Below are positions 1 through 47,422 of a stretch of DNA of 47,422 nucleotides, in pieces. How positions within the stretch are numbered: position 1 is the first letter of the stretch; every line of letters starts with the position of its first letter. Under the pieces are notes generated by a model that saw only the letters and a program-made list of their open reading frames with translations, was not told where the DNA came from and did no database searches. Both the position numbers and the translations under genes were made by a program. Source of the DNA: Salibacterium qingdaonense (GTDB lineage: Bacteria > Bacillota > Bacilli > Bacillales > Marinococcaceae); contig NZ_FOTY01000022.1 of assembly GCF_900114715.1 (NCBI RefSeq), forward strand, positions 1-47,422. The letters are read 5' to 3'.

Positions 1-189
1 CCTGCGGGCGGCTTATCTGCATCGATATCAACCGCGCTCGGTAAGGCAGCAGCGTCAATGGGCCCGCATGGTACGGATGACCGATATTCTCCGGGACCCG
101 GCCCGGGCATCCAACGGGACGACAGCCGGTGTCATACCGCTGCATGCCGCCCATTCCACAGCGATGGGCCATATGGTAAAGAGCCTTTC
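1..189. other. Left edge without an identifiable gene
   Basis: A GC-rich stretch at the window edge. All frames were read; one plus frame and one minus frame stay open for about 60 codons, but neither gives a family I recognise and neither has a visible ribosome binding site. It may be the decayed end of a gene that continues to the left. No function is claimed. Confidence 0.3.
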
Positions 190-834
190 CTAACCCTCGC
201 TGGAAGGTCTGTTTTCGCCAGAAAGCAGACCTTCCGGCGAGGCCACCAAGCGGAGCGCGGTAGGAGATTCACGGTGTACAACAAGAGAGGGCCGGAAACT
301 GCCGTCTTTCAGGCTTACCGAGAAAAACTTGACGCAGACCAGGCATATAGTAGTGGTGAGAATCAAATGAAAAGCTGTTATGATAAGAGTAGAGGGGTTG
401 TCAAAAGACAAAGACCGGCTGTAATGCTGAAACACTGTGACCAGGATTGTGCTTAATGAAAGCATGATATTCATACGTATTAAACCCAGCAGGGCAAAGG
501 ATTTGCGGTGAAACCATATGCTTAATACGATAGAACTCACAGCCATAACAAAAAAAGCCGCGGCCGGTCCTGCGGCGAAAAACGAACCATAGAAAATGAC
601 AGGAGCAAGCGAAATATAATAGTTCCTGTTCCATGGCAGGCACAAATGAACGCCGCCAAATAAAACAAAAGACCCAATGAGTGAGGAAAGCAGACCCGGT
701 TCTGCAGCGGGCGGTGCGAAAATGAATAAGAGACAGCCGGCTGCTGTGAACAGAAAAACCAACAGAAGAACAAGAAGCAAAGATCCTTCTGAGCGCTTTT
801 TGTTAACATACTCCCCTTTTGCCAAAGTCCACAC
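190..834 (-). CDS. Multi-pass membrane protein, probably C-terminally truncated
   Basis: Starts at a GTG and encodes 214 residues with about five hydrophobic segments (roughly residues 18-40, 48-66, 73-107, 115-137 and 149-170). The order and the short polar loops resemble the membrane sensor modules that precede signalling domains such as GGDEF or HD-GYP, but no cytosolic domain follows. The last 30 or so residues are translated from a long hairpin (196-241) and adjoining GC-rich DNA, so the natural C-terminus has probably been replaced by an inserted or rearranged intergenic repeat. The start is uncertain because no good Shine-Dalgarno sequence precedes the GTG. Family not recognised; it could be a pseudogene fragment. 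Confidence 0.5.
   Translation of the reverse strand: MWTLAKGEYVNKKRSEGSLLLVLLLVFLFTAAGCLLFIFAPPAAEPGLLSSLIGSFVLFGGVHLCLPWNRNYYISLAPVIFYGSFFAAGPAAAFFVMAVSSIVLSIWFHRKSFALLGLIRMNIMLSLSTILVTVFQHYSRSLSFDNPSTLIITAFHLILTTTICLVCVKFFSVSLKDGSFRPSLVVHRESPTALRLVASPEGLLSGENRPSSEG
196..241. repeat. Long perfect hairpin at the end of the truncated membrane gene
   Basis: Bases 196-211 pair with 226-241 over 16 positions, with one T-G wobble, leaving a 14-nt loop. It contains the stop-proximal codons of the minus-strand membrane ORF. It has no T run on either side, so it is not a classic terminator; it looks like a dispersed palindromic repeat or the scar of one. Confidence 0.6.
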
Positions 835-955
835 CTGCCATTCTGAGTAATAAATGTAGTATAATAGTTTTATTATAGCTTATATTTCATAAGAAATGTA
901 ACATATATCGACGAAATTTTTGGATAAGAGGATAAAAATAGATAAGGAGGCTGCG

Positions 956-1714
956 ATGCGAGCCAAAAAAATTCAAACCAGCACCCGCACGTTTTTAACC
1001 GGACATCCTTCTCTTTGCCTGCCGCTGACAGGGAGAACAGAAACGGGGATCTTGGAAGAAGCGGCATCTGCAAAGCTCAAAAAGCCGGATCTTCTGGAAT
1101 GGAGGGCGGACTTTTTTGAAAGCCTTTCTGATTCAGAGCAGGTGGTGCGCACCGCTCGACGTCTGCAGACAGCTCTGGAGGGCACTCCTCTCCTATTCAC
1201 GATCCGCTCTGAAAAGGAGGGCGGACAGAAATTATGTATGGCAGAACAGGACAAAATCGAGTTATATCGACAGTTGTGTTCCGGTGGATACGTAAATATG
1301 CTGGATTATGAACGGCAGCATGACGAAGCGAACCGAAAGGAAGTTCAATCGATCTGCAGCGAAAACGGTGTGGTGTTTATTGTTTCCTATCACGATTTTT
1401 CTGCCACTCCGTCCGAAGAGGACATGATGAATCAGCTGAGAGAAATGGAGCAGGCTGGAGCGGATGCAGCTAAGCTTGCTGTGATGCCTGAAACGATGGA
1501 TGATGTTTTATCCCTTCTGAAGGTAACACGTGATGCAGAAGAACAGTTGGACATTCCTGTCATTACGATGTCAATGGGGAAGATGGGAGCCGTCTCCAGG
1601 ATAGCCGGCTGGCAGTTCGGGTCGCTGTTCACGTTTGCAGTGGGAAAAAACAGCTCCGCGCCCGGGCAGATACCGATTGATGTGATGAGAGAGTTGGAAA
1701 CGTACTTGGTATAA
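956..1714 (+). CDS. aroD: 3-dehydroquinate dehydratase, type I
   Basis: Converts 3-dehydroquinate to 3-dehydroshikimate, the third step of the shikimate pathway, in the cytosol. The 252-residue protein has the normal type I length and motifs: EWRAD at 48-52, the catalytic His146 in SYHDF, the Schiff-base Lys173 in AAKLA, Arg215 in the GAVSR strand and SAPGQ near 234-238. The ATG at 956 is preferred over an upstream in-frame TTG at 920 because AAGGAGG at 944-950 sits 5 nt before it. Shikimate kinase follows 32 bp downstream, so the two are probably co-transcribed. Assignment is secure. Confidence 0.95.
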   Translation: MRAKKIQTSTRTFLTGHPSLCLPLTGRTETGILEEAASAKLKKPDLLEWRADFFESLSDSEQVVRTARRLQTALEGTPLLFTIRSEKEGGQKLCMAEQDKIELYRQLCSGGYVNMLDYERQHDEANRKEVQSICSENGVVFIVSYHDFSATPSEEDMMNQLREMEQAGADAAKLAVMPETMDDVLSLLKVTRDAEEQLDIPVITMSMGKMGAVSRIAGWQFGSLFTFAVGKNSSAPGQIPIDVMRELETYLV

Positions 1715-1746
1715 AAGATAAATGATGATAGAAAGCGGGGAGGAAA

Positions 1747-2337
1747 ATGGAGCAGCTGCCGGCTTTGCGAGAGAGAAACATTGTCTTAATAGGGTTTATG
1801 GGGTCAGGTAAATCCACGATTGGGAACCTGCTGTCGAAAAAACTATACAGGGATTTTATCGATGTTGATACATATATCGAAAAACAGCAGGGCATGAGTA
1901 TTCCGGATATTTTCCGTGAAAAAGGAGAGGAAACGTTTCGGGAAATCGAAAAGGAAGCAACGGTCCATCTTTGCGAAAAAGAACGGTTGAAGATTCTGGC
2001 CCTTGGCGGCGGGGCATACAGCCAGCCTGAAATAAGAGAAGTCTGTATGAAATATGGTATTGTTATACTGTTAAACTTGAGCTGGGAGACATGGAAAGAA
2101 CGTCTCCCTCTCATTCAGGACAACCGGCCTGTCCTTCAGAATAAAACGTTGGACGAAATGGAGACTCTTTTCTATGAACGCAGGCAAATCTATTCATTGA
2201 ACACGCTGCAGATTGACACAGATGGAAAAAGCGAAGAAGCGGCTGCAGATGAAATCGTACATCTGCTCAAGCTCGGATGGGACTGGTATCCCACCCACAT
2301 GCCGGATGAAAGAGGCAGGGACAAAAATCTAAAATGA
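1747..2337 (+). CDS. aroK: Shikimate kinase
   Basis: Phosphorylates shikimate to shikimate 3-phosphate with ATP. The 196-residue protein has Walker A GFMGSGKST at residues 16-24, the shikimate-binding DVD near 39-41 and GGGA at 87-90, followed by the DNRP lid segment. The length is slightly above the usual 165-175 because of a polar C-terminal tail (WDWYPTHMP and after) that is not part of the kinase fold. The ribosome binding site GGGGAGG ends a few bases before the ATG. It is the second gene of an aroD-aroK unit and is followed by a strong terminator. Confidence 0.94.
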   Translation: MEQLPALRERNIVLIGFMGSGKSTIGNLLSKKLYRDFIDVDTYIEKQQGMSIPDIFREKGEETFREIEKEATVHLCEKERLKILALGGGAYSQPEIREVCMKYGIVILLNLSWETWKERLPLIQDNRPVLQNKTLDEMETLFYERRQIYSLNTLQIDTDGKSEEAAADEIVHLLKLGWDWYPTHMPDERGRDKNLK

Positions 2338-2342
2338 ATGAA

Positions 2343-2380
2343 AAATTCCGAACGATTCTTAAGGAAATCGTTCGGAATTT
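2343..2380 (+). terminator. Terminator of aroD-aroK
   Basis: A perfect 15-bp stem (2343-2357 with 2366-2380) and an 8-nt loop start right after the aroK stop. The arms hold CCGAACGATT, a core that recurs in two other hairpins of this window. The T-rich flank (AATTTATATTT) fits intrinsic termination, possibly in both directions. Confidence 0.85.
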
Positions 2381-2397
2381 ATATTTCGCATTCTACA

Positions 2398-2522
2398 CCG
2401 CTTCGTCAAAACACTTCGCTTTCCGTGGGCACGGCTCGATCCTCCTCGGAAGAAAGGTCCTTCCTGCGGGGTATCGAGACTCGTGCTGTTCCCACAGGAG
2501 TCTACGTGTTTTGACTACGCTA
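2398..2522. repeat. Imperfect long palindromic intergenic repeat
   Basis: The outer arms GTCAAAACAC (2406-2415) and GTGTTTTGAC (2508-2517) are perfect inverses. Further in, GTGGGCACGGCTCGAT pairs imperfectly with the segment around ATCGAGACTCGTGCTG, and the centre is CCTCCTCGG...CCTGCGGGG. From memory, similar sequences occur in many copies in Bacillaceae genomes; I did not search. A diverged relative lies at 11484-11546. It has no coding potential, although a spurious ORF crosses it. Confidence 0.75.
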
Positions 2523-2608
2523 TAAGAGTGCTTCTTCATTCAGGTTTATAAATGTTCGGTTTTCACCAACATTAGTCCCTTTTGTCTCAGTCTCTTTTGT
2601 ATAGGAAA

Positions 2609-2637
2609 TTGACGATTCTTTTGCGGTGGTATACGAT
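2609..2637 (+). promoter_or_regulatory. Promoter of the kdgK operon
   Basis: TTGACG (2609-2614), a 17-bp spacer and TACGAT (2632-2637) form a SigA-type promoter. Transcription would start near 2644, upstream of the palindrome at 2659. Confidence 0.65.
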
Positions 2638-2658
2638 AGAATTATCATGACAGAACGA

Positions 2659-2677
2659 TGTTTTATATTATAAAACA
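2659..2677. promoter_or_regulatory. Palindromic operator in the kdgK leader
   Basis: TGTTTTATATTATAAAACA is a perfect 19-bp palindrome around a central base, placed between the promoter and the kdgK ribosome binding site. The TGTTT...AAACA form resembles IclR/KdgR-type operators. The IclR regulator at the end of the same gene group is the natural candidate to bind it; the link is inference. Confidence 0.6.
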
Positions 2678-2692
2678 ATTGGAGGTGCAGGA

Positions 2693-3649
2693 ATGAATGT
2701 TGTTACGATAGGGGAGACGATGGCTCTGTTCACCCCGGATCAAAACGGACTGATGAGGTATGCTCATTCCTACTCCCGGAAGTTTGGAGGAGCAGAATCG
2801 AATATGGCCATTGGGCTGGCGAGGCTTGGTCATCAGGCGGGCTGGATCAGCCGTGTCGGCGACGATGAACTTGGGAAAGCAATGCTTCACTTTATCCGGG
2901 GCGAAGGAGTGAACACCGACTGCGTCACCTTCGACAAAGAAGCCCCGACAGGTCTGTATTTCAAGGAATTCCGAAAGGCCGGTGATATACGTGTGCAGTA
3001 TTACCGGAAAGGCTCGGCGGCAAGCCGCCTGAGTACAGCTGACCTCGATGAAAATTATATAAAACAGGCGGATTACTTACATATCAGCGGCATCACACCG
3101 GCGCTCAGCAGCAGCTGCCGGAACATGCTGCCCGAAGCTGTCAAAACGGCCAAAGAACACGGCGTCACAGTTGTTTTTGATCCGAACCTGCGGCGCTCGT
3201 TATGGAGCGAAGAAGAGGCACGCAGCACCCTGCTTGAACTGGCTGCGCTGGCGGATATCGTGCTGCCGGGTATTGATGAAGGGGATTTTCTGTTTGGTAC
3301 AAAGAACCCCGATGAACTGGGGCGTCTCTTTTTACAGCAGGGAGCCGGTGACGTCGTGTTGAAGGCGGGAAGCAAAGGCACCTATCATTTCAACAAAAAT
3401 GGATCGGCATTTATTCCGTCTTTTGATGTTGAAACAGTGGTCGACCCGGTGGGAGCAGGAGACGGATTTGCCGCCGGTTATCTGTCCGGCCTGATCGACG
3501 GGCTTTCAACGGAAAACGCTGTGCAGCGGGGTAATGCAGTGGGCGCGCTTGTTACCCAGGCGGAAGGGGATGTAGAAGGCCTGCCGGAACGCGGAGACGT
3601 GGAAGCATTAGTGAACAAAGACAGCGGCACAGAAGATGTGCGGCGTTAA
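2693..3649 (+). CDS. kdgK: 2-keto-3-deoxygluconate kinase (PfkB family)
   Basis: Phosphorylates 2-keto-3-deoxygluconate (KDG) to KDPG using ATP, feeding the lower Entner-Doudoroff branch. The 318-residue PfkB-fold protein shows the N-terminal GGAESNMA sugar-binding motif near residue 33 and the C-terminal anion-hole and catalytic-base motif DPVGAGDGFAAGY near 252-264. TGLYFKEF and YYRKGSAAS are typical of KDG kinases rather than fructokinases. GGAGG at 2681-2685 precedes the ATG. KDPG aldolase follows immediately, which confirms the role. Expression is probably controlled through the leader palindrome. Confidence 0.9.
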   Translation: MNVVTIGETMALFTPDQNGLMRYAHSYSRKFGGAESNMAIGLARLGHQAGWISRVGDDELGKAMLHFIRGEGVNTDCVTFDKEAPTGLYFKEFRKAGDIRVQYYRKGSAASRLSTADLDENYIKQADYLHISGITPALSSSCRNMLPEAVKTAKEHGVTVVFDPNLRRSLWSEEEARSTLLELAALADIVLPGIDEGDFLFGTKNPDELGRLFLQQGAGDVVLKAGSKGTYHFNKNGSAFIPSFDVETVVDPVGAGDGFAAGYLSGLIDGLSTENAVQRGNAVGALVTQAEGDVEGLPERGDVEALVNKDSGTEDVRR

Positions 3650-3662
3650 GGAGGATACGCAT

Positions 3663-4301
3663 ATGACATCCATTCAGGATATTAAAGAAAACGGAGTGGT
3701 GGCCATCATCCGCGGAGCCGATCCGGACAATATAGAGGATATGGCGGAAGCGCTTCTGGAAGGCGGCGTGCGGACGCTTGAAATTACGATGGAAACCCCG
3801 AATGTTCTGGCTGCCATCGAGAAACTGCGCAAATCCTATGGAAATGAATTAATTACAGGAGCCGGCACGGTGCTCGATCCTGAGACGGCACGCTCGGCGA
3901 TTATGTCGGGAGCCCAGTTTATCTTTTCACCTACCGTGAATCCGGAAACAATTCGGATGTCCAAGCGGTACGGGGTGATCAGCATTCCTGGTGCTATGAC
4001 TCCGACGGAAATACTGAATGCCTATGAAAGCGGAGCAGATGTTATTAAAGTCTTTCCGGCTAACCAGTTCGGCCCGTCCTACCTGAAAGATATCAAGGGG
4101 CCGCTTCCTCATATTCCATTAATGCCGACCGGCGGCATTACAACGGAAAACCTGAAGGATTACATGGATCAGGGAGCTGTCGCCGTTGGAGTGGGAAGCG
4201 CCCTTGTTAATACGAAGAATCCCTGGAACAGCGATGAAAAAGCGGCTCTCACCAAACGGGCACAGGCTTTCACCGACGCCTTCCATCAAGCCGTAAAATA
4301 A
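3663..4301 (+). CDS. kdgA: KDPG/KHG aldolase
   Basis: Cleaves KDPG to pyruvate and glyceraldehyde 3-phosphate. The 212-residue class I aldolase has Arg17, Glu44 in ITMETPN and the Schiff-base Lys129 in VIKVFPANQFGPS, as in the Eda family. The ATG at 3663 is chosen because AAGGAGG (3648-3654), which overlaps the kdgK stop, lies 8 nt upstream; an earlier in-frame start inside kdgK has no such site. It forms a tight operon with kdgK. Confidence 0.93.
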   Translation: MTSIQDIKENGVVAIIRGADPDNIEDMAEALLEGGVRTLEITMETPNVLAAIEKLRKSYGNELITGAGTVLDPETARSAIMSGAQFIFSPTVNPETIRMSKRYGVISIPGAMTPTEILNAYESGADVIKVFPANQFGPSYLKDIKGPLPHIPLMPTGGITTENLKDYMDQGAVAVGVGSALVNTKNPWNSDEKAALTKRAQAFTDAFHQAVK

Positions 4302-4318
4302 GCCGGGAAATACAGCAG

Positions 4319-4366
4319 AGCAGGGCGTTTTCGAAAAAGGAGGACGCGCTGCTTTGTTTTTTTTAG
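4319..4366 (+). terminator. Terminator after kdgA
   Basis: AGCAGGGCGT (4319-4328) pairs with ACGCGCTGCT (4344-4353), with one mismatch, and is followed by TTG and eight T residues. It separates kdgK-kdgA from the permease gene, so the latter probably depends on readthrough or a weak local promoter. Confidence 0.7.
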
Positions 4367-4393
4367 CTTTAGGATAATGAAGGAACGTTTATT

Positions 4394-5740
4394 ATGATGT
4401 ATATATTGTTATACAGCGTCCTGACGGGGTCTTACGCTGTTTCCCTTTTCACAGAAGCAGTATGGCTGTCCTATCTGACAGGCCTGACTGCGGCAGTATC
4501 GGTTATCGTTTCTTTTCCAAAGGCCGGGCGTCTGTACAAAGGAACGGCTGCGGTATTTCTCGCGACAGCACTTGCGGCTGCCTGGGCGGAAGGGCTCCCG
4601 GTGCGTGCATTTCCGCATTATATGACGTCCATGGTCATGCTGATTATGGTATTTTATGTACTGCCGTTTATGAACAGTGTGATCGTGGTTGGACGTTATG
4701 ATCAGAAAGTCAATAAACTGCTGAAAACCAACATTTCCCACCTCGGTCAGCTGTACCGGCGTGCAGCGGGGGTTTCTTTTTTAATAGGGACGTTTTTGAA
4801 CATCGGCACCCTGCCTCTCGTTATTCACGTTCTGCGCCGTAACCTGCGTGAACAAAGCGCGAAGCTCTCCGCCCGATTTATCAGTTCGGCGATGCTCCGT
4901 GGGTATGCGTTGTGTCTTGTATGGAGTCCGATGGAGCTGCTTGTTGCGATATCGGTGGACATAACAGGGGCCGGTTACCTGAAGCTGCTGCCGCTTCTGC
5001 TTCTTTTTGCCGGTGTGTTCTTGTTGATCACTTTGGTCAGCGGGAGGAAATACCGGCATATTAAAGCTTCCCTCGAAGCCCGTCCTGTGAATATGAGTAA
5101 GGTGTACCGCAAGATTGCAGGGTTGTCCTTTTTTCTGATCTTATTTATTGCATCTGTGGTTCTCCTGCAACGTGTGCTGCCGGTATCGTTTCTCGAGACG
5201 GTGGCGCTGGTTATTGTTCCTTTTTCCTTTGGGTGGGCCCTGGCGATTGGCAGAATCCGTTCGTTTTTGGTATATGGTTTGAAAAATTGGAAACAGCGGA
5301 CGGCATCTATGCAGAACTATATGGTGCTGTTTTTATCTGTCGGATTTTTCATCAGTGTACTCGAAGAAACGGTGTGGATGGACTGGCTGCAGTATCCGTT
5401 CTTATTTTTGGAAAATAGTCCAGTGCTGTTATTCGTATCCATTCAGGTTATGTTCCTGGCGCTTGCGATGATAGGTTTTCATCCGATTGTCACCATCACT
5501 CTGGCAGGAGAGATGCTGCAGCCGCTGCTTGGAAATATCGCGCCGGCCGGAGCGGCGGTGGTTCTGATTACATCCGGGTTGTCCACGGTCATGGCAGGAC
5601 CGTTTAACATCACCGTCTCGCTGACTGGTATGCTTCTTCAACAGAATCCATACCGCATCTCGCTTTGGAATCTTCCTGCCGCCCTGTTATTCAGCAGTGG
5701 AGGGACGGTGCTTGCTCTGCTTATTCAATACGTGTTTTAG
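4394..5740 (+). CDS. Polytopic permease of unknown substrate, linked to KDG catabolism
   Basis: A 448-residue integral membrane protein with roughly 10-12 hydrophobic helices. Broken helix-hairpin stretches (FLNIGTLPLV near 130, GFHPIVTITLAGEML near 358, SGLSTVMAGPFNITVSLTG near 395) recall the ion-transporter superfamily that includes ArsB, DctM and CitM-type carriers. I cannot assign a named family. Its position between kdgA and an IclR regulator suggests uptake of KDG or a related sugar acid; this is inference. Two adjacent ATGs (4394 and 4397) are possible starts after a weak GAAGGA site. Confidence 0.7.
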   Translation: MMYILLYSVLTGSYAVSLFTEAVWLSYLTGLTAAVSVIVSFPKAGRLYKGTAAVFLATALAAAWAEGLPVRAFPHYMTSMVMLIMVFYVLPFMNSVIVVGRYDQKVNKLLKTNISHLGQLYRRAAGVSFLIGTFLNIGTLPLVIHVLRRNLREQSAKLSARFISSAMLRGYALCLVWSPMELLVAISVDITGAGYLKLLPLLLLFAGVFLLITLVSGRKYRHIKASLEARPVNMSKVYRKIAGLSFFLILFIASVVLLQRVLPVSFLETVALVIVPFSFGWALAIGRIRSFLVYGLKNWKQRTASMQNYMVLFLSVGFFISVLEETVWMDWLQYPFLFLENSPVLLFVSIQVMFLALAMIGFHPIVTITLAGEMLQPLLGNIAPAGAAVVLITSGLSTVMAGPFNITVSLTGMLLQQNPYRISLWNLPAALLFSSGGTVLALLIQYVF

Positions 5741-5755
5741 AAAGGAGGTCGTTTG

Positions 5756-6514
5756 ATGCCGATTATTCAATCCGTCGACCGCGCCCTGCAGATTCTTGAT
5801 TTATTTGATGATAATGTAACGGAACTGAAAAACACCGATATCAGCGAACAACTCCATCTCCATAAAAGCACTGTCCATTCGCTGTTAAAAACACTGGAAA
5901 AACATCAGTACATAGAACAGGCAGGGGAATCGGGCCGGTACCGCCTCGGCATGAAATTGTTTGAACGCGGCAACCATGTGATTCGCAGCCGCGATCTCCG
6001 AAGCGTGGCGCAGGACTCTTTGTATGAACTGTCCCGGGATGTGCACCAGACGGTTCATCTTGTGATTCAGGACGGACGCGAAGGTGTCTATATTGATAAA
6101 GTGGAGCAGCCGTCGGCGGTTGTTTTTTATTCCCGCATCGGACGCCGCGTGCCTCTGCACTGCAGCGGCGTAGGTAAAGCTCTGATTGCTTTTTGTCCTG
6201 ACGAAGAGATCGATGCTCTGCTTGAAGACTATGTGTTTATACGCCGGACCGAACGTACGATTACAAGCGCCGCCGCATTCCGTAAAGAGATTCAGAATGT
6301 CCGGGACCAGGGGTACGCGGAGGACCGGGAAGAAAATGAGCCCGGCGTGCGTTGTGCAGCAGTCCCTATCCGGGACCAAACCGGCCGGGTCACCGCCGCC
6401 ATCAGCATTTCCACCCTCACCATGCGCACTGGCGAAGATGCGGTGGACGGCTGTATTGAAAAGCTTAAACAAACCGCCATGGACGTGTCCCGGAAGCTCG
6501 GGTATGGGTATTGA
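5756..6514 (+). CDS. IclR-family transcriptional regulator
   Basis: A 252-residue DNA-binding regulator. The N-terminal winged helix (about 3-65) has the IclR signature SVDRALQILDLFD and an HLHKSTVHSLLKTL recognition helix. The C-terminal effector domain carries GRRVPLHCSGVGKALIAF and ENEPGVRCAAVPIRDQTGRV, both typical of IclR ligand domains. AAAGGAGG (5741-5748) favours the ATG at 5756, although a TTG at 5753 is in frame. As last gene of the kdg group it is the likely controller of that operon, plausibly through the 19-bp palindrome at 2659. Confidence 0.88.
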   Translation: MPIIQSVDRALQILDLFDDNVTELKNTDISEQLHLHKSTVHSLLKTLEKHQYIEQAGESGRYRLGMKLFERGNHVIRSRDLRSVAQDSLYELSRDVHQTVHLVIQDGREGVYIDKVEQPSAVVFYSRIGRRVPLHCSGVGKALIAFCPDEEIDALLEDYVFIRRTERTITSAAAFRKEIQNVRDQGYAEDREENEPGVRCAAVPIRDQTGRVTAAISISTLTMRTGEDAVDGCIEKLKQTAMDVSRKLGYGY

Positions 6515-6664
6515 CTGGGGTGGTTGGCCGGTGCGCGCTGATGCGGGAGGTGTCTAAGGGTCACAATACGGGGGATGATAGGATAAAGTACAGGTTAGAG
6601 AGGATCTAAGATGCACTTTTTTAAGAAACAGGAGGTATTGTAACGCTTAGAGAAATTCTAAGAG

Positions 6665-7594
6665 TCACAATGATGGAATAGATGTTTTATTTTGCACGTA
6701 ATACGTGTGCCGACCTTGTTTTTGCTTGTTGAAATGTTTAGCAAGAATACGCTGAATGCGTTGTTTGTCCCCTTGTATCCCGGTCCACTCATATATCAAA
6801 GGTGTCGTGATGCGTTTATCAGGAAATAACAGCTGAAATTCTTTCACGCTGCCCAGCACGGTGTTTTCGAGTGAACTCCTCTGTCTGCATACAGGACACC
6901 ACACATTGTAATTGTGAAATTGCACAAAAGTGTCGCAGTCCGGGCAGATGATACCTTTTTTCAATGAATCCCACGAATACTCGGGCATTATCCGGTAGGG
7001 GGAAGAAGAGATGTGAAGGGTGAGCAGTTCTTGAGCCAGCTGCGTTTGTTCTGGGGATAACGGAGGGCGGGGTTGGTTCAACGTCTCCATAAAACTCTGG
7101 TGTTGTGCGGGGAAAATAATTGGCAGATCCGGCGGGGACTGATACAGCATAAAGTGGGGATTCATGAACAGAAGATAGGATTCAATCGGAACAGCCCAGT
7201 TATGTGATTGAAACAGCTGCCTAAGTAATGACTCGGTTCTCTCCAGCTGCAGGAGCGGGTTTTTGATTTCTTTTCCGTTTAGAATGTACCAGCGGTTTTC
7301 TTCCAATATGAAGTTTCCGTCGTAATTTTTCACTTCAAACATGTATATTGTTCTCCAGGTTATAACAAGAAAATCTATTTGAAAAATGCTGTTGTTCATT
7401 TCAAGAAGTAGGTCATGCAGAATAATCGCATCCCTGTCGATGGTCTTCAGCCAGTTTCCTGCTTTTTTCTCTCCTTCATGCCCTTTTTCCAGGTGATTGT
7501 AGTGAAGCTTGTCCTTTGGTTCCAGGTTCATTCTTCTATTTAGATAACGGAGTCGCAGCAATTCCTCAGAAGGAGCACAGGGTTTGTGTATCAT
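6665..7594 (-). CDS. NERD-domain protein with C-terminal zinc ribbon
   Basis: A 309-residue protein. The nuclease-related NERD domain occupies about residues 36-150 and shows the PD-(D/E)XK-like core: Glu near 40-42, Asp74 in QIDFLVI, then Glu87 and Lys89 in FEVKNYDG. A CPDC...CPVC zinc ribbon follows near 217-236 and a basic segment ends the protein. NERD proteins are predicted nucleases, but the native substrate is unknown. GGAAGTGAG precedes the ATG. The gene lies alone between two sugar operons and is flanked by short repeats of the TCTAAGRGTCAC type, which may mark acquisition. Confidence 0.82.
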   Translation of the reverse strand: MIHKPCAPSEELLRLRYLNRRMNLEPKDKLHYNHLEKGHEGEKKAGNWLKTIDRDAIILHDLLLEMNNSIFQIDFLVITWRTIYMFEVKNYDGNFILEENRWYILNGKEIKNPLLQLERTESLLRQLFQSHNWAVPIESYLLFMNPHFMLYQSPPDLPIIFPAQHQSFMETLNQPRPPLSPEQTQLAQELLTLHISSSPYRIMPEYSWDSLKKGIICPDCDTFVQFHNYNVWCPVCRQRSSLENTVLGSVKEFQLLFPDKRITTPLIYEWTGIQGDKQRIQRILAKHFNKQKQGRHTYYVQNKTSIPSL

Positions 7595-7843
7595 ATCTCA
7601 CTTCCTCTCTATAGAGTAAGGTAATCATAATCATTAAAGGTAAAAAAATCAAGTCATTTTTTGCTGGATTTGTTCTAAGCGTTACTCTTAATGGATTTTT
7701 TTAAAATGGAGACGTGTAGAATGATCGTAGGAGTCACTTTCCAGTGCATAGATGAAGATTGTGAAGGTTAGAGCTGATCTACCACTCATAATGCCATAAA
7801 ATCATACGAAAAGTGACTCTTTAGTCAGATTATATAACATTAA
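7595..7843. other. Intergenic region upstream of nagA
   Basis: AT-rich and non-coding. It holds short partial repeats (TCTAAGCGTTACTCTTAA near 7674, GGAGTCACTTT near 7729, AAGTGACTCTTT near 7811) that echo sequences on the other side of the NERD gene (6551 and 6656). No ORF of note. Confidence 0.4.
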
Positions 7844-7878
7844 TGGTATAGACAACTATATTTCCTTCCTGTTACAAT
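7844..7878 (+). promoter_or_regulatory. nagA promoter with NagR-type operator
   Basis: TGGTATAGACAACTATA (7844-7860) is identical to the sequence upstream of the PTS gene (14021-14037, opposite strand) and resembles the dre-type sites of NagR/YvoA. TAGACA within it (7849-7854) can serve as the -35 box for TACAAT (7873-7878) with an 18-bp spacer, so bound repressor would occlude RNA polymerase. Confidence 0.8.
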
Positions 7879-7911
7879 AAGGATAGCGACGATGCTTGGG
7901 GAGGGTTTGGA

Positions 7912-9105
7912 ATGGATGATTTTATCCTTCGGGATGTGACAGTTATCAACCCGGACGGCAGATGGGAGCATGCCTATGTCCATGTGAAAAATGGTGTCAT
8001 AGCCGCTGTCGGGGATGATCAGGGTGTCCGCGCAGCGGGAACGCCGGAAACAGTGGAGATAGAAACCGGTGCGGATGAGGTGCTCGTTCCCGGCATGATT
8101 GATGTGCACATTCACGGCACCAATAACGCCGATGTGATGGACGGGACCCCGGAGGCTCTGCGTAACATATCCGAAACCCTCCCATCCGAAGGAACGACGT
8201 CTTTTCTCGCGACGACGATCACGCAGCATAATGATGCCATTACAAGAGCACTGGAGAACGCGGCGGCATTCCCGGCGGATCAACCTGAAGCTGGCGCGGA
8301 AATGCTCGGCGTCCACCTCGAAGGACCTTTTTTCACGGCAGAAAAAGCGGGGGCGCAGCCAAAAGAACATCTACAGAAAGCTGATCCTGCTTTATTCCAG
8401 CAGTGGCAGGAGGCCGCGGATGGTTTGATCAAATGGGTGTCTCTCGCTCCGGAGCAGGATCCGGACCATGCCCTCATCCGTTATCTGTCGCAGTGCGGCA
8501 TTGTCACAGCGGCAGCCCACTCGGATGCCGGCCTGGAAGAGGTGGATCAGGCAGCGGTCGACGGGGTGTCGCATGTGACGCACCTGTTTAACGGAATGAG
8601 CGGGCTTCATCACCGCGATCCGGGTCTTGCTTCTGCTGCGCTGTTAAACAAGCGGCTGACGACGGAAGTGATTGCTGATGGGGTGCACGTCCATCCCGCG
8701 ATGGTGAATATGGCTTTTCGTCTAAAAGGGGCGGCGGACATGCTGTTAATAACAGATTCGATCCGCGCCAAATGCCTGCAGAACGGCACGTATGATCTCG
8801 GAGGCCAGAGCGTGACGGTGGAAGGAAACAGACCTTATCTAGAGGATGGTACGATTGCCGGAAGCATGCTGAAGATGAATGAAGCACTGCGGAATATGAT
8901 GGACTTTACCGGATGCACCTTGGAGGAAGCAGTGGCCGTGACCTCAAAAAATGCCGCCGCTAAACTGGGGTTGACGCGCAAAGGAACCCTGCATCCCGGG
9001 ATGGACGCCGATATGGTGCTTCTTAAGCGTAACGGTGACGTCAGCCGTACGTGGTGCCGGGGAACACTCGCTTATCAACAGGAGGGAACAGCATGGAAGT
9101 CATAG
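7912..9105 (+). CDS. nagA: N-acetylglucosamine-6-phosphate deacetylase
   Basis: Hydrolyses GlcNAc-6-phosphate to glucosamine-6-phosphate and acetate. The 397-residue amidohydrolase shows IDVHIHG (metal-proximal histidines), HLEGPFF with the metal-binding Glu, AAHSDAG, THLFNGMSGLHHR, ADGVHVHP and the catalytic Asp in LITDSIRA. A GGGGAGGG site lies just before the ATG. It is the first gene of nagA-nagB-nagR and overlaps nagB by 13 bp, so translation is coupled. Regulation is by the operator at 7844. Confidence 0.95.
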   Translation: MDDFILRDVTVINPDGRWEHAYVHVKNGVIAAVGDDQGVRAAGTPETVEIETGADEVLVPGMIDVHIHGTNNADVMDGTPEALRNISETLPSEGTTSFLATTITQHNDAITRALENAAAFPADQPEAGAEMLGVHLEGPFFTAEKAGAQPKEHLQKADPALFQQWQEAADGLIKWVSLAPEQDPDHALIRYLSQCGIVTAAAHSDAGLEEVDQAAVDGVSHVTHLFNGMSGLHHRDPGLASAALLNKRLTTEVIADGVHVHPAMVNMAFRLKGAADMLLITDSIRAKCLQNGTYDLGGQSVTVEGNRPYLEDGTIAGSMLKMNEALRNMMDFTGCTLEEAVAVTSKNAAAKLGLTRKGTLHPGMDADMVLLKRNGDVSRTWCRGTLAYQQEGTAWKS

Positions 9106-9857
9106 CAGCCAAAGACTATCAGGACATGAGCGAAAAGGCCGCCTCTCTGATTGCAGAAGAAATAAACAAACAACCCGCAATCGTTCTCGGTCTTGCTACC
9201 GGCGGGACGCCGGAAGGGACGTATCAGGCGTTGATCCGTGAAGCTGGCAGCGTTCCTCTTTCCCGTCTGCAGACATTTAATCTCGATGAATACGCGGGGC
9301 TCCCCCCGGAACATCCGAATAGTTATCATTTTTATATGAAAGAAAAACTATTTCTGCCGCTTCAACTCGGTGCCAATCAGACGCATCTGCCAAGAGGAGA
9401 TGCCGATGATCTCCAGAAAGAAGCCGGGAGATATGAAAACCATATCCAGGAGAGCGGCGGCATCGACCTGCAGCTCCTCGGCATAGGAGAGAACGGACAT
9501 ATCGGCTTTAATGAACCCGGCAGTTCGTTTGATTCGAGAACGCATATCGTGGAATTAAAACCATCCACCCGCGAAGCCAACGCCCGGTTTTTTGATGAGA
9601 AGGAAGAGGTACCGCATCATGCGGTGACGATGGGGATTCAAACAATTATGGAAAGCCGCCGTATTATGCTTCTTGCTTCCGGCACCCGGAAACAAGAGGC
9701 CGTAACCAACCTTCTTGAAGGAAAAATAAGTGAGGATTTTCCTGCATCCGTTCTTCAGAAGCACCCATATGTTACAATAATTGCGGATGAAGCTGCGTTA
9801 TCAGGTGTTTCGTTCAATAAATGGGTCTCTGAAGGAAGGGAGAGGGAAACGAGATGA
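9093..9857 (+). CDS. nagB: Glucosamine-6-phosphate deaminase
   Basis: Converts glucosamine-6-phosphate to fructose-6-phosphate and ammonia. The 254-residue protein has LATGGTPEGTY, the catalytic Asp in NLDEYAGL and the GIGENGHIGFNEPGS loop with the His-Glu pair. The start at 9093 follows GGAGGG (9081-9086) inside the nagA end; a GTG further upstream in frame lacks such a site. The nagR start codon overlaps the stop (ATGA). Confidence 0.95.
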   Translation: MEVIAAKDYQDMSEKAASLIAEEINKQPAIVLGLATGGTPEGTYQALIREAGSVPLSRLQTFNLDEYAGLPPEHPNSYHFYMKEKLFLPLQLGANQTHLPRGDADDLQKEAGRYENHIQESGGIDLQLLGIGENGHIGFNEPGSSFDSRTHIVELKPSTREANARFFDEKEEVPHHAVTMGIQTIMESRRIMLLASGTRKQEAVTNLLEGKISEDFPASVLQKHPYVTIIADEAALSGVSFNKWVSEGRERETR

Positions 9858-10576
9858 TAGATAAAAACTCACCCCTGCCGATATATTATCAAATACAGGA
9901 AATGATACGTAAAAAAATAGAAACCGGCGAGTGGAATCCGGGCGATATGCTGCCGTCGGAGCGGATTTTTTCCGAAGACTTTGATGTGAGCCGTATGACC
10001 GTCCGGCAGGCGGTGACAGAACTCGCCAATGAAGGAGTGCTCATGAGGGAAAAGGGCAAAGGCACCTTTGTCGCTGAACCAAAAATTGAGCAGCCGCTGC
10101 AGGGGCTCACGAGTTTCACCGAAGACATGAAAGCACGCGGCCTTGAACCGGGAAGTACGTTGATTCAGTATCAGCTCCGCACGGCGCCGCGGAAAGCAGC
10201 AGAAGCCCTGCAGATCAAACCCGAAACCAAGGTGTATGAAATCAAGCGCGTACGCCTCGCTGACGACGTTCCGATGGCGTACGAAACGACCTTTATCAAC
10301 CGGGAACTGGCCGGAGACATTCCGGAAGACGTGGAAAACCGGTCGATTTACTCCTTTCTGGAACAGGAAAAAGGAGTGAAAATCGTGGACGGCGAGCAGA
10401 CATTTGAAGCATCGCTTGCCAACACGGAAGAAGCAGAAAGATTAGCTATCGAAGAAGGCGCGCCGGTGCTTCTTATTCAACGAATTACCTATTTAGAAGA
10501 CGGGAGCCCGCTCGAGTACGTGAAATCGGCTTATCGGGGAGACAGGTATAAGTTTACAATAAATATGCCAAGATGA
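9854..10576 (+). CDS. nagR: GntR/HutC-family repressor of amino-sugar genes
   Basis: A 240-residue regulator with a GntR winged helix (about 8-75; LPIYYQIQEMIRKKIETGEW, then MLPSERIFSEDFDVSRMTVRQAV) and a HutC/UTRA effector domain (about 95-235; LTSFTEDMKARG, YEIKRVR, YETTFINREL). The order nagA-nagB-nagR and the two identical operators (7844 and 14021) match NagR (YvoA) of B. subtilis, which senses amino-sugar phosphates. ATGA overlap with nagB. Confidence 0.92.
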   Translation: MIDKNSPLPIYYQIQEMIRKKIETGEWNPGDMLPSERIFSEDFDVSRMTVRQAVTELANEGVLMREKGKGTFVAEPKIEQPLQGLTSFTEDMKARGLEPGSTLIQYQLRTAPRKAAEALQIKPETKVYEIKRVRLADDVPMAYETTFINRELAGDIPEDVENRSIYSFLEQEKGVKIVDGEQTFEASLANTEEAERLAIEEGAPVLLIQRITYLEDGSPLEYVKSAYRGDRYKFTINMPR

Positions 10577-10579
10577 AAT

Positions 10580-10609
10580 GAACCGGTGATGCGATACCGG
10601 TTCTTTTTT
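10580..10609 (+). terminator. Terminator of nagABR
   Basis: GAACCGGT (10580-10587) pairs perfectly with ACCGGTTC (10596-10603) across an 8-nt loop, followed by six T residues. Confidence 0.85.
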
Positions 10610-10671
10610 ACGTGTTTTTTGTGGTAATCTGTACATAATACCAAGCTTGTTTATAAAAGGGGACGGTACCT

Positions 10672-11403
10672 GTGTTTCGTTACATGGAGGAGGTTCAGAA
10701 AGATCTTGAACTGCTGCAGGAAAATCAGGCGGAATCAATGAAAAAAGCAGTGGAGTACCTGGCGGAAACGATAAGCAATGATGGTATTATTCATGTGTTC
10801 GGCGCCGGCCATTCCCACTTGCTGAGCGAAGAAGTGTTTTATCGTTCGGGAGGTTTGGTACCTGTAAATCCTTTGCTGGAGGAATCATTGATGCTTCATG
10901 AAGGAGCGGTTCAGGCGTCGCGTAATGAACGCAAACATCATTATATCCGGGATTTTCTGAATCAGCATTCGCTTGAACCCGGGGATGCTCTTATTGTCAT
11001 TTCTACATCCGGACGGAACCCGGTGCCGATTGACGCTGCGGAGTACGGAAAAGAAAAAGGACTGACTGTGATTGCCATTACGTCGATAGACTATTCTAAA
11101 AGTCAGCCTTCCCGTCACGAAAGCGGCAGGCGGCTGTATGAATCGGTCGATATGGTACTCGACAACTTGTGTCGAAGAGGGGACGCGCTGCTCACGCACC
11201 CAAACGTTCCGGAGCCATATGCAGCAACATCTACGGTCATAGGAGCCGTCATTCTCCAGACCATGTTTGCCGGTGTGATTGAACACCTCGCTGAAAATGG
11301 GGAGGAGCCTCCGGTTTTTCTATCCGGAAATGTCGACGGGGCGGATGAACATAACCAAAACCTCGTAGAAAAATATAAAGAGCGGATTCCACTGTTAAAA
11401 TAA
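10672..11403 (+). CDS. SIS-domain sugar-phosphate protein, UPF0309 family
   Basis: A 243-residue protein with one sugar isomerase (SIS) domain: IIHVFGAGHSHLLSEE near residues 37-52, VISTSGRNPVPIDAA near 104-118 and AITSIDYSKSQPSRH near 132-146. The pattern is that of UPF0309, known from several Bacillaceae but without an established reaction. The nag context suggests an amino-sugar phosphate ligand or substrate, possibly GlcNAc- or MurNAc-derived; this is inference. The GTG start follows AAAGGGG; an ATG at 10684 has no ribosome binding site. It has its own transcription start, since a terminator separates it from nagR. Confidence 0.82.
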   Translation: MFRYMEEVQKDLELLQENQAESMKKAVEYLAETISNDGIIHVFGAGHSHLLSEEVFYRSGGLVPVNPLLEESLMLHEGAVQASRNERKHHYIRDFLNQHSLEPGDALIVISTSGRNPVPIDAAEYGKEKGLTVIAITSIDYSKSQPSRHESGRRLYESVDMVLDNLCRRGDALLTHPNVPEPYAATSTVIGAVILQTMFAGVIEHLAENGEEPPVFLSGNVDGADEHNQNLVEKYKERIPLLK

Positions 11404-11483
11404 AAAGTCTGGGACAGAAATAAAATAGGCGGAGGAGAAACACGAATGTCCGGCGGCGTTGTTCAACCATCGTACAGCAGTGT

Positions 11484-11546
11484 AGCCAACATGCTTTGAC
11501 TCCTGCTACAAACAGCACGAGTCGCGCGTCCCCGCAGGATGTGCGG
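11484..11546. repeat. Diverged relative of the 2398-2522 repeat
   Basis: TTTGACTCCTG, AACAGCACGAGTC and CCCCGCAGGA occur in the same order and spacing as in the reverse complement of 2398-2522. Only about half of that repeat is retained, so this copy is partial. Confidence 0.6.
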
Positions 11547-11587
11547 TCAGGTCAGCGCCCGCACGTGACGTACTTCCACAGGCTAAT

Positions 11588-11728
11588 GACGTTTACCGGG
11601 GCACCAAACCCTCTAAAGTGCCTTCGGAATCATTCAAAGTGACGTTTATGGACGCGCCGGGTACTATAAAATGCCTTCGGCGATGTGCCCAACGACGTTT
11701 TAGGGGTTCCTTTTCCCCCTAAAGTGCC
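11588..11728 (-). repeat. 53-bp repeat array, three units (inverse orientation)
   Basis: GACGTTTA-type boxes begin at 11588, 11641 and 11694, exactly 53 bp apart. Each is followed about 35 bp later by a TAAARTGCC box. On the minus strand these read GGCACTTTA...TAAACGTC. Most units can form a hairpin between the boxes. The right-hand copy has six such units. Confidence 0.85.
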
Positions 11729-11864
11729 TTAGAACCCAATTGCAACAAATGTCCGTTCCCCCAACCTGAACACAGCAAACAAACGCCCGCATTTTCTGCG
11801 TCCGTACGGACGGATCCGTTCAAGTGTTGTTTCGATGCCGGCCAACGGGTCCTGAAACGGCCGG

Positions 11865-11974
11865 GTGCAAAGAAGACACGGTGAGCCCCAGCGAACCGAT
11901 GTCGCCCTTGTACTCCGGAGTGCAAAGAAGACACGATGAGCCCCGGCGAATCGATGCCGCCCTTGTGCTCTGGA
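11865..11974 (-). repeat. 55-bp tandem repeat, two units
   Basis: GTGCAAAGAAGACACG begins at 11865 and again at 11920. The units differ at few positions and each contains a CGATG(T/C)CGCCCTTGT segment. They match three units of 54-55 bp on the opposite strand at 44487-44650. Confidence 0.85.
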
Positions 11975-12015
11975 GTAAAAGCGAAGCGTTTTGGCGCAGC
12001 GGTTTGTCTCAGCAA

Positions 12016-12059
12016 CGAAAAATGCCGAACGATTTTAAAAAAACGTTCGGCATTTTTCG
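12016..12059. terminator. Hairpin shared with the right element copy
   Basis: A 16-bp perfect stem (12016-12031 with 12044-12059) containing CCGAACGATT at 12025-12034, ending in T-rich DNA on both strands. It lies 46 bp past the PTS gene stop on the minus strand, so it can terminate that gene and is likely bidirectional. Confidence 0.75.
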
Positions 12060-12104
12060 CTTCTTTTACAGGTTTTGTCCCAGACTCTTATGACATGATG
12101 AGGA

Positions 12105-13937
12105 CTATTGGAGGGTAAGCAGGTTATCCCCGGTTTTAATGGACGTTTCCACCGGTCCGGTAACCTGAAGAGAATTGTCTGCGTTGGTTATAATAATCGG
12201 AGTGGTGATATCATAACCGGCATCCTGAATCTGCTTTATATCAAATTCAGCCAGCAGCTGTCCTTTCTTCACTTGTTCCCCCTGTTCTACATAAGGAGTG
12301 TAGTGTTCTCCTTTTAACTCTACGGTGTTCAGTCCGATATGAAGCAGTACCTCATATCCTCCCTCCGTAGTTATACCGTAAGCATGGTGGGTAGGGAAGA
12401 CTGTGCTGATCGTACCGTCTGCCGGTGCGTACAGTCTTCCTTCTTCCGGTACTACCGCAGTTCCTTTGCCGAGAGCTCCGCTTGAGAAAGCTTCATCGGC
12501 CACTTGTGCGAGAGGAAGAACAGTTCCTGCTAATGGACTGGAGAGAACAGATTGACCAGCCCCGGCCGTTACACCGGTTGTTTGATTATTCCGCATGGCG
12601 TCGGCTACAAATTCCACGTCTGTACCAACGATGATTTGAAGATTTGTGTTATTGACTTTCATAACACCTTTGGCACCGTTGCGCTTCAGACGGTCTTCAT
12701 CTACTTGATCCATATCGTTCATCTGCAGACGAAGCCGGGTGACACAGTTATCGATGGATTGAATGTTGTCATAACCTCCGATGGCGGCGACGTATTCCTG
12801 GGCCATTGTATTGTACTTATCATCGCCTTCGTGTACAACAGCTTCTTCCTCATCATCCTCACGGCCCGGTGTTTTCAGATTTAATCCCTTGATCATTCCG
12901 TAGAAAACGACGAAATAGATAATGCCGAAAATAATTCCTATCCCAGCGAGCAGTAATGGTTTGGTTGCCAGGTTGAAGTTTAGAACGTAGTCAAAAGCAC
13001 CGGCTGAAAAACCGAAACCATGCAGTGTTCCCGCCAGGTAGGTGACAACCATGGAAGCGGCTGTCAGCAAAGCATGAACGACATACAGCAGCGGCGAGAT
13101 AAACATGAAAGAAAACTCAATCGGTTCGGTAATACCAGTTAAAAAAGAAGTAAGCGCAAGGCCGCCGAGAAGACCGGACACCTGGGCGCGTTTTTCCGGT
13201 TTTGCTGCCAGAATCATCGCAAGACAGGCGGCAGGCAGACCGAACATCATCATCGGAAACATCCCGGCCATGAATATTCCAGCAGTCGGGTCTCCGGCAA
13301 AGAAACGGTCCAAATCTCCTGTCGCTCCTTGATAGGAACCAAATTCAAACCATACGAGACTGTTCAGCACGTGGTGAAGACCAATCGGAATCAACAAACG
13401 GTTTAAGAAGCCGTACACTCCCACTCCAACAGCCCCCGCATTAATAATCCACTGGCCGACAGCATCGATAAGCCCTTGGACCGGCGGCCAGATAAACCCG
13501 AATATACCGGCCAGAAGAACTGTGACTGCAGCGGTTATAATCGGTACAAACCGCCTCCCTCCGAAAAAGCCAAGCCAGTTCGGCAGTTTAATATCATGGA
13601 ACCGGTTGTATAAGAGTCCGGCTGTAATCCCTGAGATGATTCCTCCGAGGAAGCCTGGATCAATATTTTCATTGATCGCGGCTGATCCTTCCTGCAGGAC
13701 AAAAAACGAAATGACACCGGCAAGACCGGCAGCACCGTTTCCGTCTTTGGACAGCCCGACGGCAACCCCGATGGCAAAAAGCAGCGGCAGGTTGTCAAAT
13801 AGCGCAGAACCTGCAGCGGCCATAAAAGAAATGTCGAGAAGGTCATCCTGCCCCAGGCGCTGCAGCAAAGCGGCGGCAGGAAGTGTTGCGATGGGAAGCA
13901 TCAATGCTTTCCCGATACGCTGTAGAAAGTCAAGCAT
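12105..13937 (-). CDS. nagE: N-acetylglucosamine PTS permease, EIICBA in one chain
   Basis: Imports and phosphorylates N-acetylglucosamine. The order in this 610-residue chain is EIIC (about 1-370, many membrane helices, starting MLDFLQRIGKALMLPIA), EIIB (about 390-470, phosphorylated Cys in DNCVTRLRL) and EIIA (about 485-610, active His in VLLHIGLNTVEL). The ATG at 13937 is chosen because AAAGGGG lies about 9 nt before it and the family starts here; 17 extra upstream residues are unlikely to be translated. The EIIA fused at the C-terminus removes the need for a separate EIIA-Glc. Controlled by the NagR-type operator at 14021. Confidence 0.93.
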   Translation of the reverse strand: MLDFLQRIGKALMLPIATLPAAALLQRLGQDDLLDISFMAAAGSALFDNLPLLFAIGVAVGLSKDGNGAAGLAGVISFFVLQEGSAAINENIDPGFLGGIISGITAGLLYNRFHDIKLPNWLGFFGGRRFVPIITAAVTVLLAGIFGFIWPPVQGLIDAVGQWIINAGAVGVGVYGFLNRLLIPIGLHHVLNSLVWFEFGSYQGATGDLDRFFAGDPTAGIFMAGMFPMMMFGLPAACLAMILAAKPEKRAQVSGLLGGLALTSFLTGITEPIEFSFMFISPLLYVVHALLTAASMVVTYLAGTLHGFGFSAGAFDYVLNFNLATKPLLLAGIGIIFGIIYFVVFYGMIKGLNLKTPGREDDEEEAVVHEGDDKYNTMAQEYVAAIGGYDNIQSIDNCVTRLRLQMNDMDQVDEDRLKRNGAKGVMKVNNTNLQIIVGTDVEFVADAMRNNQTTGVTAGAGQSVLSSPLAGTVLPLAQVADEAFSSGALGKGTAVVPEEGRLYAPADGTISTVFPTHHAYGITTEGGYEVLLHIGLNTVELKGEHYTPYVEQGEQVKKGQLLAEFDIKQIQDAGYDITTPIIITNADNSLQVTGPVETSIKTGDNLLTLQ

Positions 13938-14003
13938 GACGTGAAACCCCTTTCTTTTTAATGTGTGAAGGTTTAAAAATAATTTCAAAGTAAATGTAAA
14001 AAC

Positions 14004-14037
14004 ATTTTAGCATCTATACTTATAGTTGTCTATACCA
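14004..14037 (-). promoter_or_regulatory. nagE promoter with NagR-type operator
   Basis: On the minus strand TGGTATAGACAACTATA (14037 to 14021) is identical over 17 bases to the nagA operator. TAGACA inside it (14027-14032) acts as a -35 box, with TAAAAT (14004-14009) 17 bp further as the -10 box: the same promoter-operator overlap as at nagA. Confidence 0.8.
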
Positions 14038-14063
14038 GCTTATTCCTTTTAATAAAGAACAAT

Positions 14064-14089
14064 GTTTTAAGCCTTCATACCCGGGGTAT
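14064..14089 (+). promoter_or_regulatory. SigB-like promoter upstream of the DUF2294 gene
   Basis: GTTTTAA (14064-14070), a 13-bp spacer and GGGTAT (14084-14089) match the general stress sigma factor SigB consensus. It lies about 125 bp before the gene start. A SigA-like TATAAT near 14157 may also serve the gene. Confidence 0.5.
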
Positions 14090-14215
14090 ATTTATTACTT
14101 CACTCGTATTTTATATAAAAAAAGTTTTTCACTTTAAGTACTTCATTATAGTCTTTATAATATAATACAGGATAGAGAAAAAAAGGTCTCTGTCTACATA
14201 AAAGGAATGATAGTC

Positions 14216-14935
14216 ATGGAAAAGAACTCGATTCAGGCTGAAATTGCAAGTTACACGGGGAAGCTGCTCCGCGACAATTTCGGCAAGGGACCGTCATCGG
14301 TCTACGTTTCGATAAAACGACCGTTTATCACCATTTACCTGAGTGATTTCCTGGCCCCGATGGAACGGGTTTTAATTAATCAGAATAAAGCCATGAAAGT
14401 GGAAGAAACAAGAGACCTGCTGATGCAGGAACTTCTTCCCGATATCAAGGCTACGCTGAAGGCGAGTGCCGGGCTGGATATCAAAGAAATGTATTACGAT
14501 TGGTCGCTTCACCATAAAACCGGCATACTCGTCGGTGAAATGGTAAATGAAGACGGTGAAAGAGACGTTCTTCTTGAAAATTACGAGAAAAAAGAAGCGG
14601 TTCATGAACAAATCGGGCAGGTGAGCATGCAGGCGGAGAAATGGCCGGAAGCGGTGGATTCCTGTCTCTTAAATGATAGAACCCTCATTATTACCAGGGT
14701 CGGTATCCTTGTAAAAATTGAAAAGGAACTGATCAGCAGAGGTTTTGAAGAGCAGTTGAAGCTTTCTAAAAGACAATTGGAAAAGAGACTGCTGCATGCC
14801 AGTGAATTTGAAAAAATCCTGGGAAGCAAGGTGAAAGATATTTTTGTCGACTGGGATTTTAACATTGATAAAAGCTACATTATCATTATTTTACAGCCTG
14901 ACCAGCCATACGGTGGAAATGAGTTGGACGAATAG
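14216..14935 (+). CDS. DUF2294 domain protein
   Basis: A 239-residue soluble protein that appears to hold two related halves: IASYTGKLLRDNFGKGPSSVYVSIKRPFITIYLSDFLAPMER in the first, and a second region (about 125-235) with LLNDRTLIITRVGILVKIEKEL. The first half fits the DUF2294 (YbcI-like) family, whose function is not established. The ATG at 14216 is preferred because AAAAGGA lies 9 nt upstream; the ATG at 14207 is too close to that site. A SigB-like promoter upstream suggests a stress role, by inference. Confidence 0.75.
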   Translation: MEKNSIQAEIASYTGKLLRDNFGKGPSSVYVSIKRPFITIYLSDFLAPMERVLINQNKAMKVEETRDLLMQELLPDIKATLKASAGLDIKEMYYDWSLHHKTGILVGEMVNEDGERDVLLENYEKKEAVHEQIGQVSMQAEKWPEAVDSCLLNDRTLIITRVGILVKIEKELISRGFEEQLKLSKRQLEKRLLHASEFEKILGSKVKDIFVDWDFNIDKSYIIIILQPDQPYGGNELDE

Positions 14936-14945
14936 AGCCAAACAT

Positions 14946-14984
14946 AAGCCGAAGAGGAGATATGACTCCTTTTCGGCTTTTTTT
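14946..14984 (+). terminator. Terminator of the DUF2294 gene
   Basis: AAGCCGAA (14946-14953) pairs with TTCGGCTT (14972-14979), with an inner GAGGAG/CTCCT extension, followed by a T tract. Confidence 0.8.
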
Positions 14985-15094
14985 ATTTGGGTCAACAGTG
15001 TATTACACCGGCATTTTTAGACTTAGGTTGCTTTCCTTCACGTCAGGCTTTCATCAAACGTTTGTTTAAACCGCAACAGAAAGGATGAAATCAT

Positions 15095-15292
15095 TTGAAG
15101 TATTTAATCGATCATAAACAAAAACTAATTCATAAAACAGCTTATGCAGGAGACGCCTGCCGATTTAATGAAACACCGCTTGAGGAGCGGGAAGTATCTC
15201 ACAGTAAAGATGACATAGATACACTCATAAAAACCAAAGGTTATATGGTTTGTGAAAACTGTTATCACAGTAATTCTTTTATTGTGAAATAA
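15095..15292 (+). CDS. Small hypothetical protein with CxxC
   Basis: A 65-residue protein starting with TTG, 10 nt after AAAGGA. It has three cysteines (DACRF near 27 and CENCYH near 54-59) that could form a small zinc site. No family recognised. A real gene is likely because of the ribosome binding site and codon use, but its role is unknown. Confidence 0.55.
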   Translation: MKYLIDHKQKLIHKTAYAGDACRFNETPLEEREVSHSKDDIDTLIKTKGYMVCENCYHSNSFIVK

Positions 15293-15443
15293 AGGAAAAT
15301 AATGGATCTATGTTTTGCTGCAGGAGTTTTAAAAAAATCTTTCTTCTTTTCGGTATGTATGGGTATAATATTATAAAAGAAATATTATATTATGGAAATG
15401 TATACCACGATGGAAGTCGTAGGGAAAGAAAGGAGTTTTATGC

Positions 15444-16049
15444 TTGTCATTGGAAGAAAAACAGAAACTACGTGATATTGTGCAAAATGCTATAGATAAT
15501 CAACAGTTTGACCGCGCGGAGCAGGCTGTACACCACTTACGTCAGCTGGATGCTCTAGAGGCTTTTATTCAGGAAGCAGTACCTGCTGCAGAAAATACGT
15601 CCCGTTTGACGGAAAAACGGGAGATAAACACTGCAGCAAAAAGAACCTCGACGGAAAAAGCGTCTTCGGAAAAGCCCGATAAAGTTGGTATTACAATCTA
15701 TTACATAGAGGATAGGAATATAATAAAATTCAGAAAATCCCCTCAGACATATTCAGTTGATATGGCGTTTTTTAAAGTATTCCTCGACAAGCTGGAAGAA
15801 TGGCGGCATCAGGATTCCTTCAGTTCAAAAGACTTTTTCGATCAGTTTTCAGAAACATTGAAATCCTATGCGACGTATCAAACGTCAACGCTGCGTCAAT
15901 TTGTAACGCTTCTGTTCCGCGCTGCCTTCCAGCTTGGAATGTTGGAAAGCCCTGAATCTTTGCAGAAAAGCAGGTATATCACATCTGCAACAGTCGGCAG
16001 AGATGACATTATAGAAAAAGTTGTAACTGAAAAAACCATAGAAATATAA
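15444..16049 (+). CDS. Hypothetical soluble protein
   Basis: A 201-residue protein starting with TTG, 8 nt after AAAGGAG. The N-terminal 45 residues are a predicted amphipathic helix pair (EEKQKLRDIVQNAIDNQQFDRAEQ). A polar linker (about 50-75) follows, then a compact region (75-200) with FFKVFLDKLEEWRHQ and LRQFVTLLFRAAFQLGMLE. The layout suggests an N-terminal interaction module joined to a helical domain. No family recognised. It ends at a good terminator. Confidence 0.6.
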   Translation: MSLEEKQKLRDIVQNAIDNQQFDRAEQAVHHLRQLDALEAFIQEAVPAAENTSRLTEKREINTAAKRTSTEKASSEKPDKVGITIYYIEDRNIIKFRKSPQTYSVDMAFFKVFLDKLEEWRHQDSFSSKDFFDQFSETLKSYATYQTSTLRQFVTLLFRAAFQLGMLESPESLQKSRYITSATVGRDDIIEKVVTEKTIEI

Positions 16050-16064
16050 TTCGTTAGAAGTACG

Positions 16065-16088
16065 GCCTGGCTCTGCCCAGGCTTTTTT
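16065..16088 (+). terminator. Terminator
   Basis: GCCTGG (16065-16070) pairs with CCAGGC (16077-16082), followed by TTTTTT. Confidence 0.8.
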
Positions 16089-16564
16089 AATAGATAGGAA
16101 CGCATCATGCGATGGGGGTTTCCGGAATTCAGCTGCAAGGGCCGCCGTATGTACAAAGAATGGGATGTCTTCTGTCGAACTTCCACCATTACAAGCGGTA
16201 TGCACTTTTTTTATAAAAATCCACCGGATTTCTGCCGCAGAAAAAAATGTATTTCCCGGGAAATACTCATTTTATGACATCTTTTACTTTTCACCAGCCC
16301 GGCATACCACTGTAAGGTTTCTGAACTACGTTTTAGTGAGAATAGAGAAGGGTAAATGCGTATTGCAGATTGCCGCGGACTTTTTCAGCTTACTTCGGAT
16401 ACTGGAATATTAAAAATATTGTTTAAATTTAAGAAAAAAGTCTCTAATTAAATAGTATAACAGTTTACTTTAGACTCATTTATCGGTAAAATAATAACCG
16501 CTGAAATCTTGTAAAAGCTGGACGATATAAAAAGAAAGTTAATGCAAAGAAGGGAATACGAGTT
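16089..16564. other. Gene-poor region with an 18-bp palindrome
   Basis: About 475 bp. An 82-codon open frame (16165-16413) has no convincing ribosome binding site or family resemblance and is not called. GTATTTCCCGGGAAATAC at 16249-16266 is a perfect palindrome that could be an operator. The last 150 bp are AT-rich and probably contain the promoter of the next gene. Confidence 0.4.
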
Positions 16565-17095
16565 ATGCTGCATCATTTAATCACTTCTAAAACGCGACTC
16601 CGGCTTATGTTGAAATTTTTCCTGAATCCCGGGACGGAAGGATACCTTCGGAGCATCACAAGAGAATTCGGGGATTCCACAAATGCTGTCCGAGTGGAAC
16701 TGAACCGCTTTGTGGATCAGAACATGCTTACTTACCGAATGGAAAAAAACCTGAAAATCTACCGGGCGAACCCCGGGTATGAGGCATATGATGATATATG
16801 TGAACTGGTGCAGCGGTACATGAACTGGTCAAAACTTGCCGAACTTCTGCATTTTTCTGATACAGCCAATGTATTTATTAAAGAGGAAGTAACTGACAAC
16901 CATCTTTTTCACTTTGTCGTAGAAGAAGAGCCCGCGGATTTTCAGAAGGACCAAATCATTTATACGAGTACAGGTCAAATCCGGGTATATATGAGAAATA
17001 CAGAAGATATTCTGGAGATGTCTGAAACATGGAAACCATTTTTTCACATAGGTAGAATCAAGAACACAGACGGCTGCTTACCACTCGGAAAGTAA
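16565..17095 (+). CDS. Winged-helix DNA-binding protein
   Basis: A 176-residue protein. The N-terminal 75 residues form a winged helix-turn-helix (TSKTRLRLMLKFFLNPG, then LRSITREFGDSTNAVRVELNRFVDQNML and YRANPGYEAYDDI), similar to ArsR-like regulators found near polysaccharide genes. The C-terminal half (about 95-176) is an alpha/beta module without a recognised ligand site. Target unknown; no divergent gene is coupled to it. Terminator downstream at 17167. Confidence 0.65.
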   Translation: MLHHLITSKTRLRLMLKFFLNPGTEGYLRSITREFGDSTNAVRVELNRFVDQNMLTYRMEKNLKIYRANPGYEAYDDICELVQRYMNWSKLAELLHFSDTANVFIKEEVTDNHLFHFVVEEEPADFQKDQIIYTSTGQIRVYMRNTEDILEMSETWKPFFHIGRIKNTDGCLPLGK

Positions 17096-17166
17096 ACAGA
17101 GAAACCAAGACGACACCAAACCGCAGGGAAGGAAACCGAGAGATTGCAGCCCCTGATCAATATCCA

Positions 17167-17207
17167 AAACGCTTCCGATTATTCTACAGGATTATCGGAA
17201 GCGTTTT
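17167..17207 (+). terminator. Terminator
   Basis: The AAAACGCTTCCGAT arm pairs with ATCGGAAGCGTTTT, followed by T residues, downstream of the winged-helix gene. Confidence 0.8.
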
Positions 17208-17284
17208 TTGAATAGGGATGTTCCTTGTTGGGCGCGGGTTGCATAGGATGAGAAAGAACGGCGAGCTGAACAGGAGGGAACATT

Positions 17285-17899
17285 ATGTATTATTATCCTT
17301 ATGTGATGCAGGTTACGCCGCCTGCACCGCATTCAATGCCCCGTACGTTTGATTATCAGGCCCGGCAGCAGGCTGTACAGGGACAGGCGACGTGGACACA
17401 GGGAGGACCTGTAACAAAATGCGGCATGTCCTGGTCGGCCTATCAGTACATGACAGCGGCTGTAGGAGAATCTTCTCCTTACTCATGCGGTCAGAATCTG
17501 AAAATCAGGTATCCCGTTACGGGAAGAGAGATGATTGTTACGGTTGTCGATCAGGTTGCCGGCTATCCGCCGAACCGCCTCAACCTGCATAAAAGAGTGT
17601 TTGAAGCACTTGGCGCCGACCCTGCAGCAGGGGTTATCCCCATTGAAATCACGCCTTCACCGGAGCTCGAAGAGGAAAGATGGGGCAGATATCTGCTTGA
17701 AATGACACAAAATGCCTACCCCAATTACAACGTGATAAACTACCAGGCGCTTGAGACATCCCAGGTAAACGAAAATCAAACGCGTACTTCTTATGAATTC
17801 ACCCTGCAATCGCCGCAGGAGACGAGAAAAATACAGGCCTCCGTCACTTACAATCCCGAAACCGACCGCGTTGTTTCATTTGATATTCAGGAAATGTAA
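17285..17899 (+). CDS. Double-psi beta-barrel protein with DUF3889
   Basis: A 204-residue protein. Residues about 35-115 resemble an RlpA/expansin-like double-psi beta-barrel (ATWTQGGPVTKCGMSW, CGQNLKIRYPVTGREMIVTVVDQVAGYPPNRLNLHKRVFEALG). Residues about 130-204 match DUF3889 (YLLEMTQNAYPNYNVINYQ and SVTYNPETDRVVSFDI). Proteins of this build are usually exported, but the N-terminus (MYYYPYVMQVTPPAPHS) is not a signal peptide. A Tyr/Pro-rich start can fit a coat or surface protein; that is speculative. Enzymatic activity is not established. Confidence 0.75.
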   Translation: MYYYPYVMQVTPPAPHSMPRTFDYQARQQAVQGQATWTQGGPVTKCGMSWSAYQYMTAAVGESSPYSCGQNLKIRYPVTGREMIVTVVDQVAGYPPNRLNLHKRVFEALGADPAAGVIPIEITPSPELEEERWGRYLLEMTQNAYPNYNVINYQALETSQVNENQTRTSYEFTLQSPQETRKIQASVTYNPETDRVVSFDIQEM

Positions 17900-17908
17900 A
17901 AGATCAGG

Positions 17909-17941
17909 GGAGCTGTATCAAAAGGTACAGTTCCTTTTTTT
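17909..17941 (+). terminator. Terminator
   Basis: GGAGCTGTA and TACAGTTCC form a stem with one G-T wobble, followed by eight T residues, just past the DUF3889 gene. Confidence 0.75.
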
Positions 17942-18045
17942 TGAAAGTAAACGCAGCAGTGATAAGAATACTATTGTGAAGGGGCGGCGCTTTTGGCTTT
18001 GATCCATTCAGGTGTGGATAAATATTCCAACCAGGGAGTTGTGAG

Positions 18046-18238
18046 AGGACACTAACATAGACAAATAAAGAGATAGTGTCTATGGATTATCGTTTAGTGG
18101 ACACTGCGTCGTTGAAATCAGCAATTAGTGTCCGCTGGCATCAATCAATGGACACTATCTTGCGGGTTATATGGACTTAGTGGTCACTAACACTACTTCC
18201 GTGGACACTAACGTATGCTCTCCGGTGATATAGTGGAC
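18046..18238. repeat. 52-bp phased GGACACT/TAGTGTCC array, copy 1
   Basis: (N)GGACACT motifs start at 18046, 18098, 18149 and 18202, and TAGTG(T/G)(C/T)C-type motifs at 18074, 18126, 18178 and 18231. Each series has a period of 51-53 bp and the two are offset by 28-29 bp, so inverted motifs alternate eight times. Sequence between motifs is not conserved. A matching array lies at 40170-40360. The region has no coding capacity. Confidence 0.85.
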
Positions 18239-18426
18239 GCAGTGCCAAGGCGCCCTGGAACAGTTGCAGCGCAAATGTATTTCTTTTCGCAGACTTTTGA
18301 TACAGCTTCTTTTTATGTACACTCATTAAAACAATAATTCCGATAAGAAAACTTATATTTATTGCCGGCTGGGAATGGTTGCTATATAATGATGGGAAGA
18401 TGAATGATACATAAGGAAGGTTACCT

Positions 18427-19383
18427 ATGACGATAGAAATCGCGGTCGTATTAATTGGAATAATCGGCATGCTGTCCGGGCTTTTTTTGGAAATAGCCCG
18501 GCCTGATCTGCTCGTATTTTTCACACTGTTCATCTTTTTGATGTTTGGATTTGTGACGCCGGATGAAGCACTCGCCGGTTTTTCCAACCAGGGCATGATG
18601 ACAGTGGCCCTTCTCTTTGTTGTGGCGGGAGTCTTTGAAAAAAGCGGCTTGATTGAAAGGTTGATGTCTTCGTTTCTGGCAGATGCAAAAACGGAACGCG
18701 GTGCAATGGGGAAACTGCTATTTCCGGTCTCGGCGTTTTCCGCCTTTTTCAACAACACCCCCATTGTCGCAACGCTGACTCCGGTTGTCCGCCGCTGGAC
18801 GTCAAGACGTGATATTTCTCCTTCCAAATATCTGCTCCCGCTTTCTTATGCTTCCATACTGGGCGGCACCATAACATTAATCGGTACGTCCACCAATCTT
18901 GTGATTCATGGTCTGTTGATTGATGCAGGTGAAAAAGGGTTTTCCTTTTTTCAGCTTGCCTGGGTGGGTGTGCCGATTACGATCGCCGGACTGAGTTACC
19001 TGCTCTTGTTCGGCAGAAGACTGCTTCCGGATCACCGCAGTATGATTCAACGCGTGAACCAAAGCACGAAAGATTATTTAAGTGAGATGAAAGTAACTCC
19101 GGAATTCCCGTACTCCGGCCGGACGGTGGAAGAAGCGCGGCTTCGGAATCTCAAAGGCGTGTATCTCATTGAAATCATCCGTGGAAGGGAACGGATTTCC
19201 CCGGTGAGCAGCCAGACTAGGGTTCAGACGGGGGATCGGCTGATTTTTACCGGAATGATTTCAACGATTGCTGAACTCCAGAAACGAAAAGGACTGGTCG
19301 TTAATACGGGAACGGATTTGTCACTTGAGAACATAAAAAACGGGGACAGCCGCCTCGTGGAAGCTGTTGTTTCCCATCAGTAA
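18427..19383 (+). pseudogene. SLC13/DASS-type transporter, N-terminal part before an in-frame stop
   Basis: Encodes 318 residues: about five or six membrane helices (MTIEIAVVLIGIIGMLSG, FFTLFIFLMFGFVTPDEALAGFSNQGM, FFNNTPIVATLTP, GGTITLIGTSTNLVIHG) and most of the cytosolic TrkA-C (RCK-C) insert (ARLRNLKGVYLIEIIRGRERISPVSSQTRVQTGDRLIFTG). These are hallmarks of divalent anion/sodium symporters with regulatory inserts. A TAA at 19381-19383 interrupts the frame just after VVSHQ, and the same frame continues at once. The whole would be 591 residues, the usual family length. It is either a nonsense pseudogene, a recoded gene or a sequence error. Confidence 0.8.
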
Positions 19384-19386
19384 CCT

Positions 19387-20202
19387 TTGACACAGCAGTC
19401 CATTAAAGAGGGCCGTTTCCGGCAGAAGTATGATGCCGCGGTGGTGGCGGTGCACCGTAACGATGAGAGGGTGGAAGGGAAAATCGGTGATATCGTGCCG
19501 AAAGCGGGAGACCTGCTGCTGCTTGTAAGCGGTCCGGAGTTTTATGATCGGATGCGGGAGAGGAAGGATTTCTATATTACGACCCCGCTTGAGAAGGAAA
19601 AGTTTTATGAAGATGAGTCCCAGGGGTGGATAACGCTGATGCTTCTCATGGTGCTCATCAGCTGTGTGATGATTGGATGGTTGTCCATCTTTAAAGCGAT
19701 GGTTATTATGGTCGGCGCCTTGTTCATTTTGAAAATTACATCGCCATCCGAAGCAAAAGAATCCGTTCAGTTCCAGGTGCTGCTGCTGATCGCAAGTGCT
19801 CTTGGTATCGGCAATGTGATCACCGAGACAGGTACGGCGGAATGGGCGGCAGATCTTATGATAAGCGGCCTGCAGCCGTTTGGTATTCTTGCTGTTCTCC
19901 TATGTCTTTATTTCATGACGAATATCTTTACAGAATTGATTACCAATAATGCTGCAGCCGTCATTATGTTTCCGATTGCTTATGAAATCAGTGGAGAGGT
20001 AGGTATAGAGCCGATAGGTATGGCTGTTCTGACGGCGGTGGCGGCTTCTGCCAGTTTTCTATCGCCGATTGGGTATCAGACCAACCTTATTGTATTCGGT
20101 CCGGGAGGTTATTCATTTGCCGATTACGCGCGGGTTGGCTTTCCGCTTACGATGATATGCATGGCAGTAACGGTCAGTGTGGTTTACATCATGTACGTAT
20201 GA
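19387..20202 (+). pseudogene. SLC13/DASS-type transporter, C-terminal part after the stop
   Basis: Same frame as the preceding part. It resumes with QQSIKEGRFRQKYDAAVVAVHRNDE, the second TrkA-C domain, then five or six membrane helices with MTNIFTELITNNAAAVIMFPIAYE and SFLSPIGYQTNLIVFGPGGYSFADYARVGFP, the second substrate/sodium motif of the family. A TTG at 19387 could start translation but no Shine-Dalgarno sequence precedes it. The coding sequence shows no other damage, which points to a recent mutation. Confidence 0.8.
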
Positions 20203-20275
20203 GAAGGTTTTGCATAAAAGTCTTGGTGTTTTGTGTAGAATCTTGTATGATAAGAGAAAAAGGATGTTTGTATGC

Positions 20276-20593
20276 ATGATAGGGATACGCATACGCCGCG
20301 AACGGCATGAACAGGCATTGACTATAGCAGAACTGGCAGAGAAAGCGGGAATCAAAGAAAGGACTCTGAGGGCAGTGGAGGAAGGAGAGCAGGATGATCC
20401 GACACGTTCTGAACTGGAGCATGTTGCAGCAGCACTCCAGGTCCCGGTATCTTCTATTGCTCCCGCGGAAGAAAACCTTGAAGCAGAGTGGCTGGATCTG
20501 GTGCAGACCGCGATGCATTCAGATATAACAAAAGAGCAGTTCAGAAAGTATATCCTGGATGAAAAAGAAAAGCGTCAGAAAAAAGAAAAATAG
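20276..20593 (+). CDS. SinR-like XRE-family regulator
   Basis: A 105-residue DNA-binding protein. The N-terminal helix-turn-helix (residues 1-62; MIGIRIRRERHEQALTIAEL) has the SinR-type start. The C-terminal segment (about 73-100; EWLDLVQTAMHSDITKEQFRKYI) matches the SinR/SinI dimerisation element. The ATG at 20276 gives the family start; an ATG at 20264 adds four residues and abuts the AAAAAGG site. No sinI, tapA or eps gene is nearby, so the partner and targets are unknown. It may act in biofilm or metabolic switching, by family analogy only. Confidence 0.8.
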   Translation: MIGIRIRRERHEQALTIAELAEKAGIKERTLRAVEEGEQDDPTRSELEHVAAALQVPVSSIAPAEENLEAEWLDLVQTAMHSDITKEQFRKYILDEKEKRQKKEK

Positions 20594-20600
20594 ACAAAAG

Positions 20601-20626
20601 AGCCGGCGGATAAAGCCGGCTTTTTT
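20601..20626 (+). terminator. Terminator of the SinR-like gene
   Basis: AGCCGGC (20601-20607) pairs with GCCGGCT (20615-20621), followed by a T run. Confidence 0.85.
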
Positions 20627-20647
20627 CGCAGGGTGGTGAATGAAACG

Positions 20648-21535
20648 ATGAAACGCATCAGCGATGAAAGTATCAGACAGGCCTTGGAACAAACAACGAG
20701 GCAGTATCTGGCCGGTCATTTAAAAAAACCACAGACCGTTCCGCATTTTCATGAGAACACGGTGGAAATTGGTGTTACTTCATATGATGAACCGGGTTCA
20801 GAAGCCCCGCATTATCACACACGGGCTGTGGAGTACATGTACTTGATGCGTGGAATGACTCAGTATGTAGACCTGGAAACAGAAGAGGAATACACTTTTT
20901 ATGCGGGCGATTTTTTTCAGATTACGCCGGGTACCGTGTATGCCCAGCGTTCCAGGCCGGGAACCGAACTGCTTTTTATTAAAACACCGCCCGGCAATGA
21001 CAAAGTCGTGGTGGAAGAGCCGGACGCGGTATTCACGTGGAGGCAGGCTTCTATTGAAACGACGCGCACCGATTACCTCAATGACCCTGAAGCGCCGCAT
21101 CCAAACTCGGTCAAACCCGCCTCAGCTGCGGCTCTCGTCAATGAAAACGAAGAGATCCTGCTTGTGAAACGCCGCGATAATGAAAAATGGGCGATGCCGG
21201 GTGGTACGATGGAAGAAGGGGAAAACCTTGCAGCATGTGTGAAGCGGGAAGTCAGGGAAGAAACCGGATATGACATCGAAGTGACCGGCATTGTCGGCAC
21301 CTACACCAATCCCGGGACCGTTATTGCTTACTCCGACGGGGAAGTACGGCGGGAATTTCTGATATTGTACGAAGCCCGTATTACAGGTGGAGAGATGCAG
21401 CTGGACGCAGAATCCAGTGATTACGCATGGGTATCTCCCTCGGATGCGGCCGCGCTCCCGATGACGGTTCCGCAGAGGCAGCGTGTGGAGGACGTGAAGT
21501 CGTTCCGGCAGTACGGCCTTCCTGCGTTCCGCTAA
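20648..21535 (+). CDS. Cupin-Nudix fusion hydrolase
   Basis: A 295-residue two-domain protein. Residues about 40-115 form a cupin (HYHTRAVEYMYLMRGMTQYVD, FYAGDFFQITPGTVYAQ) with metal-ligand-like His and Glu. Residues about 150-280 form a Nudix hydrolase with an intact box GTMEEGENLAACVKREVREE followed by TG. The Nudix half should cleave a nucleoside diphosphate linked to another moiety; the cupin may bind or modify the other half. The ATG at 20648 is preferred over a GTG at 20633 for position relative to GGGTGG. Substrate unknown. It is followed closely by convergent mtnU. Confidence 0.8.
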   Translation: MKRISDESIRQALEQTTRQYLAGHLKKPQTVPHFHENTVEIGVTSYDEPGSEAPHYHTRAVEYMYLMRGMTQYVDLETEEEYTFYAGDFFQITPGTVYAQRSRPGTELLFIKTPPGNDKVVVEEPDAVFTWRQASIETTRTDYLNDPEAPHPNSVKPASAAALVNENEEILLVKRRDNEKWAMPGGTMEEGENLAACVKREVREETGYDIEVTGIVGTYTNPGTVIAYSDGEVRREFLILYEARITGGEMQLDAESSDYAWVSPSDAAALPMTVPQRQRVEDVKSFRQYGLPAFR

Positions 21536-21544
21536 GGACCTGTA

Positions 21545-22333
21545 TCACTCGTAAAATTCCGGACGCCGGCTCTCGAAAATAGGGACCTGTTTTCGGACTT
21601 CAGGTACTTGTGCCGGTTGAATGCTGCTGCGCACCGACTGCTCCTGATACCGGTGTCCTTGTGCCAGCACATGTCCCGATGGATTGATAACCATCGACGT
21701 CCCAGCAAAATCAATATCGTTGTAACTGCCGATGCGGTTGCATGAAACAATATAACATTGATTCTCGATGGCTCTGGCAATCTGCAGATGATACCAGTGA
21801 TCCCTTCTGGCATCCGGCCATTCCGCAACAACAAATATAACCTGTGCCCCCTGCAGAGCAAGATGACGTAAAAGCTCCGGGAAACGAAGGTCATAACAAA
21901 TGACCACCCCCATTTTGATGCCATCCAGTTCAAAAATCCTACACTTATGACGCCCGCCGGTTAAATAAGCCGGTTCATCGAGCATCGGCACCAAATGGAG
22001 CTTATCGTACTGATAAATAAGTTTTCCATGTTTGTTGATGACAAGAGCACGGTTAAATATGTCCCCGTTTTCTTTCCAGGCGATGGAACCGCCGATAAGG
22101 TGCACCCCGTGTTTGACTGCGAGTTCCTGCAGAAAAGGAATGGTCCTACTGCCCGCATAATCGGCTGTATCCGGAAGCTCTGGCAGAGTATAGGCAGTTG
22201 TCCACATTTCAGGAAGAACTATGATATCCGGCCCGGTGTTATCTGCCTCCTGCCGCACTGCCTCCGCCACGTTGGCGCGGTTAGCCGCCGGATCACCCGG
22301 TACTATATCCATTTGAAGGGAAGAAACAAGCAT
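21545..22333 (-). CDS. mtnU: Carbon-nitrogen hydrolase, MtnU-like
   Basis: A 262-residue nitrilase-superfamily enzyme. The catalytic triad is visible: Glu in VLPEMW (about 42), Lys in YDKLHL (about 110) and Cys in VVICYDLRFPE (about 144). It is divergent to mtnE, the same pairing as ykrU-ykrV in B. subtilis, where MtnU is linked to methionine salvage. The expected role is an omega-amidase acting on the alpha-keto amide left after glutamine transamination. AAGGAGG lies just upstream of the ATG. Confidence 0.85.
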   Translation of the reverse strand: MLVSSLQMDIVPGDPAANRANVAEAVRQEADNTGPDIIVLPEMWTTAYTLPELPDTADYAGSRTIPFLQELAVKHGVHLIGGSIAWKENGDIFNRALVINKHGKLIYQYDKLHLVPMLDEPAYLTGGRHKCRIFELDGIKMGVVICYDLRFPELLRHLALQGAQVIFVVAEWPDARRDHWYHLQIARAIENQCYIVSCNRIGSYNDIDFAGTSMVINPSGHVLAQGHRYQEQSVRSSIQPAQVPEVRKQVPIFESRRPEFYE

Positions 22334-22489
22334 ACGGTAACCTCCTTACTCATCTGCCTATCATTGTACGCTGAAAAAACGAAAAAGCATAGCTGTTCAT
22401 GATGCAAAGGAACATAGTAAGACGAACCGCTCCAGTGCCTGCTTGTGATAGAATAAATGAAATGATGCACCAAAGGAGGAAAGCAGAAC

Positions 22490-23665
22490 ATGCAATTTGA
22501 ACCTTCAATGAAACTTAAACGGCTCCCGGATCAGTTTTTCGCAGGTCTGGTAAAGCAGGTCAAACAAATGAAGGACGAAGGGATAGATGTTATTAATTTA
22601 GGGCAGGGCAACCCGGATCTACCCGCTCCTGCTGCTGTAGTTGAAGCATTGCAGGAAGCGGCAGAAAAGCCGGAGCATCACAAATATTCCCCATTCCGGG
22701 GGAGAAAAGAGCTGAAACAGGCCGTTGCTGACTTTTACAGCAGAGAGTACGGTGTGACACTGGATCCGGAATCCGAGGTTGCCGTGTTATTCGGAGCGAA
22801 GACAGGACTGGTGGAAATCAGCGAATGCTTTTTGAATGAAGGAGATACGGCGCTGCTGCCGGACCCGGGTTATCCGGATTATTGGTCAGGTACAGCGCTT
22901 GCCGGCGCTGAAACGGTGAACATGCCGTTGCGGGAGGAGAATCATTTTCTGCCGGATTATAACGAACTGAACGAGGAAACACTGGATAAAGCAAAGCTGA
23001 TGTTTTTAAATTACCCTAATAATCCGACGGCAGCTACAGCAGACACCGCTTTCTTCGAAGAAACGGTAAACATGGCTGCCCGGCATCAGATATGTGTCGT
23101 TCATGATTTCGCGTATGGGGCTATCGGGTATGACGGTTTCCGGCCGCCGAGCTTTTTACAGGCGGAAGGGGCCAAAGAGGTCGGCGTGGAAATGTATACA
23201 TTATCCAAAACGTATAATATGGCAGGATGGCGGGTCGCGGCAGCTGTTGGAAATCCGTCGGTGATTGAAGCGCTGAATCTGATTCAGGACCATTTACATG
23301 TCAGTCTTTTCGGAGGGATCCAGGAAGCGGCTGCCCGGGCACTGACCATGGATCAGGAACCGGTTTGGAATCTCGTGCGTACATATGAATCGAGGCGGGA
23401 TGTTTTTATGGCGGCACTCAGAGAACAGGGCTGGGAGGGTGAGGACCCATCCGGCACGTTTTTTGTATGGCTTCCCGTGCCGCAGGGGTATACATCAAAC
23501 ACCTTCGCAGACACCCTATTGAAAGAAGAACACGTGGCTGTCGCTTCCGGACGTGGTTTCGGCGAGCAGGGAGAAGGATATATACGTGTAGGTCTCTTAA
23601 ACCATGAAAAACACTTACGCGAAGCCGCCATCCGTATTGCCCGCTATTTTAGGAGCCATGAATAA
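22490..23665 (+). CDS. mtnE: Methionine-salvage aminotransferase MtnE
   Basis: Transaminates 4-methylthio-2-oxobutyrate to methionine, the last step of methylthioadenosine recycling. The 391-residue class I PLP enzyme has NLGQGNPDLPAP, HKYSPFRGRKELK, LNYPNNPTA, VHDFAYGA and the PLP lysine in TLSKTYNMAGWR. Similarity in order and sequence to B. subtilis YkrV (MtnE) is strong from memory. AAAGGAGG precedes the ATG. The leader is short and shows no S-box riboswitch, unlike many mtn genes. Confidence 0.87.
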   Translation: MQFEPSMKLKRLPDQFFAGLVKQVKQMKDEGIDVINLGQGNPDLPAPAAVVEALQEAAEKPEHHKYSPFRGRKELKQAVADFYSREYGVTLDPESEVAVLFGAKTGLVEISECFLNEGDTALLPDPGYPDYWSGTALAGAETVNMPLREENHFLPDYNELNEETLDKAKLMFLNYPNNPTAATADTAFFEETVNMAARHQICVVHDFAYGAIGYDGFRPPSFLQAEGAKEVGVEMYTLSKTYNMAGWRVAAAVGNPSVIEALNLIQDHLHVSLFGGIQEAAARALTMDQEPVWNLVRTYESRRDVFMAALREQGWEGEDPSGTFFVWLPVPQGYTSNTFADTLLKEEHVAVASGRGFGEQGEGYIRVGLLNHEKHLREAAIRIARYFRSHE

Positions 23666-23768
23666 TGTTCGTTGGACCGCACAGATCATTCGATAAAATA
23701 GGGGCCTGGCGTCTGTGGATCACTGTTTTGCAGACACCAGGCTTCCTGCCGGTACAGGATACATAACA

Positions 23769-23808
23769 AAAATTCCGACCGATTCAACGTTGAACCGGTC
23801 GGAATTTT
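23769..23808. terminator. Bidirectional terminator between mtnE and the HPr-like gene
   Basis: AAAATTCCGACCG pairs with CGGTCGGAATTTT around a small inner TCA/TGA stem. A second hairpin (GCCTGG...CCAGGC, 23704-23742) lies between it and mtnE. Both genes end toward it. Confidence 0.8.
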
Positions 23809-23845
23809 ACATTCAATTAATAATGTGTCTCAACCTCGATTTCTG

Positions 23846-24106
23846 CTACTTTGTAAAAAAATCAATAACTTCCTGAGCAGCTTCCTCCGCGTCCTCTCCA
23901 ACGGCCCGGACAGTGACCGTATCTCCGTTCTGAAGGTGCAGTGTCACAAGTCCCAGCAGACTTTTCACATTCACTTCCTGCACATTTCCCTCGGTCTGGT
24001 TAATGAGATAGACTTCAGACTGGTATTTCTGAAGTAATGTGCTTAATTCCACAATCGTTTGCGATTCAGCAATGTTGATGGTGATATTTCTTTTGTGTTC
24101 ACTCAT
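23846..24106 (-). CDS. HPr-like protein without the active-site histidine
   Basis: An 86-residue HPr-fold protein. The C-terminal two thirds match HPr/Crh closely (VNVKSLLGLVTLHLQNGDTVTVRAVGED...EAAQEVIDFF), including the Ser46-type regulatory serine in KSLLGL. The HARPA active-site loop is absent: IAESQTIVE stands at positions 12-20, so no phosphohistidine can form. Crh of B. subtilis also lacks His15 and acts through Ser46-P with CcpA. The ATG at 24106 follows AAAGGGG; the 20 upstream residues overlap deoR. It lies 16 bp after deoR, so they form an operon. Confidence 0.8.
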   Translation of the reverse strand: MSEHKRNITINIAESQTIVELSTLLQKYQSEVYLINQTEGNVQEVNVKSLLGLVTLHLQNGDTVTVRAVGEDAEEAAQEVIDFFTK

Positions 24107-24122
24107 TTCATAAATCCCCTTT

Positions 24123-24905
24123 CTATGCCTCGACCGGGCACAGTACTTCAATGTTCCGGTTATCAAAGTCAGCCTGCTGCTTTTCGCTCGGCGGTTGGTC
24201 CGTGATGAAATAAGAAATGTCTGCAGTATCGGCGAAAGAAGAAATCGAACTTTTGCCGATCTTGGAATGATCCATTAAGGCAACAAGAGATGTCGCTTTT
24301 TTTACCATTTCTGTCTTTAATTCGACTTCATACACATTGAAATCCGTAAGACCGGTATCAAACGTAAAGCCATTACCGGAAGTGAACATGAGGTCAACGT
24401 AAACCTGTTCAAGGATGCTGGACCCGAGTATGCCTTCAAGTGAACTTGATCCCTTCCGTACGACCCCGCCTAGTAAAATGACAGTAAGATCCGGATTTTC
24501 CCTCAATTCGAGCGCAGTATAGATGCCGCTTGTGACGACCGTCAATTTCATGCTGGTCTGTTTTAACAATTTTGCAAGTTCAAGAGCCGTGGAGCTTGCA
24601 TCGAGCAGAATACACTGTCCCTCGTTAATAATGTCCAGTGCCTGCTGTGCAATAATTTCTTTTTCGTCTTTGTTCTGCTTTTCCCTGGTTGAAAAGGATA
24701 CTTCCTCCTCGGGGTAGGAAGGGAGAACCGCGCCGCCATGCGTACGCTTCAAGAGACCTTCTTTCTCCATTTCCTTTAAGTCAGACCGGAGGGTGACTTC
24801 TGATACGTCTAATTCTCCGGACAGCCGCTTCACCGTCAGTCGTCTTTCCGTGTTCAGGATTTCCATAATCTTATGGCGTCTTTCTGTTACGAACAGTTTG
24901 CCCAT
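24123..24905 (-). CDS. DeoR-family regulator
   Basis: A 260-residue regulator. The N-terminal helix-turn-helix has the DeoR signature (ERRHKIMEILNTERRLTVKRLSGELDVSEVTLRSDLKEME). The ISOCOT sugar-phosphate sensing domain (about 75-235) contains LLDASSTALELAKLL, VVTSGIYTALELREN and MFTSGNGFTFDTGLTD. It is first in a two-gene unit with the HPr-like protein. A 14-bp palindrome about 100 bp upstream suggests that the unit is under the neighbouring LacI protein. The ligand is probably a phosphorylated sugar of the adjacent pathway, by inference. Confidence 0.85.
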   Translation of the reverse strand: MGKLFVTERRHKIMEILNTERRLTVKRLSGELDVSEVTLRSDLKEMEKEGLLKRTHGGAVLPSYPEEEVSFSTREKQNKDEKEIIAQQALDIINEGQCILLDASSTALELAKLLKQTSMKLTVVTSGIYTALELRENPDLTVILLGGVVRKGSSSLEGILGSSILEQVYVDLMFTSGNGFTFDTGLTDFNVYEVELKTEMVKKATSLVALMDHSKIGKSSISSFADTADISYFITDQPPSEKQQADFDNRNIEVLCPVEA

Positions 24906-25001
24906 ACGTTCACCTACTTTTTATCTCTTCGTATCTCTATGATATGAAAAAAAAATGAAGATAAGCAAAAGCAAAAAACCTAAACAATGTTTGCATATTT
25001 A

Positions 25002-25015
25002 GTTAAACGTTTAAC
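25002..25015. promoter_or_regulatory. LacI-type operator upstream of deoR-hpr
   Basis: GTTAAACGTTTAAC is a perfect 14-bp palindrome with the central CG typical of LacI-family operators. It lies about 97 bp before deoR and just past the end of the lacI gene. The near-identical site at 26202 lies before the SDR operon. Confidence 0.7.
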
Positions 25016-25053
25016 CTTAGGTCGTCTTGTTTCTTAAATGCTCTGTACAGATA

Positions 25054-26061
25054 TCAGCACCCACATGATTTTCGGGTGATTAGAAAATTTGGGATGTGAA
25101 CCGTTTTATCATAGCCGGGATTGTTAATTTTGTTCAGCAGCAGGTCAAATGCCGTTTGACCCAGTGTGTCAGGTGATAGACTGATGTTTGTGACGGGAGG
25201 ATCCATGATCGGTGCTGACGGGAAATCCCCGAAGCCGATCAGGGCCACTTCGTCAGGAATTTTTTTGTTCATTTCTTTTAATCCGGAAATCGTTCCAATA
25301 GTCATCAGGTCGCTTAGCACAAACAGAGCTGTGATTTCCTTGTTTTTCTCCAGAAGTGATTTGACAGCTTTGCGGCTCCCTTCCACCGTGGCATGCCCTT
25401 TTTCCAGATAATTTTCATTAAATGAAACCCCGTATTCTTCCAGTGCTTTTTTATAGCCGTTTATACGGTTTTTGGTAGGTGAAATGCCGCTGACCGCATA
25501 AATCAGACCGATATCACGATGTCCGTGCTGGAGTAGATGGATGGCAGCGTCATACCCGGCCTGGAAGTCATCCTGGGTCACAAAAGGGGAATGTTGAAAA
25601 GCCTCATGATAACGGCTTATCAATACAATAGGAAGCGAACTGTCGAGAAGTTCTTCGCTGTAGCTCTCGGATTCTTCCATTTTGGCTGAAGGGGACAAAA
25701 TAATGCCATCCACCATGTTGGAGTGCAGCAGTTTAAGAGTTTCCTGCTCATAATCGACGTCCTCGTCTGTGTTGATAAACAGAAGATTGTAACCCATTTC
25801 CTTGGCCCGCCTGCTGATACTGTTGATATAGCCGGTAACATAGGAGTCAGGAAAACTCGGCACGATCAGTCCTGCAGTTTTCGTGGACTGACTGCGCAGA
25901 TTTTTGGCAGAATAGTTCGGCACGTAATTATGTTTTCTAATAATCTCCATGATTTGATTGTATTTTTCAGAAGATATTTTTTTGGTGCCGTTTACTACGT
26001 GCGAAACGGTCGTCACAGAAACACCAACCTCTTCTGCAATCTTTTTCATTGTTACTTTCAT
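25054..26061 (-). CDS. LacI-family transcriptional regulator
   Basis: A 335-residue regulator. The N-terminal LacI helix-turn-helix and hinge (MKKIAEEVGVSVTTVSHVVNGTKKISSEK, YVPNYSAKNLRSQSTK) is followed by a periplasmic-binding-like effector domain (about 62-330) with GLIVPSFPDSYVTGYINSI and VALIGFGDFPSAPIMDPPVTNISL. The second Met (residue 5) is the common family start, but GGAGG is better placed for the first. It is divergent to the SDR-to-TRAP operon; the matching palindromes at 25002 and 26202 are its probable operators. Confidence 0.9.
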   Translation of the reverse strand: MKVTMKKIAEEVGVSVTTVSHVVNGTKKISSEKYNQIMEIIRKHNYVPNYSAKNLRSQSTKTAGLIVPSFPDSYVTGYINSISRRAKEMGYNLLFINTDEDVDYEQETLKLLHSNMVDGIILSPSAKMEESESYSEELLDSSLPIVLISRYHEAFQHSPFVTQDDFQAGYDAAIHLLQHGHRDIGLIYAVSGISPTKNRINGYKKALEEYGVSFNENYLEKGHATVEGSRKAVKSLLEKNKEITALFVLSDLMTIGTISGLKEMNKKIPDEVALIGFGDFPSAPIMDPPVTNISLSPDTLGQTAFDLLLNKINNPGYDKTVHIPNFLITRKSCGC

Positions 26062-26158
26062 TCGGTATAAACCTCCAAATTACCTTCTGTTGAACCGCTT
26101 TCTTATATGATATAACAATTTCCAAATAAAGAAAAACAAAAAGAATCGAAAAAAGAGT

Positions 26159-26187
26159 TTGACAAAAGCGCTTTCACAATTTATTGT
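26159..26187 (+). promoter_or_regulatory. Promoter of the tetrose/TRAP operon with internal cre
   Basis: TTGACA (26159-26164), a 17-bp spacer and TATTGT (26182-26187). A cre-like site, CAAAAGCGCTTTCA (26163-26176), fills the spacer and matches the CcpA consensus at 12 of 14 positions, so carbon catabolite repression is likely. Confidence 0.65.
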
Positions 26188-26201
26188 GTTTACTAACAGA
26201 G

Positions 26202-26215
26202 GTTAAACGTTTTAC
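26202..26215. promoter_or_regulatory. LacI-type operator before the SDR gene
   Basis: GTTAAACGTTTTAC differs at one position from the perfect palindrome at 25002. It lies just downstream of the predicted transcription start, a position at which a repressor blocks elongation. Confidence 0.7.
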
Positions 26216-26312
26216 TTCATTCAGTTTAACTTACATTTATCATGTGTCAATCATTTCCGGTCAAACTGAAAATGGATGAACGTTAACAAAATACATAGAG
26301 GAGGATGACACG

Positions 26313-27071
26313 ATGAATTTTGAAGGACAGACAGCACTAGTTACGGGGGCAGCATCAAAACGCGGGATTGGCAGGGAGATTGCCAGACAGATCAGCCAAG
26401 GCGGTGGTACTGTAATCATCGCGGATATTAATCAGGAAATGCTCGAAGATGCCGTGAAAGATATAGACCAGGAAAAAGGCAGTGCCTACTCCGCAGTATT
26501 GGATGTTACGAGTGAAGAGAAAGTAAAGCAATCATTAGACGAATTAATCGGAAAATTCAGTAAAATAGATATTCTGGTGAACAATGCCGGCATCACACGG
26601 CCGACCGGAGTACTGGATATTTCGGAAGAGGAGTGGGACCTGATTTTCGATGTGAATATGAAAGGAACCTTCTTCGTCACCCAGCATCTGCTTCCTCATA
26701 TGAAGGAAAACAACTATGGAAGAATTGTGAATCTCAGTTCTGTTTCCGGTAAACGAGGCGGAGGGATATTTGGCGGCTCCCATTATTCGGCAGCCAAAGC
26801 AGCTGTTACAGGATTTTCTAAAGCGGTTGCACGTGAAATGGCTCCGTTTGGCATAACCAGTAATACAGTAGCTCCCGGATTAATAGCAACGGACATCACC
26901 GGCGGAATGCTGACCGATGAAAAAAAGAAACAGCTTGAATCTGACATTCCGGCAAAGCGCGCAGGTACGGTGGAAGATGTGGCTAATGCGGTAGCATTTC
27001 TGGCGACAAAAGAATCAAGCTACGTTACTGGCGAAGAAATCGATATAAATGGCGGTTCTCATATAGATTAA
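26313..27071 (+). CDS. Short-chain dehydrogenase/reductase
   Basis: A 252-residue classical SDR: cofactor motif TGAASKRGIGREIA (residues 10-23), Asp in IIADIN that favours NAD over NADP, NNAGIT near 90, catalytic Ser in NLSSVSG, then Tyr and Lys in HYSAAKAAV. It is the first gene of the operon and the likely oxidation step of an imported polyol or sugar to its ketose. The substrate cannot be read from sequence; a tetritol or threitol is proposed from context. GAGGAGG precedes the ATG. Confidence 0.87.
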   Translation: MNFEGQTALVTGAASKRGIGREIARQISQGGGTVIIADINQEMLEDAVKDIDQEKGSAYSAVLDVTSEEKVKQSLDELIGKFSKIDILVNNAGITRPTGVLDISEEEWDLIFDVNMKGTFFVTQHLLPHMKENNYGRIVNLSSVSGKRGGGIFGGSHYSAAKAAVTGFSKAVAREMAPFGITSNTVAPGLIATDITGGMLTDEKKKQLESDIPAKRAGTVEDVANAVAFLATKESSYVTGEEIDINGGSHID

Positions 27072-27113
27072 TTCTTTGGGGCAGACACTCCCGGAAGATA
27101 ATAGGGGGAAATG

Positions 27114-27926
27114 ATGAAACTAGGAATAAGCACTTACGCGTTCAGATGGGAAATCGACGAAATGGAACCTGGACTCGAGACAATCCTGCACTTTGTACGC
27201 AAAACAAAAGAGCTGGGTGGTGAAGTTTTTCAGATCTGCGACCACCCCCCGATTGAATATCTAGAAGAAGAGGAACTGCTGCAGGTAAAAGAGGCAGCTG
27301 ACAACGAGGGGATTGAGCTTGAAGCAGGAACGCAGGGCATTACGCCGGATCATATTCGAAAATATATTCACATTGCCCGCGTACTCGGTGCCAAAACGCT
27401 TCGCACCATGGTTCACAGCAAAGAAGCCCATCCTTCTATGGCAGAAGCGAAAGAATGGCTGAAAGACGTTGTTCCGGAGCTCGAAGAACACGGAGTGAAG
27501 ATAGCTCTTGAAACGTACGAGCCTATTAAAACGAGGGATCTCGTCGACATCGTGGAAGAGGTGGGAAGTCCGCATATCGGCATATGCCTGGACCCCGGCA
27601 ATTCCATCTCCGAGCTTGAGTTTCCAAGAGATGTGATCGACCAGGGAACAGCTTATGCGACTAATGTTCACCTGAAAGATTTCGTTTTCCAGCGCAAAGA
27701 TAAATCGATCGGCTTTGACTTAATCGGAGCCCCGGTTGGAGAAGGACAGCTGGACGTGGCCTATCTGCTGGAAAGCCTGCAGAAAGAAGACATACAGGTG
27801 AACGCCATCGTGGAATTGTGGCTTCCTTTTCAGGACAGTGTCCAGGAAACGATTGACGTGGAAGATGAATGGATGGAACGCAGCCTGAAAAACATGAAAA
27901 AGGCATTAAACCGGGAGCACGTTTAA
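27114..27926 (+). CDS. Sugar phosphate isomerase/epimerase (xylose isomerase-like TIM barrel)
   Basis: A 270-residue TIM-barrel protein. Probable metal ligands are Glu in ALETYE (about 143), Asp in ICLDPGN (about 176), His in NVHLKD (about 202) and Glu in VELWLPF (about 240). The family includes sugar epimerases and the tetrulose phosphate racemase EryC. Two ATGs (27111 and 27114) follow AGGGGGAA; the second has the better spacing. It sits between the SDR and DhaK, so a role in interconverting tetruloses or their phosphates is plausible but unproven. Confidence 0.8.
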   Translation: MKLGISTYAFRWEIDEMEPGLETILHFVRKTKELGGEVFQICDHPPIEYLEEEELLQVKEAADNEGIELEAGTQGITPDHIRKYIHIARVLGAKTLRTMVHSKEAHPSMAEAKEWLKDVVPELEEHGVKIALETYEPIKTRDLVDIVEEVGSPHIGICLDPGNSISELEFPRDVIDQGTAYATNVHLKDFVFQRKDKSIGFDLIGAPVGEGQLDVAYLLESLQKEDIQVNAIVELWLPFQDSVQETIDVEDEWMERSLKNMKKALNREHV

Positions 27927-27965
27927 CCGCTCCATTATTTTAACAAAGGAGCTTGAGACTTCCCT

Positions 27966-28958
27966 ATGAAAAAAATAATGAATCAGGAAGAAAACGTAAT
28001 GGAAGAGACACTTCAAGGATTTATTGACGCTTACGCTGCTGATTACGAACGGGTGGACGGCGTTAATGGAGTGATCTACCGGCATATGGATCCCGACAAG
28101 GTATCTGTGATCACAGGTGGAGGAGCCGGCCACGAACCATTGTTTGTCGGCTTTGCCGGAAAGGGTCTGGCCAGTGGTGCAGCGATGGGAAATGTCTTTG
28201 CCGCTCCGAACCCGGACACGATTCTTGAGGTAACCAAAGCCGTTGAAAACAAAGCCGGAGTTCTTTATATTTACGGCAATTATGCCGGCGATGTCCTCAA
28301 CTTTGATATGGCCTCTGAACTGGCCGAAATGGAGGACATTGAAACCAGAACGGTTAAAGTTTCAGACGACGTGGCATCTGCTTCGAAAGAAAACAAAGAA
28401 GAACGGCGCGGTATTGCCGGGGATGTTTTTGTTATCAAAGCCGCCGGAGCAGCAGCTGATGCCGGCTTGTCCCTTGATGAAGTAACACGGATAGCCGCAA
28501 AAGCAAACGAAAACACCCATTCTATCGGCGTGGGTATATCACCGGGAACCAGTCCTGGAAAAAAAGCACCGATGTTCGAACTGCCTGACAATCAAATTGA
28601 ATTTGGGCTTGGCATCCATGGCGAAAAAGGGATCCGCCGGGCAGAAATGATGAGTGCCGATGACTTGGCAGATGAAATGCTGGATCATCTGCTGGCCGAT
28701 GCGGCATTGGAAAGTGGGGATGAAGCAGTCATTCTACTGAATGGACTGGGATCCACCACGTTAATGGAACTGCTCATTGTCAATCAGAAAGTACACAAGG
28801 AGCTGCTCGCCAAAGGTATAACGGTGTACGACACGGATGTTAACAGCTACTGCACGACACAGGAAATGGGCGGATTTTCTATTACCATCCTCAAACTGGA
28901 TGAGGAACTGAAAACGTATTATGATGCACCTGCTCATTCCCCGTATTACCACAAATAA
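27966..28958 (+). CDS. dhaK: Dihydroxyacetone/erythrulose kinase subunit DhaK
   Basis: A 330-residue DAK1-domain protein. The start MKKIMNQEENVMEE fits the family; GGGAGHEPLFVGF and the covalent substrate-binding His in LGIHGEKGI (about 219) are intact, as are ASAAMGNVFAAP-like and IYGNYAGDVLNF segments. DhaK binds short ketoses such as dihydroxyacetone or erythrulose as a hemiaminal. Together with DhaL it makes the active kinase. No DhaM phosphotransfer partner is present, so ATP is probably the donor. In this locus an L-erythrulose kinase (LerK-like) role is favoured. Confidence 0.88.
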   Translation: MKKIMNQEENVMEETLQGFIDAYAADYERVDGVNGVIYRHMDPDKVSVITGGGAGHEPLFVGFAGKGLASGAAMGNVFAAPNPDTILEVTKAVENKAGVLYIYGNYAGDVLNFDMASELAEMEDIETRTVKVSDDVASASKENKEERRGIAGDVFVIKAAGAAADAGLSLDEVTRIAAKANENTHSIGVGISPGTSPGKKAPMFELPDNQIEFGLGIHGEKGIRRAEMMSADDLADEMLDHLLADAALESGDEAVILLNGLGSTTLMELLIVNQKVHKELLAKGITVYDTDVNSYCTTQEMGGFSITILKLDEELKTYYDAPAHSPYYHK

Positions 28959-28975
28959 CGAAATGGAGTGAAAAC

Positions 28976-29635
28976 ATGGAAAAGCAGACAATGAACCATT
29001 TAAGTGTTGATGATGTGAAACAAATGCTGCTTTACGTCGGTGAAACGATTACCGCCTCCAAAGACTATCTGGGACAAATCGATGCTGAAATTGGTGATGG
29101 GGATCATGGAACAGGCATGGCTACCGGAGCGGAAGCGTTTATGAAAAAACTGCGGGAGTCTGAATTTGAAACAATAAATGATGTCTTTAAAACGACCGGC
29201 ATGGAGATGATGAAATCAATGGGAGGGGCCTCCGGAATCATTTTCGGCACGATGTTCAGTGACGGCGTGAAGCAGTTGGAATCTAAATCTTCTATTGATC
29301 ATACCGGATTGGCGGATATTTTCAGAGGTTCTCTCGACTCTGTGAAAAAAAGAGGGAAGGCTGATGTCGGTGATAAAACAATGATTGATGCGCTGGATCC
29401 GGCAGTACAGACCCTGGAATCGGATGCCTCTAAGGAATGGACACTGACAGAGGTACTGAAACATGCAGAAGAAGCAGCGTGGAACGGCGTAGAGGAGACG
29501 AAACAGATTACTGCTAAACACGGCCGCGCGAAAACACTGGGAGAGCGCACGAAAGGATACCAGGATGCTGGTGCCACGTCGGTGTGGCTTATCTTCAAAA
29601 GCATGAGAGAATGGGTCGAACAACATGAAGGATAA
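28976..29635 (+). CDS. dhaL: Kinase ATP-binding subunit DhaL
   Basis: A 219-residue DAK2-domain protein. The Mg-ADP/ATP site shows IDAEIGDGDHGTGMA (three Asp residues near 38-45), GGASGIIFGTMF near 83-94, KADVGDKTMIDAL near 128-140 and RAKTLGERTKGYQDAGATS at the end. It works with DhaK and overlaps the next gene by 11 bp, showing tight translational coupling. GGAGTG precedes the ATG. Confidence 0.9.
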   Translation: MEKQTMNHLSVDDVKQMLLYVGETITASKDYLGQIDAEIGDGDHGTGMATGAEAFMKKLRESEFETINDVFKTTGMEMMKSMGGASGIIFGTMFSDGVKQLESKSSIDHTGLADIFRGSLDSVKKRGKADVGDKTMIDALDPAVQTLESDASKEWTLTEVLKHAEEAAWNGVEETKQITAKHGRAKTLGERTKGYQDAGATSVWLIFKSMREWVEQHEG

Positions 29636-30389
29636 TCAGAAAGTTTACATCGGGACAAATTGGAAGATGCATAAAACGATTAAAGAAGGAAGGGAGTACT
29701 GCCGGAAGCTGAAGCAGATCCGTGCAGACATTTCCGACCGTATTGAATTGTTTATCATTCCTCCTTTTACATCGCTGCATCCACTGCAGCAGGAGCTTGA
29801 AAGGACGGATATTAAACTGGGAGCGCAGAATATGCATGCCGAGCCTTACGGGCCTTATACCGGAGAAATTTCCCCGGTTATGCTGGAGGAGATAGGCGTG
29901 GATATTGTAGAGCTGGGTCATTCGGAACGAAGACAGCTGTTTAACGAAACAGACGACGCTGTACAAAAGAAGGCTGAAGCTGCTCTTTCCTATAACATGA
30001 CCCCTTTAATCTGCATCGGAGAAACCCTGGATGAAAAAGAAAAGGGGGTGGGCCGGGAAAAATTGAGCGCTCAATTGAAAATTTCTTTGGAAGGGCTTTC
30101 TTATGATGAGATTCAACGAGTCTGGATTGCTTATGAGCCGGTGTGGTCCATCGGTGAGCATGGAAAGCCGGCAACACCGGAACATGTGGAAGAATCCCAC
30201 CAATTTATCCGGGAGAAATTGAGAGAACAATTCGGCAGTGCGGCAGCAGACATTCCATTACTTTATGGAGGGAGTGTGAATCAACAGAACGTTAAGGAGT
30301 ACTTGCATGTAAATGAAGTGGACGGCTTGTTTATTGGAAGATCGGCTTGGGACTTATCCTCATTTGAAACTATTCTAAAGAGTATTTAA
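29625..30389 (+). CDS. tpiA: Triosephosphate isomerase paralogue, probable tetrulose-phosphate isomerase
   Basis: A 254-residue TIM barrel with catalytic Lys in NWKMHKT (residue 13-14), His in ELGHSERR (about 100) and Glu in IAYEPVWSIG (about 171). Loop 6 reads GEHGKPAT instead of the usual GTGK of glycolytic TIM, a difference I associate with the LerI/EryH group. The phosphate site YGGSVN is kept. Canonical tpiA normally lies with gapA-pgk-pgm; here it lies between dhaL and a TRAP transporter, which supports a role in converting L-erythrulose 1-phosphate to D-erythrulose 4-phosphate. A second triosephosphate isomerase is the alternative. Confidence 0.8.
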   Translation: MKDNQKVYIGTNWKMHKTIKEGREYCRKLKQIRADISDRIELFIIPPFTSLHPLQQELERTDIKLGAQNMHAEPYGPYTGEISPVMLEEIGVDIVELGHSERRQLFNETDDAVQKKAEAALSYNMTPLICIGETLDEKEKGVGREKLSAQLKISLEGLSYDEIQRVWIAYEPVWSIGEHGKPATPEHVEESHQFIREKLREQFGSAAADIPLLYGGSVNQQNVKEYLHVNEVDGLFIGRSAWDLSSFETILKSI

Positions 30390-30422
30390 CGATTATTCAG
30401 TAAAAAAGGGGAGACATTAATA

Positions 30423-31469
30423 ATGAAAAAAAATAGGTTATATGCAGGTATTGCAGCAGCTGTAGGTTTGACATTTGCCGCCGGATGTTCGGGTGGCAGT
30501 GAATCCGGGGGATCCGGAGAAACAAGCGGCGGAAATGGAGGAGGAAGCTCGGAAGAATCCGTAACCATTGAGTTTGGTCACGGTGCTGCTGAATCCAATT
30601 TGAGACACGAGGCGGTAATGGAATTCAAAAGTATGGTTGAAGAAAACTCCGACTCTCTAACGGTGGAAGTCTATCCGAATGAACAGGTTGGAAGCGAATC
30701 AGAAATGATTGAAAACGTATCTCTGAATGATCTGGATATGGCTCTTGCCGGTGCCGGCATATTCACACAGTACAATGACCTTATAGGAGCAAGTGCGCTG
30801 CCTTACCTTTTCGATGGGTATGAACATGCCTGGTCTGTACTGGATGGTCCAATGGGAGACCGTATGGCTGAACCGCTGCTTGAAGATAATATTCGTATTC
30901 TCAGCTATTTTGAAAATGGTATCCGCCATATTACAAACAGCCAGCGTCCGATTGAAACTCCGGATGACCTTGATGGATTAAGTATTCGTACACCGGAAGC
31001 AGACGTATCGATCGACACTCTTGATGCGCTCGGGGCCAACGCCACTCCGATGGCATTCGGCGAATTGTATCTGGGACTTCAGCAGGGCACGGTAGATGGA
31101 CAGGAAAACCCTCTTGCCAACATTCATGCGGCCAGTTTTTATGAAGTGCAGGACTACCTTTCCCTGACAGGCCATCAGTACAATGCGCTGCCACTGGCTA
31201 TTTCCGATGAGTTCTGGCAGTCTCTTTCCGGTGACCAGCAGGAGGTAGTGCAGCAGGCTGCCAGCGATGCGAGTCAGTATCACCGTGATGCCAACCAGGA
31301 GAATGAAGAACAGCTGTTGACTGATCTGGAAGAGCAGGGAATGGAAATTAACGAACCGGAAAAAGAACCATTTAGAGAAGCAACGCAGTCAGTGTACGAC
31401 AAGTATGAAGACGTATACGGATCTGAATTTATGGATGAACTGCAGCAGGCTGTAGAAGACGCCAGATAG
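30423..31469 (+). CDS. dctP: TRAP transporter solute-binding lipoprotein
   Basis: A 348-residue DctP-family protein. The signal peptide ends in the lipobox TFAAGCSGG (Cys at about 22), followed by a Gly/Ser/Glu-rich linker. The binding domain has FGHGAAESNLRHEAVMEFKSMVEE, NEQVGSESEMIENVSLND, the substrate-anchoring Arg in LSIRTPEADV and FGELYLGLQQGTVDGQENPLANI. It captures an organic acid or polyol outside the cell for DctQM. The ligand is unknown; the adjacent pathway suggests a C4 polyol or sugar. Confidence 0.92.
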   Translation: MKKNRLYAGIAAAVGLTFAAGCSGGSESGGSGETSGGNGGGSSEESVTIEFGHGAAESNLRHEAVMEFKSMVEENSDSLTVEVYPNEQVGSESEMIENVSLNDLDMALAGAGIFTQYNDLIGASALPYLFDGYEHAWSVLDGPMGDRMAEPLLEDNIRILSYFENGIRHITNSQRPIETPDDLDGLSIRTPEADVSIDTLDALGANATPMAFGELYLGLQQGTVDGQENPLANIHAASFYEVQDYLSLTGHQYNALPLAISDEFWQSLSGDQQEVVQQAASDASQYHRDANQENEEQLLTDLEEQGMEINEPEKEPFREATQSVYDKYEDVYGSEFMDELQQAVEDAR

Positions 31470-31475
31470 AACGTT

Positions 31476-31508
31476 CCGGGAGAAGAGAAAACCCTTCTCC
31501 TCTCCCGG
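31476..31508 (+). promoter_or_regulatory. Intercistronic hairpin between dctP and dctQ
   Basis: CCGGGAGA (31476-31483) pairs with TCTCCCGG (31501-31508), with an inner AAG/CTT extension. No T run follows, so it probably protects the 3' end of dctP mRNA and attenuates rather than stops transcription, giving more binding protein than permease. Confidence 0.6.
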
Positions 31509-31563
31509 TTCCTTTCATCATGACTGGCAGCAATATCCTTAAGGGAGAAAGTAAGGGATAGAT

Positions 31564-32049
31564 ATGAAAATCCTTCGTTTTCTGGATAGATACATCGAAG
31601 AGTATTTGTTAATTATTACGACAGTAGCGATTGTTTTTACTCTTTTCTTTCAAATCGTCATGCGCTATGTTTTCAGTAACTCACTTCCGTGGACAGAGGA
31701 ACTGGCTCGTTATCTATTTATCTGGTCGGTGTTTATCGGTGTGAGCTACGCGGTGAAAAATAATAAGCATTTGAAAATCGACACGTTGTCGATGGTGTTT
31801 AAGAGAAAAGGAAAACTTGTCATACGAACAGTATCCAATGTGCTTTTTCTTGTTTTTTCCGTTGCCGCTGTGTACTACGGATTCAATACGATGGACTCGG
31901 TTGCACGGACAACACCCGGATTAAACATTTCCTATGCGTGGGTGTATGCGTCGACTCTTGTCGGCTTTACGCTTACAAGCATCAGAATTATACAGGATCA
32001 ATGGAAGGTTCTATCGCCAAGACACACGAACGAGGTTGATGAAGAATGA
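31564..32049 (+). CDS. dctQ: TRAP transporter small membrane subunit
   Basis: A 161-residue DctQ-family protein with four membrane helices (about 15-38, 50-68, 88-110, 128-147) and the family motif LPWTEELARYLFIWSVFIGVSYAVKNNKHLKIDTL. It bridges the binding protein and DctM. The dctM start overlaps its end by 4 bp (ATGA), so the two are translated together. Confidence 0.92.
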   Translation: MKILRFLDRYIEEYLLIITTVAIVFTLFFQIVMRYVFSNSLPWTEELARYLFIWSVFIGVSYAVKNNKHLKIDTLSMVFKRKGKLVIRTVSNVLFLVFSVAAVYYGFNTMDSVARTTPGLNISYAWVYASTLVGFTLTSIRIIQDQWKVLSPRHTNEVDEE

Positions 32050-33320
32050 CATCACTAATTTTATTTGGAGTACTTGCCTTATTACTTATACTGACCGTGC
32101 CGATTGGTATAGCTCTTGGCTTGGCTTCCTTTATTACCGTGTTATTCATACCGCCGATTTCAGCAGACTCTCTGTTTCGTGACCTGGTCACCTCTGTTGA
32201 TTCATTTCCGCTGCTGGCCGTTCCGTTCTTTATTTTAGCCGGAGAGTTGATGAGCGGAGGCGGCATATCCAGGCGTCTGATGGATCTCGGTAAAGTACTG
32301 GTCGGTAACATTACCGGTGGTATGGCCGTTGTAGCTGTCCTGACTTCCATGTTTTTCGCAGCTATTTCAGGATCCGGGCCGGCGACAGTAGCAGCTGTCG
32401 GAGGCTTAATGATACCCACTATGATTGAAGAAGGTTATGACAAAAAGTTCTCTACCGCGGTGGTAGTATCCGCCGGTTCACTTGGCATTATTATTCCGCC
32501 GAGTATCCCGATGATTATGTACGGGGTATCAGCTGGTGTGTCGGTAGGAGATATGTTTTTAGCGGGTATTATACCAGGGATTTTTGTAGGTGGAATGCTT
32601 GTCGCATGGTGTTATATTTATTCCAAAAAGAATGGGTACAGAGGACTTGGAGAAACGTTTTCTTTCAAGAAACTCCTCATTCATGTGAATCGGGCAAAAT
32701 GGGCGCTGCTGACTCCTATTATTATACTTGGAGGGATTTACAGCGGGGTTTTCACACCTACGGAAGCAGCCATCATTGCGGTGGTATACGCATGGTTTGT
32801 AAGCATGTTTGTCTATCGTGAACTCCGGGTTAAAGACCTGCCGGGAATTATCACGAAAGCATCATTAACCAGTGCCACCATCATTATCGTTATTGCAGCG
32901 GCTACGGCCTTCGGGCAGATATTAACCTTGGAACAGATACCGAATAAGGTCGCCGCATTTTTAACAAATATTTCTTCCAATTCTATCATTATTGTCCTTC
33001 TGATATGCGTTCTACTATTGATAGTAGGAATGTTTATGGACACCGTGGCGGCTATTGTCATCCTGACGCCGATTCTGTTTCCGGTCATAACGCAGCTTGG
33101 TATCCACCCTATTCATTTTGGTGTCCTGATGATCACCAATTTGTCTATCGGATTTATAACGCCGCCGCTGGGTGTGAACCTGTTTGTTGGATCCGGTATA
33201 ACAGGTCTCAGTATCGGAGTGATATCACGCGCGGTTATTCCATTTTTCTTTGCGATGCTGCTTAGTTTATTCATCATTGTCGTCATACCGGAACTCTCCC
33301 TTTTCCTTCTGTCCGAATAA
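32046..33320 (+). CDS. dctM: TRAP transporter large permease subunit
   Basis: A 424-residue DctM-family membrane protein of about 12 helices. It drives sodium-coupled uptake of the DctP ligand. Motifs: SFPLLAVPFFILAGELMSGGGISRRLMDLG, AAISGSGPATVAAVGGLMIPTMIEEGYDKKF, GSLGIIIPPSIPMIMYGV, FTPTEAAIIAVVYAW and GFITPPLGVNLFV. Length and order are normal. It is the last gene before the first strong terminator of the locus. Confidence 0.94.
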   Translation: MTSLILFGVLALLLILTVPIGIALGLASFITVLFIPPISADSLFRDLVTSVDSFPLLAVPFFILAGELMSGGGISRRLMDLGKVLVGNITGGMAVVAVLTSMFFAAISGSGPATVAAVGGLMIPTMIEEGYDKKFSTAVVVSAGSLGIIIPPSIPMIMYGVSAGVSVGDMFLAGIIPGIFVGGMLVAWCYIYSKKNGYRGLGETFSFKKLLIHVNRAKWALLTPIIILGGIYSGVFTPTEAAIIAVVYAWFVSMFVYRELRVKDLPGIITKASLTSATIIIVIAAATAFGQILTLEQIPNKVAAFLTNISSNSIIIVLLICVLLLIVGMFMDTVAAIVILTPILFPVITQLGIHPIHFGVLMITNLSIGFITPPLGVNLFVGSGITGLSIGVISRAVIPFFFAMLLSLFIIVVIPELSLFLLSE

Positions 33321-33349
33321 ACCTCTTTTGAAACATAAAGAGGTTTTTA
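33320..33349 (+). terminator. Terminator after dctM
   Basis: AACCTCTTT (33320-33328) pairs with AAAGAGGTT (33337-33345), followed by TTTATTTG. It separates the transporter operon from rpiB. Confidence 0.8.
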
Positions 33350-33373
33350 TTTGAAAATAAACGAAAGTATTAA

Positions 33374-33402
33374 TTGACAAACGAAAACTATAAATATAAA
33401 AT
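33374..33402 (+). promoter_or_regulatory. Promoter of rpiB
   Basis: TTGACA (33374-33379), 17 bp, TAAAAT (33397-33402): close to SigA consensus. It lies directly after the dctM terminator and 32 bp before the rpiB start, so rpiB can be made independently of the LacI-controlled operon. Confidence 0.75.
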
Positions 33403-33433
33403 GAAATTAAATAAAAGAGAGGGGAATAAAAAA

Positions 33434-33892
33434 ATGAAGGTAGCACTCGGAAGCGACCACAACGCATTTTATTTAAAAGAAGACGTGAAACAATATATTC
33501 AGGAACTGGGCCATGAGGTGGAAGACTACGGATGCCACAGCTGCGACGCGGTTGATTATCCGGATGTGGCGTTTGATGTGGCCCAGGATATTTCAGAGGA
33601 AAAAGCAGACCGCGGCATTCTGATCTGCGGCACGGGCATTGGAGTTGCGATATCGGCCGGCAAAGTACCGGGCATCCGGGCTGCACTTTGTCATGATACG
33701 TATTCGGCAGAAAGAGCCCAGTTAAGTAACGACGCTCAGATCTTGACGATGGGCGCCCAGATTATCGGTCCGGAAGTGGCAAAGAAAGTAGTTGAAAGTT
33801 ACCTCGGCGTTACATTCAACGGAGGAAGTTCCGGCCGGAAAGTACAGAAGATCATAGATAAAGAAAAAGAATACGGAGCAAAAGCACAATAG
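33434..33892 (+). CDS. rpiB: RpiB-family sugar-phosphate isomerase
   Basis: A 152-residue RpiB/LacAB-family isomerase: Asp9 in GSDHNAF, the catalytic Cys in ICGTGIGVAISAGK (about 65-78) and CHDTYSAERAQLSNDAQILTMGAQ. RpiB enzymes isomerise ribose 5-phosphate, and the EryI subgroup makes erythrose 4-phosphate from D-erythrulose 4-phosphate. The neighbouring dhaKL and TIM paralogue point to the latter. The ATG at 33434 follows GAGAGGGG; the upstream 20 residues of the frame overlap the promoter. Confidence 0.9.
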   Translation: MKVALGSDHNAFYLKEDVKQYIQELGHEVEDYGCHSCDAVDYPDVAFDVAQDISEEKADRGILICGTGIGVAISAGKVPGIRAALCHDTYSAERAQLSNDAQILTMGAQIIGPEVAKKVVESYLGVTFNGGSSGRKVQKIIDKEKEYGAKAQ

Positions 33893-33921
33893 AGTACTCG
33901 TTGTATCTCTTAGTGGTTGTC

Positions 33922-33955
33922 ATAACCGTTGGGATAGCCTGACGGTTATTCTTTT
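33922..33955 (+). terminator. Terminator between rpiB and glpX
   Basis: ATAACCGT (33922-33929) pairs with ACGGTTAT (33942-33949), followed by TCTTTTT. The 8-bp stem is modest, so partial readthrough into glpX is likely. Confidence 0.65.
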
Positions 33956-33974
33956 TCAAAAAAGGAGGGGTTGG

Positions 33975-34931
33975 ATGCAGTCGTTAGCGATGTCATTTTT
34001 AAATGTCACCCAGGAAGCAGCTATCTCTGTTTTTCCCTACATTGGCAAAGGCGGCAAAATACTTGCCGATCATAAAGCTACAGAAGCGATGAGGGGAACG
34101 CTTCATTCACTGAATGCCCATTCAAGAGTGGTGATCGGAGAAGGAGAAATGGATAATGCTCCGATGCTTTATATCGGGGAAGAACTTGGAGCATCTGAGG
34201 ATCCCAAAGTCGATATTGCAGTAGACCCCATTGATGGAACGACGCTTGTATCAAAAGGGCAGGGAAATGCCATTGCTGTATTAGCCGCTGCTGAGCGTGG
34301 ATGTCTGCTGCATGCACCGGACATGTATATGGATAAAATAGCCGTCGGCCCAAAAGCCAAAGGCAGGATAGATGTCAGTGCTTCTATAGAAGCAAACGTA
34401 ACAGCGGTTTCAGAGGCACTTGGGAAGTCCGTTTCCCAGTTGAATGTGCTGGTGCAGGATCGAGAACGGCATCAATCCCTGATTCAGGCCATCCAGCACA
34501 TGGGAGCCAGTGTCACGTTATTTTCGGATGTGGATATTACCGGCATCGTTGCCACAGCAGTAGAGGGAAAAGACGTTGATATGCTTGTTGGAACAGGCGG
34601 AGCACCGGAGGGCGTGATTGCAGCTGTTGCAATGAGAAGCCTGGGCGGTGATTTTCAGGGAAGACTGCGGCCTGCAGACAAAGAACAGTATAACCGCTGC
34701 CGGGATATGGGAATCGCCGATCCGGACCGTTATTTGACGCTTGATGATATCGTTTCCACGGATCAGTGCTTTTTTGCCGCAACTGGAATTACAGACGGCC
34801 CGCTGTTAAAAGGTGTCAAGTCAATCAATGAAGAGATGCTGCAGTCCCACACTTTCCTGGCAGTGGACCGGCAGTACCACGTCGTTGAATCCGTCCATGT
34901 AAAATCACAGCTTTCCGGAAATGCGTTGTAA
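33975..34931 (+). CDS. glpX: Class II fructose-1,6-/sedoheptulose-1,7-bisphosphatase
   Basis: A 318-residue GlpX-family phosphatase. Metal and phosphate motifs are clear: [18 protein letters not shown] (about 52-69), [25 protein letters not shown] (about 79-103) and [17 protein letters not shown]. It hydrolyses the C1 phosphate of fructose bisphosphate, and some members act on sedoheptulose bisphosphate. Placement next to transketolase in a tetrose locus suggests the second activity. AAAGGAGG precedes the ATG. Confidence 0.92.
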
Positions 34932-34972
34932 TCGTGGTTACCCAAATGAATCGTAGAAAGGAGAATCATTAC

Positions 34973-36976
34973 GTGACATCATCCACTTTGAAAAACGTAG
35001 AACAGGAAACCATACAAACAATCCGGATGCTATCTGTCGACAGTGTCGAAAAAGCACAGTCCGGACACCCCGGCATGCCGATGGGGGCAGCTCCTATGGC
35101 GTACGTGCTGTGGTCTCGTTTTCTTAAAAAGAACCCTGGTAACCCATCCTGGAAGGACCGGGACCGCTTTATCTTATCAGCGGGCCACGGATCGATGCTG
35201 CAGTACAGCCTGCTGCATCTATTCGGCTATGACGTGACGATGGATGATTTGAAATCATTCAGGCAGTGGGACAGTAAAACACCGGGGCATCCGGAAGTTG
35301 GTGATACCCCGGGCATCGAAGCAACAACCGGTCCGCTTGGGCAGGGCATAGCGATGAGTGTGGGAATGGCACTGGCAGAAAGTCATCTGGCTTCTGTATA
35401 CAACCGGCCGGATTTTCCTGTGGTGGACCACTGGACGTACGCGATCTGCAGTGACGGAGACCTTATGGAAGGAATTTCTCATGAAGCTGCGGCGCTGGCG
35501 GGTCACCTTGGACTCGGAAAGCTCGTCTGGTTATATGATTCCAATGATATTTCACTCGACGGAGACCTCGACAAAGCTTATTCTGATGACACGCAGAAGC
35601 GCTTTGAAAGTTACGGGTGGCAGGTACTCTACGTGGAAGACGGCAATGATACCGAAGCGGTCGAAACAGCATTACAGGAAGCGAAGAAGAACACGGTGCA
35701 GCCGACATTGATTGAAGTGAAAACCATCATCGGTTTCGGAGCACCAACAAAAGGCGGGTCATCCGCTTCTCACGGCGCTCCATTGGGTGAAGAAGAAATA
35801 GAAGAGGTGAAGAAAGCCTACGGCTGGACACAAGAAGAGCCGTTTTACGTACCGGAAACGGTTCGGGATCATATGTCTTCCCTGCAGCAGCAAGCTGAAA
35901 AAGAAGAAGAAGCGTGGAACCGGATGATGCAGGAATACCGCACAAAATATCCGGAGCTGTATGAAAGCTGGGAACAGGGGCATGCCGAGATCAGTGAAAA
36001 CCTATGGGATTCCATTTTTCAAGAGCTGGAAGTGGAAGGCAAAAAAGCCACCAGAGGCGCCTCCGGTGAAGTGATTCAGTCACTTGCTTCTCATCTGAGA
36101 TCCGTTGTGGGAGGCTCCGCTGATCTTGCCTCTTCCAATAAAACGATGATCGATGCAGAAGAGGATATGAAAAAAGGCGATTACAGCGGAAGAAATATAT
36201 GGTTCGGTGTTAGAGAATTCGGCATGGGAGCAGCATTAAACGGTATGGCATTGCACGGGGGACTGCATATGTACGGAGGAACCTTTCTGACATTCTCCGA
36301 TTACATGCGTTCAGCCATCCGGACGTCCGCGATTATGAAAAATCCGGTGACGTATGTGTTCACCCACGACAGCATAGCTGTCGGTGAAGATGGTCCGACA
36401 CATCAGCCGGTGGAACATATTGCTTCGCTTCGCGCTATGCCGAATGTGAACGTACTCCGTCCTGCCGATGCTAAAGAAACCGCTGCTGCCTGGAAAACAG
36501 CGTTATCGAATCAATCACAGCCGTCTGCATTAATCTTTTCAAGGCAGAAGCTTCCATCCCTTCCGCTTTCTCTGAAAGAAGTGGAAGAAGGCGTGTCCAG
36601 GGGGGCCTATATCGTCTCGCAATCAGACAGTCCCGACCTGGTTCTGCTTGCTTCCGGATCCGAAGTGTCTCTCGCGCTGGAAGCTGCGGGCCGGCTTAAA
36701 GAAGAAGGATTCCGTCCGAATGTTGTAAGTATGCCGTCCTGGGACTTGTTTGAGCAACAGACCGATGAGTATAAGAAGTCGGTGATACCACCGGATATAA
36801 AAAAGCGGGCAGCGTTTGAAATGGCAAGCCCGCTCGGCTGGCACAAGTACACAGGGGATTATGGATACGTATTCGGTATTGAAACATTCGGTGCTTCTGC
36901 TCCGGGGGATACAGTAGTGAAAGAATATGGATTCACTGCAGAAAATGCGGTGAAGCAGTTGAAGCGGGTATTTTAA
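34973..36976 (+). CDS. tkt: Transketolase
   Basis: A 667-residue TPP enzyme that moves two-carbon units between ketose and aldose phosphates. Motifs in order: [12 protein letters not shown] (catalytic His about 30), [28 protein letters not shown], the TPP motif [18 protein letters not shown] to [21 protein letters not shown], and [27 protein letters not shown] in the pyrimidine domain. A GTG at 34973 is chosen because AAAGGAG (34957-34963) lies 9 nt upstream. It is probably co-transcribed with glpX and can use erythrose 4-phosphate made by the upstream genes. Confidence 0.94.
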
Positions 36977-37074
36977 ATTTCCTTCCGAAAGGACAGTTCC
37001 GATCTCGTAAAACAGACCGGCATCTGATGTCAATATAAGGTACTCATGTTATCAGTCATCCGGATGAAGGAAAG

Positions 37075-37119
37075 AAGCAGTCACCGCAGGGCATTTCCCT
37101 TGCGGTGACTGCTTTTTTT
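37075..37119 (+). terminator. Terminator of glpX-tkt
   Basis: AGCAGTCACCGCA pairs with TGCGGTGACTGC, followed by seven T residues. Confidence 0.9.
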
Positions 37120-37160
37120 AAAGAATGACGTTGAAGGTGTTTTAGAAACTGCAGATGGGG

Positions 37161-38078
37161 TCACAATTGGAATTTTTCGTTGAGATAATAATTCTGGATA
37201 AAAGATAAAAAGGTTTCTCCCGGGAGTGTTAGCTTATCCTTACTATACACGGCGTAAAAGAAACGCCGGAGTCGGATTCCGTTGATTGGAATCTCGCGGA
37301 GCGTGCCGAGTTCCAGCTCTTTTTGAATGGCATTTCTTGAGATAATCATAATACCGAGGCCGGATTCCACGGCGGACTTAATCGATTCCGTATGCTCGAG
37401 TTCCATGATGACGTCCAGTTTTTCCGGATAAAGGCCGTTATTCTTGAGATGCTGTTCCACCACCTGTCTTGTACCGGATCCCGGCTCCCTCATAATAATT
37501 GGAAATTCAAACAGCTCCTCAGGCGCGATCGTCTGTTTCTGAGGGGGGACCGGGGAAGAAGCGGAGGTACCTGTTGTCACAACCAGTTCATCTTCCAAAA
37601 AGGCAAGTTGATCGTAATCAGGGTATGACTTGGTGGACTCGATAAATCCGAGATCAATATCATCATTGCCCAGATGTTCCATAATCTGTTCTGAATTATA
37701 TACTTTCAGTTTCATCTGGATATTTGGATATTCTTTGCGGAACTGTCCCAGCACGTAAGGAAGAATATGTTCTCCGATGGTAAGGCTGGCCCCTATATCC
37801 AAATCGCCGTGAATGGTTTCAGATAAACTGTCCAGTTCCTTTTCTGTCTGTTTGACAAGTGAAAAAATCTGATCCGCATACTTATATAAAATCTCACCGG
37901 AAGGAGTTAACTTTACACTTTTTGTTGTCCGTTCAAACAGTGTTGCCTCCAGGGACTGCTCGAGGTGTTTGATCTGCATGCTGACTGTCGGCTGGGCCAG
38001 GTGCAGGATTTTTGCTGTTTCAGAAAAACTTTGATGGTCTGCCAGGATATAAAAGGCTCTCAAATGTTCCAGGTTCAT
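37161..38078 (-). CDS. LysR-family transcriptional regulator (CysL-like)
   Basis: A 305-residue LysR protein. The N-terminal winged helix reads MNLEHLRAFYILADHQSFSETAKILHLAQPTVSMQIKHLE, followed by an effector domain from about 92 (LDIGASLTIGEHILPYVLGQFRKEYPNI, MREPGSGTRQVVEQHL, VESGLGIMIISRNAI). The last motifs resemble CysL/YwfK-type regulators of sulfur or anabolic genes, but no sulfur gene is nearby. It is divergent to a second LysR gene, so cross-regulation is possible. Target unknown. Confidence 0.85.
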   Translation of the reverse strand: MNLEHLRAFYILADHQSFSETAKILHLAQPTVSMQIKHLEQSLEATLFERTTKSVKLTPSGEILYKYADQIFSLVKQTEKELDSLSETIHGDLDIGASLTIGEHILPYVLGQFRKEYPNIQMKLKVYNSEQIMEHLGNDDIDLGFIESTKSYPDYDQLAFLEDELVVTTGTSASSPVPPQKQTIAPEELFEFPIIMREPGSGTRQVVEQHLKNNGLYPEKLDVIMELEHTESIKSAVESGLGIMIISRNAIQKELELGTLREIPINGIRLRRFFYAVYSKDKLTLPGETFLSFIQNYYLNEKFQL

Positions 38079-38222
38079 CGCACGGCCTCCTTATTCTTAT
38101 ATCATATCAAAAGGAAGGGGAGAATGCCGATGCTTTTGCCGGAACCGTTATAGAGAAAGGTGAAAAGGTCCGGTTTTATGTTGTAAGATGAAGGTAAATC
38201 ATGAGAGAAGCGGGGAAAACCA

Positions 38223-39119
38223 ATGGATATCAAACAGCTGCAGTACTTTATTGAAATCAACCGGTTTAACAGTTTCAGCAAGGCGGCGGAGCACTTATAC
38301 GTTACACAGCCGACGATCAGCAAAATGATTAAAAACCTGGAAAAAGAATTCAATGTAACGCTGTTTGACCGTTCCAAAAAACAGGTTGTTTTAACCGATG
38401 CCGGCAACATCATTCTCGAACAGGCGCAGGTGATTCATCAGGCGTTCAAAGACCTGGAGAGTCAGCTCGAAGATCTATCCGGCTTGAAACAAGGGCGGCT
38501 GCGCATCGGACTGCCTCCGATGGTGGGCTCGAGCTACTTTCCGATGATTATCGGAAAGTTCCGGGAGATGTATCCAGCGGTCACCATCGAATTGATGGAA
38601 GACGGCTCCAACAAGATAGCCGCGGATGTAGAGAACGGACATCTTGATCTTGGCGTTGTGGTAGAGCCGGTGAAAGAAGATGTTTTTTCCTATTTTTCAT
38701 TCGGTACAGAACCGATCCAGCTGGTAGCTGCTGCTGATCATCCACTTGCAGGCAGGGACTCCGTTCCTTTATCTGAGCTGAAAAACGAGCATTTTATGTT
38801 ATTAAACAGTGATTTTGCCTTGCGGAACCGCATCATGGAAGCCTGCCGCATGGAAGGGTTTGACCCTTTTGTTGTATTTGAAAGTTCACAGTGGGACCTG
38901 CTTGGAAAAATGGCAGCGTCCAAACTGGGTGTGACGCTGCTGCCGGAAAGCATATGCCGTGAGGTGAAAGGGGAGGTCTGCATTAAGGATGTGGATCAGG
39001 AGGCGATGTATTGGAGGCTTGCCATCATCTGGAGAAGAGATAGTTACCTCTCCCACGCCGCAAAGGAATGGATAAGGTTTGCTGAAACTCATCTACCGGA
39101 TGAGGGACCGATTTCATAG
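38223..39119 (+). CDS. LysR-family transcriptional regulator
   Basis: A 298-residue LysR protein with MDIKQLQYFIEINRFNSFSKAAEHLYVTQPTISKMIKNLE as DNA-binding domain and an effector domain from about 93 (LRIGLPPMVGSSYFPMIIGKFREMYP, LDLGVVVEP, AASKLGVTLLPESI). It is similar to CidR/YwbI-type regulators from memory, but no cidAB lies nearby. It is followed by a thioesterase gene after about 100 bp and may or may not control it. Confidence 0.85.
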   Translation: MDIKQLQYFIEINRFNSFSKAAEHLYVTQPTISKMIKNLEKEFNVTLFDRSKKQVVLTDAGNIILEQAQVIHQAFKDLESQLEDLSGLKQGRLRIGLPPMVGSSYFPMIIGKFREMYPAVTIELMEDGSNKIAADVENGHLDLGVVVEPVKEDVFSYFSFGTEPIQLVAAADHPLAGRDSVPLSELKNEHFMLLNSDFALRNRIMEACRMEGFDPFVVFESSQWDLLGKMAASKLGVTLLPESICREVKGEVCIKDVDQEAMYWRLAIIWRRDSYLSHAAKEWIRFAETHLPDEGPIS

Positions 39120-39218
39120 ACATACGTTATAGAACGTCATGAAAGGATTCCATTTTACGCATACTTCTTCCGTCGTTATGATGAATAAGAAATGATTCAG
39201 GATGGAAGGTGCATCATT

Positions 39219-39755
39219 ATGGAGAAGAAACATCCGAAAGAAAGTAAAGTAGTCAATACAGATCAAGTGCTCAGCAGTGATTTAAATAATTATAACACCC
39301 TGTTCGGCGGGGTTTTGATGAAAAGGCTGGATGGCTGTGCAGTTCTGTCGGCGCGCCGGCATTCGCGTGCCAAAGAATGCGTCACCGCCTCGACAGATTC
39401 AATAGACTTTCTCAGCCCGATATATCAGTCGGATTCGGTATGCGTGGAATCGTTTGTTTCCTATACCGGAAAAAGTTCAATGGAGATTTTCTGCAAGGTG
39501 ATTGCCGAGGATATGATGACGGGCGAGCGGCGCATGGCAACGACAGCCTTCATGACGTTTGTAGCGCTTGATGAAAACAAACGCCCGATGCAGGTGCCGG
39601 GTATCGAACCGGAGACAGAAGAGGAGCTGAAATTGTTTGAAACCGCCCCGGAACGGGAGGAAATCCGGAAGTTGAAGCGGGAGAAAAGCAAAGAACTGGC
39701 CGGATCGATCAGTCTTCAGAAACCGTGGGAAGATAAGAAGGAGGCTTATTCATGA
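39219..39755 (+). CDS. Acyl-CoA thioesterase, hotdog fold (YkhA-like)
   Basis: A 178-residue single-hotdog protein with a C-terminal polar tail. Family motifs: LNNYNTLFGGVLMKRLDGCAVLSARRHS with the catalytic Asp, VTASTDSIDFLSPIYQSDSV, SSMEIFCKVIAEDMMTGERRMATTAFMTFVALDE. It hydrolyses medium to long acyl-CoA esters in the cytosol. The ATG at 39219 follows GGAAGG; an upstream in-frame ATG at 39192 has no site. The next gene starts inside its stop (ATGA), so the two are translationally coupled. Confidence 0.87.
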   Translation: MEKKHPKESKVVNTDQVLSSDLNNYNTLFGGVLMKRLDGCAVLSARRHSRAKECVTASTDSIDFLSPIYQSDSVCVESFVSYTGKSSMEIFCKVIAEDMMTGERRMATTAFMTFVALDENKRPMQVPGIEPETEEELKLFETAPEREEIRKLKREKSKELAGSISLQKPWEDKKEAYS

Positions 39756-40114
39756 TTGCACTGTGCAGCCTGCAGGTTCTTCGGGACGCCGGACAGCAGA
39801 TCGATGGACTTGAACATTATTCGCCTGAACTCATGGCCCACCTGCGCCACGTCGTTCATTTAACCAAGCGGTTGGAATTCCGCTGCCGTTATCTCGGGAC
39901 TCTGCTGCGGAATCAGGAAACGGACAAAGAAACGGAGCCTAATGTGTATCCTTCGATTCTCCGGATGTATCGTGCAGAGGTGGAGAAACTGAAAAACCGG
40001 GAAGGCTCGGATCAAGTGGTGCAGCTGTTTGAAGAATTTCAGCATGCAGGCGATCACCCCCTCTGTCAGTTAATCACCGGCGATACGCCGGAAATGATTA
40101 AATCCGCCGGGTAA
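39752..40114 (+). CDS. Hypothetical helical protein coupled to the thioesterase
   Basis: A 120-residue, mostly helical, soluble protein that starts within the stop of the thioesterase gene. It has no signal peptide, membrane segment or recognised family. The tight overlap suggests a shared role, perhaps as a partner of the thioesterase. Confidence 0.6.
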   Translation: MIALCSLQVLRDAGQQIDGLEHYSPELMAHLRHVVHLTKRLEFRCRYLGTLLRNQETDKETEPNVYPSILRMYRAEVEKLKNREGSDQVVQLFEEFQHAGDHPLCQLITGDTPEMIKSAG

Positions 40115-40169
40115 AAACAGCCCGGCAGTTGGAGCTGGACTGCGGTTGTTCCGGAGCGGAGATGCTCTG

Positions 40170-40360
40170 TGGACACTAAATGGCCCGGAAGTATGCGTAG
40201 TATCCGCGAAGACAGTATAGCTGGACACTGAACTTTTCTTGCCGAAGATTAGTGTCCATTGATTTCTGCCGGCATCCACTAATGAATGATTTCAGCGGCG
40301 TAGTGGCCGCGAAACGATGATCGGTGGACACTATGCTGTTATTTTCAGGTGGTAGTGTCC
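40170..40360. repeat. 52-bp phased GGACACT/TAGTGTCC array, copy 2
   Basis: TGGACACT-type motifs start at 40170, 40222, 40273 (degenerate) and 40325. TAGTGTCC-type motifs start at 40198, 40250, 40301 and 40353. Every pair is offset by 28 bp and every period is 51-52 bp. The layout equals that at 18046-18238 although the DNA between motifs differs. It fills most of the 372-bp gap between the hypothetical gene and gapN, which converge. Confidence 0.85.
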
Positions 40361-40446
40361 ACCGCCACAGCCCGGTGAACCGAAGCGGCAGCCGAAAAAT
40401 GCCGGCATGCGGTGCGGGCAGGTGATTTACCTTTAGAGCAGAGCAA

Positions 40447-40482
40447 AAAAAAAGGAGAAGGGCGGCGCCCTTCTCCTTTTTC
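40447..40482. terminator. Terminator of gapN (bidirectional)
   Basis: AAAAGGAGAAGGGC and GCCCTTCTCCTTTT form a near-perfect palindrome around GGC, with A and T tracts on the two sides, just past the gapN stop. Confidence 0.85.
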
Positions 40483-40486
40483 TTTC

Positions 40487-41941
40487 TTATTGATTGATCA
40501 CGGTCACTTTTTCGCGGGTGTAGCTGAGCAGACTGTAGCGTACGCCCTGGACGCCCATGCCGGAGTTCTTCACACCAAGGAAAGGGAAGTGGTCCGGGCC
40601 GCGGGATGTTTTTCCGTTCACCTGGACGCTTCCGACTTCCAGCTCGTCCGCGATGCGGTGTGCTGTGTTGATATCCTGGGTAAAGACGCTGGCCTGAAGC
40701 CCGTATTCGGAATCGTTGGCGATTTTTACGGCTTCATCTTCATCTTTCACACGGATGACCGGAAGGACCGGGCCGAACGGCTCTTCCCAGGCAATGCGGG
40801 ATTCGGTTGAAACATGATCGAACAGTACCGGTGAAAACTGTCTGCCGTCCCGTTTGTTTTCTGTCACCACTTCAGCACCGTCTGCGATGGTGTCGTCGAT
40901 GAGGCCCTGCAGGTAATCGGCGCCTTTATCATTGATGAGCGGTGTAATATCAGCGTCATCTTCAGGCTTGCCGACAGAGAGAGCTTCTACTTTTTCTTTC
41001 AGTTTGGCGACCAGTTCATCGGCGGCTTCCTCTTTCACGAGCACTCGTTTGATTGCGGTGCAGCGCTGGCCGGAGTAGGAGAACGCGCCGCCTGTGATTT
41101 CTTTGGCTGCTTTGTCGAGATCGGCGTCTTCCAGCACAATAGCCGGATCTTTGCCTCCCAGTTCGAGAACCATCGGTACCATTCCCGCTTTTTCCGCCAT
41201 GGAAATGCCGGTGCCCGAACCGCCGGTGAAAGAAATCTGGTCAATGCCGTCATGCGTGACAAGCACATCACCGATCTCGGAGCCGCGGCCGGTTGTGACA
41301 TTTACAAGGCCTTTCGGGAGACCTGCTTCTTCGAGTGTTTCCATCATCATAATGCCGCTCAGCGACCCTTGAGTGGCTGGTTTAAATATCACACTGTTCC
41401 CAGTCATCAGTGCCGGTGCGATTTTGGAAGCGGACAGGTTCAATGGATAGTTAAACGGTGCAATCGCAAGAACAACACCGAGGGGAACGCGGCTGACCTG
41501 CGCAGTTTTTCCTGCGGGACCACCATTGTAGCTGTCTCCTGTCAGCAGTTCTCCATTGATCCGTACGCCTTCTTCAGCCGTGTGGCGGATAAAATCGGCT
41601 GTGCGGACGACTTCATCCACCGCAGAAGATTTCTTCTTGGCGACTTCCTGCATAATCACGGTTCCGATGGCTTCTTTATTTTCTTCAAGCTTATCCGCCC
41701 AGCGGAGAAGCAGTTGTTTTCTCTCATGAAGCGGGGTTTTCTGCCACTGTTTCTGTGCACCGCGTGCGGCCTCAACGGCTTTATCAACTTCCGCTTTATT
41801 CAGAGCCGGTACACTACCAATGTTCTCACCGCTTGACGGGGAGTCCAGCGTAATTCTATTTCCTTGTTCGTTCTCTTGCCATTCTCCACCCAAGAGAACG
41901 TTTTTTTGACGAAAAGCTTCGACACTATGGGTTGTCATCAT
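40487..41941 (-). CDS. gapN: NADP-dependent non-phosphorylating glyceraldehyde-3-phosphate dehydrogenase
   Basis: Oxidises glyceraldehyde 3-phosphate directly to 3-phosphoglycerate with formation of NADPH. This 484-residue aldehyde dehydrogenase has FNYPLNLSASKIAPAL, FTGGSGTGISMAEKAG, the catalytic Glu in VLELGGKDPA (about 250) and the catalytic Cys in YSGQRCTAIKRVLV (about 285). The C-terminal VNGKTSRGPDHFPFLGVKNSGMGVQGVRYS is diagnostic of GapN as against other ALDHs. AGGAGG precedes the start. A cre-like site lies about 145 bp upstream. Confidence 0.9.
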   Translation of the reverse strand: MMTTHSVEAFRQKNVLLGGEWQENEQGNRITLDSPSSGENIGSVPALNKAEVDKAVEAARGAQKQWQKTPLHERKQLLLRWADKLEENKEAIGTVIMQEVAKKKSSAVDEVVRTADFIRHTAEEGVRINGELLTGDSYNGGPAGKTAQVSRVPLGVVLAIAPFNYPLNLSASKIAPALMTGNSVIFKPATQGSLSGIMMMETLEEAGLPKGLVNVTTGRGSEIGDVLVTHDGIDQISFTGGSGTGISMAEKAGMVPMVLELGGKDPAIVLEDADLDKAAKEITGGAFSYSGQRCTAIKRVLVKEEAADELVAKLKEKVEALSVGKPEDDADITPLINDKGADYLQGLIDDTIADGAEVVTENKRDGRQFSPVLFDHVSTESRIAWEEPFGPVLPVIRVKDEDEAVKIANDSEYGLQASVFTQDINTAHRIADELEVGSVQVNGKTSRGPDHFPFLGVKNSGMGVQGVRYSLLSYTREKVTVINQ

Positions 41942-42080
41942 AAAAACCTCCTCTTTGTATTCTCTGTATTAATCTTTCATCACAATCTGTATCAATGAAA
42001 GGTTCATTATACCTTACCAAATCTGCCGCGGTATGTTAACTATCCAGCTTGAACAAGCTCAGACACTGACAAACAGGTAA

Positions 42081-42094
42081 TGAAAGCGCTATCT
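42081..42094. promoter_or_regulatory. cre-like site upstream of gapN
   Basis: TGAAAGCGCTATCT resembles the CcpA consensus, with the AAAGCGCT core intact. It lies within the AT-rich leader region of gapN. No function is proven. Confidence 0.4.
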
Positions 42095-42415
42095 TTAATA
42101 TTTTTAGAAATCTTTTTTTTCAAAAAAATCAAAATCAATAGTTTAGTAGCAGTTCTTTTTACACATATTAAGCGTGAATTTTTGGAAAAATAATAAAATT
42201 AAAAAGGTCTAAAGTACTTTAACATAAAAATTATGAAAAAAGAATGTACAGGAAGCTGCAAAAGAATAAAAGACGGTAGAAATATTGAAAAATCAGGGAA
42301 TTTGAATGACATGAACATATGAAGACTGATTGTTCAGAAGTATAACAGAATTGACGAAAAAGTATAACAGAGTATCGCAAATAGTTGTGTCAGCTAAAAG
42401 GAGACAGAAGCTCAA
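42095..42415. other. AT-rich gap upstream of gapN
   Basis: Without ORFs or repeats of note. AGTATAACAGAATTG and AGTATAACAGAGTAT (42340-42376) form a short direct repeat of about 11 bases. Confidence 0.35.
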
Positions 42416-42454
42416 AAGCGCTCCCGGTTATCATAAGGACAGCCGGAAGCGCTT
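42416..42454 (-). terminator. Terminator of the YogA-like gene
   Basis: AAGCGCTCCCGG pairs with CCGGAAGCGCTT, with one mismatch; on the minus strand it is followed by TTTTGAG. Confidence 0.75.
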
Positions 42455-42485
42455 CGTGTAAAAAATCAAAACGATTGCTATGGAA

Positions 42486-43478
42486 TTATGTCATGCTGAA
42501 CCCGATATTGCCTATTTGTGCAGCTTGGTGCAGCCGATTAAATGCTTGTTCATAGGAAGCAAGCGGATACGTCTGATCCATGACCGGCTTTATGTCATAC
42601 TTTTTAATAAACGCCAGCATCTCCTGCAATTCTTCGGTGCTTCCCATCGTAGAGCCGAGAAGATTGTACTGGCCGTAGAAAAACGGTCGGATATTCAGCT
42701 CCACGTTGTCATCGGTGGAAGATCCGAACGTGACCATGGTACCGCCGCGGCGGAGCTGGCTGAGCGACTTGTTGAACGTGGCGCCGCCGATGGATTCAAC
42801 CACAACATCCATTTTTTTACCGCCAAGCGCCTCCGACCAGTCTTCGTGGCTGTCGATGGCCTGCATGGCACCGAGTTCCAGAGCCTGTTTTCGTTTTAAT
42901 TCGGACCGGGACGTGACGTAAACGTCAGCACCGGCCGCTCTGGCAAACTGTAACAGGAAGGTGGCGACACCACCGCCTATCCCCGGGATAAAGACGTTGT
43001 CGCCGGGCTTAACACGCGCTCTGGTAAACAGTACGCGGTATGCCGTTAGTGCAGGAAGCGCCAGAACGCCGGCTTCCTGCCAGCTGAGATGTTTCGGTTT
43101 TGGTTCGACATTGGCTGCCGGAATAACGATCTGCTCAGCGAATGTGCCGTCATTTGGCACCCCTAAAATTTCAAAACCTTCCGGTGGTGCATCGCTGTTC
43201 TTCTCCCAGCCAAGCCCCGGATTAATGATGACTTCATCTCCTGTTGAAACAGCCGTAACTTCTGTACCTGCCGCTTCAATCACTCCGGCGCCGTCTGAAC
43301 CGATGATGCAGGCGGGGTCGTCCGGCTGATGACGGTTTAAAATCGACAAATCCCGGTGGTTCATTCCAGCCGTTTTCAGGCGCACCCGAACCTCACCGGG
43401 TCCCGGTTCCGGTGTGTCCGTTTCGCGGTATGTCAGGCCTTCCATGCCAATTTTTTTCTCATGAATCAACGCTTTCAT
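42486..43478 (-). CDS. Zinc-less MDR-family alcohol dehydrogenase/quinone reductase (YogA-like)
   Basis: A 330-residue medium-chain reductase. The N-terminal GroES-like half has GPGEVRVRLKTAGMNHRDLSILN and IIGSDGAGVIEAAG. The Rossmann half has VFIPGIGGGVATFLLQFARAAGADVYVTSRS. The structural four-cysteine zinc loop is absent, so it groups with quinone-reductase-type enzymes and YogA. Likely NADPH-dependent; substrate unknown. GGGAGG precedes the ATG. It is divergent to an SDR gene. Confidence 0.85.
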   Translation of the reverse strand: MKALIHEKKIGMEGLTYRETDTPEPGPGEVRVRLKTAGMNHRDLSILNRHQPDDPACIIGSDGAGVIEAAGTEVTAVSTGDEVIINPGLGWEKNSDAPPEGFEILGVPNDGTFAEQIVIPAANVEPKPKHLSWQEAGVLALPALTAYRVLFTRARVKPGDNVFIPGIGGGVATFLLQFARAAGADVYVTSRSELKRKQALELGAMQAIDSHEDWSEALGGKKMDVVVESIGGATFNKSLSQLRRGGTMVTFGSSTDDNVELNIRPFFYGQYNLLGSTMGSTEELQEMLAFIKKYDIKPVMDQTYPLASYEQAFNRLHQAAQIGNIGFSMT

Positions 43479-43600
43479 CGTATCCCTCCCTGAAAGTCTT
43501 TTTCATTTCCATCCTACCACATCACAGACAGAGCGGCATTTCCTGAACCCAGCAGGGATTTCGACAGACTACGTGGAAGTAAAGTGTTGGAGGTGGAGAC

Positions 43601-44365
43601 ATGATAAAAATAGAACTGGATCAAAAGAAAGCCCTCGTTACCGGCGGTGCAAGCGGCATTGGGCGCGAAATTGCCCTTGGACTGGCAGAGGCCGGTGCTG
43701 ATGTGGCTGTTCATTATGGCAGCAATCAGAAAGGCGCGGAAGAAGTGAAAGAAATCATTACGAACATGGGGCGGCAGTGCATCATCGTCCAGGCGGATAT
43801 GCTGAAAACAGAAGAAATCGATAATCTCTTCGATAAAGTGGAGGCCGAATTTGATGGTACTTTGGATATCCTTGTAAACAATGCCGGTAACATGGTGGAA
43901 CGGAGTTCGGTGGAAGAGATGAAAGAAGAGCTCTGGCGGCAGGTGATAGACTTGAATCTGACAAGCGCCTTCCTTGTGTCCCAGCGTGCAGTGCCGATGA
44001 TGAAAGAAAACGGCGGACGCATCATTAATATGACATCTCTTGCCGCGCAGAATGGCGGCGGACCGGGAGCGGCGGCCTATGCTGCTTCAAAAGGCGGTCT
44101 GATGACATTTACAAAAGGGCTGGCGAAAGAACTGGCGCCAAATGTAACCGTTAACAACGTGTCTCCCGGATTCATCGGAGAGACGGCATTTCATGACACG
44201 TTTACATCGGACGAGGCACGAAAAAACATCGTCGCAGGCCTCCCGTTAAAACGGGAAGGCACCCCGAAAGATGTGCTCGGAACGGTTTTCTATCTTGTTT
44301 CTGACTATGGAAGTTTTGTCACCGGGGAAACAATTGAAGTGAACGGTGGTGCCTTGATGCGGTAG
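43601..44365 (+). CDS. Short-chain dehydrogenase/reductase
   Basis: A 254-residue classical SDR: TGGASGIGREIA (residues 15-26), NNAGNM near 91, catalytic Ser in NMTSLAAQ, Tyr and Lys in YAASKGGL, and VTGETIEVNGG at the end. The segment HYGSNQKGA after the second strand suggests NADP preference. GGAGGTGG precedes the ATG. Substrate unknown. It ends at the composite repeat element. Confidence 0.87.
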   Translation: MIKIELDQKKALVTGGASGIGREIALGLAEAGADVAVHYGSNQKGAEEVKEIITNMGRQCIIVQADMLKTEEIDNLFDKVEAEFDGTLDILVNNAGNMVERSSVEEMKEELWRQVIDLNLTSAFLVSQRAVPMMKENGGRIINMTSLAAQNGGGPGAAAYAASKGGLMTFTKGLAKELAPNVTVNNVSPGFIGETAFHDTFTSDEARKNIVAGLPLKREGTPKDVLGTVFYLVSDYGSFVTGETIEVNGGALMR

Positions 44366-44410
44366 AATGCCGGTGTGCAGGAAGAGACTGGGACCTTTGT
44401 AAGAAGCGGA

Positions 44411-44445
44411 GAACGCCGAACGATTTTTTTGATCGTTCGGCGTTC
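44411..44445. terminator. CCGAACGATT hairpin, right copy
   Basis: A perfect 14-bp stem (44411-44424 with 44432-44445) around T-rich loop DNA. It follows the SDR gene by 45 bp and probably terminates it. Confidence 0.75.
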
Positions 44446-44486
44446 TTCGTTGCTGAGACAAACCGCTGCGTCAACATACTTCACTT

Positions 44487-44650
44487 TTACTCCAGGGCAC
44501 AAGGGCGGTGTCGATTCGCTGGCGCTCCTCGTGTCTTCTATGCACTATGGAGTACAAGGGCGACATCGATTCGCAGGGCTCATCGTGTCTTCTATGCACT
44601 CCGGAGTACAAGGGCGACATCGGTTCGCGGAGCTCACCGTGTCTTCTATG
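44487..44650 (+). repeat. 54-55-bp tandem repeat, three units
   Basis: Units of the form G(A/G)G(T/C)ACAAGGGCG(A/G) followed by CATCGRTTCGC, CTCAYCGTGTCTTCT and ATGCAC. The ATGCAC boxes recur at 54-bp steps (44540, 44594) and a degenerate one at 44648. Two units of the same sequence occur inverted at 11865-11974. Confidence 0.85.
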
Positions 44651-44804
44651 CCTGAACACGGCTTGTGGCTGCGGTGCTGCCGGATCAGCTGCTTGTTGAA
44701 GCCGACGGGTCCCGGACGTTCCAGGCCTCCGTTTGCCGGAATAAAAACTGCACCTGAGCTGCTCCGCGATGGGGTCACAGACGTTCGTTGGGAATGGGGT
44801 CGAA

Positions 44805-45185
44805 GGCACTTTAGGGGGTTCCGAGCCCTCGTAAACGTCGTTGGGCAGATTGCCTGAGGCACTTTAGAGTATTCAGTTCGCCCTTAAACGTCATTATGAA
44901 TGGTTCATAAGGCACTTTAGAGGGTTTCGTGCCCCGATAAACGTCATCATGAACGGATCGAGGCTGCGTTCAGCGGGAAAAGGAACGGGCCGACGCAGCA
45001 AAGAGCGCCTGAAGTTGCGTGAAATGTGGTATGAATAGTCCGAAGGCACTTTAGGGAGTTCCGCACTCCCGTAAACGTCGTTGGGGACATCGCCGGAGGC
45101 ACTTTATAGCATTTGGTGCGCCCTTAAACGTCATTATGAATGGTTCATAAGGCACTTTAGAGGGTTTCGTGCCCCGATAAACGTC
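44805..45185 (+). repeat. 53-bp repeat array, two 240-bp supercopies of three units
   Basis: GGCACTTTA starts at 44805, 44858, 44911, 45045, 45098 and 45151. Within each trio the step is exactly 53 bp, and the two trios are exactly 240 bp apart. Each unit ends with TAAACGTC about 27 bp after its start. GCTGCGT...ACGCAGC inverted arms follow each trio. The third units of the two trios are identical over more than 60 bp. Confidence 0.9.
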
Positions 45186-45379
45186 ATCATGAACGGATCG
45201 AGGCTGCGTTCAGTGGGAAAATGAACGGGGCCGACGCAGCAAAAAGCCCGCGTCGCTGCGTGGAAGGAACCGATAAAGCAAAGGTGAGCTGGCAAAACGA
45301 TCATACGATATTGATCAACGGCACGAGAATTCAATTGGGGAATGGGTGATTGATGCTGAAAAGGGAGGTGTGATACGAC

Positions 45380-45883
45380 ATGAAGTTCAACATACAGAAA
45401 CGGCATATTATCACAGCGTTGGCTGTTATGATTGTCGTAGTATCCCTGGTGGGAGCCGGTCATGTTTACCTGAAGTTGAAGGCGTCAGAAAAGCAGCTCT
45501 ACGCAGAGGTCGTTCAGAGTAATCTGATAGAACTGGAAGGTGCCATATCCAATCAGAAAGAAGCAGGTTGGAATGATCCCAGCATGGTGGCAAGGGAGAT
45601 GAACGAAGCGCTGAATGGGCTGATGTATGTGCAGCAATTGGATATAACCGAACGTGGTGAGAAAGAAAACCTTAAACGTCTGTACGCCGTCTTGTCCTCT
45701 TATCCTCATGATATGCAATATGAATCAGCGGAAGTGACAACGCAAGATCAAAAAGATTGGGAAGCATTACAGGGAACACTAAGGGAGAATGGATTTGGAC
45801 TTCAGCTGCAGTCAGATAGCGGATCCCTTAAAAAGAAAATAGAAACGCTGGGAGAAGCACTGGAATATTCCTACGCTGATTAA
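45380..45883 (+). CDS. Membrane-anchored hypothetical protein
   Basis: A 167-residue protein. One N-terminal membrane helix (about 9-31; IITALAVMIVVVSLVGAGHVYL) is followed by a soluble, largely helical domain, probably outside the cell. No family recognised. AAGGGAGGTG (45361-45370) lies 9 nt before the ATG, a strong site. It lies alone between the composite repeat and the ROK kinase. Confidence 0.65.
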   Translation: MKFNIQKRHIITALAVMIVVVSLVGAGHVYLKLKASEKQLYAEVVQSNLIELEGAISNQKEAGWNDPSMVAREMNEALNGLMYVQQLDITERGEKENLKRLYAVLSSYPHDMQYESAEVTTQDQKDWEALQGTLRENGFGLQLQSDSGSLKKKIETLGEALEYSYAD

Positions 45884-45973
45884 TGTATGGGGGCGGGAGG
45901 GAGTCAGGTGCTGTTGTACCATCAAGCCCTTCCGCTCCGCATAAGCTCGATCCGGCGGCTGGATATTTTTCAT

Positions 45974-46864
45974 TTAGTCGGCCGGCTTGTTTTGAATAAA
46001 GCGATAAACCGCGCCGAGCAGGTTTGCGTGCTGCCGGAAATGACAGACATCAAGGGTCGGGCGGATGGTGCCGACGGGTGCTTCTCTCATGAGCCCATCC
46101 AGTTTTTCGTTGATCCGCTGCACGAGCTCTTCTCTGGCACTCACGCCGCCGCCGAGAAGAATGAGCTCCGGATCGTATATGTACTGCAGGTTATATAAAC
46201 CGAGCGCAAGAAACCGGTAAAAACGATCGAGTGCTTTGACGCATGCCGGATCTCCTTCGTCCGCCATCTCAAAAACCTCTTCGCCGGAGAGGGTGTCCGG
46301 TTCGATTCCTTTTTCCGCTTCTGCATAGCGGGTCAGAGCACGTGTTGCAGCAAGCTGGCTCCAGCTCTCCAGGCGGCCGGTATCAGGATTGCCGAGAAGC
46401 ATAAAACCGAATTCGCCTCCATGCAGATTGGCTCCTTTATGTGTCCGCCCCTCTTTGATCACCGTCCCGCCGATGCCTGTTCCAATGACGACCGTCAACA
46501 CATCCTTTTTTTCTCGCGCTGTTCCCTTCCATACTTCCGCAGCACCGGCGCAGTTCCCGTCGTTTTCGATAAACACAGGCAGCCCGGTTTTCTCTTCCAG
46601 ACGGTGTTTGATATTGGGTCCGTGCAGGTAGCGAAGGGCACTGATACCATAAATGACGCCTTCGTCTGAAACGGCACCGGGAGCGCTGACGGCAATGCCC
46701 GCTGAATCAGGGTGCCGGTGGACAACTTCTGTGATGCGCTGAATTAAAACACCCAGCGAATCCGGTGTCTTCATTTTGTTCTGTTGCCGCAAATCTCCAT
46801 TCTCCGTAACAATGCCGTATTTGATAAAAGATCCTCCGATATCAAATGCTGAATACTCTTTCAT
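45974..46864 (-). CDS. ROK-family sugar kinase
   Basis: A 296-residue ROK protein with the ATP motif FDIGGSFIKYGIV (residues 6-18), the catalytic Asp in VFIENDGNCAGAAE (about 105), TVVIGTGIGGTVIKEG and LLGGGVSA. The usual ROK zinc motif (CGCGxxGC) is absent: HGGEFGFMLLGNPDTGRLESW stands there. This points to the BglK-like subgroup that phosphorylates beta-glucosides or related sugars. The ATG at 46864 follows GGAGGG; nine upstream residues are not needed. Confidence 0.85.
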   Translation of the reverse strand: MKEYSAFDIGGSFIKYGIVTENGDLRQQNKMKTPDSLGVLIQRITEVVHRHPDSAGIAVSAPGAVSDEGVIYGISALRYLHGPNIKHRLEEKTGLPVFIENDGNCAGAAEVWKGTAREKKDVLTVVIGTGIGGTVIKEGRTHKGANLHGGEFGFMLLGNPDTGRLESWSQLAATRALTRYAEAEKGIEPDTLSGEEVFEMADEGDPACVKALDRFYRFLALGLYNLQYIYDPELILLGGGVSAREELVQRINEKLDGLMREAPVGTIRPTLDVCHFRQHANLLGAVYRFIQNKPAD

Positions 46865-46955
46865 TACTATCCCTCCGGTTGATAGGTACATACCCTTATC
46901 CTAACATCCGGCAGGAAAAAAACCTTACTCAAAAAACCTGAGAGAGCGACCTGCT

Positions 46956-47240
46956 TTAATCCGCTGCTTTTTTCCAAAACTGATCCTGGAAGATTTCATA
47001 CTTCCGGTTGGCTTTGCCCGCCTTGAATCCACGTTCATATCCCAGATGATAGGCAGTATCCGCCTGGATGTCACCCACCGCCTGGATGTCACCCACCGCC
47101 TGGGAAGCATCAATCACCTCATGAAGGAAAGATACATCCAACTCTTTTTTTCTCATTTCTTCAGCCAATGCGTGGAAGGTGTGTGCAAAATGTTCTCTCT
47201 TTTCTTTGAATAAGAAATGTTCGTGTACCGGATACGTCAT
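46956..47240 (-). CDS. Small hypothetical protein with an in-frame duplication
   Basis: A 94-residue, charged, soluble protein beginning MTYPVHEHFLFKEKREHF. The ATG at 47240 follows AAAGGGTG. Residues near 46-57 contain AVGDIQAVGDIQ, from an 18-bp tandem duplication (47061-47096). No family recognised. Confidence 0.6.
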   Translation of the reverse strand: MTYPVHEHFLFKEKREHFAHTFHALAEEMRKKELDVSFLHEVIDASQAVGDIQAVGDIQADTAYHLGYERGFKAGKANRKYEIFQDQFWKKAAD

Positions 47241-47422
47241 AAAGAAACACCCTTTGCCGTTATGAAATATATGTGTCAGTATGGTCATGATTGCGCCATT
47301 TAAACGTAATAATCGGCAGAGTGTACGGGTATGTGTAAAATAGTTCTCGGTAACGACGAAGACTGATGATTGGCAAAAAAAGAGAAGGTCCTCTATCATC
47401 GATGTATGCCTAGGAAGCAAAT
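47241..47422. other. Right edge without an identified gene
   Basis: An open minus-strand frame continues from the small gene but lacks a start with a ribosome binding site and shows no family. It probably holds the promoter of the small hypothetical gene. Confidence 0.35.

Follow-up and report, generated by a model that had tools for sequence, protein, structure and literature searches.

A TRAP-linked gene cluster of Salibacterium qingdaonense with a predicted route from a C5 sugar acid via L-erythrulose to erythrose 4-phosphate

The cluster described here, which lies on a 47,422-nucleotide stretch of Salibacterium qingdaonense DNA (contig NZ_FOTY01000022.1; the window), is probably a locus for the catabolism of a C5 sugar acid via L-erythrulose to erythrose 4-phosphate, as judged from sequence comparison. 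Open reading frames and profile searches reveal eleven genes, all on the forward strand, at 26313-36976, in the order SDR (PF13561), AP_endonuc_2 barrel enzyme (PF01261), DhaK (Dak1), DhaL (Dak2), TIM, DctP, DctQ, DctM, RpiB (LacAB_rpiB), GlpX (FBPase_glpX) and transketolase (TIGR00232) (Table 1). The eleven genes named in an earlier sequence-only reading are all present, forming a complete and co-directional cluster, of which the preceding, divergent LacI and DeoR genes are members too. Rfam and tRNA scans of the whole window gave no match.

The complete set of eleven genes is also found in two further Bacillales, namely Alteribacillus (L003), where a DeoR gene accompanies it, and Bacillus taeanensis (L005), where RpiB is placed elsewhere and DeoR was not found. 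The cluster is therefore no chance assembly. Furthermore, TIM, RpiB and DhaK each have another copy in the genome, and two additional transketolases score above the curated cut-off, so that the copies within the cluster are paralogues; the sequence-only reading would have been refuted had its TIM and RpiB been the only ones of the genome, which is not the case.

Table 1. Features of the cluster and its upstream region (window coordinates).
Feature	Position	Strand	Basis
DeoR-family regulator	24123..24905	-	NCBIfam DeoR-type matches
LacI-type operator GTTAAACGTTTAAC, perfect palindrome, upstream of deoR	25002..25015	.	motif search
LacI-family regulator of front end (predicted)	25054..26061	-	family match; operator in relatives
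Promoter-like TTGACA-17-TATTGT	26159..26187	+	pattern; 18 promoter-like matches in region vs 18.5 in shuffles
cre-like AAAAGCGCTTTCA inside promoter-like element	26164-26176	+	similarity to cre consensus
LacI-type operator GTTAAACGTTTTAC, directly downstream of -10	26202..26215	+	exact motif match
SDR dehydrogenase, proposed sugar-acid 3-dehydrogenase	26313..27071	+	family; sequence comparison
AP_endonuc_2 barrel enzyme, proposed OiaC-like decarboxylase forming L-erythrulose	27111..27926	+	homology
DhaK-type subunit, proposed L-erythrulose kinase (LerK-like)	27966..28958	+	profiles; residue comparison
DhaL-type ATP-binding kinase subunit	28976..29635	+	profiles
EryH/LerI-type tetrulose-phosphate isomerase (TIM homologue, predicted)	29625..30389	+	loop 8; tree
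TRAP substrate-binding protein DctP	30423..31469	+	carboxylate triad R168, R189, N229
TRAP small permease DctQ	31564..32049	+	family match
TRAP large permease DctM	32046..33320	+	family match
Promoter-like TTGACA-17-TAAAAT (11/12)	33374..33402	+	pattern match
EryI/DerI-type D-erythrulose-4-phosphate isomerase (RpiB homologue, predicted)	33434..33892	+	Ser at His99 position
GlpX phosphatase (FBPase/SBPase)	33975..34931	+	family match
Full-length transketolase	34934..36976	+	TIGR00232, 904 bits vs cut-off 682

The end point, erythrose 4-phosphate reached via a tetrulose, is well supported by residues of three enzymes: loop 8 of TIM, a serine in RpiB and a glycine in DhaK. Loop 8 of the window TIM reads GLFIGR, as opposed to the canonical GALVGG. 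In a comparison of 46 TIMs, from which window duplicates (L002, L079, L081, L101), L102-L105 (represented by L131-L134) and matches below 180 aligned residues were dropped, GALVGG is found in all 26 canonical proteins, while the window TIM and all 19 other non-canonical proteins carry G[LM]F[IL]GR. The latter include the protein from a Shinella ery-type operon (L097), which serves as the EryH reference by virtue of its operon context and is not a characterised LerI sequence. The EryH-type and canonical proteins also separate in a tree with a local support of 1.0, and together with loop 8 this split upholds the proposed tetrulose-phosphate isomerase role; against it, the window protein still exceeds the cut-off of the generic TIM model (141 vs 131).

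The ring-opening residue of RpiB is His99, whose mutation to Asn in the E. coli enzyme lowers kcat 26-fold (stated in an excerpt of PMC4783025). The window RpiB has Ser at this position, as do 18 of 26 rows overall, and every Ser-type protein shares its locus with a TIM of the EryH/LerI type or a kinase of the DhaK type. The histidine is kept in eight rows, or seven distinct genes (L078 and L137 being one gene), among them the other RpiB of the genome; L002, L079, L084, L101, L103, L105 and matches shorter than 90 residues were dropped from this count. Two Ser-type proteins, L097 and L098, score above a curated D-erythrulose-4-phosphate isomerase model, whereas the window RpiB stays below the cut-off of the rhizobial DerI model (NF051858; 153 vs 240) and exceeds that of the generic rpiB model (155 vs 139). 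The serine and the neighbourhood both favour the EryI/DerI-type role, and these two scores count against it. Translation most likely starts at the ATG at 33434, because the alternative TTG at 33374 begins a promoter-like TTGACA.

Like the dihydroxyacetone kinase DhaKLM, the cluster kinase is composed of Dak1 and Dak2 domains. However, the position of Lys104 from E. coli DhaK is Gly in the window protein and throughout the cluster-type kinases selected for comparison (13 of 13; L004, L030, L054, L060, L094 and L133 were left out), whereas it is Lys in the dihydroxyacetone kinases 4lrx, 3ct4 and 1un9 from the PDB and in the genome's own DhaKLM copy. In addition, the window DhaK falls below the TIGR02363 cut-off for DhaK (362 vs 406), while the genome's other copy exceeds it (434), and the cluster has no DhaM gene. 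The substitution, the missed cut-off and the neighbourhood all support an L-erythrulose kinase. Dihydroxyacetone, previously regarded as the main alternative, is disfavoured because a separate DhaK-DhaL-EIIA (DhaM-type) operon exists elsewhere in the genome (L135) and a tetrulose-type, EryI-like RpiB would have no role; as the main reading it was ruled out.

As suggested by these active-site fingerprints and the gene neighbourhood, DhaK-DhaL would convert L-erythrulose to L-erythrulose 1-phosphate, the TIM homologue would isomerize this to D-erythrulose 4-phosphate, and the RpiB homologue would yield D-erythrose 4-phosphate. From there, transketolase and GlpX, joined in relatives by aldolase or transaldolase, could lead to pentose and hexose phosphates.

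While the tetrulose route to erythrose 4-phosphate proposed in the sequence-only reading is well supported, the neutral tetritol or tetrulose that it proposed as imported substrate is not, given the binding protein, the SDR and the barrel enzyme. In DctP, R168, R189 and N229 correspond to the carboxylate triad of 4P47 (Arg152/Arg173/Asn213), and R189 is kept in all 90 DctP rows counted after removal of L002, L079, L087, L101 and matches below 200 residues. The same TRAP arginines can also hold sulfonates or phosphates. A single enzyme annotated as GolD/DthD (L099) was compared with the SDR, which is only 31% identical to it and misses the GolD/DthD model cut-off (185 vs 286), yet shares 63% and 48% identity with SDRs of other TRAP loci. 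Among its matches on plasmids, coordinates place all of the five best (H86-H90), and six within the top 14, right next to a barrel gene.

Four residues of the barrel enzyme, E134, D161, H187 and E235, are invariant, and by analogy with D-tagatose 3-epimerase we take them to be metal ligands. The predicted structure (mean pLDDT 80, from three sequences) lies closest to D-tagatose/psicose 3-epimerases, with a TM score of about 0.73 to the D-tagatose 3-epimerase fold, a match that does not separate an epimerase from a decarboxylase. BLAST finds no similarity between this enzyme and the EryC-type protein of L097, which rules out an EryC role, and no NCBIfam model above cut-off names either it or the L132 dehydrogenase. 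The barrel enzyme is, on the other hand, 36-37% identical to Erwinia/Pantoea proteins whose genes are flanked by those of a LerI-type TIM and a PGDH_C protein (L089/L090). These operons presumably serve apionate catabolism, with the PGDH_C neighbour as apionate oxidoisomerase and the barrel enzyme as an OiaC-like protein.

For the front end, we infer that DctPQM would import the acid, that the SDR would oxidize it with NAD(P) to a β-keto acid, and that the metal-dependent barrel enzyme may decarboxylate this to L-erythrulose, the last step being suggested by homology. The best-fitting substrate, put forward tentatively, is isoapionate (2-C-hydroxymethyl tetronate, a branched C5 acid), as one substrate that would explain three sister designs. 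In the window, the SDR and the barrel decarboxylase would produce L-erythrulose. In L009 and L036, where the same TRAP, TIM and RpiB are paired with PdxA and a DUF1537-type kinase, the latter two would lead straight to L-erythrulose 1-phosphate, in keeping with the absence of DhaKL from what was read of both loci. Finally, in about 25 Bacillales loci with an SDR and a split transketolase, the two would split the 3-oxo acid into xylulose 5-phosphate and hydroxypyruvate. Transketolase does not accept a linear 3-keto pentonate as donor, and with a C4 acid there would be no substrate for the tetrulose-type isomerases. To our knowledge, isoapionate is known only as its 3-oxo derivative within apionate breakdown.

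Import of a neutral tetritol (threitol or erythritol) or of erythrulose through the TRAP system, with the SDR forming erythrulose, the barrel enzyme acting as an erythrulose 3-epimerase and DhaKL, TIM and RpiB leading to erythrose 4-phosphate, shares its back end with tetritol-type loci and agrees with the epimerase-like fold. Weighed against the carboxylate triad, the distant SDR and a barrel enzyme that is not EryC-like, it is nonetheless unlikely; moreover, four barrel queries found no match in what was read of L099, L132 and L133, which are ABC/dehydrogenase loci. Further along the window, a zinc alcohol dehydrogenase (42486-43478) and a second SDR (43601-44365; 37% to the cluster SDR) were considered as tetritol enzymes and rejected for their low identities, 24% to the L132 dehydrogenase and 32% to the DthD-type enzyme of L099, respectively.

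D-Threonate and D-erythronate pathways use a DUF1537 kinase with PdxA, a pair known to lead from threonate to DHAP, and the occurrence of such a pair in L009 and L036 would suit a C4 acid. Threonate or erythronate would then be oxidized and decarboxylated to dihydroxyacetone, which DhaKL would phosphorylate to DHAP, TIM being ordinary and GlpX, RpiB and transketolase serving gluconeogenesis. Against this stand the tetrulose-type active sites, the ordinary TIM, RpiB and DhaKLM copies elsewhere in the genome, and the L036 kinase, which scores 209 where the D-threonate kinase model requires 450, making a C4 acid very improbable; the window differs, too, in having a dehydrogenase, barrel enzyme and kinase rather than a kinase followed by an oxidative decarboxylase. 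The co-occurrence of barrel enzyme, kinase and transketolase recalls D-apiose, for which they would act as apiose isomerase, apulose kinase and apulose-4-phosphate transketolase. Yet the apiose cluster of E. coli SE15 comprises an ABC importer, an FGGY kinase and a transketolase split into AptAB, with no annotated DHAK, TIM or RpiB; a TRAP system with an acid triad does not suit the sugar, and no role is left for the SDR or the tetrulose-type TIM and RpiB. This pathway was rejected on that comparison and has barely any likelihood. The identities of 35-37% between split-type transketolase N-halves and E. coli AptA are not discriminating.

Mycolicibacterium smegmatis reportedly degrades tetritols by an EltD-LerK-LerI-DerI pathway with a sugar importer. 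The predicted route resembles it in the erythrulose kinase, the TIM-type and RpiB-type tetrulose-phosphate isomerases and the end point, but the importer and EltD give way to a TRAP system, the barrel enzyme and an SDR from a different branch, and GlpX and transketolase are linked; the cluster lacks an EltD-type zinc alcohol dehydrogenase. The D-apionate branch is said to proceed via 3-oxo-isoapionate to L-erythrulose. With L089/L090, presumably of that branch, the cluster shares the barrel enzyme, a DhaK-family kinase, TIM and RpiB; it has an SDR where those operons have the PGDH_C protein (proposed ApnO; the gene is present in L089 and absent here), TRAP where they have MFS, and split DhaK and DhaL. 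EltD, LerK, LerI and DerI are named as tetritol enzymes in excerpts of PMC10733421 and PMC12780249, and the Brucella/Ochrobactrum erythritol pathway is given as EryA-B-C-H-I in an excerpt of PMC10190533. The latter shares EryH-type TIM and EryI-type RpiB active sites with the cluster (by the Shinella reference), which has no FGGY kinase, GlpD-like EryB or ABC importer. Titles and abstract openings on erythrulose, apiose, apionate, threonate and TRAP topics did not describe this gene combination; few subscription papers were covered, making this weak evidence of novelty.

The DhaK-DhaL-TIM-RpiB block also occurs behind an ABC importer and a zinc alcohol dehydrogenase in other Bacilli (L132/L133), and in L131 behind MFS, 3HCDH and a different barrel enzyme. 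In a halomonad (L045), TRAP, SDR and barrel genes adjoin an ABC importer and an alcohol dehydrogenase; front ends can therefore mix. The L-erythrulose to erythrose 4-phosphate block of Bacillota thus appears as an interchangeable back end behind TRAP, MFS and ABC front ends, and the three residue markers distinguish tetrulose enzymes from their glycolytic and pentose-phosphate namesakes, after which they are usually annotated. Should the acid reading be true, it would bring in growth substrates of a new class and likely a new decarboxylase.

The LacI protein would sense the substrate or a derivative and control the front end. Across the 3.5 Mb genome there are just two exact copies of the 14-bp operator, both listed in Table 1, and the same operator lies within 450 bases upstream of lacI in 18 of 20 loci with LacI relatives (matches below 250 bits and L087 left out). 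The element AAAAGCGCTTTCA is called cre-like for its resemblance to the cre consensus. A second transcript may begin at rpiB from the promoter-like element upstream of it, and DeoR probably regulates this back-end (RpiB-GlpX-Tkt) promoter. Close to the module, L003, L009, L036, L131, L132 and L133 likewise carry DeoR-type genes (49-67% identity), and AAACGAAAG is common to the rpiB upstream regions of the window, L009, L131, L132 and L141 (five of the 13 regions compared).

The cluster lies in a 3.5-Mb genome that is 99% complete, and runs rightward from a divergent LacI gene as SDR, AP_endonuc_2 barrel, DhaK, DhaL, TIM, DctP, DctQ, DctM, RpiB, GlpX and transketolase, with a DeoR gene located past LacI, away from the SDR side. 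Intergenic gaps are at most 113 bases, and there are two gene overlaps. All genes named in the sequence-only reading, including GlpX and transketolase at the end, are present. That reading also depended on TIM and RpiB not being the sole copies in the genome, and a second TIM is indeed found on contig C25 and a second RpiB on C39. The latter contig also carries the genome's other DhaK, whose operon further encodes DhaL and a DhaM-type (EIIA-man) protein. Two additional transketolases of the genome score above cut-off. The cluster TIM, RpiB, DhaK and transketolase are paralogues rather than housekeeping copies.

Active-site FINGERPRINTS were compared for TIM, RpiB and DhaK. In an alignment of 46 TIMs, loop 8 reads GALVGGASL in 26 canonical proteins and G[LM]F[IL]GR in the remaining 20, the window TIM among them; in 15 of these 20, loop 6 is one residue longer (IGxxGxP, the canonical form being of the IGTGK type). 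The split between the two sets has a local support of 1.0, and the non-canonical set includes the TIMs of plasmid loci L098, L099 and L100 as well as that of L097, a Shinella operon containing an FGGY kinase, a GlpD-like enzyme, a barrel protein, RpiB and TIM. The parallel with EryH drawn in the sequence-only reading is supported, in that the window TIM groups with the ery-type TIM of L097. This variant is rare: among the matches listed, identities of at least 49% occur in only 5 of 398 Bacilli genomes (the window's own, G000, and G291, G285, G241 and G064), all other listed matches being at 46% or lower.

At the position of the ring-opening His99 of E. coli RpiB, Ser is found in 18 of 26 RpiB rows and in three further RpiBs adjoining DhaKL (L141, L142 and L143). 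The His is kept in eight rows (7 distinct genes), among them the genome's other RpiB and six near split-transketolase loci. For the E. coli enzyme, sections of PMC4783025 give a 26-fold decrease in kcat upon H99N mutation. Because a tetrulose 4-phosphate cannot form a furanose ring, loss of His99 fits a D-erythrulose 4-phosphate isomerase. The RpiBs of L097 (254) and L098 (246) pass the curated model for this isomerase (cut-off 240), which fixes the reference for the Ser-type RpiB; the window RpiB falls below it (153 versus 240) and above the cut-off of the rpiB model (155 versus 139). In DhaK, the position of E. coli Lys104 is Gly in all 13 cluster-type kinases chosen, while the Lys is kept in the window genome's own DhaKLM copy and in PDB kinases 4lrx, 3ct4 and 1un9, which we take to be those of E. 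coli, L. lactis and C. freundii.

Judged by its presence in other loci, the back end (DhaK-DhaL-TIM-RpiB) is a reusable module. Loci L132 and L133 (genomes G285 and G241) encode an ABC importer and a zinc alcohol dehydrogenase, then DhaK, DhaL, TIM, DeoR, RpiB, a transaldolase-family protein and transketolase; GlpX is present in L132 but not in L133. Domains were checked for the L132 ABC ATPase and dehydrogenase, and the L133 dehydrogenase is 87% identical to that of L132. The L132 dehydrogenase, which we presume to resemble EltD, is claimed by no NCBIfam equivalog. EltD, LerK, LerI, DerI and EryC are described in sections of PMC10733421, where GlpX is called an identified sedoheptulose bisphosphatase; the same source describes selecting for erythrose 4-phosphate formation in an E. 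coli K-12 laboratory strain without either transketolase. In L131, MFS, 3HCDH and a different barrel protein stand ahead of DhaKL-TIM. The halomonad loci L045, L054 and L060 combine TRAP, SDR, a DhaK-type kinase, TIM, RpiB and transketolase. Also encoded in L045 are a barrel protein, an ABC ATPase and a fragment of an alcohol dehydrogenase that shares 51% identity with the one of L132. L141 and L143 contain a dehydrogenase, MFS, DhaKL and RpiB, and no TIM by annotation or tblastn. This absence is expected if the product is D-erythrulose, which needs no LerI step, and the Pseudalkalibacillus plasmid locus L141 is probably a D-erythrulose version. L142, whose TIM-family protein shows 34% identity to the window TIM, can be read as a tetrulose locus of the PTS-donor kind.

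The front end, by its sequence, looks like an acid system. The closest named relatives of DctP are from Bacillales (e.g. Alteribacillus, Gracilibacillus), and its best alignment is with 4P47, in which the carboxylate-binding residues are Arg152, Arg173 and Asn213 (sections of PMC11668362). The corresponding R168, R189 and N229 of the window protein are kept in 88, 90 and 87 of 90 DctP rows, respectively. This family-wide triad therefore points to an acid (or sulfonate or phosphate) as the ligand class, and does not specify the particular acid.

The barrel enzyme is rare as well, with matches at 1e-20 in only G000 and G323 of the 398 Bacilli genomes; the G323 match has 32% identity, and its neighbours, judged by eye, resemble MFS and RidA genes and are not those of this cluster. 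Identity is 58-60% to the proteins of L003 (Alteribacillus) and L005 (Bacillus taeanensis) and 36-37% to Erwinia/Pantoea proteins. BLAST found no resemblance between the barrel enzyme and the EryC-type protein encoded in L097, and four queries of the barrel family gave no match in L099, L132, L133, L141, L143, L009 or L036. In Erwinia and Pantoea, the barrel gene has a LerI-type TIM on one side and, on the other, a gene whose product carries the annotation of a phosphogluconate-dehydrogenase C-terminal domain; in Erwinia, this product matches PGDH_C, and KARI_N weakly. If this neighbour is D-apionate oxidoisomerase, as we assume after Carter 2018, the window barrel enzyme would be a candidate 3-oxo-isoapionate decarboxylase yielding L-erythrulose. 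The window SDR is 63% identical to that of L012, a TRAP and split-transketolase locus, and 48% to those of L091 and L093, alphaproteobacterial loci with TRAP, split transketolase and barrel. Among the matches listed, the best five plasmid SDR rows (H86-H90) and H99 have a barrel-family gene directly adjacent by coordinates.

Two sister loci, L009 and L036, possess TRAP, TIM, RpiB, GlpX and transketolase like the window's, together with a transaldolase-family gene, PdxA and a DUF1537-type kinase; DhaK, DhaL and SDR had no match in the stretches read. Phosphorylation of a C5 acid and then oxidative decarboxylation of the PdxA type would lead directly to a tetrulose phosphate. The L036 kinase does not reach the cut-off for D-threonate, 3-oxo-tetronate or 3-oxo-isoapionate kinase. 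A further 25 Bacillales loci (L004, L006-L008, L010-L029, L033) represent a common type, in which SDR and a TRAP system of the same family accompany either a transketolase N-half at ~30-35% identity or weak matches to the two halves, and all five read gene by gene (L004, L006, L007, L012, L015) contain two neighbouring transketolase half genes. None of the 25 has a barrel match, and TIM or DhaKL is found only in L004; such loci may represent a two-enzyme catabolic route for an acid. LacI is present in most of them. In L006, L010, L013, L015, L018 and L020, the linked RpiB retains the ring-opening His, which suggests a different isomerase job.

The sequence itself shows which genes are present, their paralogy, the active-site fingerprints, the acid triad, the two operators and the reuse of the module; we infer the activity of each enzyme, the decarboxylation, the substrate and the order of steps 1-3. 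An isoapionate-type branched C5 acid is the most economical substrate, because loss of CO2 from its 3-oxo acid could give L-erythrulose, and in the sister loci this 3-oxo acid could also serve as a transketolase donor. For the window itself, a linear L-pentonate is possible. The back end represents known logic in a new group, and the front end is probably new.

Exact GTTAAWCGWTTWAC occurs before deoR and sdr and nowhere else in the genome, in which its reversed control has zero matches. With one mismatch, the window has four strand-matches versus 0.13 expected, all at those two places. Of the 20 loci retrieved whose LacI relative scores above 250 bits, 18 also have the exact site at most 450 bases upstream of lacI (L025 and L033 coming from one assembly); L003 and L004 lack it there. 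With this site in common, the inducer of the split-transketolase loci is probably similar to that of the window. Upstream of rpiB, AAACGAAAG is present in 5 of 13 regions compared and is a tentative candidate for the DeoR site. The cre-like AAAAGCGCTTTCA, assigned by what we take to be the cre consensus, suggests carbon catabolite repression. RpiB probably starts at the ATG, since the upstream TTG begins a promoter-like site, and a terminator-like hairpin lies 3' of DctM. Promoter-like matches in the region show no excess over shuffles (18 versus 18.5) and terminator-like matches a slight one (16 versus 12.5), so these signals are weak.

Positions of sites and genes in the window and of selected comparison loci
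Feature	Location	Strand	Remark
PTS EIICBA gene	window 12105-13988	-	
GTTAAWCGWTTWAC, exact	window 25002-25015		before deoR
cre-like AAAAGCGCTTTCA	window 26164-26176		inside sdr promoter-like site
GTTAAWCGWTTWAC, exact	window 26202-26215		before sdr
Promoter-like TTGACA-17-TAAAAT	window, starts 33374	+	TTG at 33374 is its first bases
Probable RpiB start	window 33434		ATG
LysR gene	window 37161-38078		278 versus cut-off 250, NCBIfam selenium-metabolism-associated LysR family
Pseudalkalibacillus plasmid locus	L141:7396-14248		alcohol dehydrogenase, MFS, RpiB, DhaK, DhaL, GlpX, DeoR, without TIM
Enterococcus gilvus megaplasmid locus	L142:9001-15662		Ser-type RpiB, fructose-6-phosphate aldolase, TIM-family protein, DhaM, DhaK, DhaL, split transketolase
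Alteribacillus second DhaK-DhaL-TIM set and further TRAP system	L003:1-2863 and L003:17658-20941		alongside full cluster
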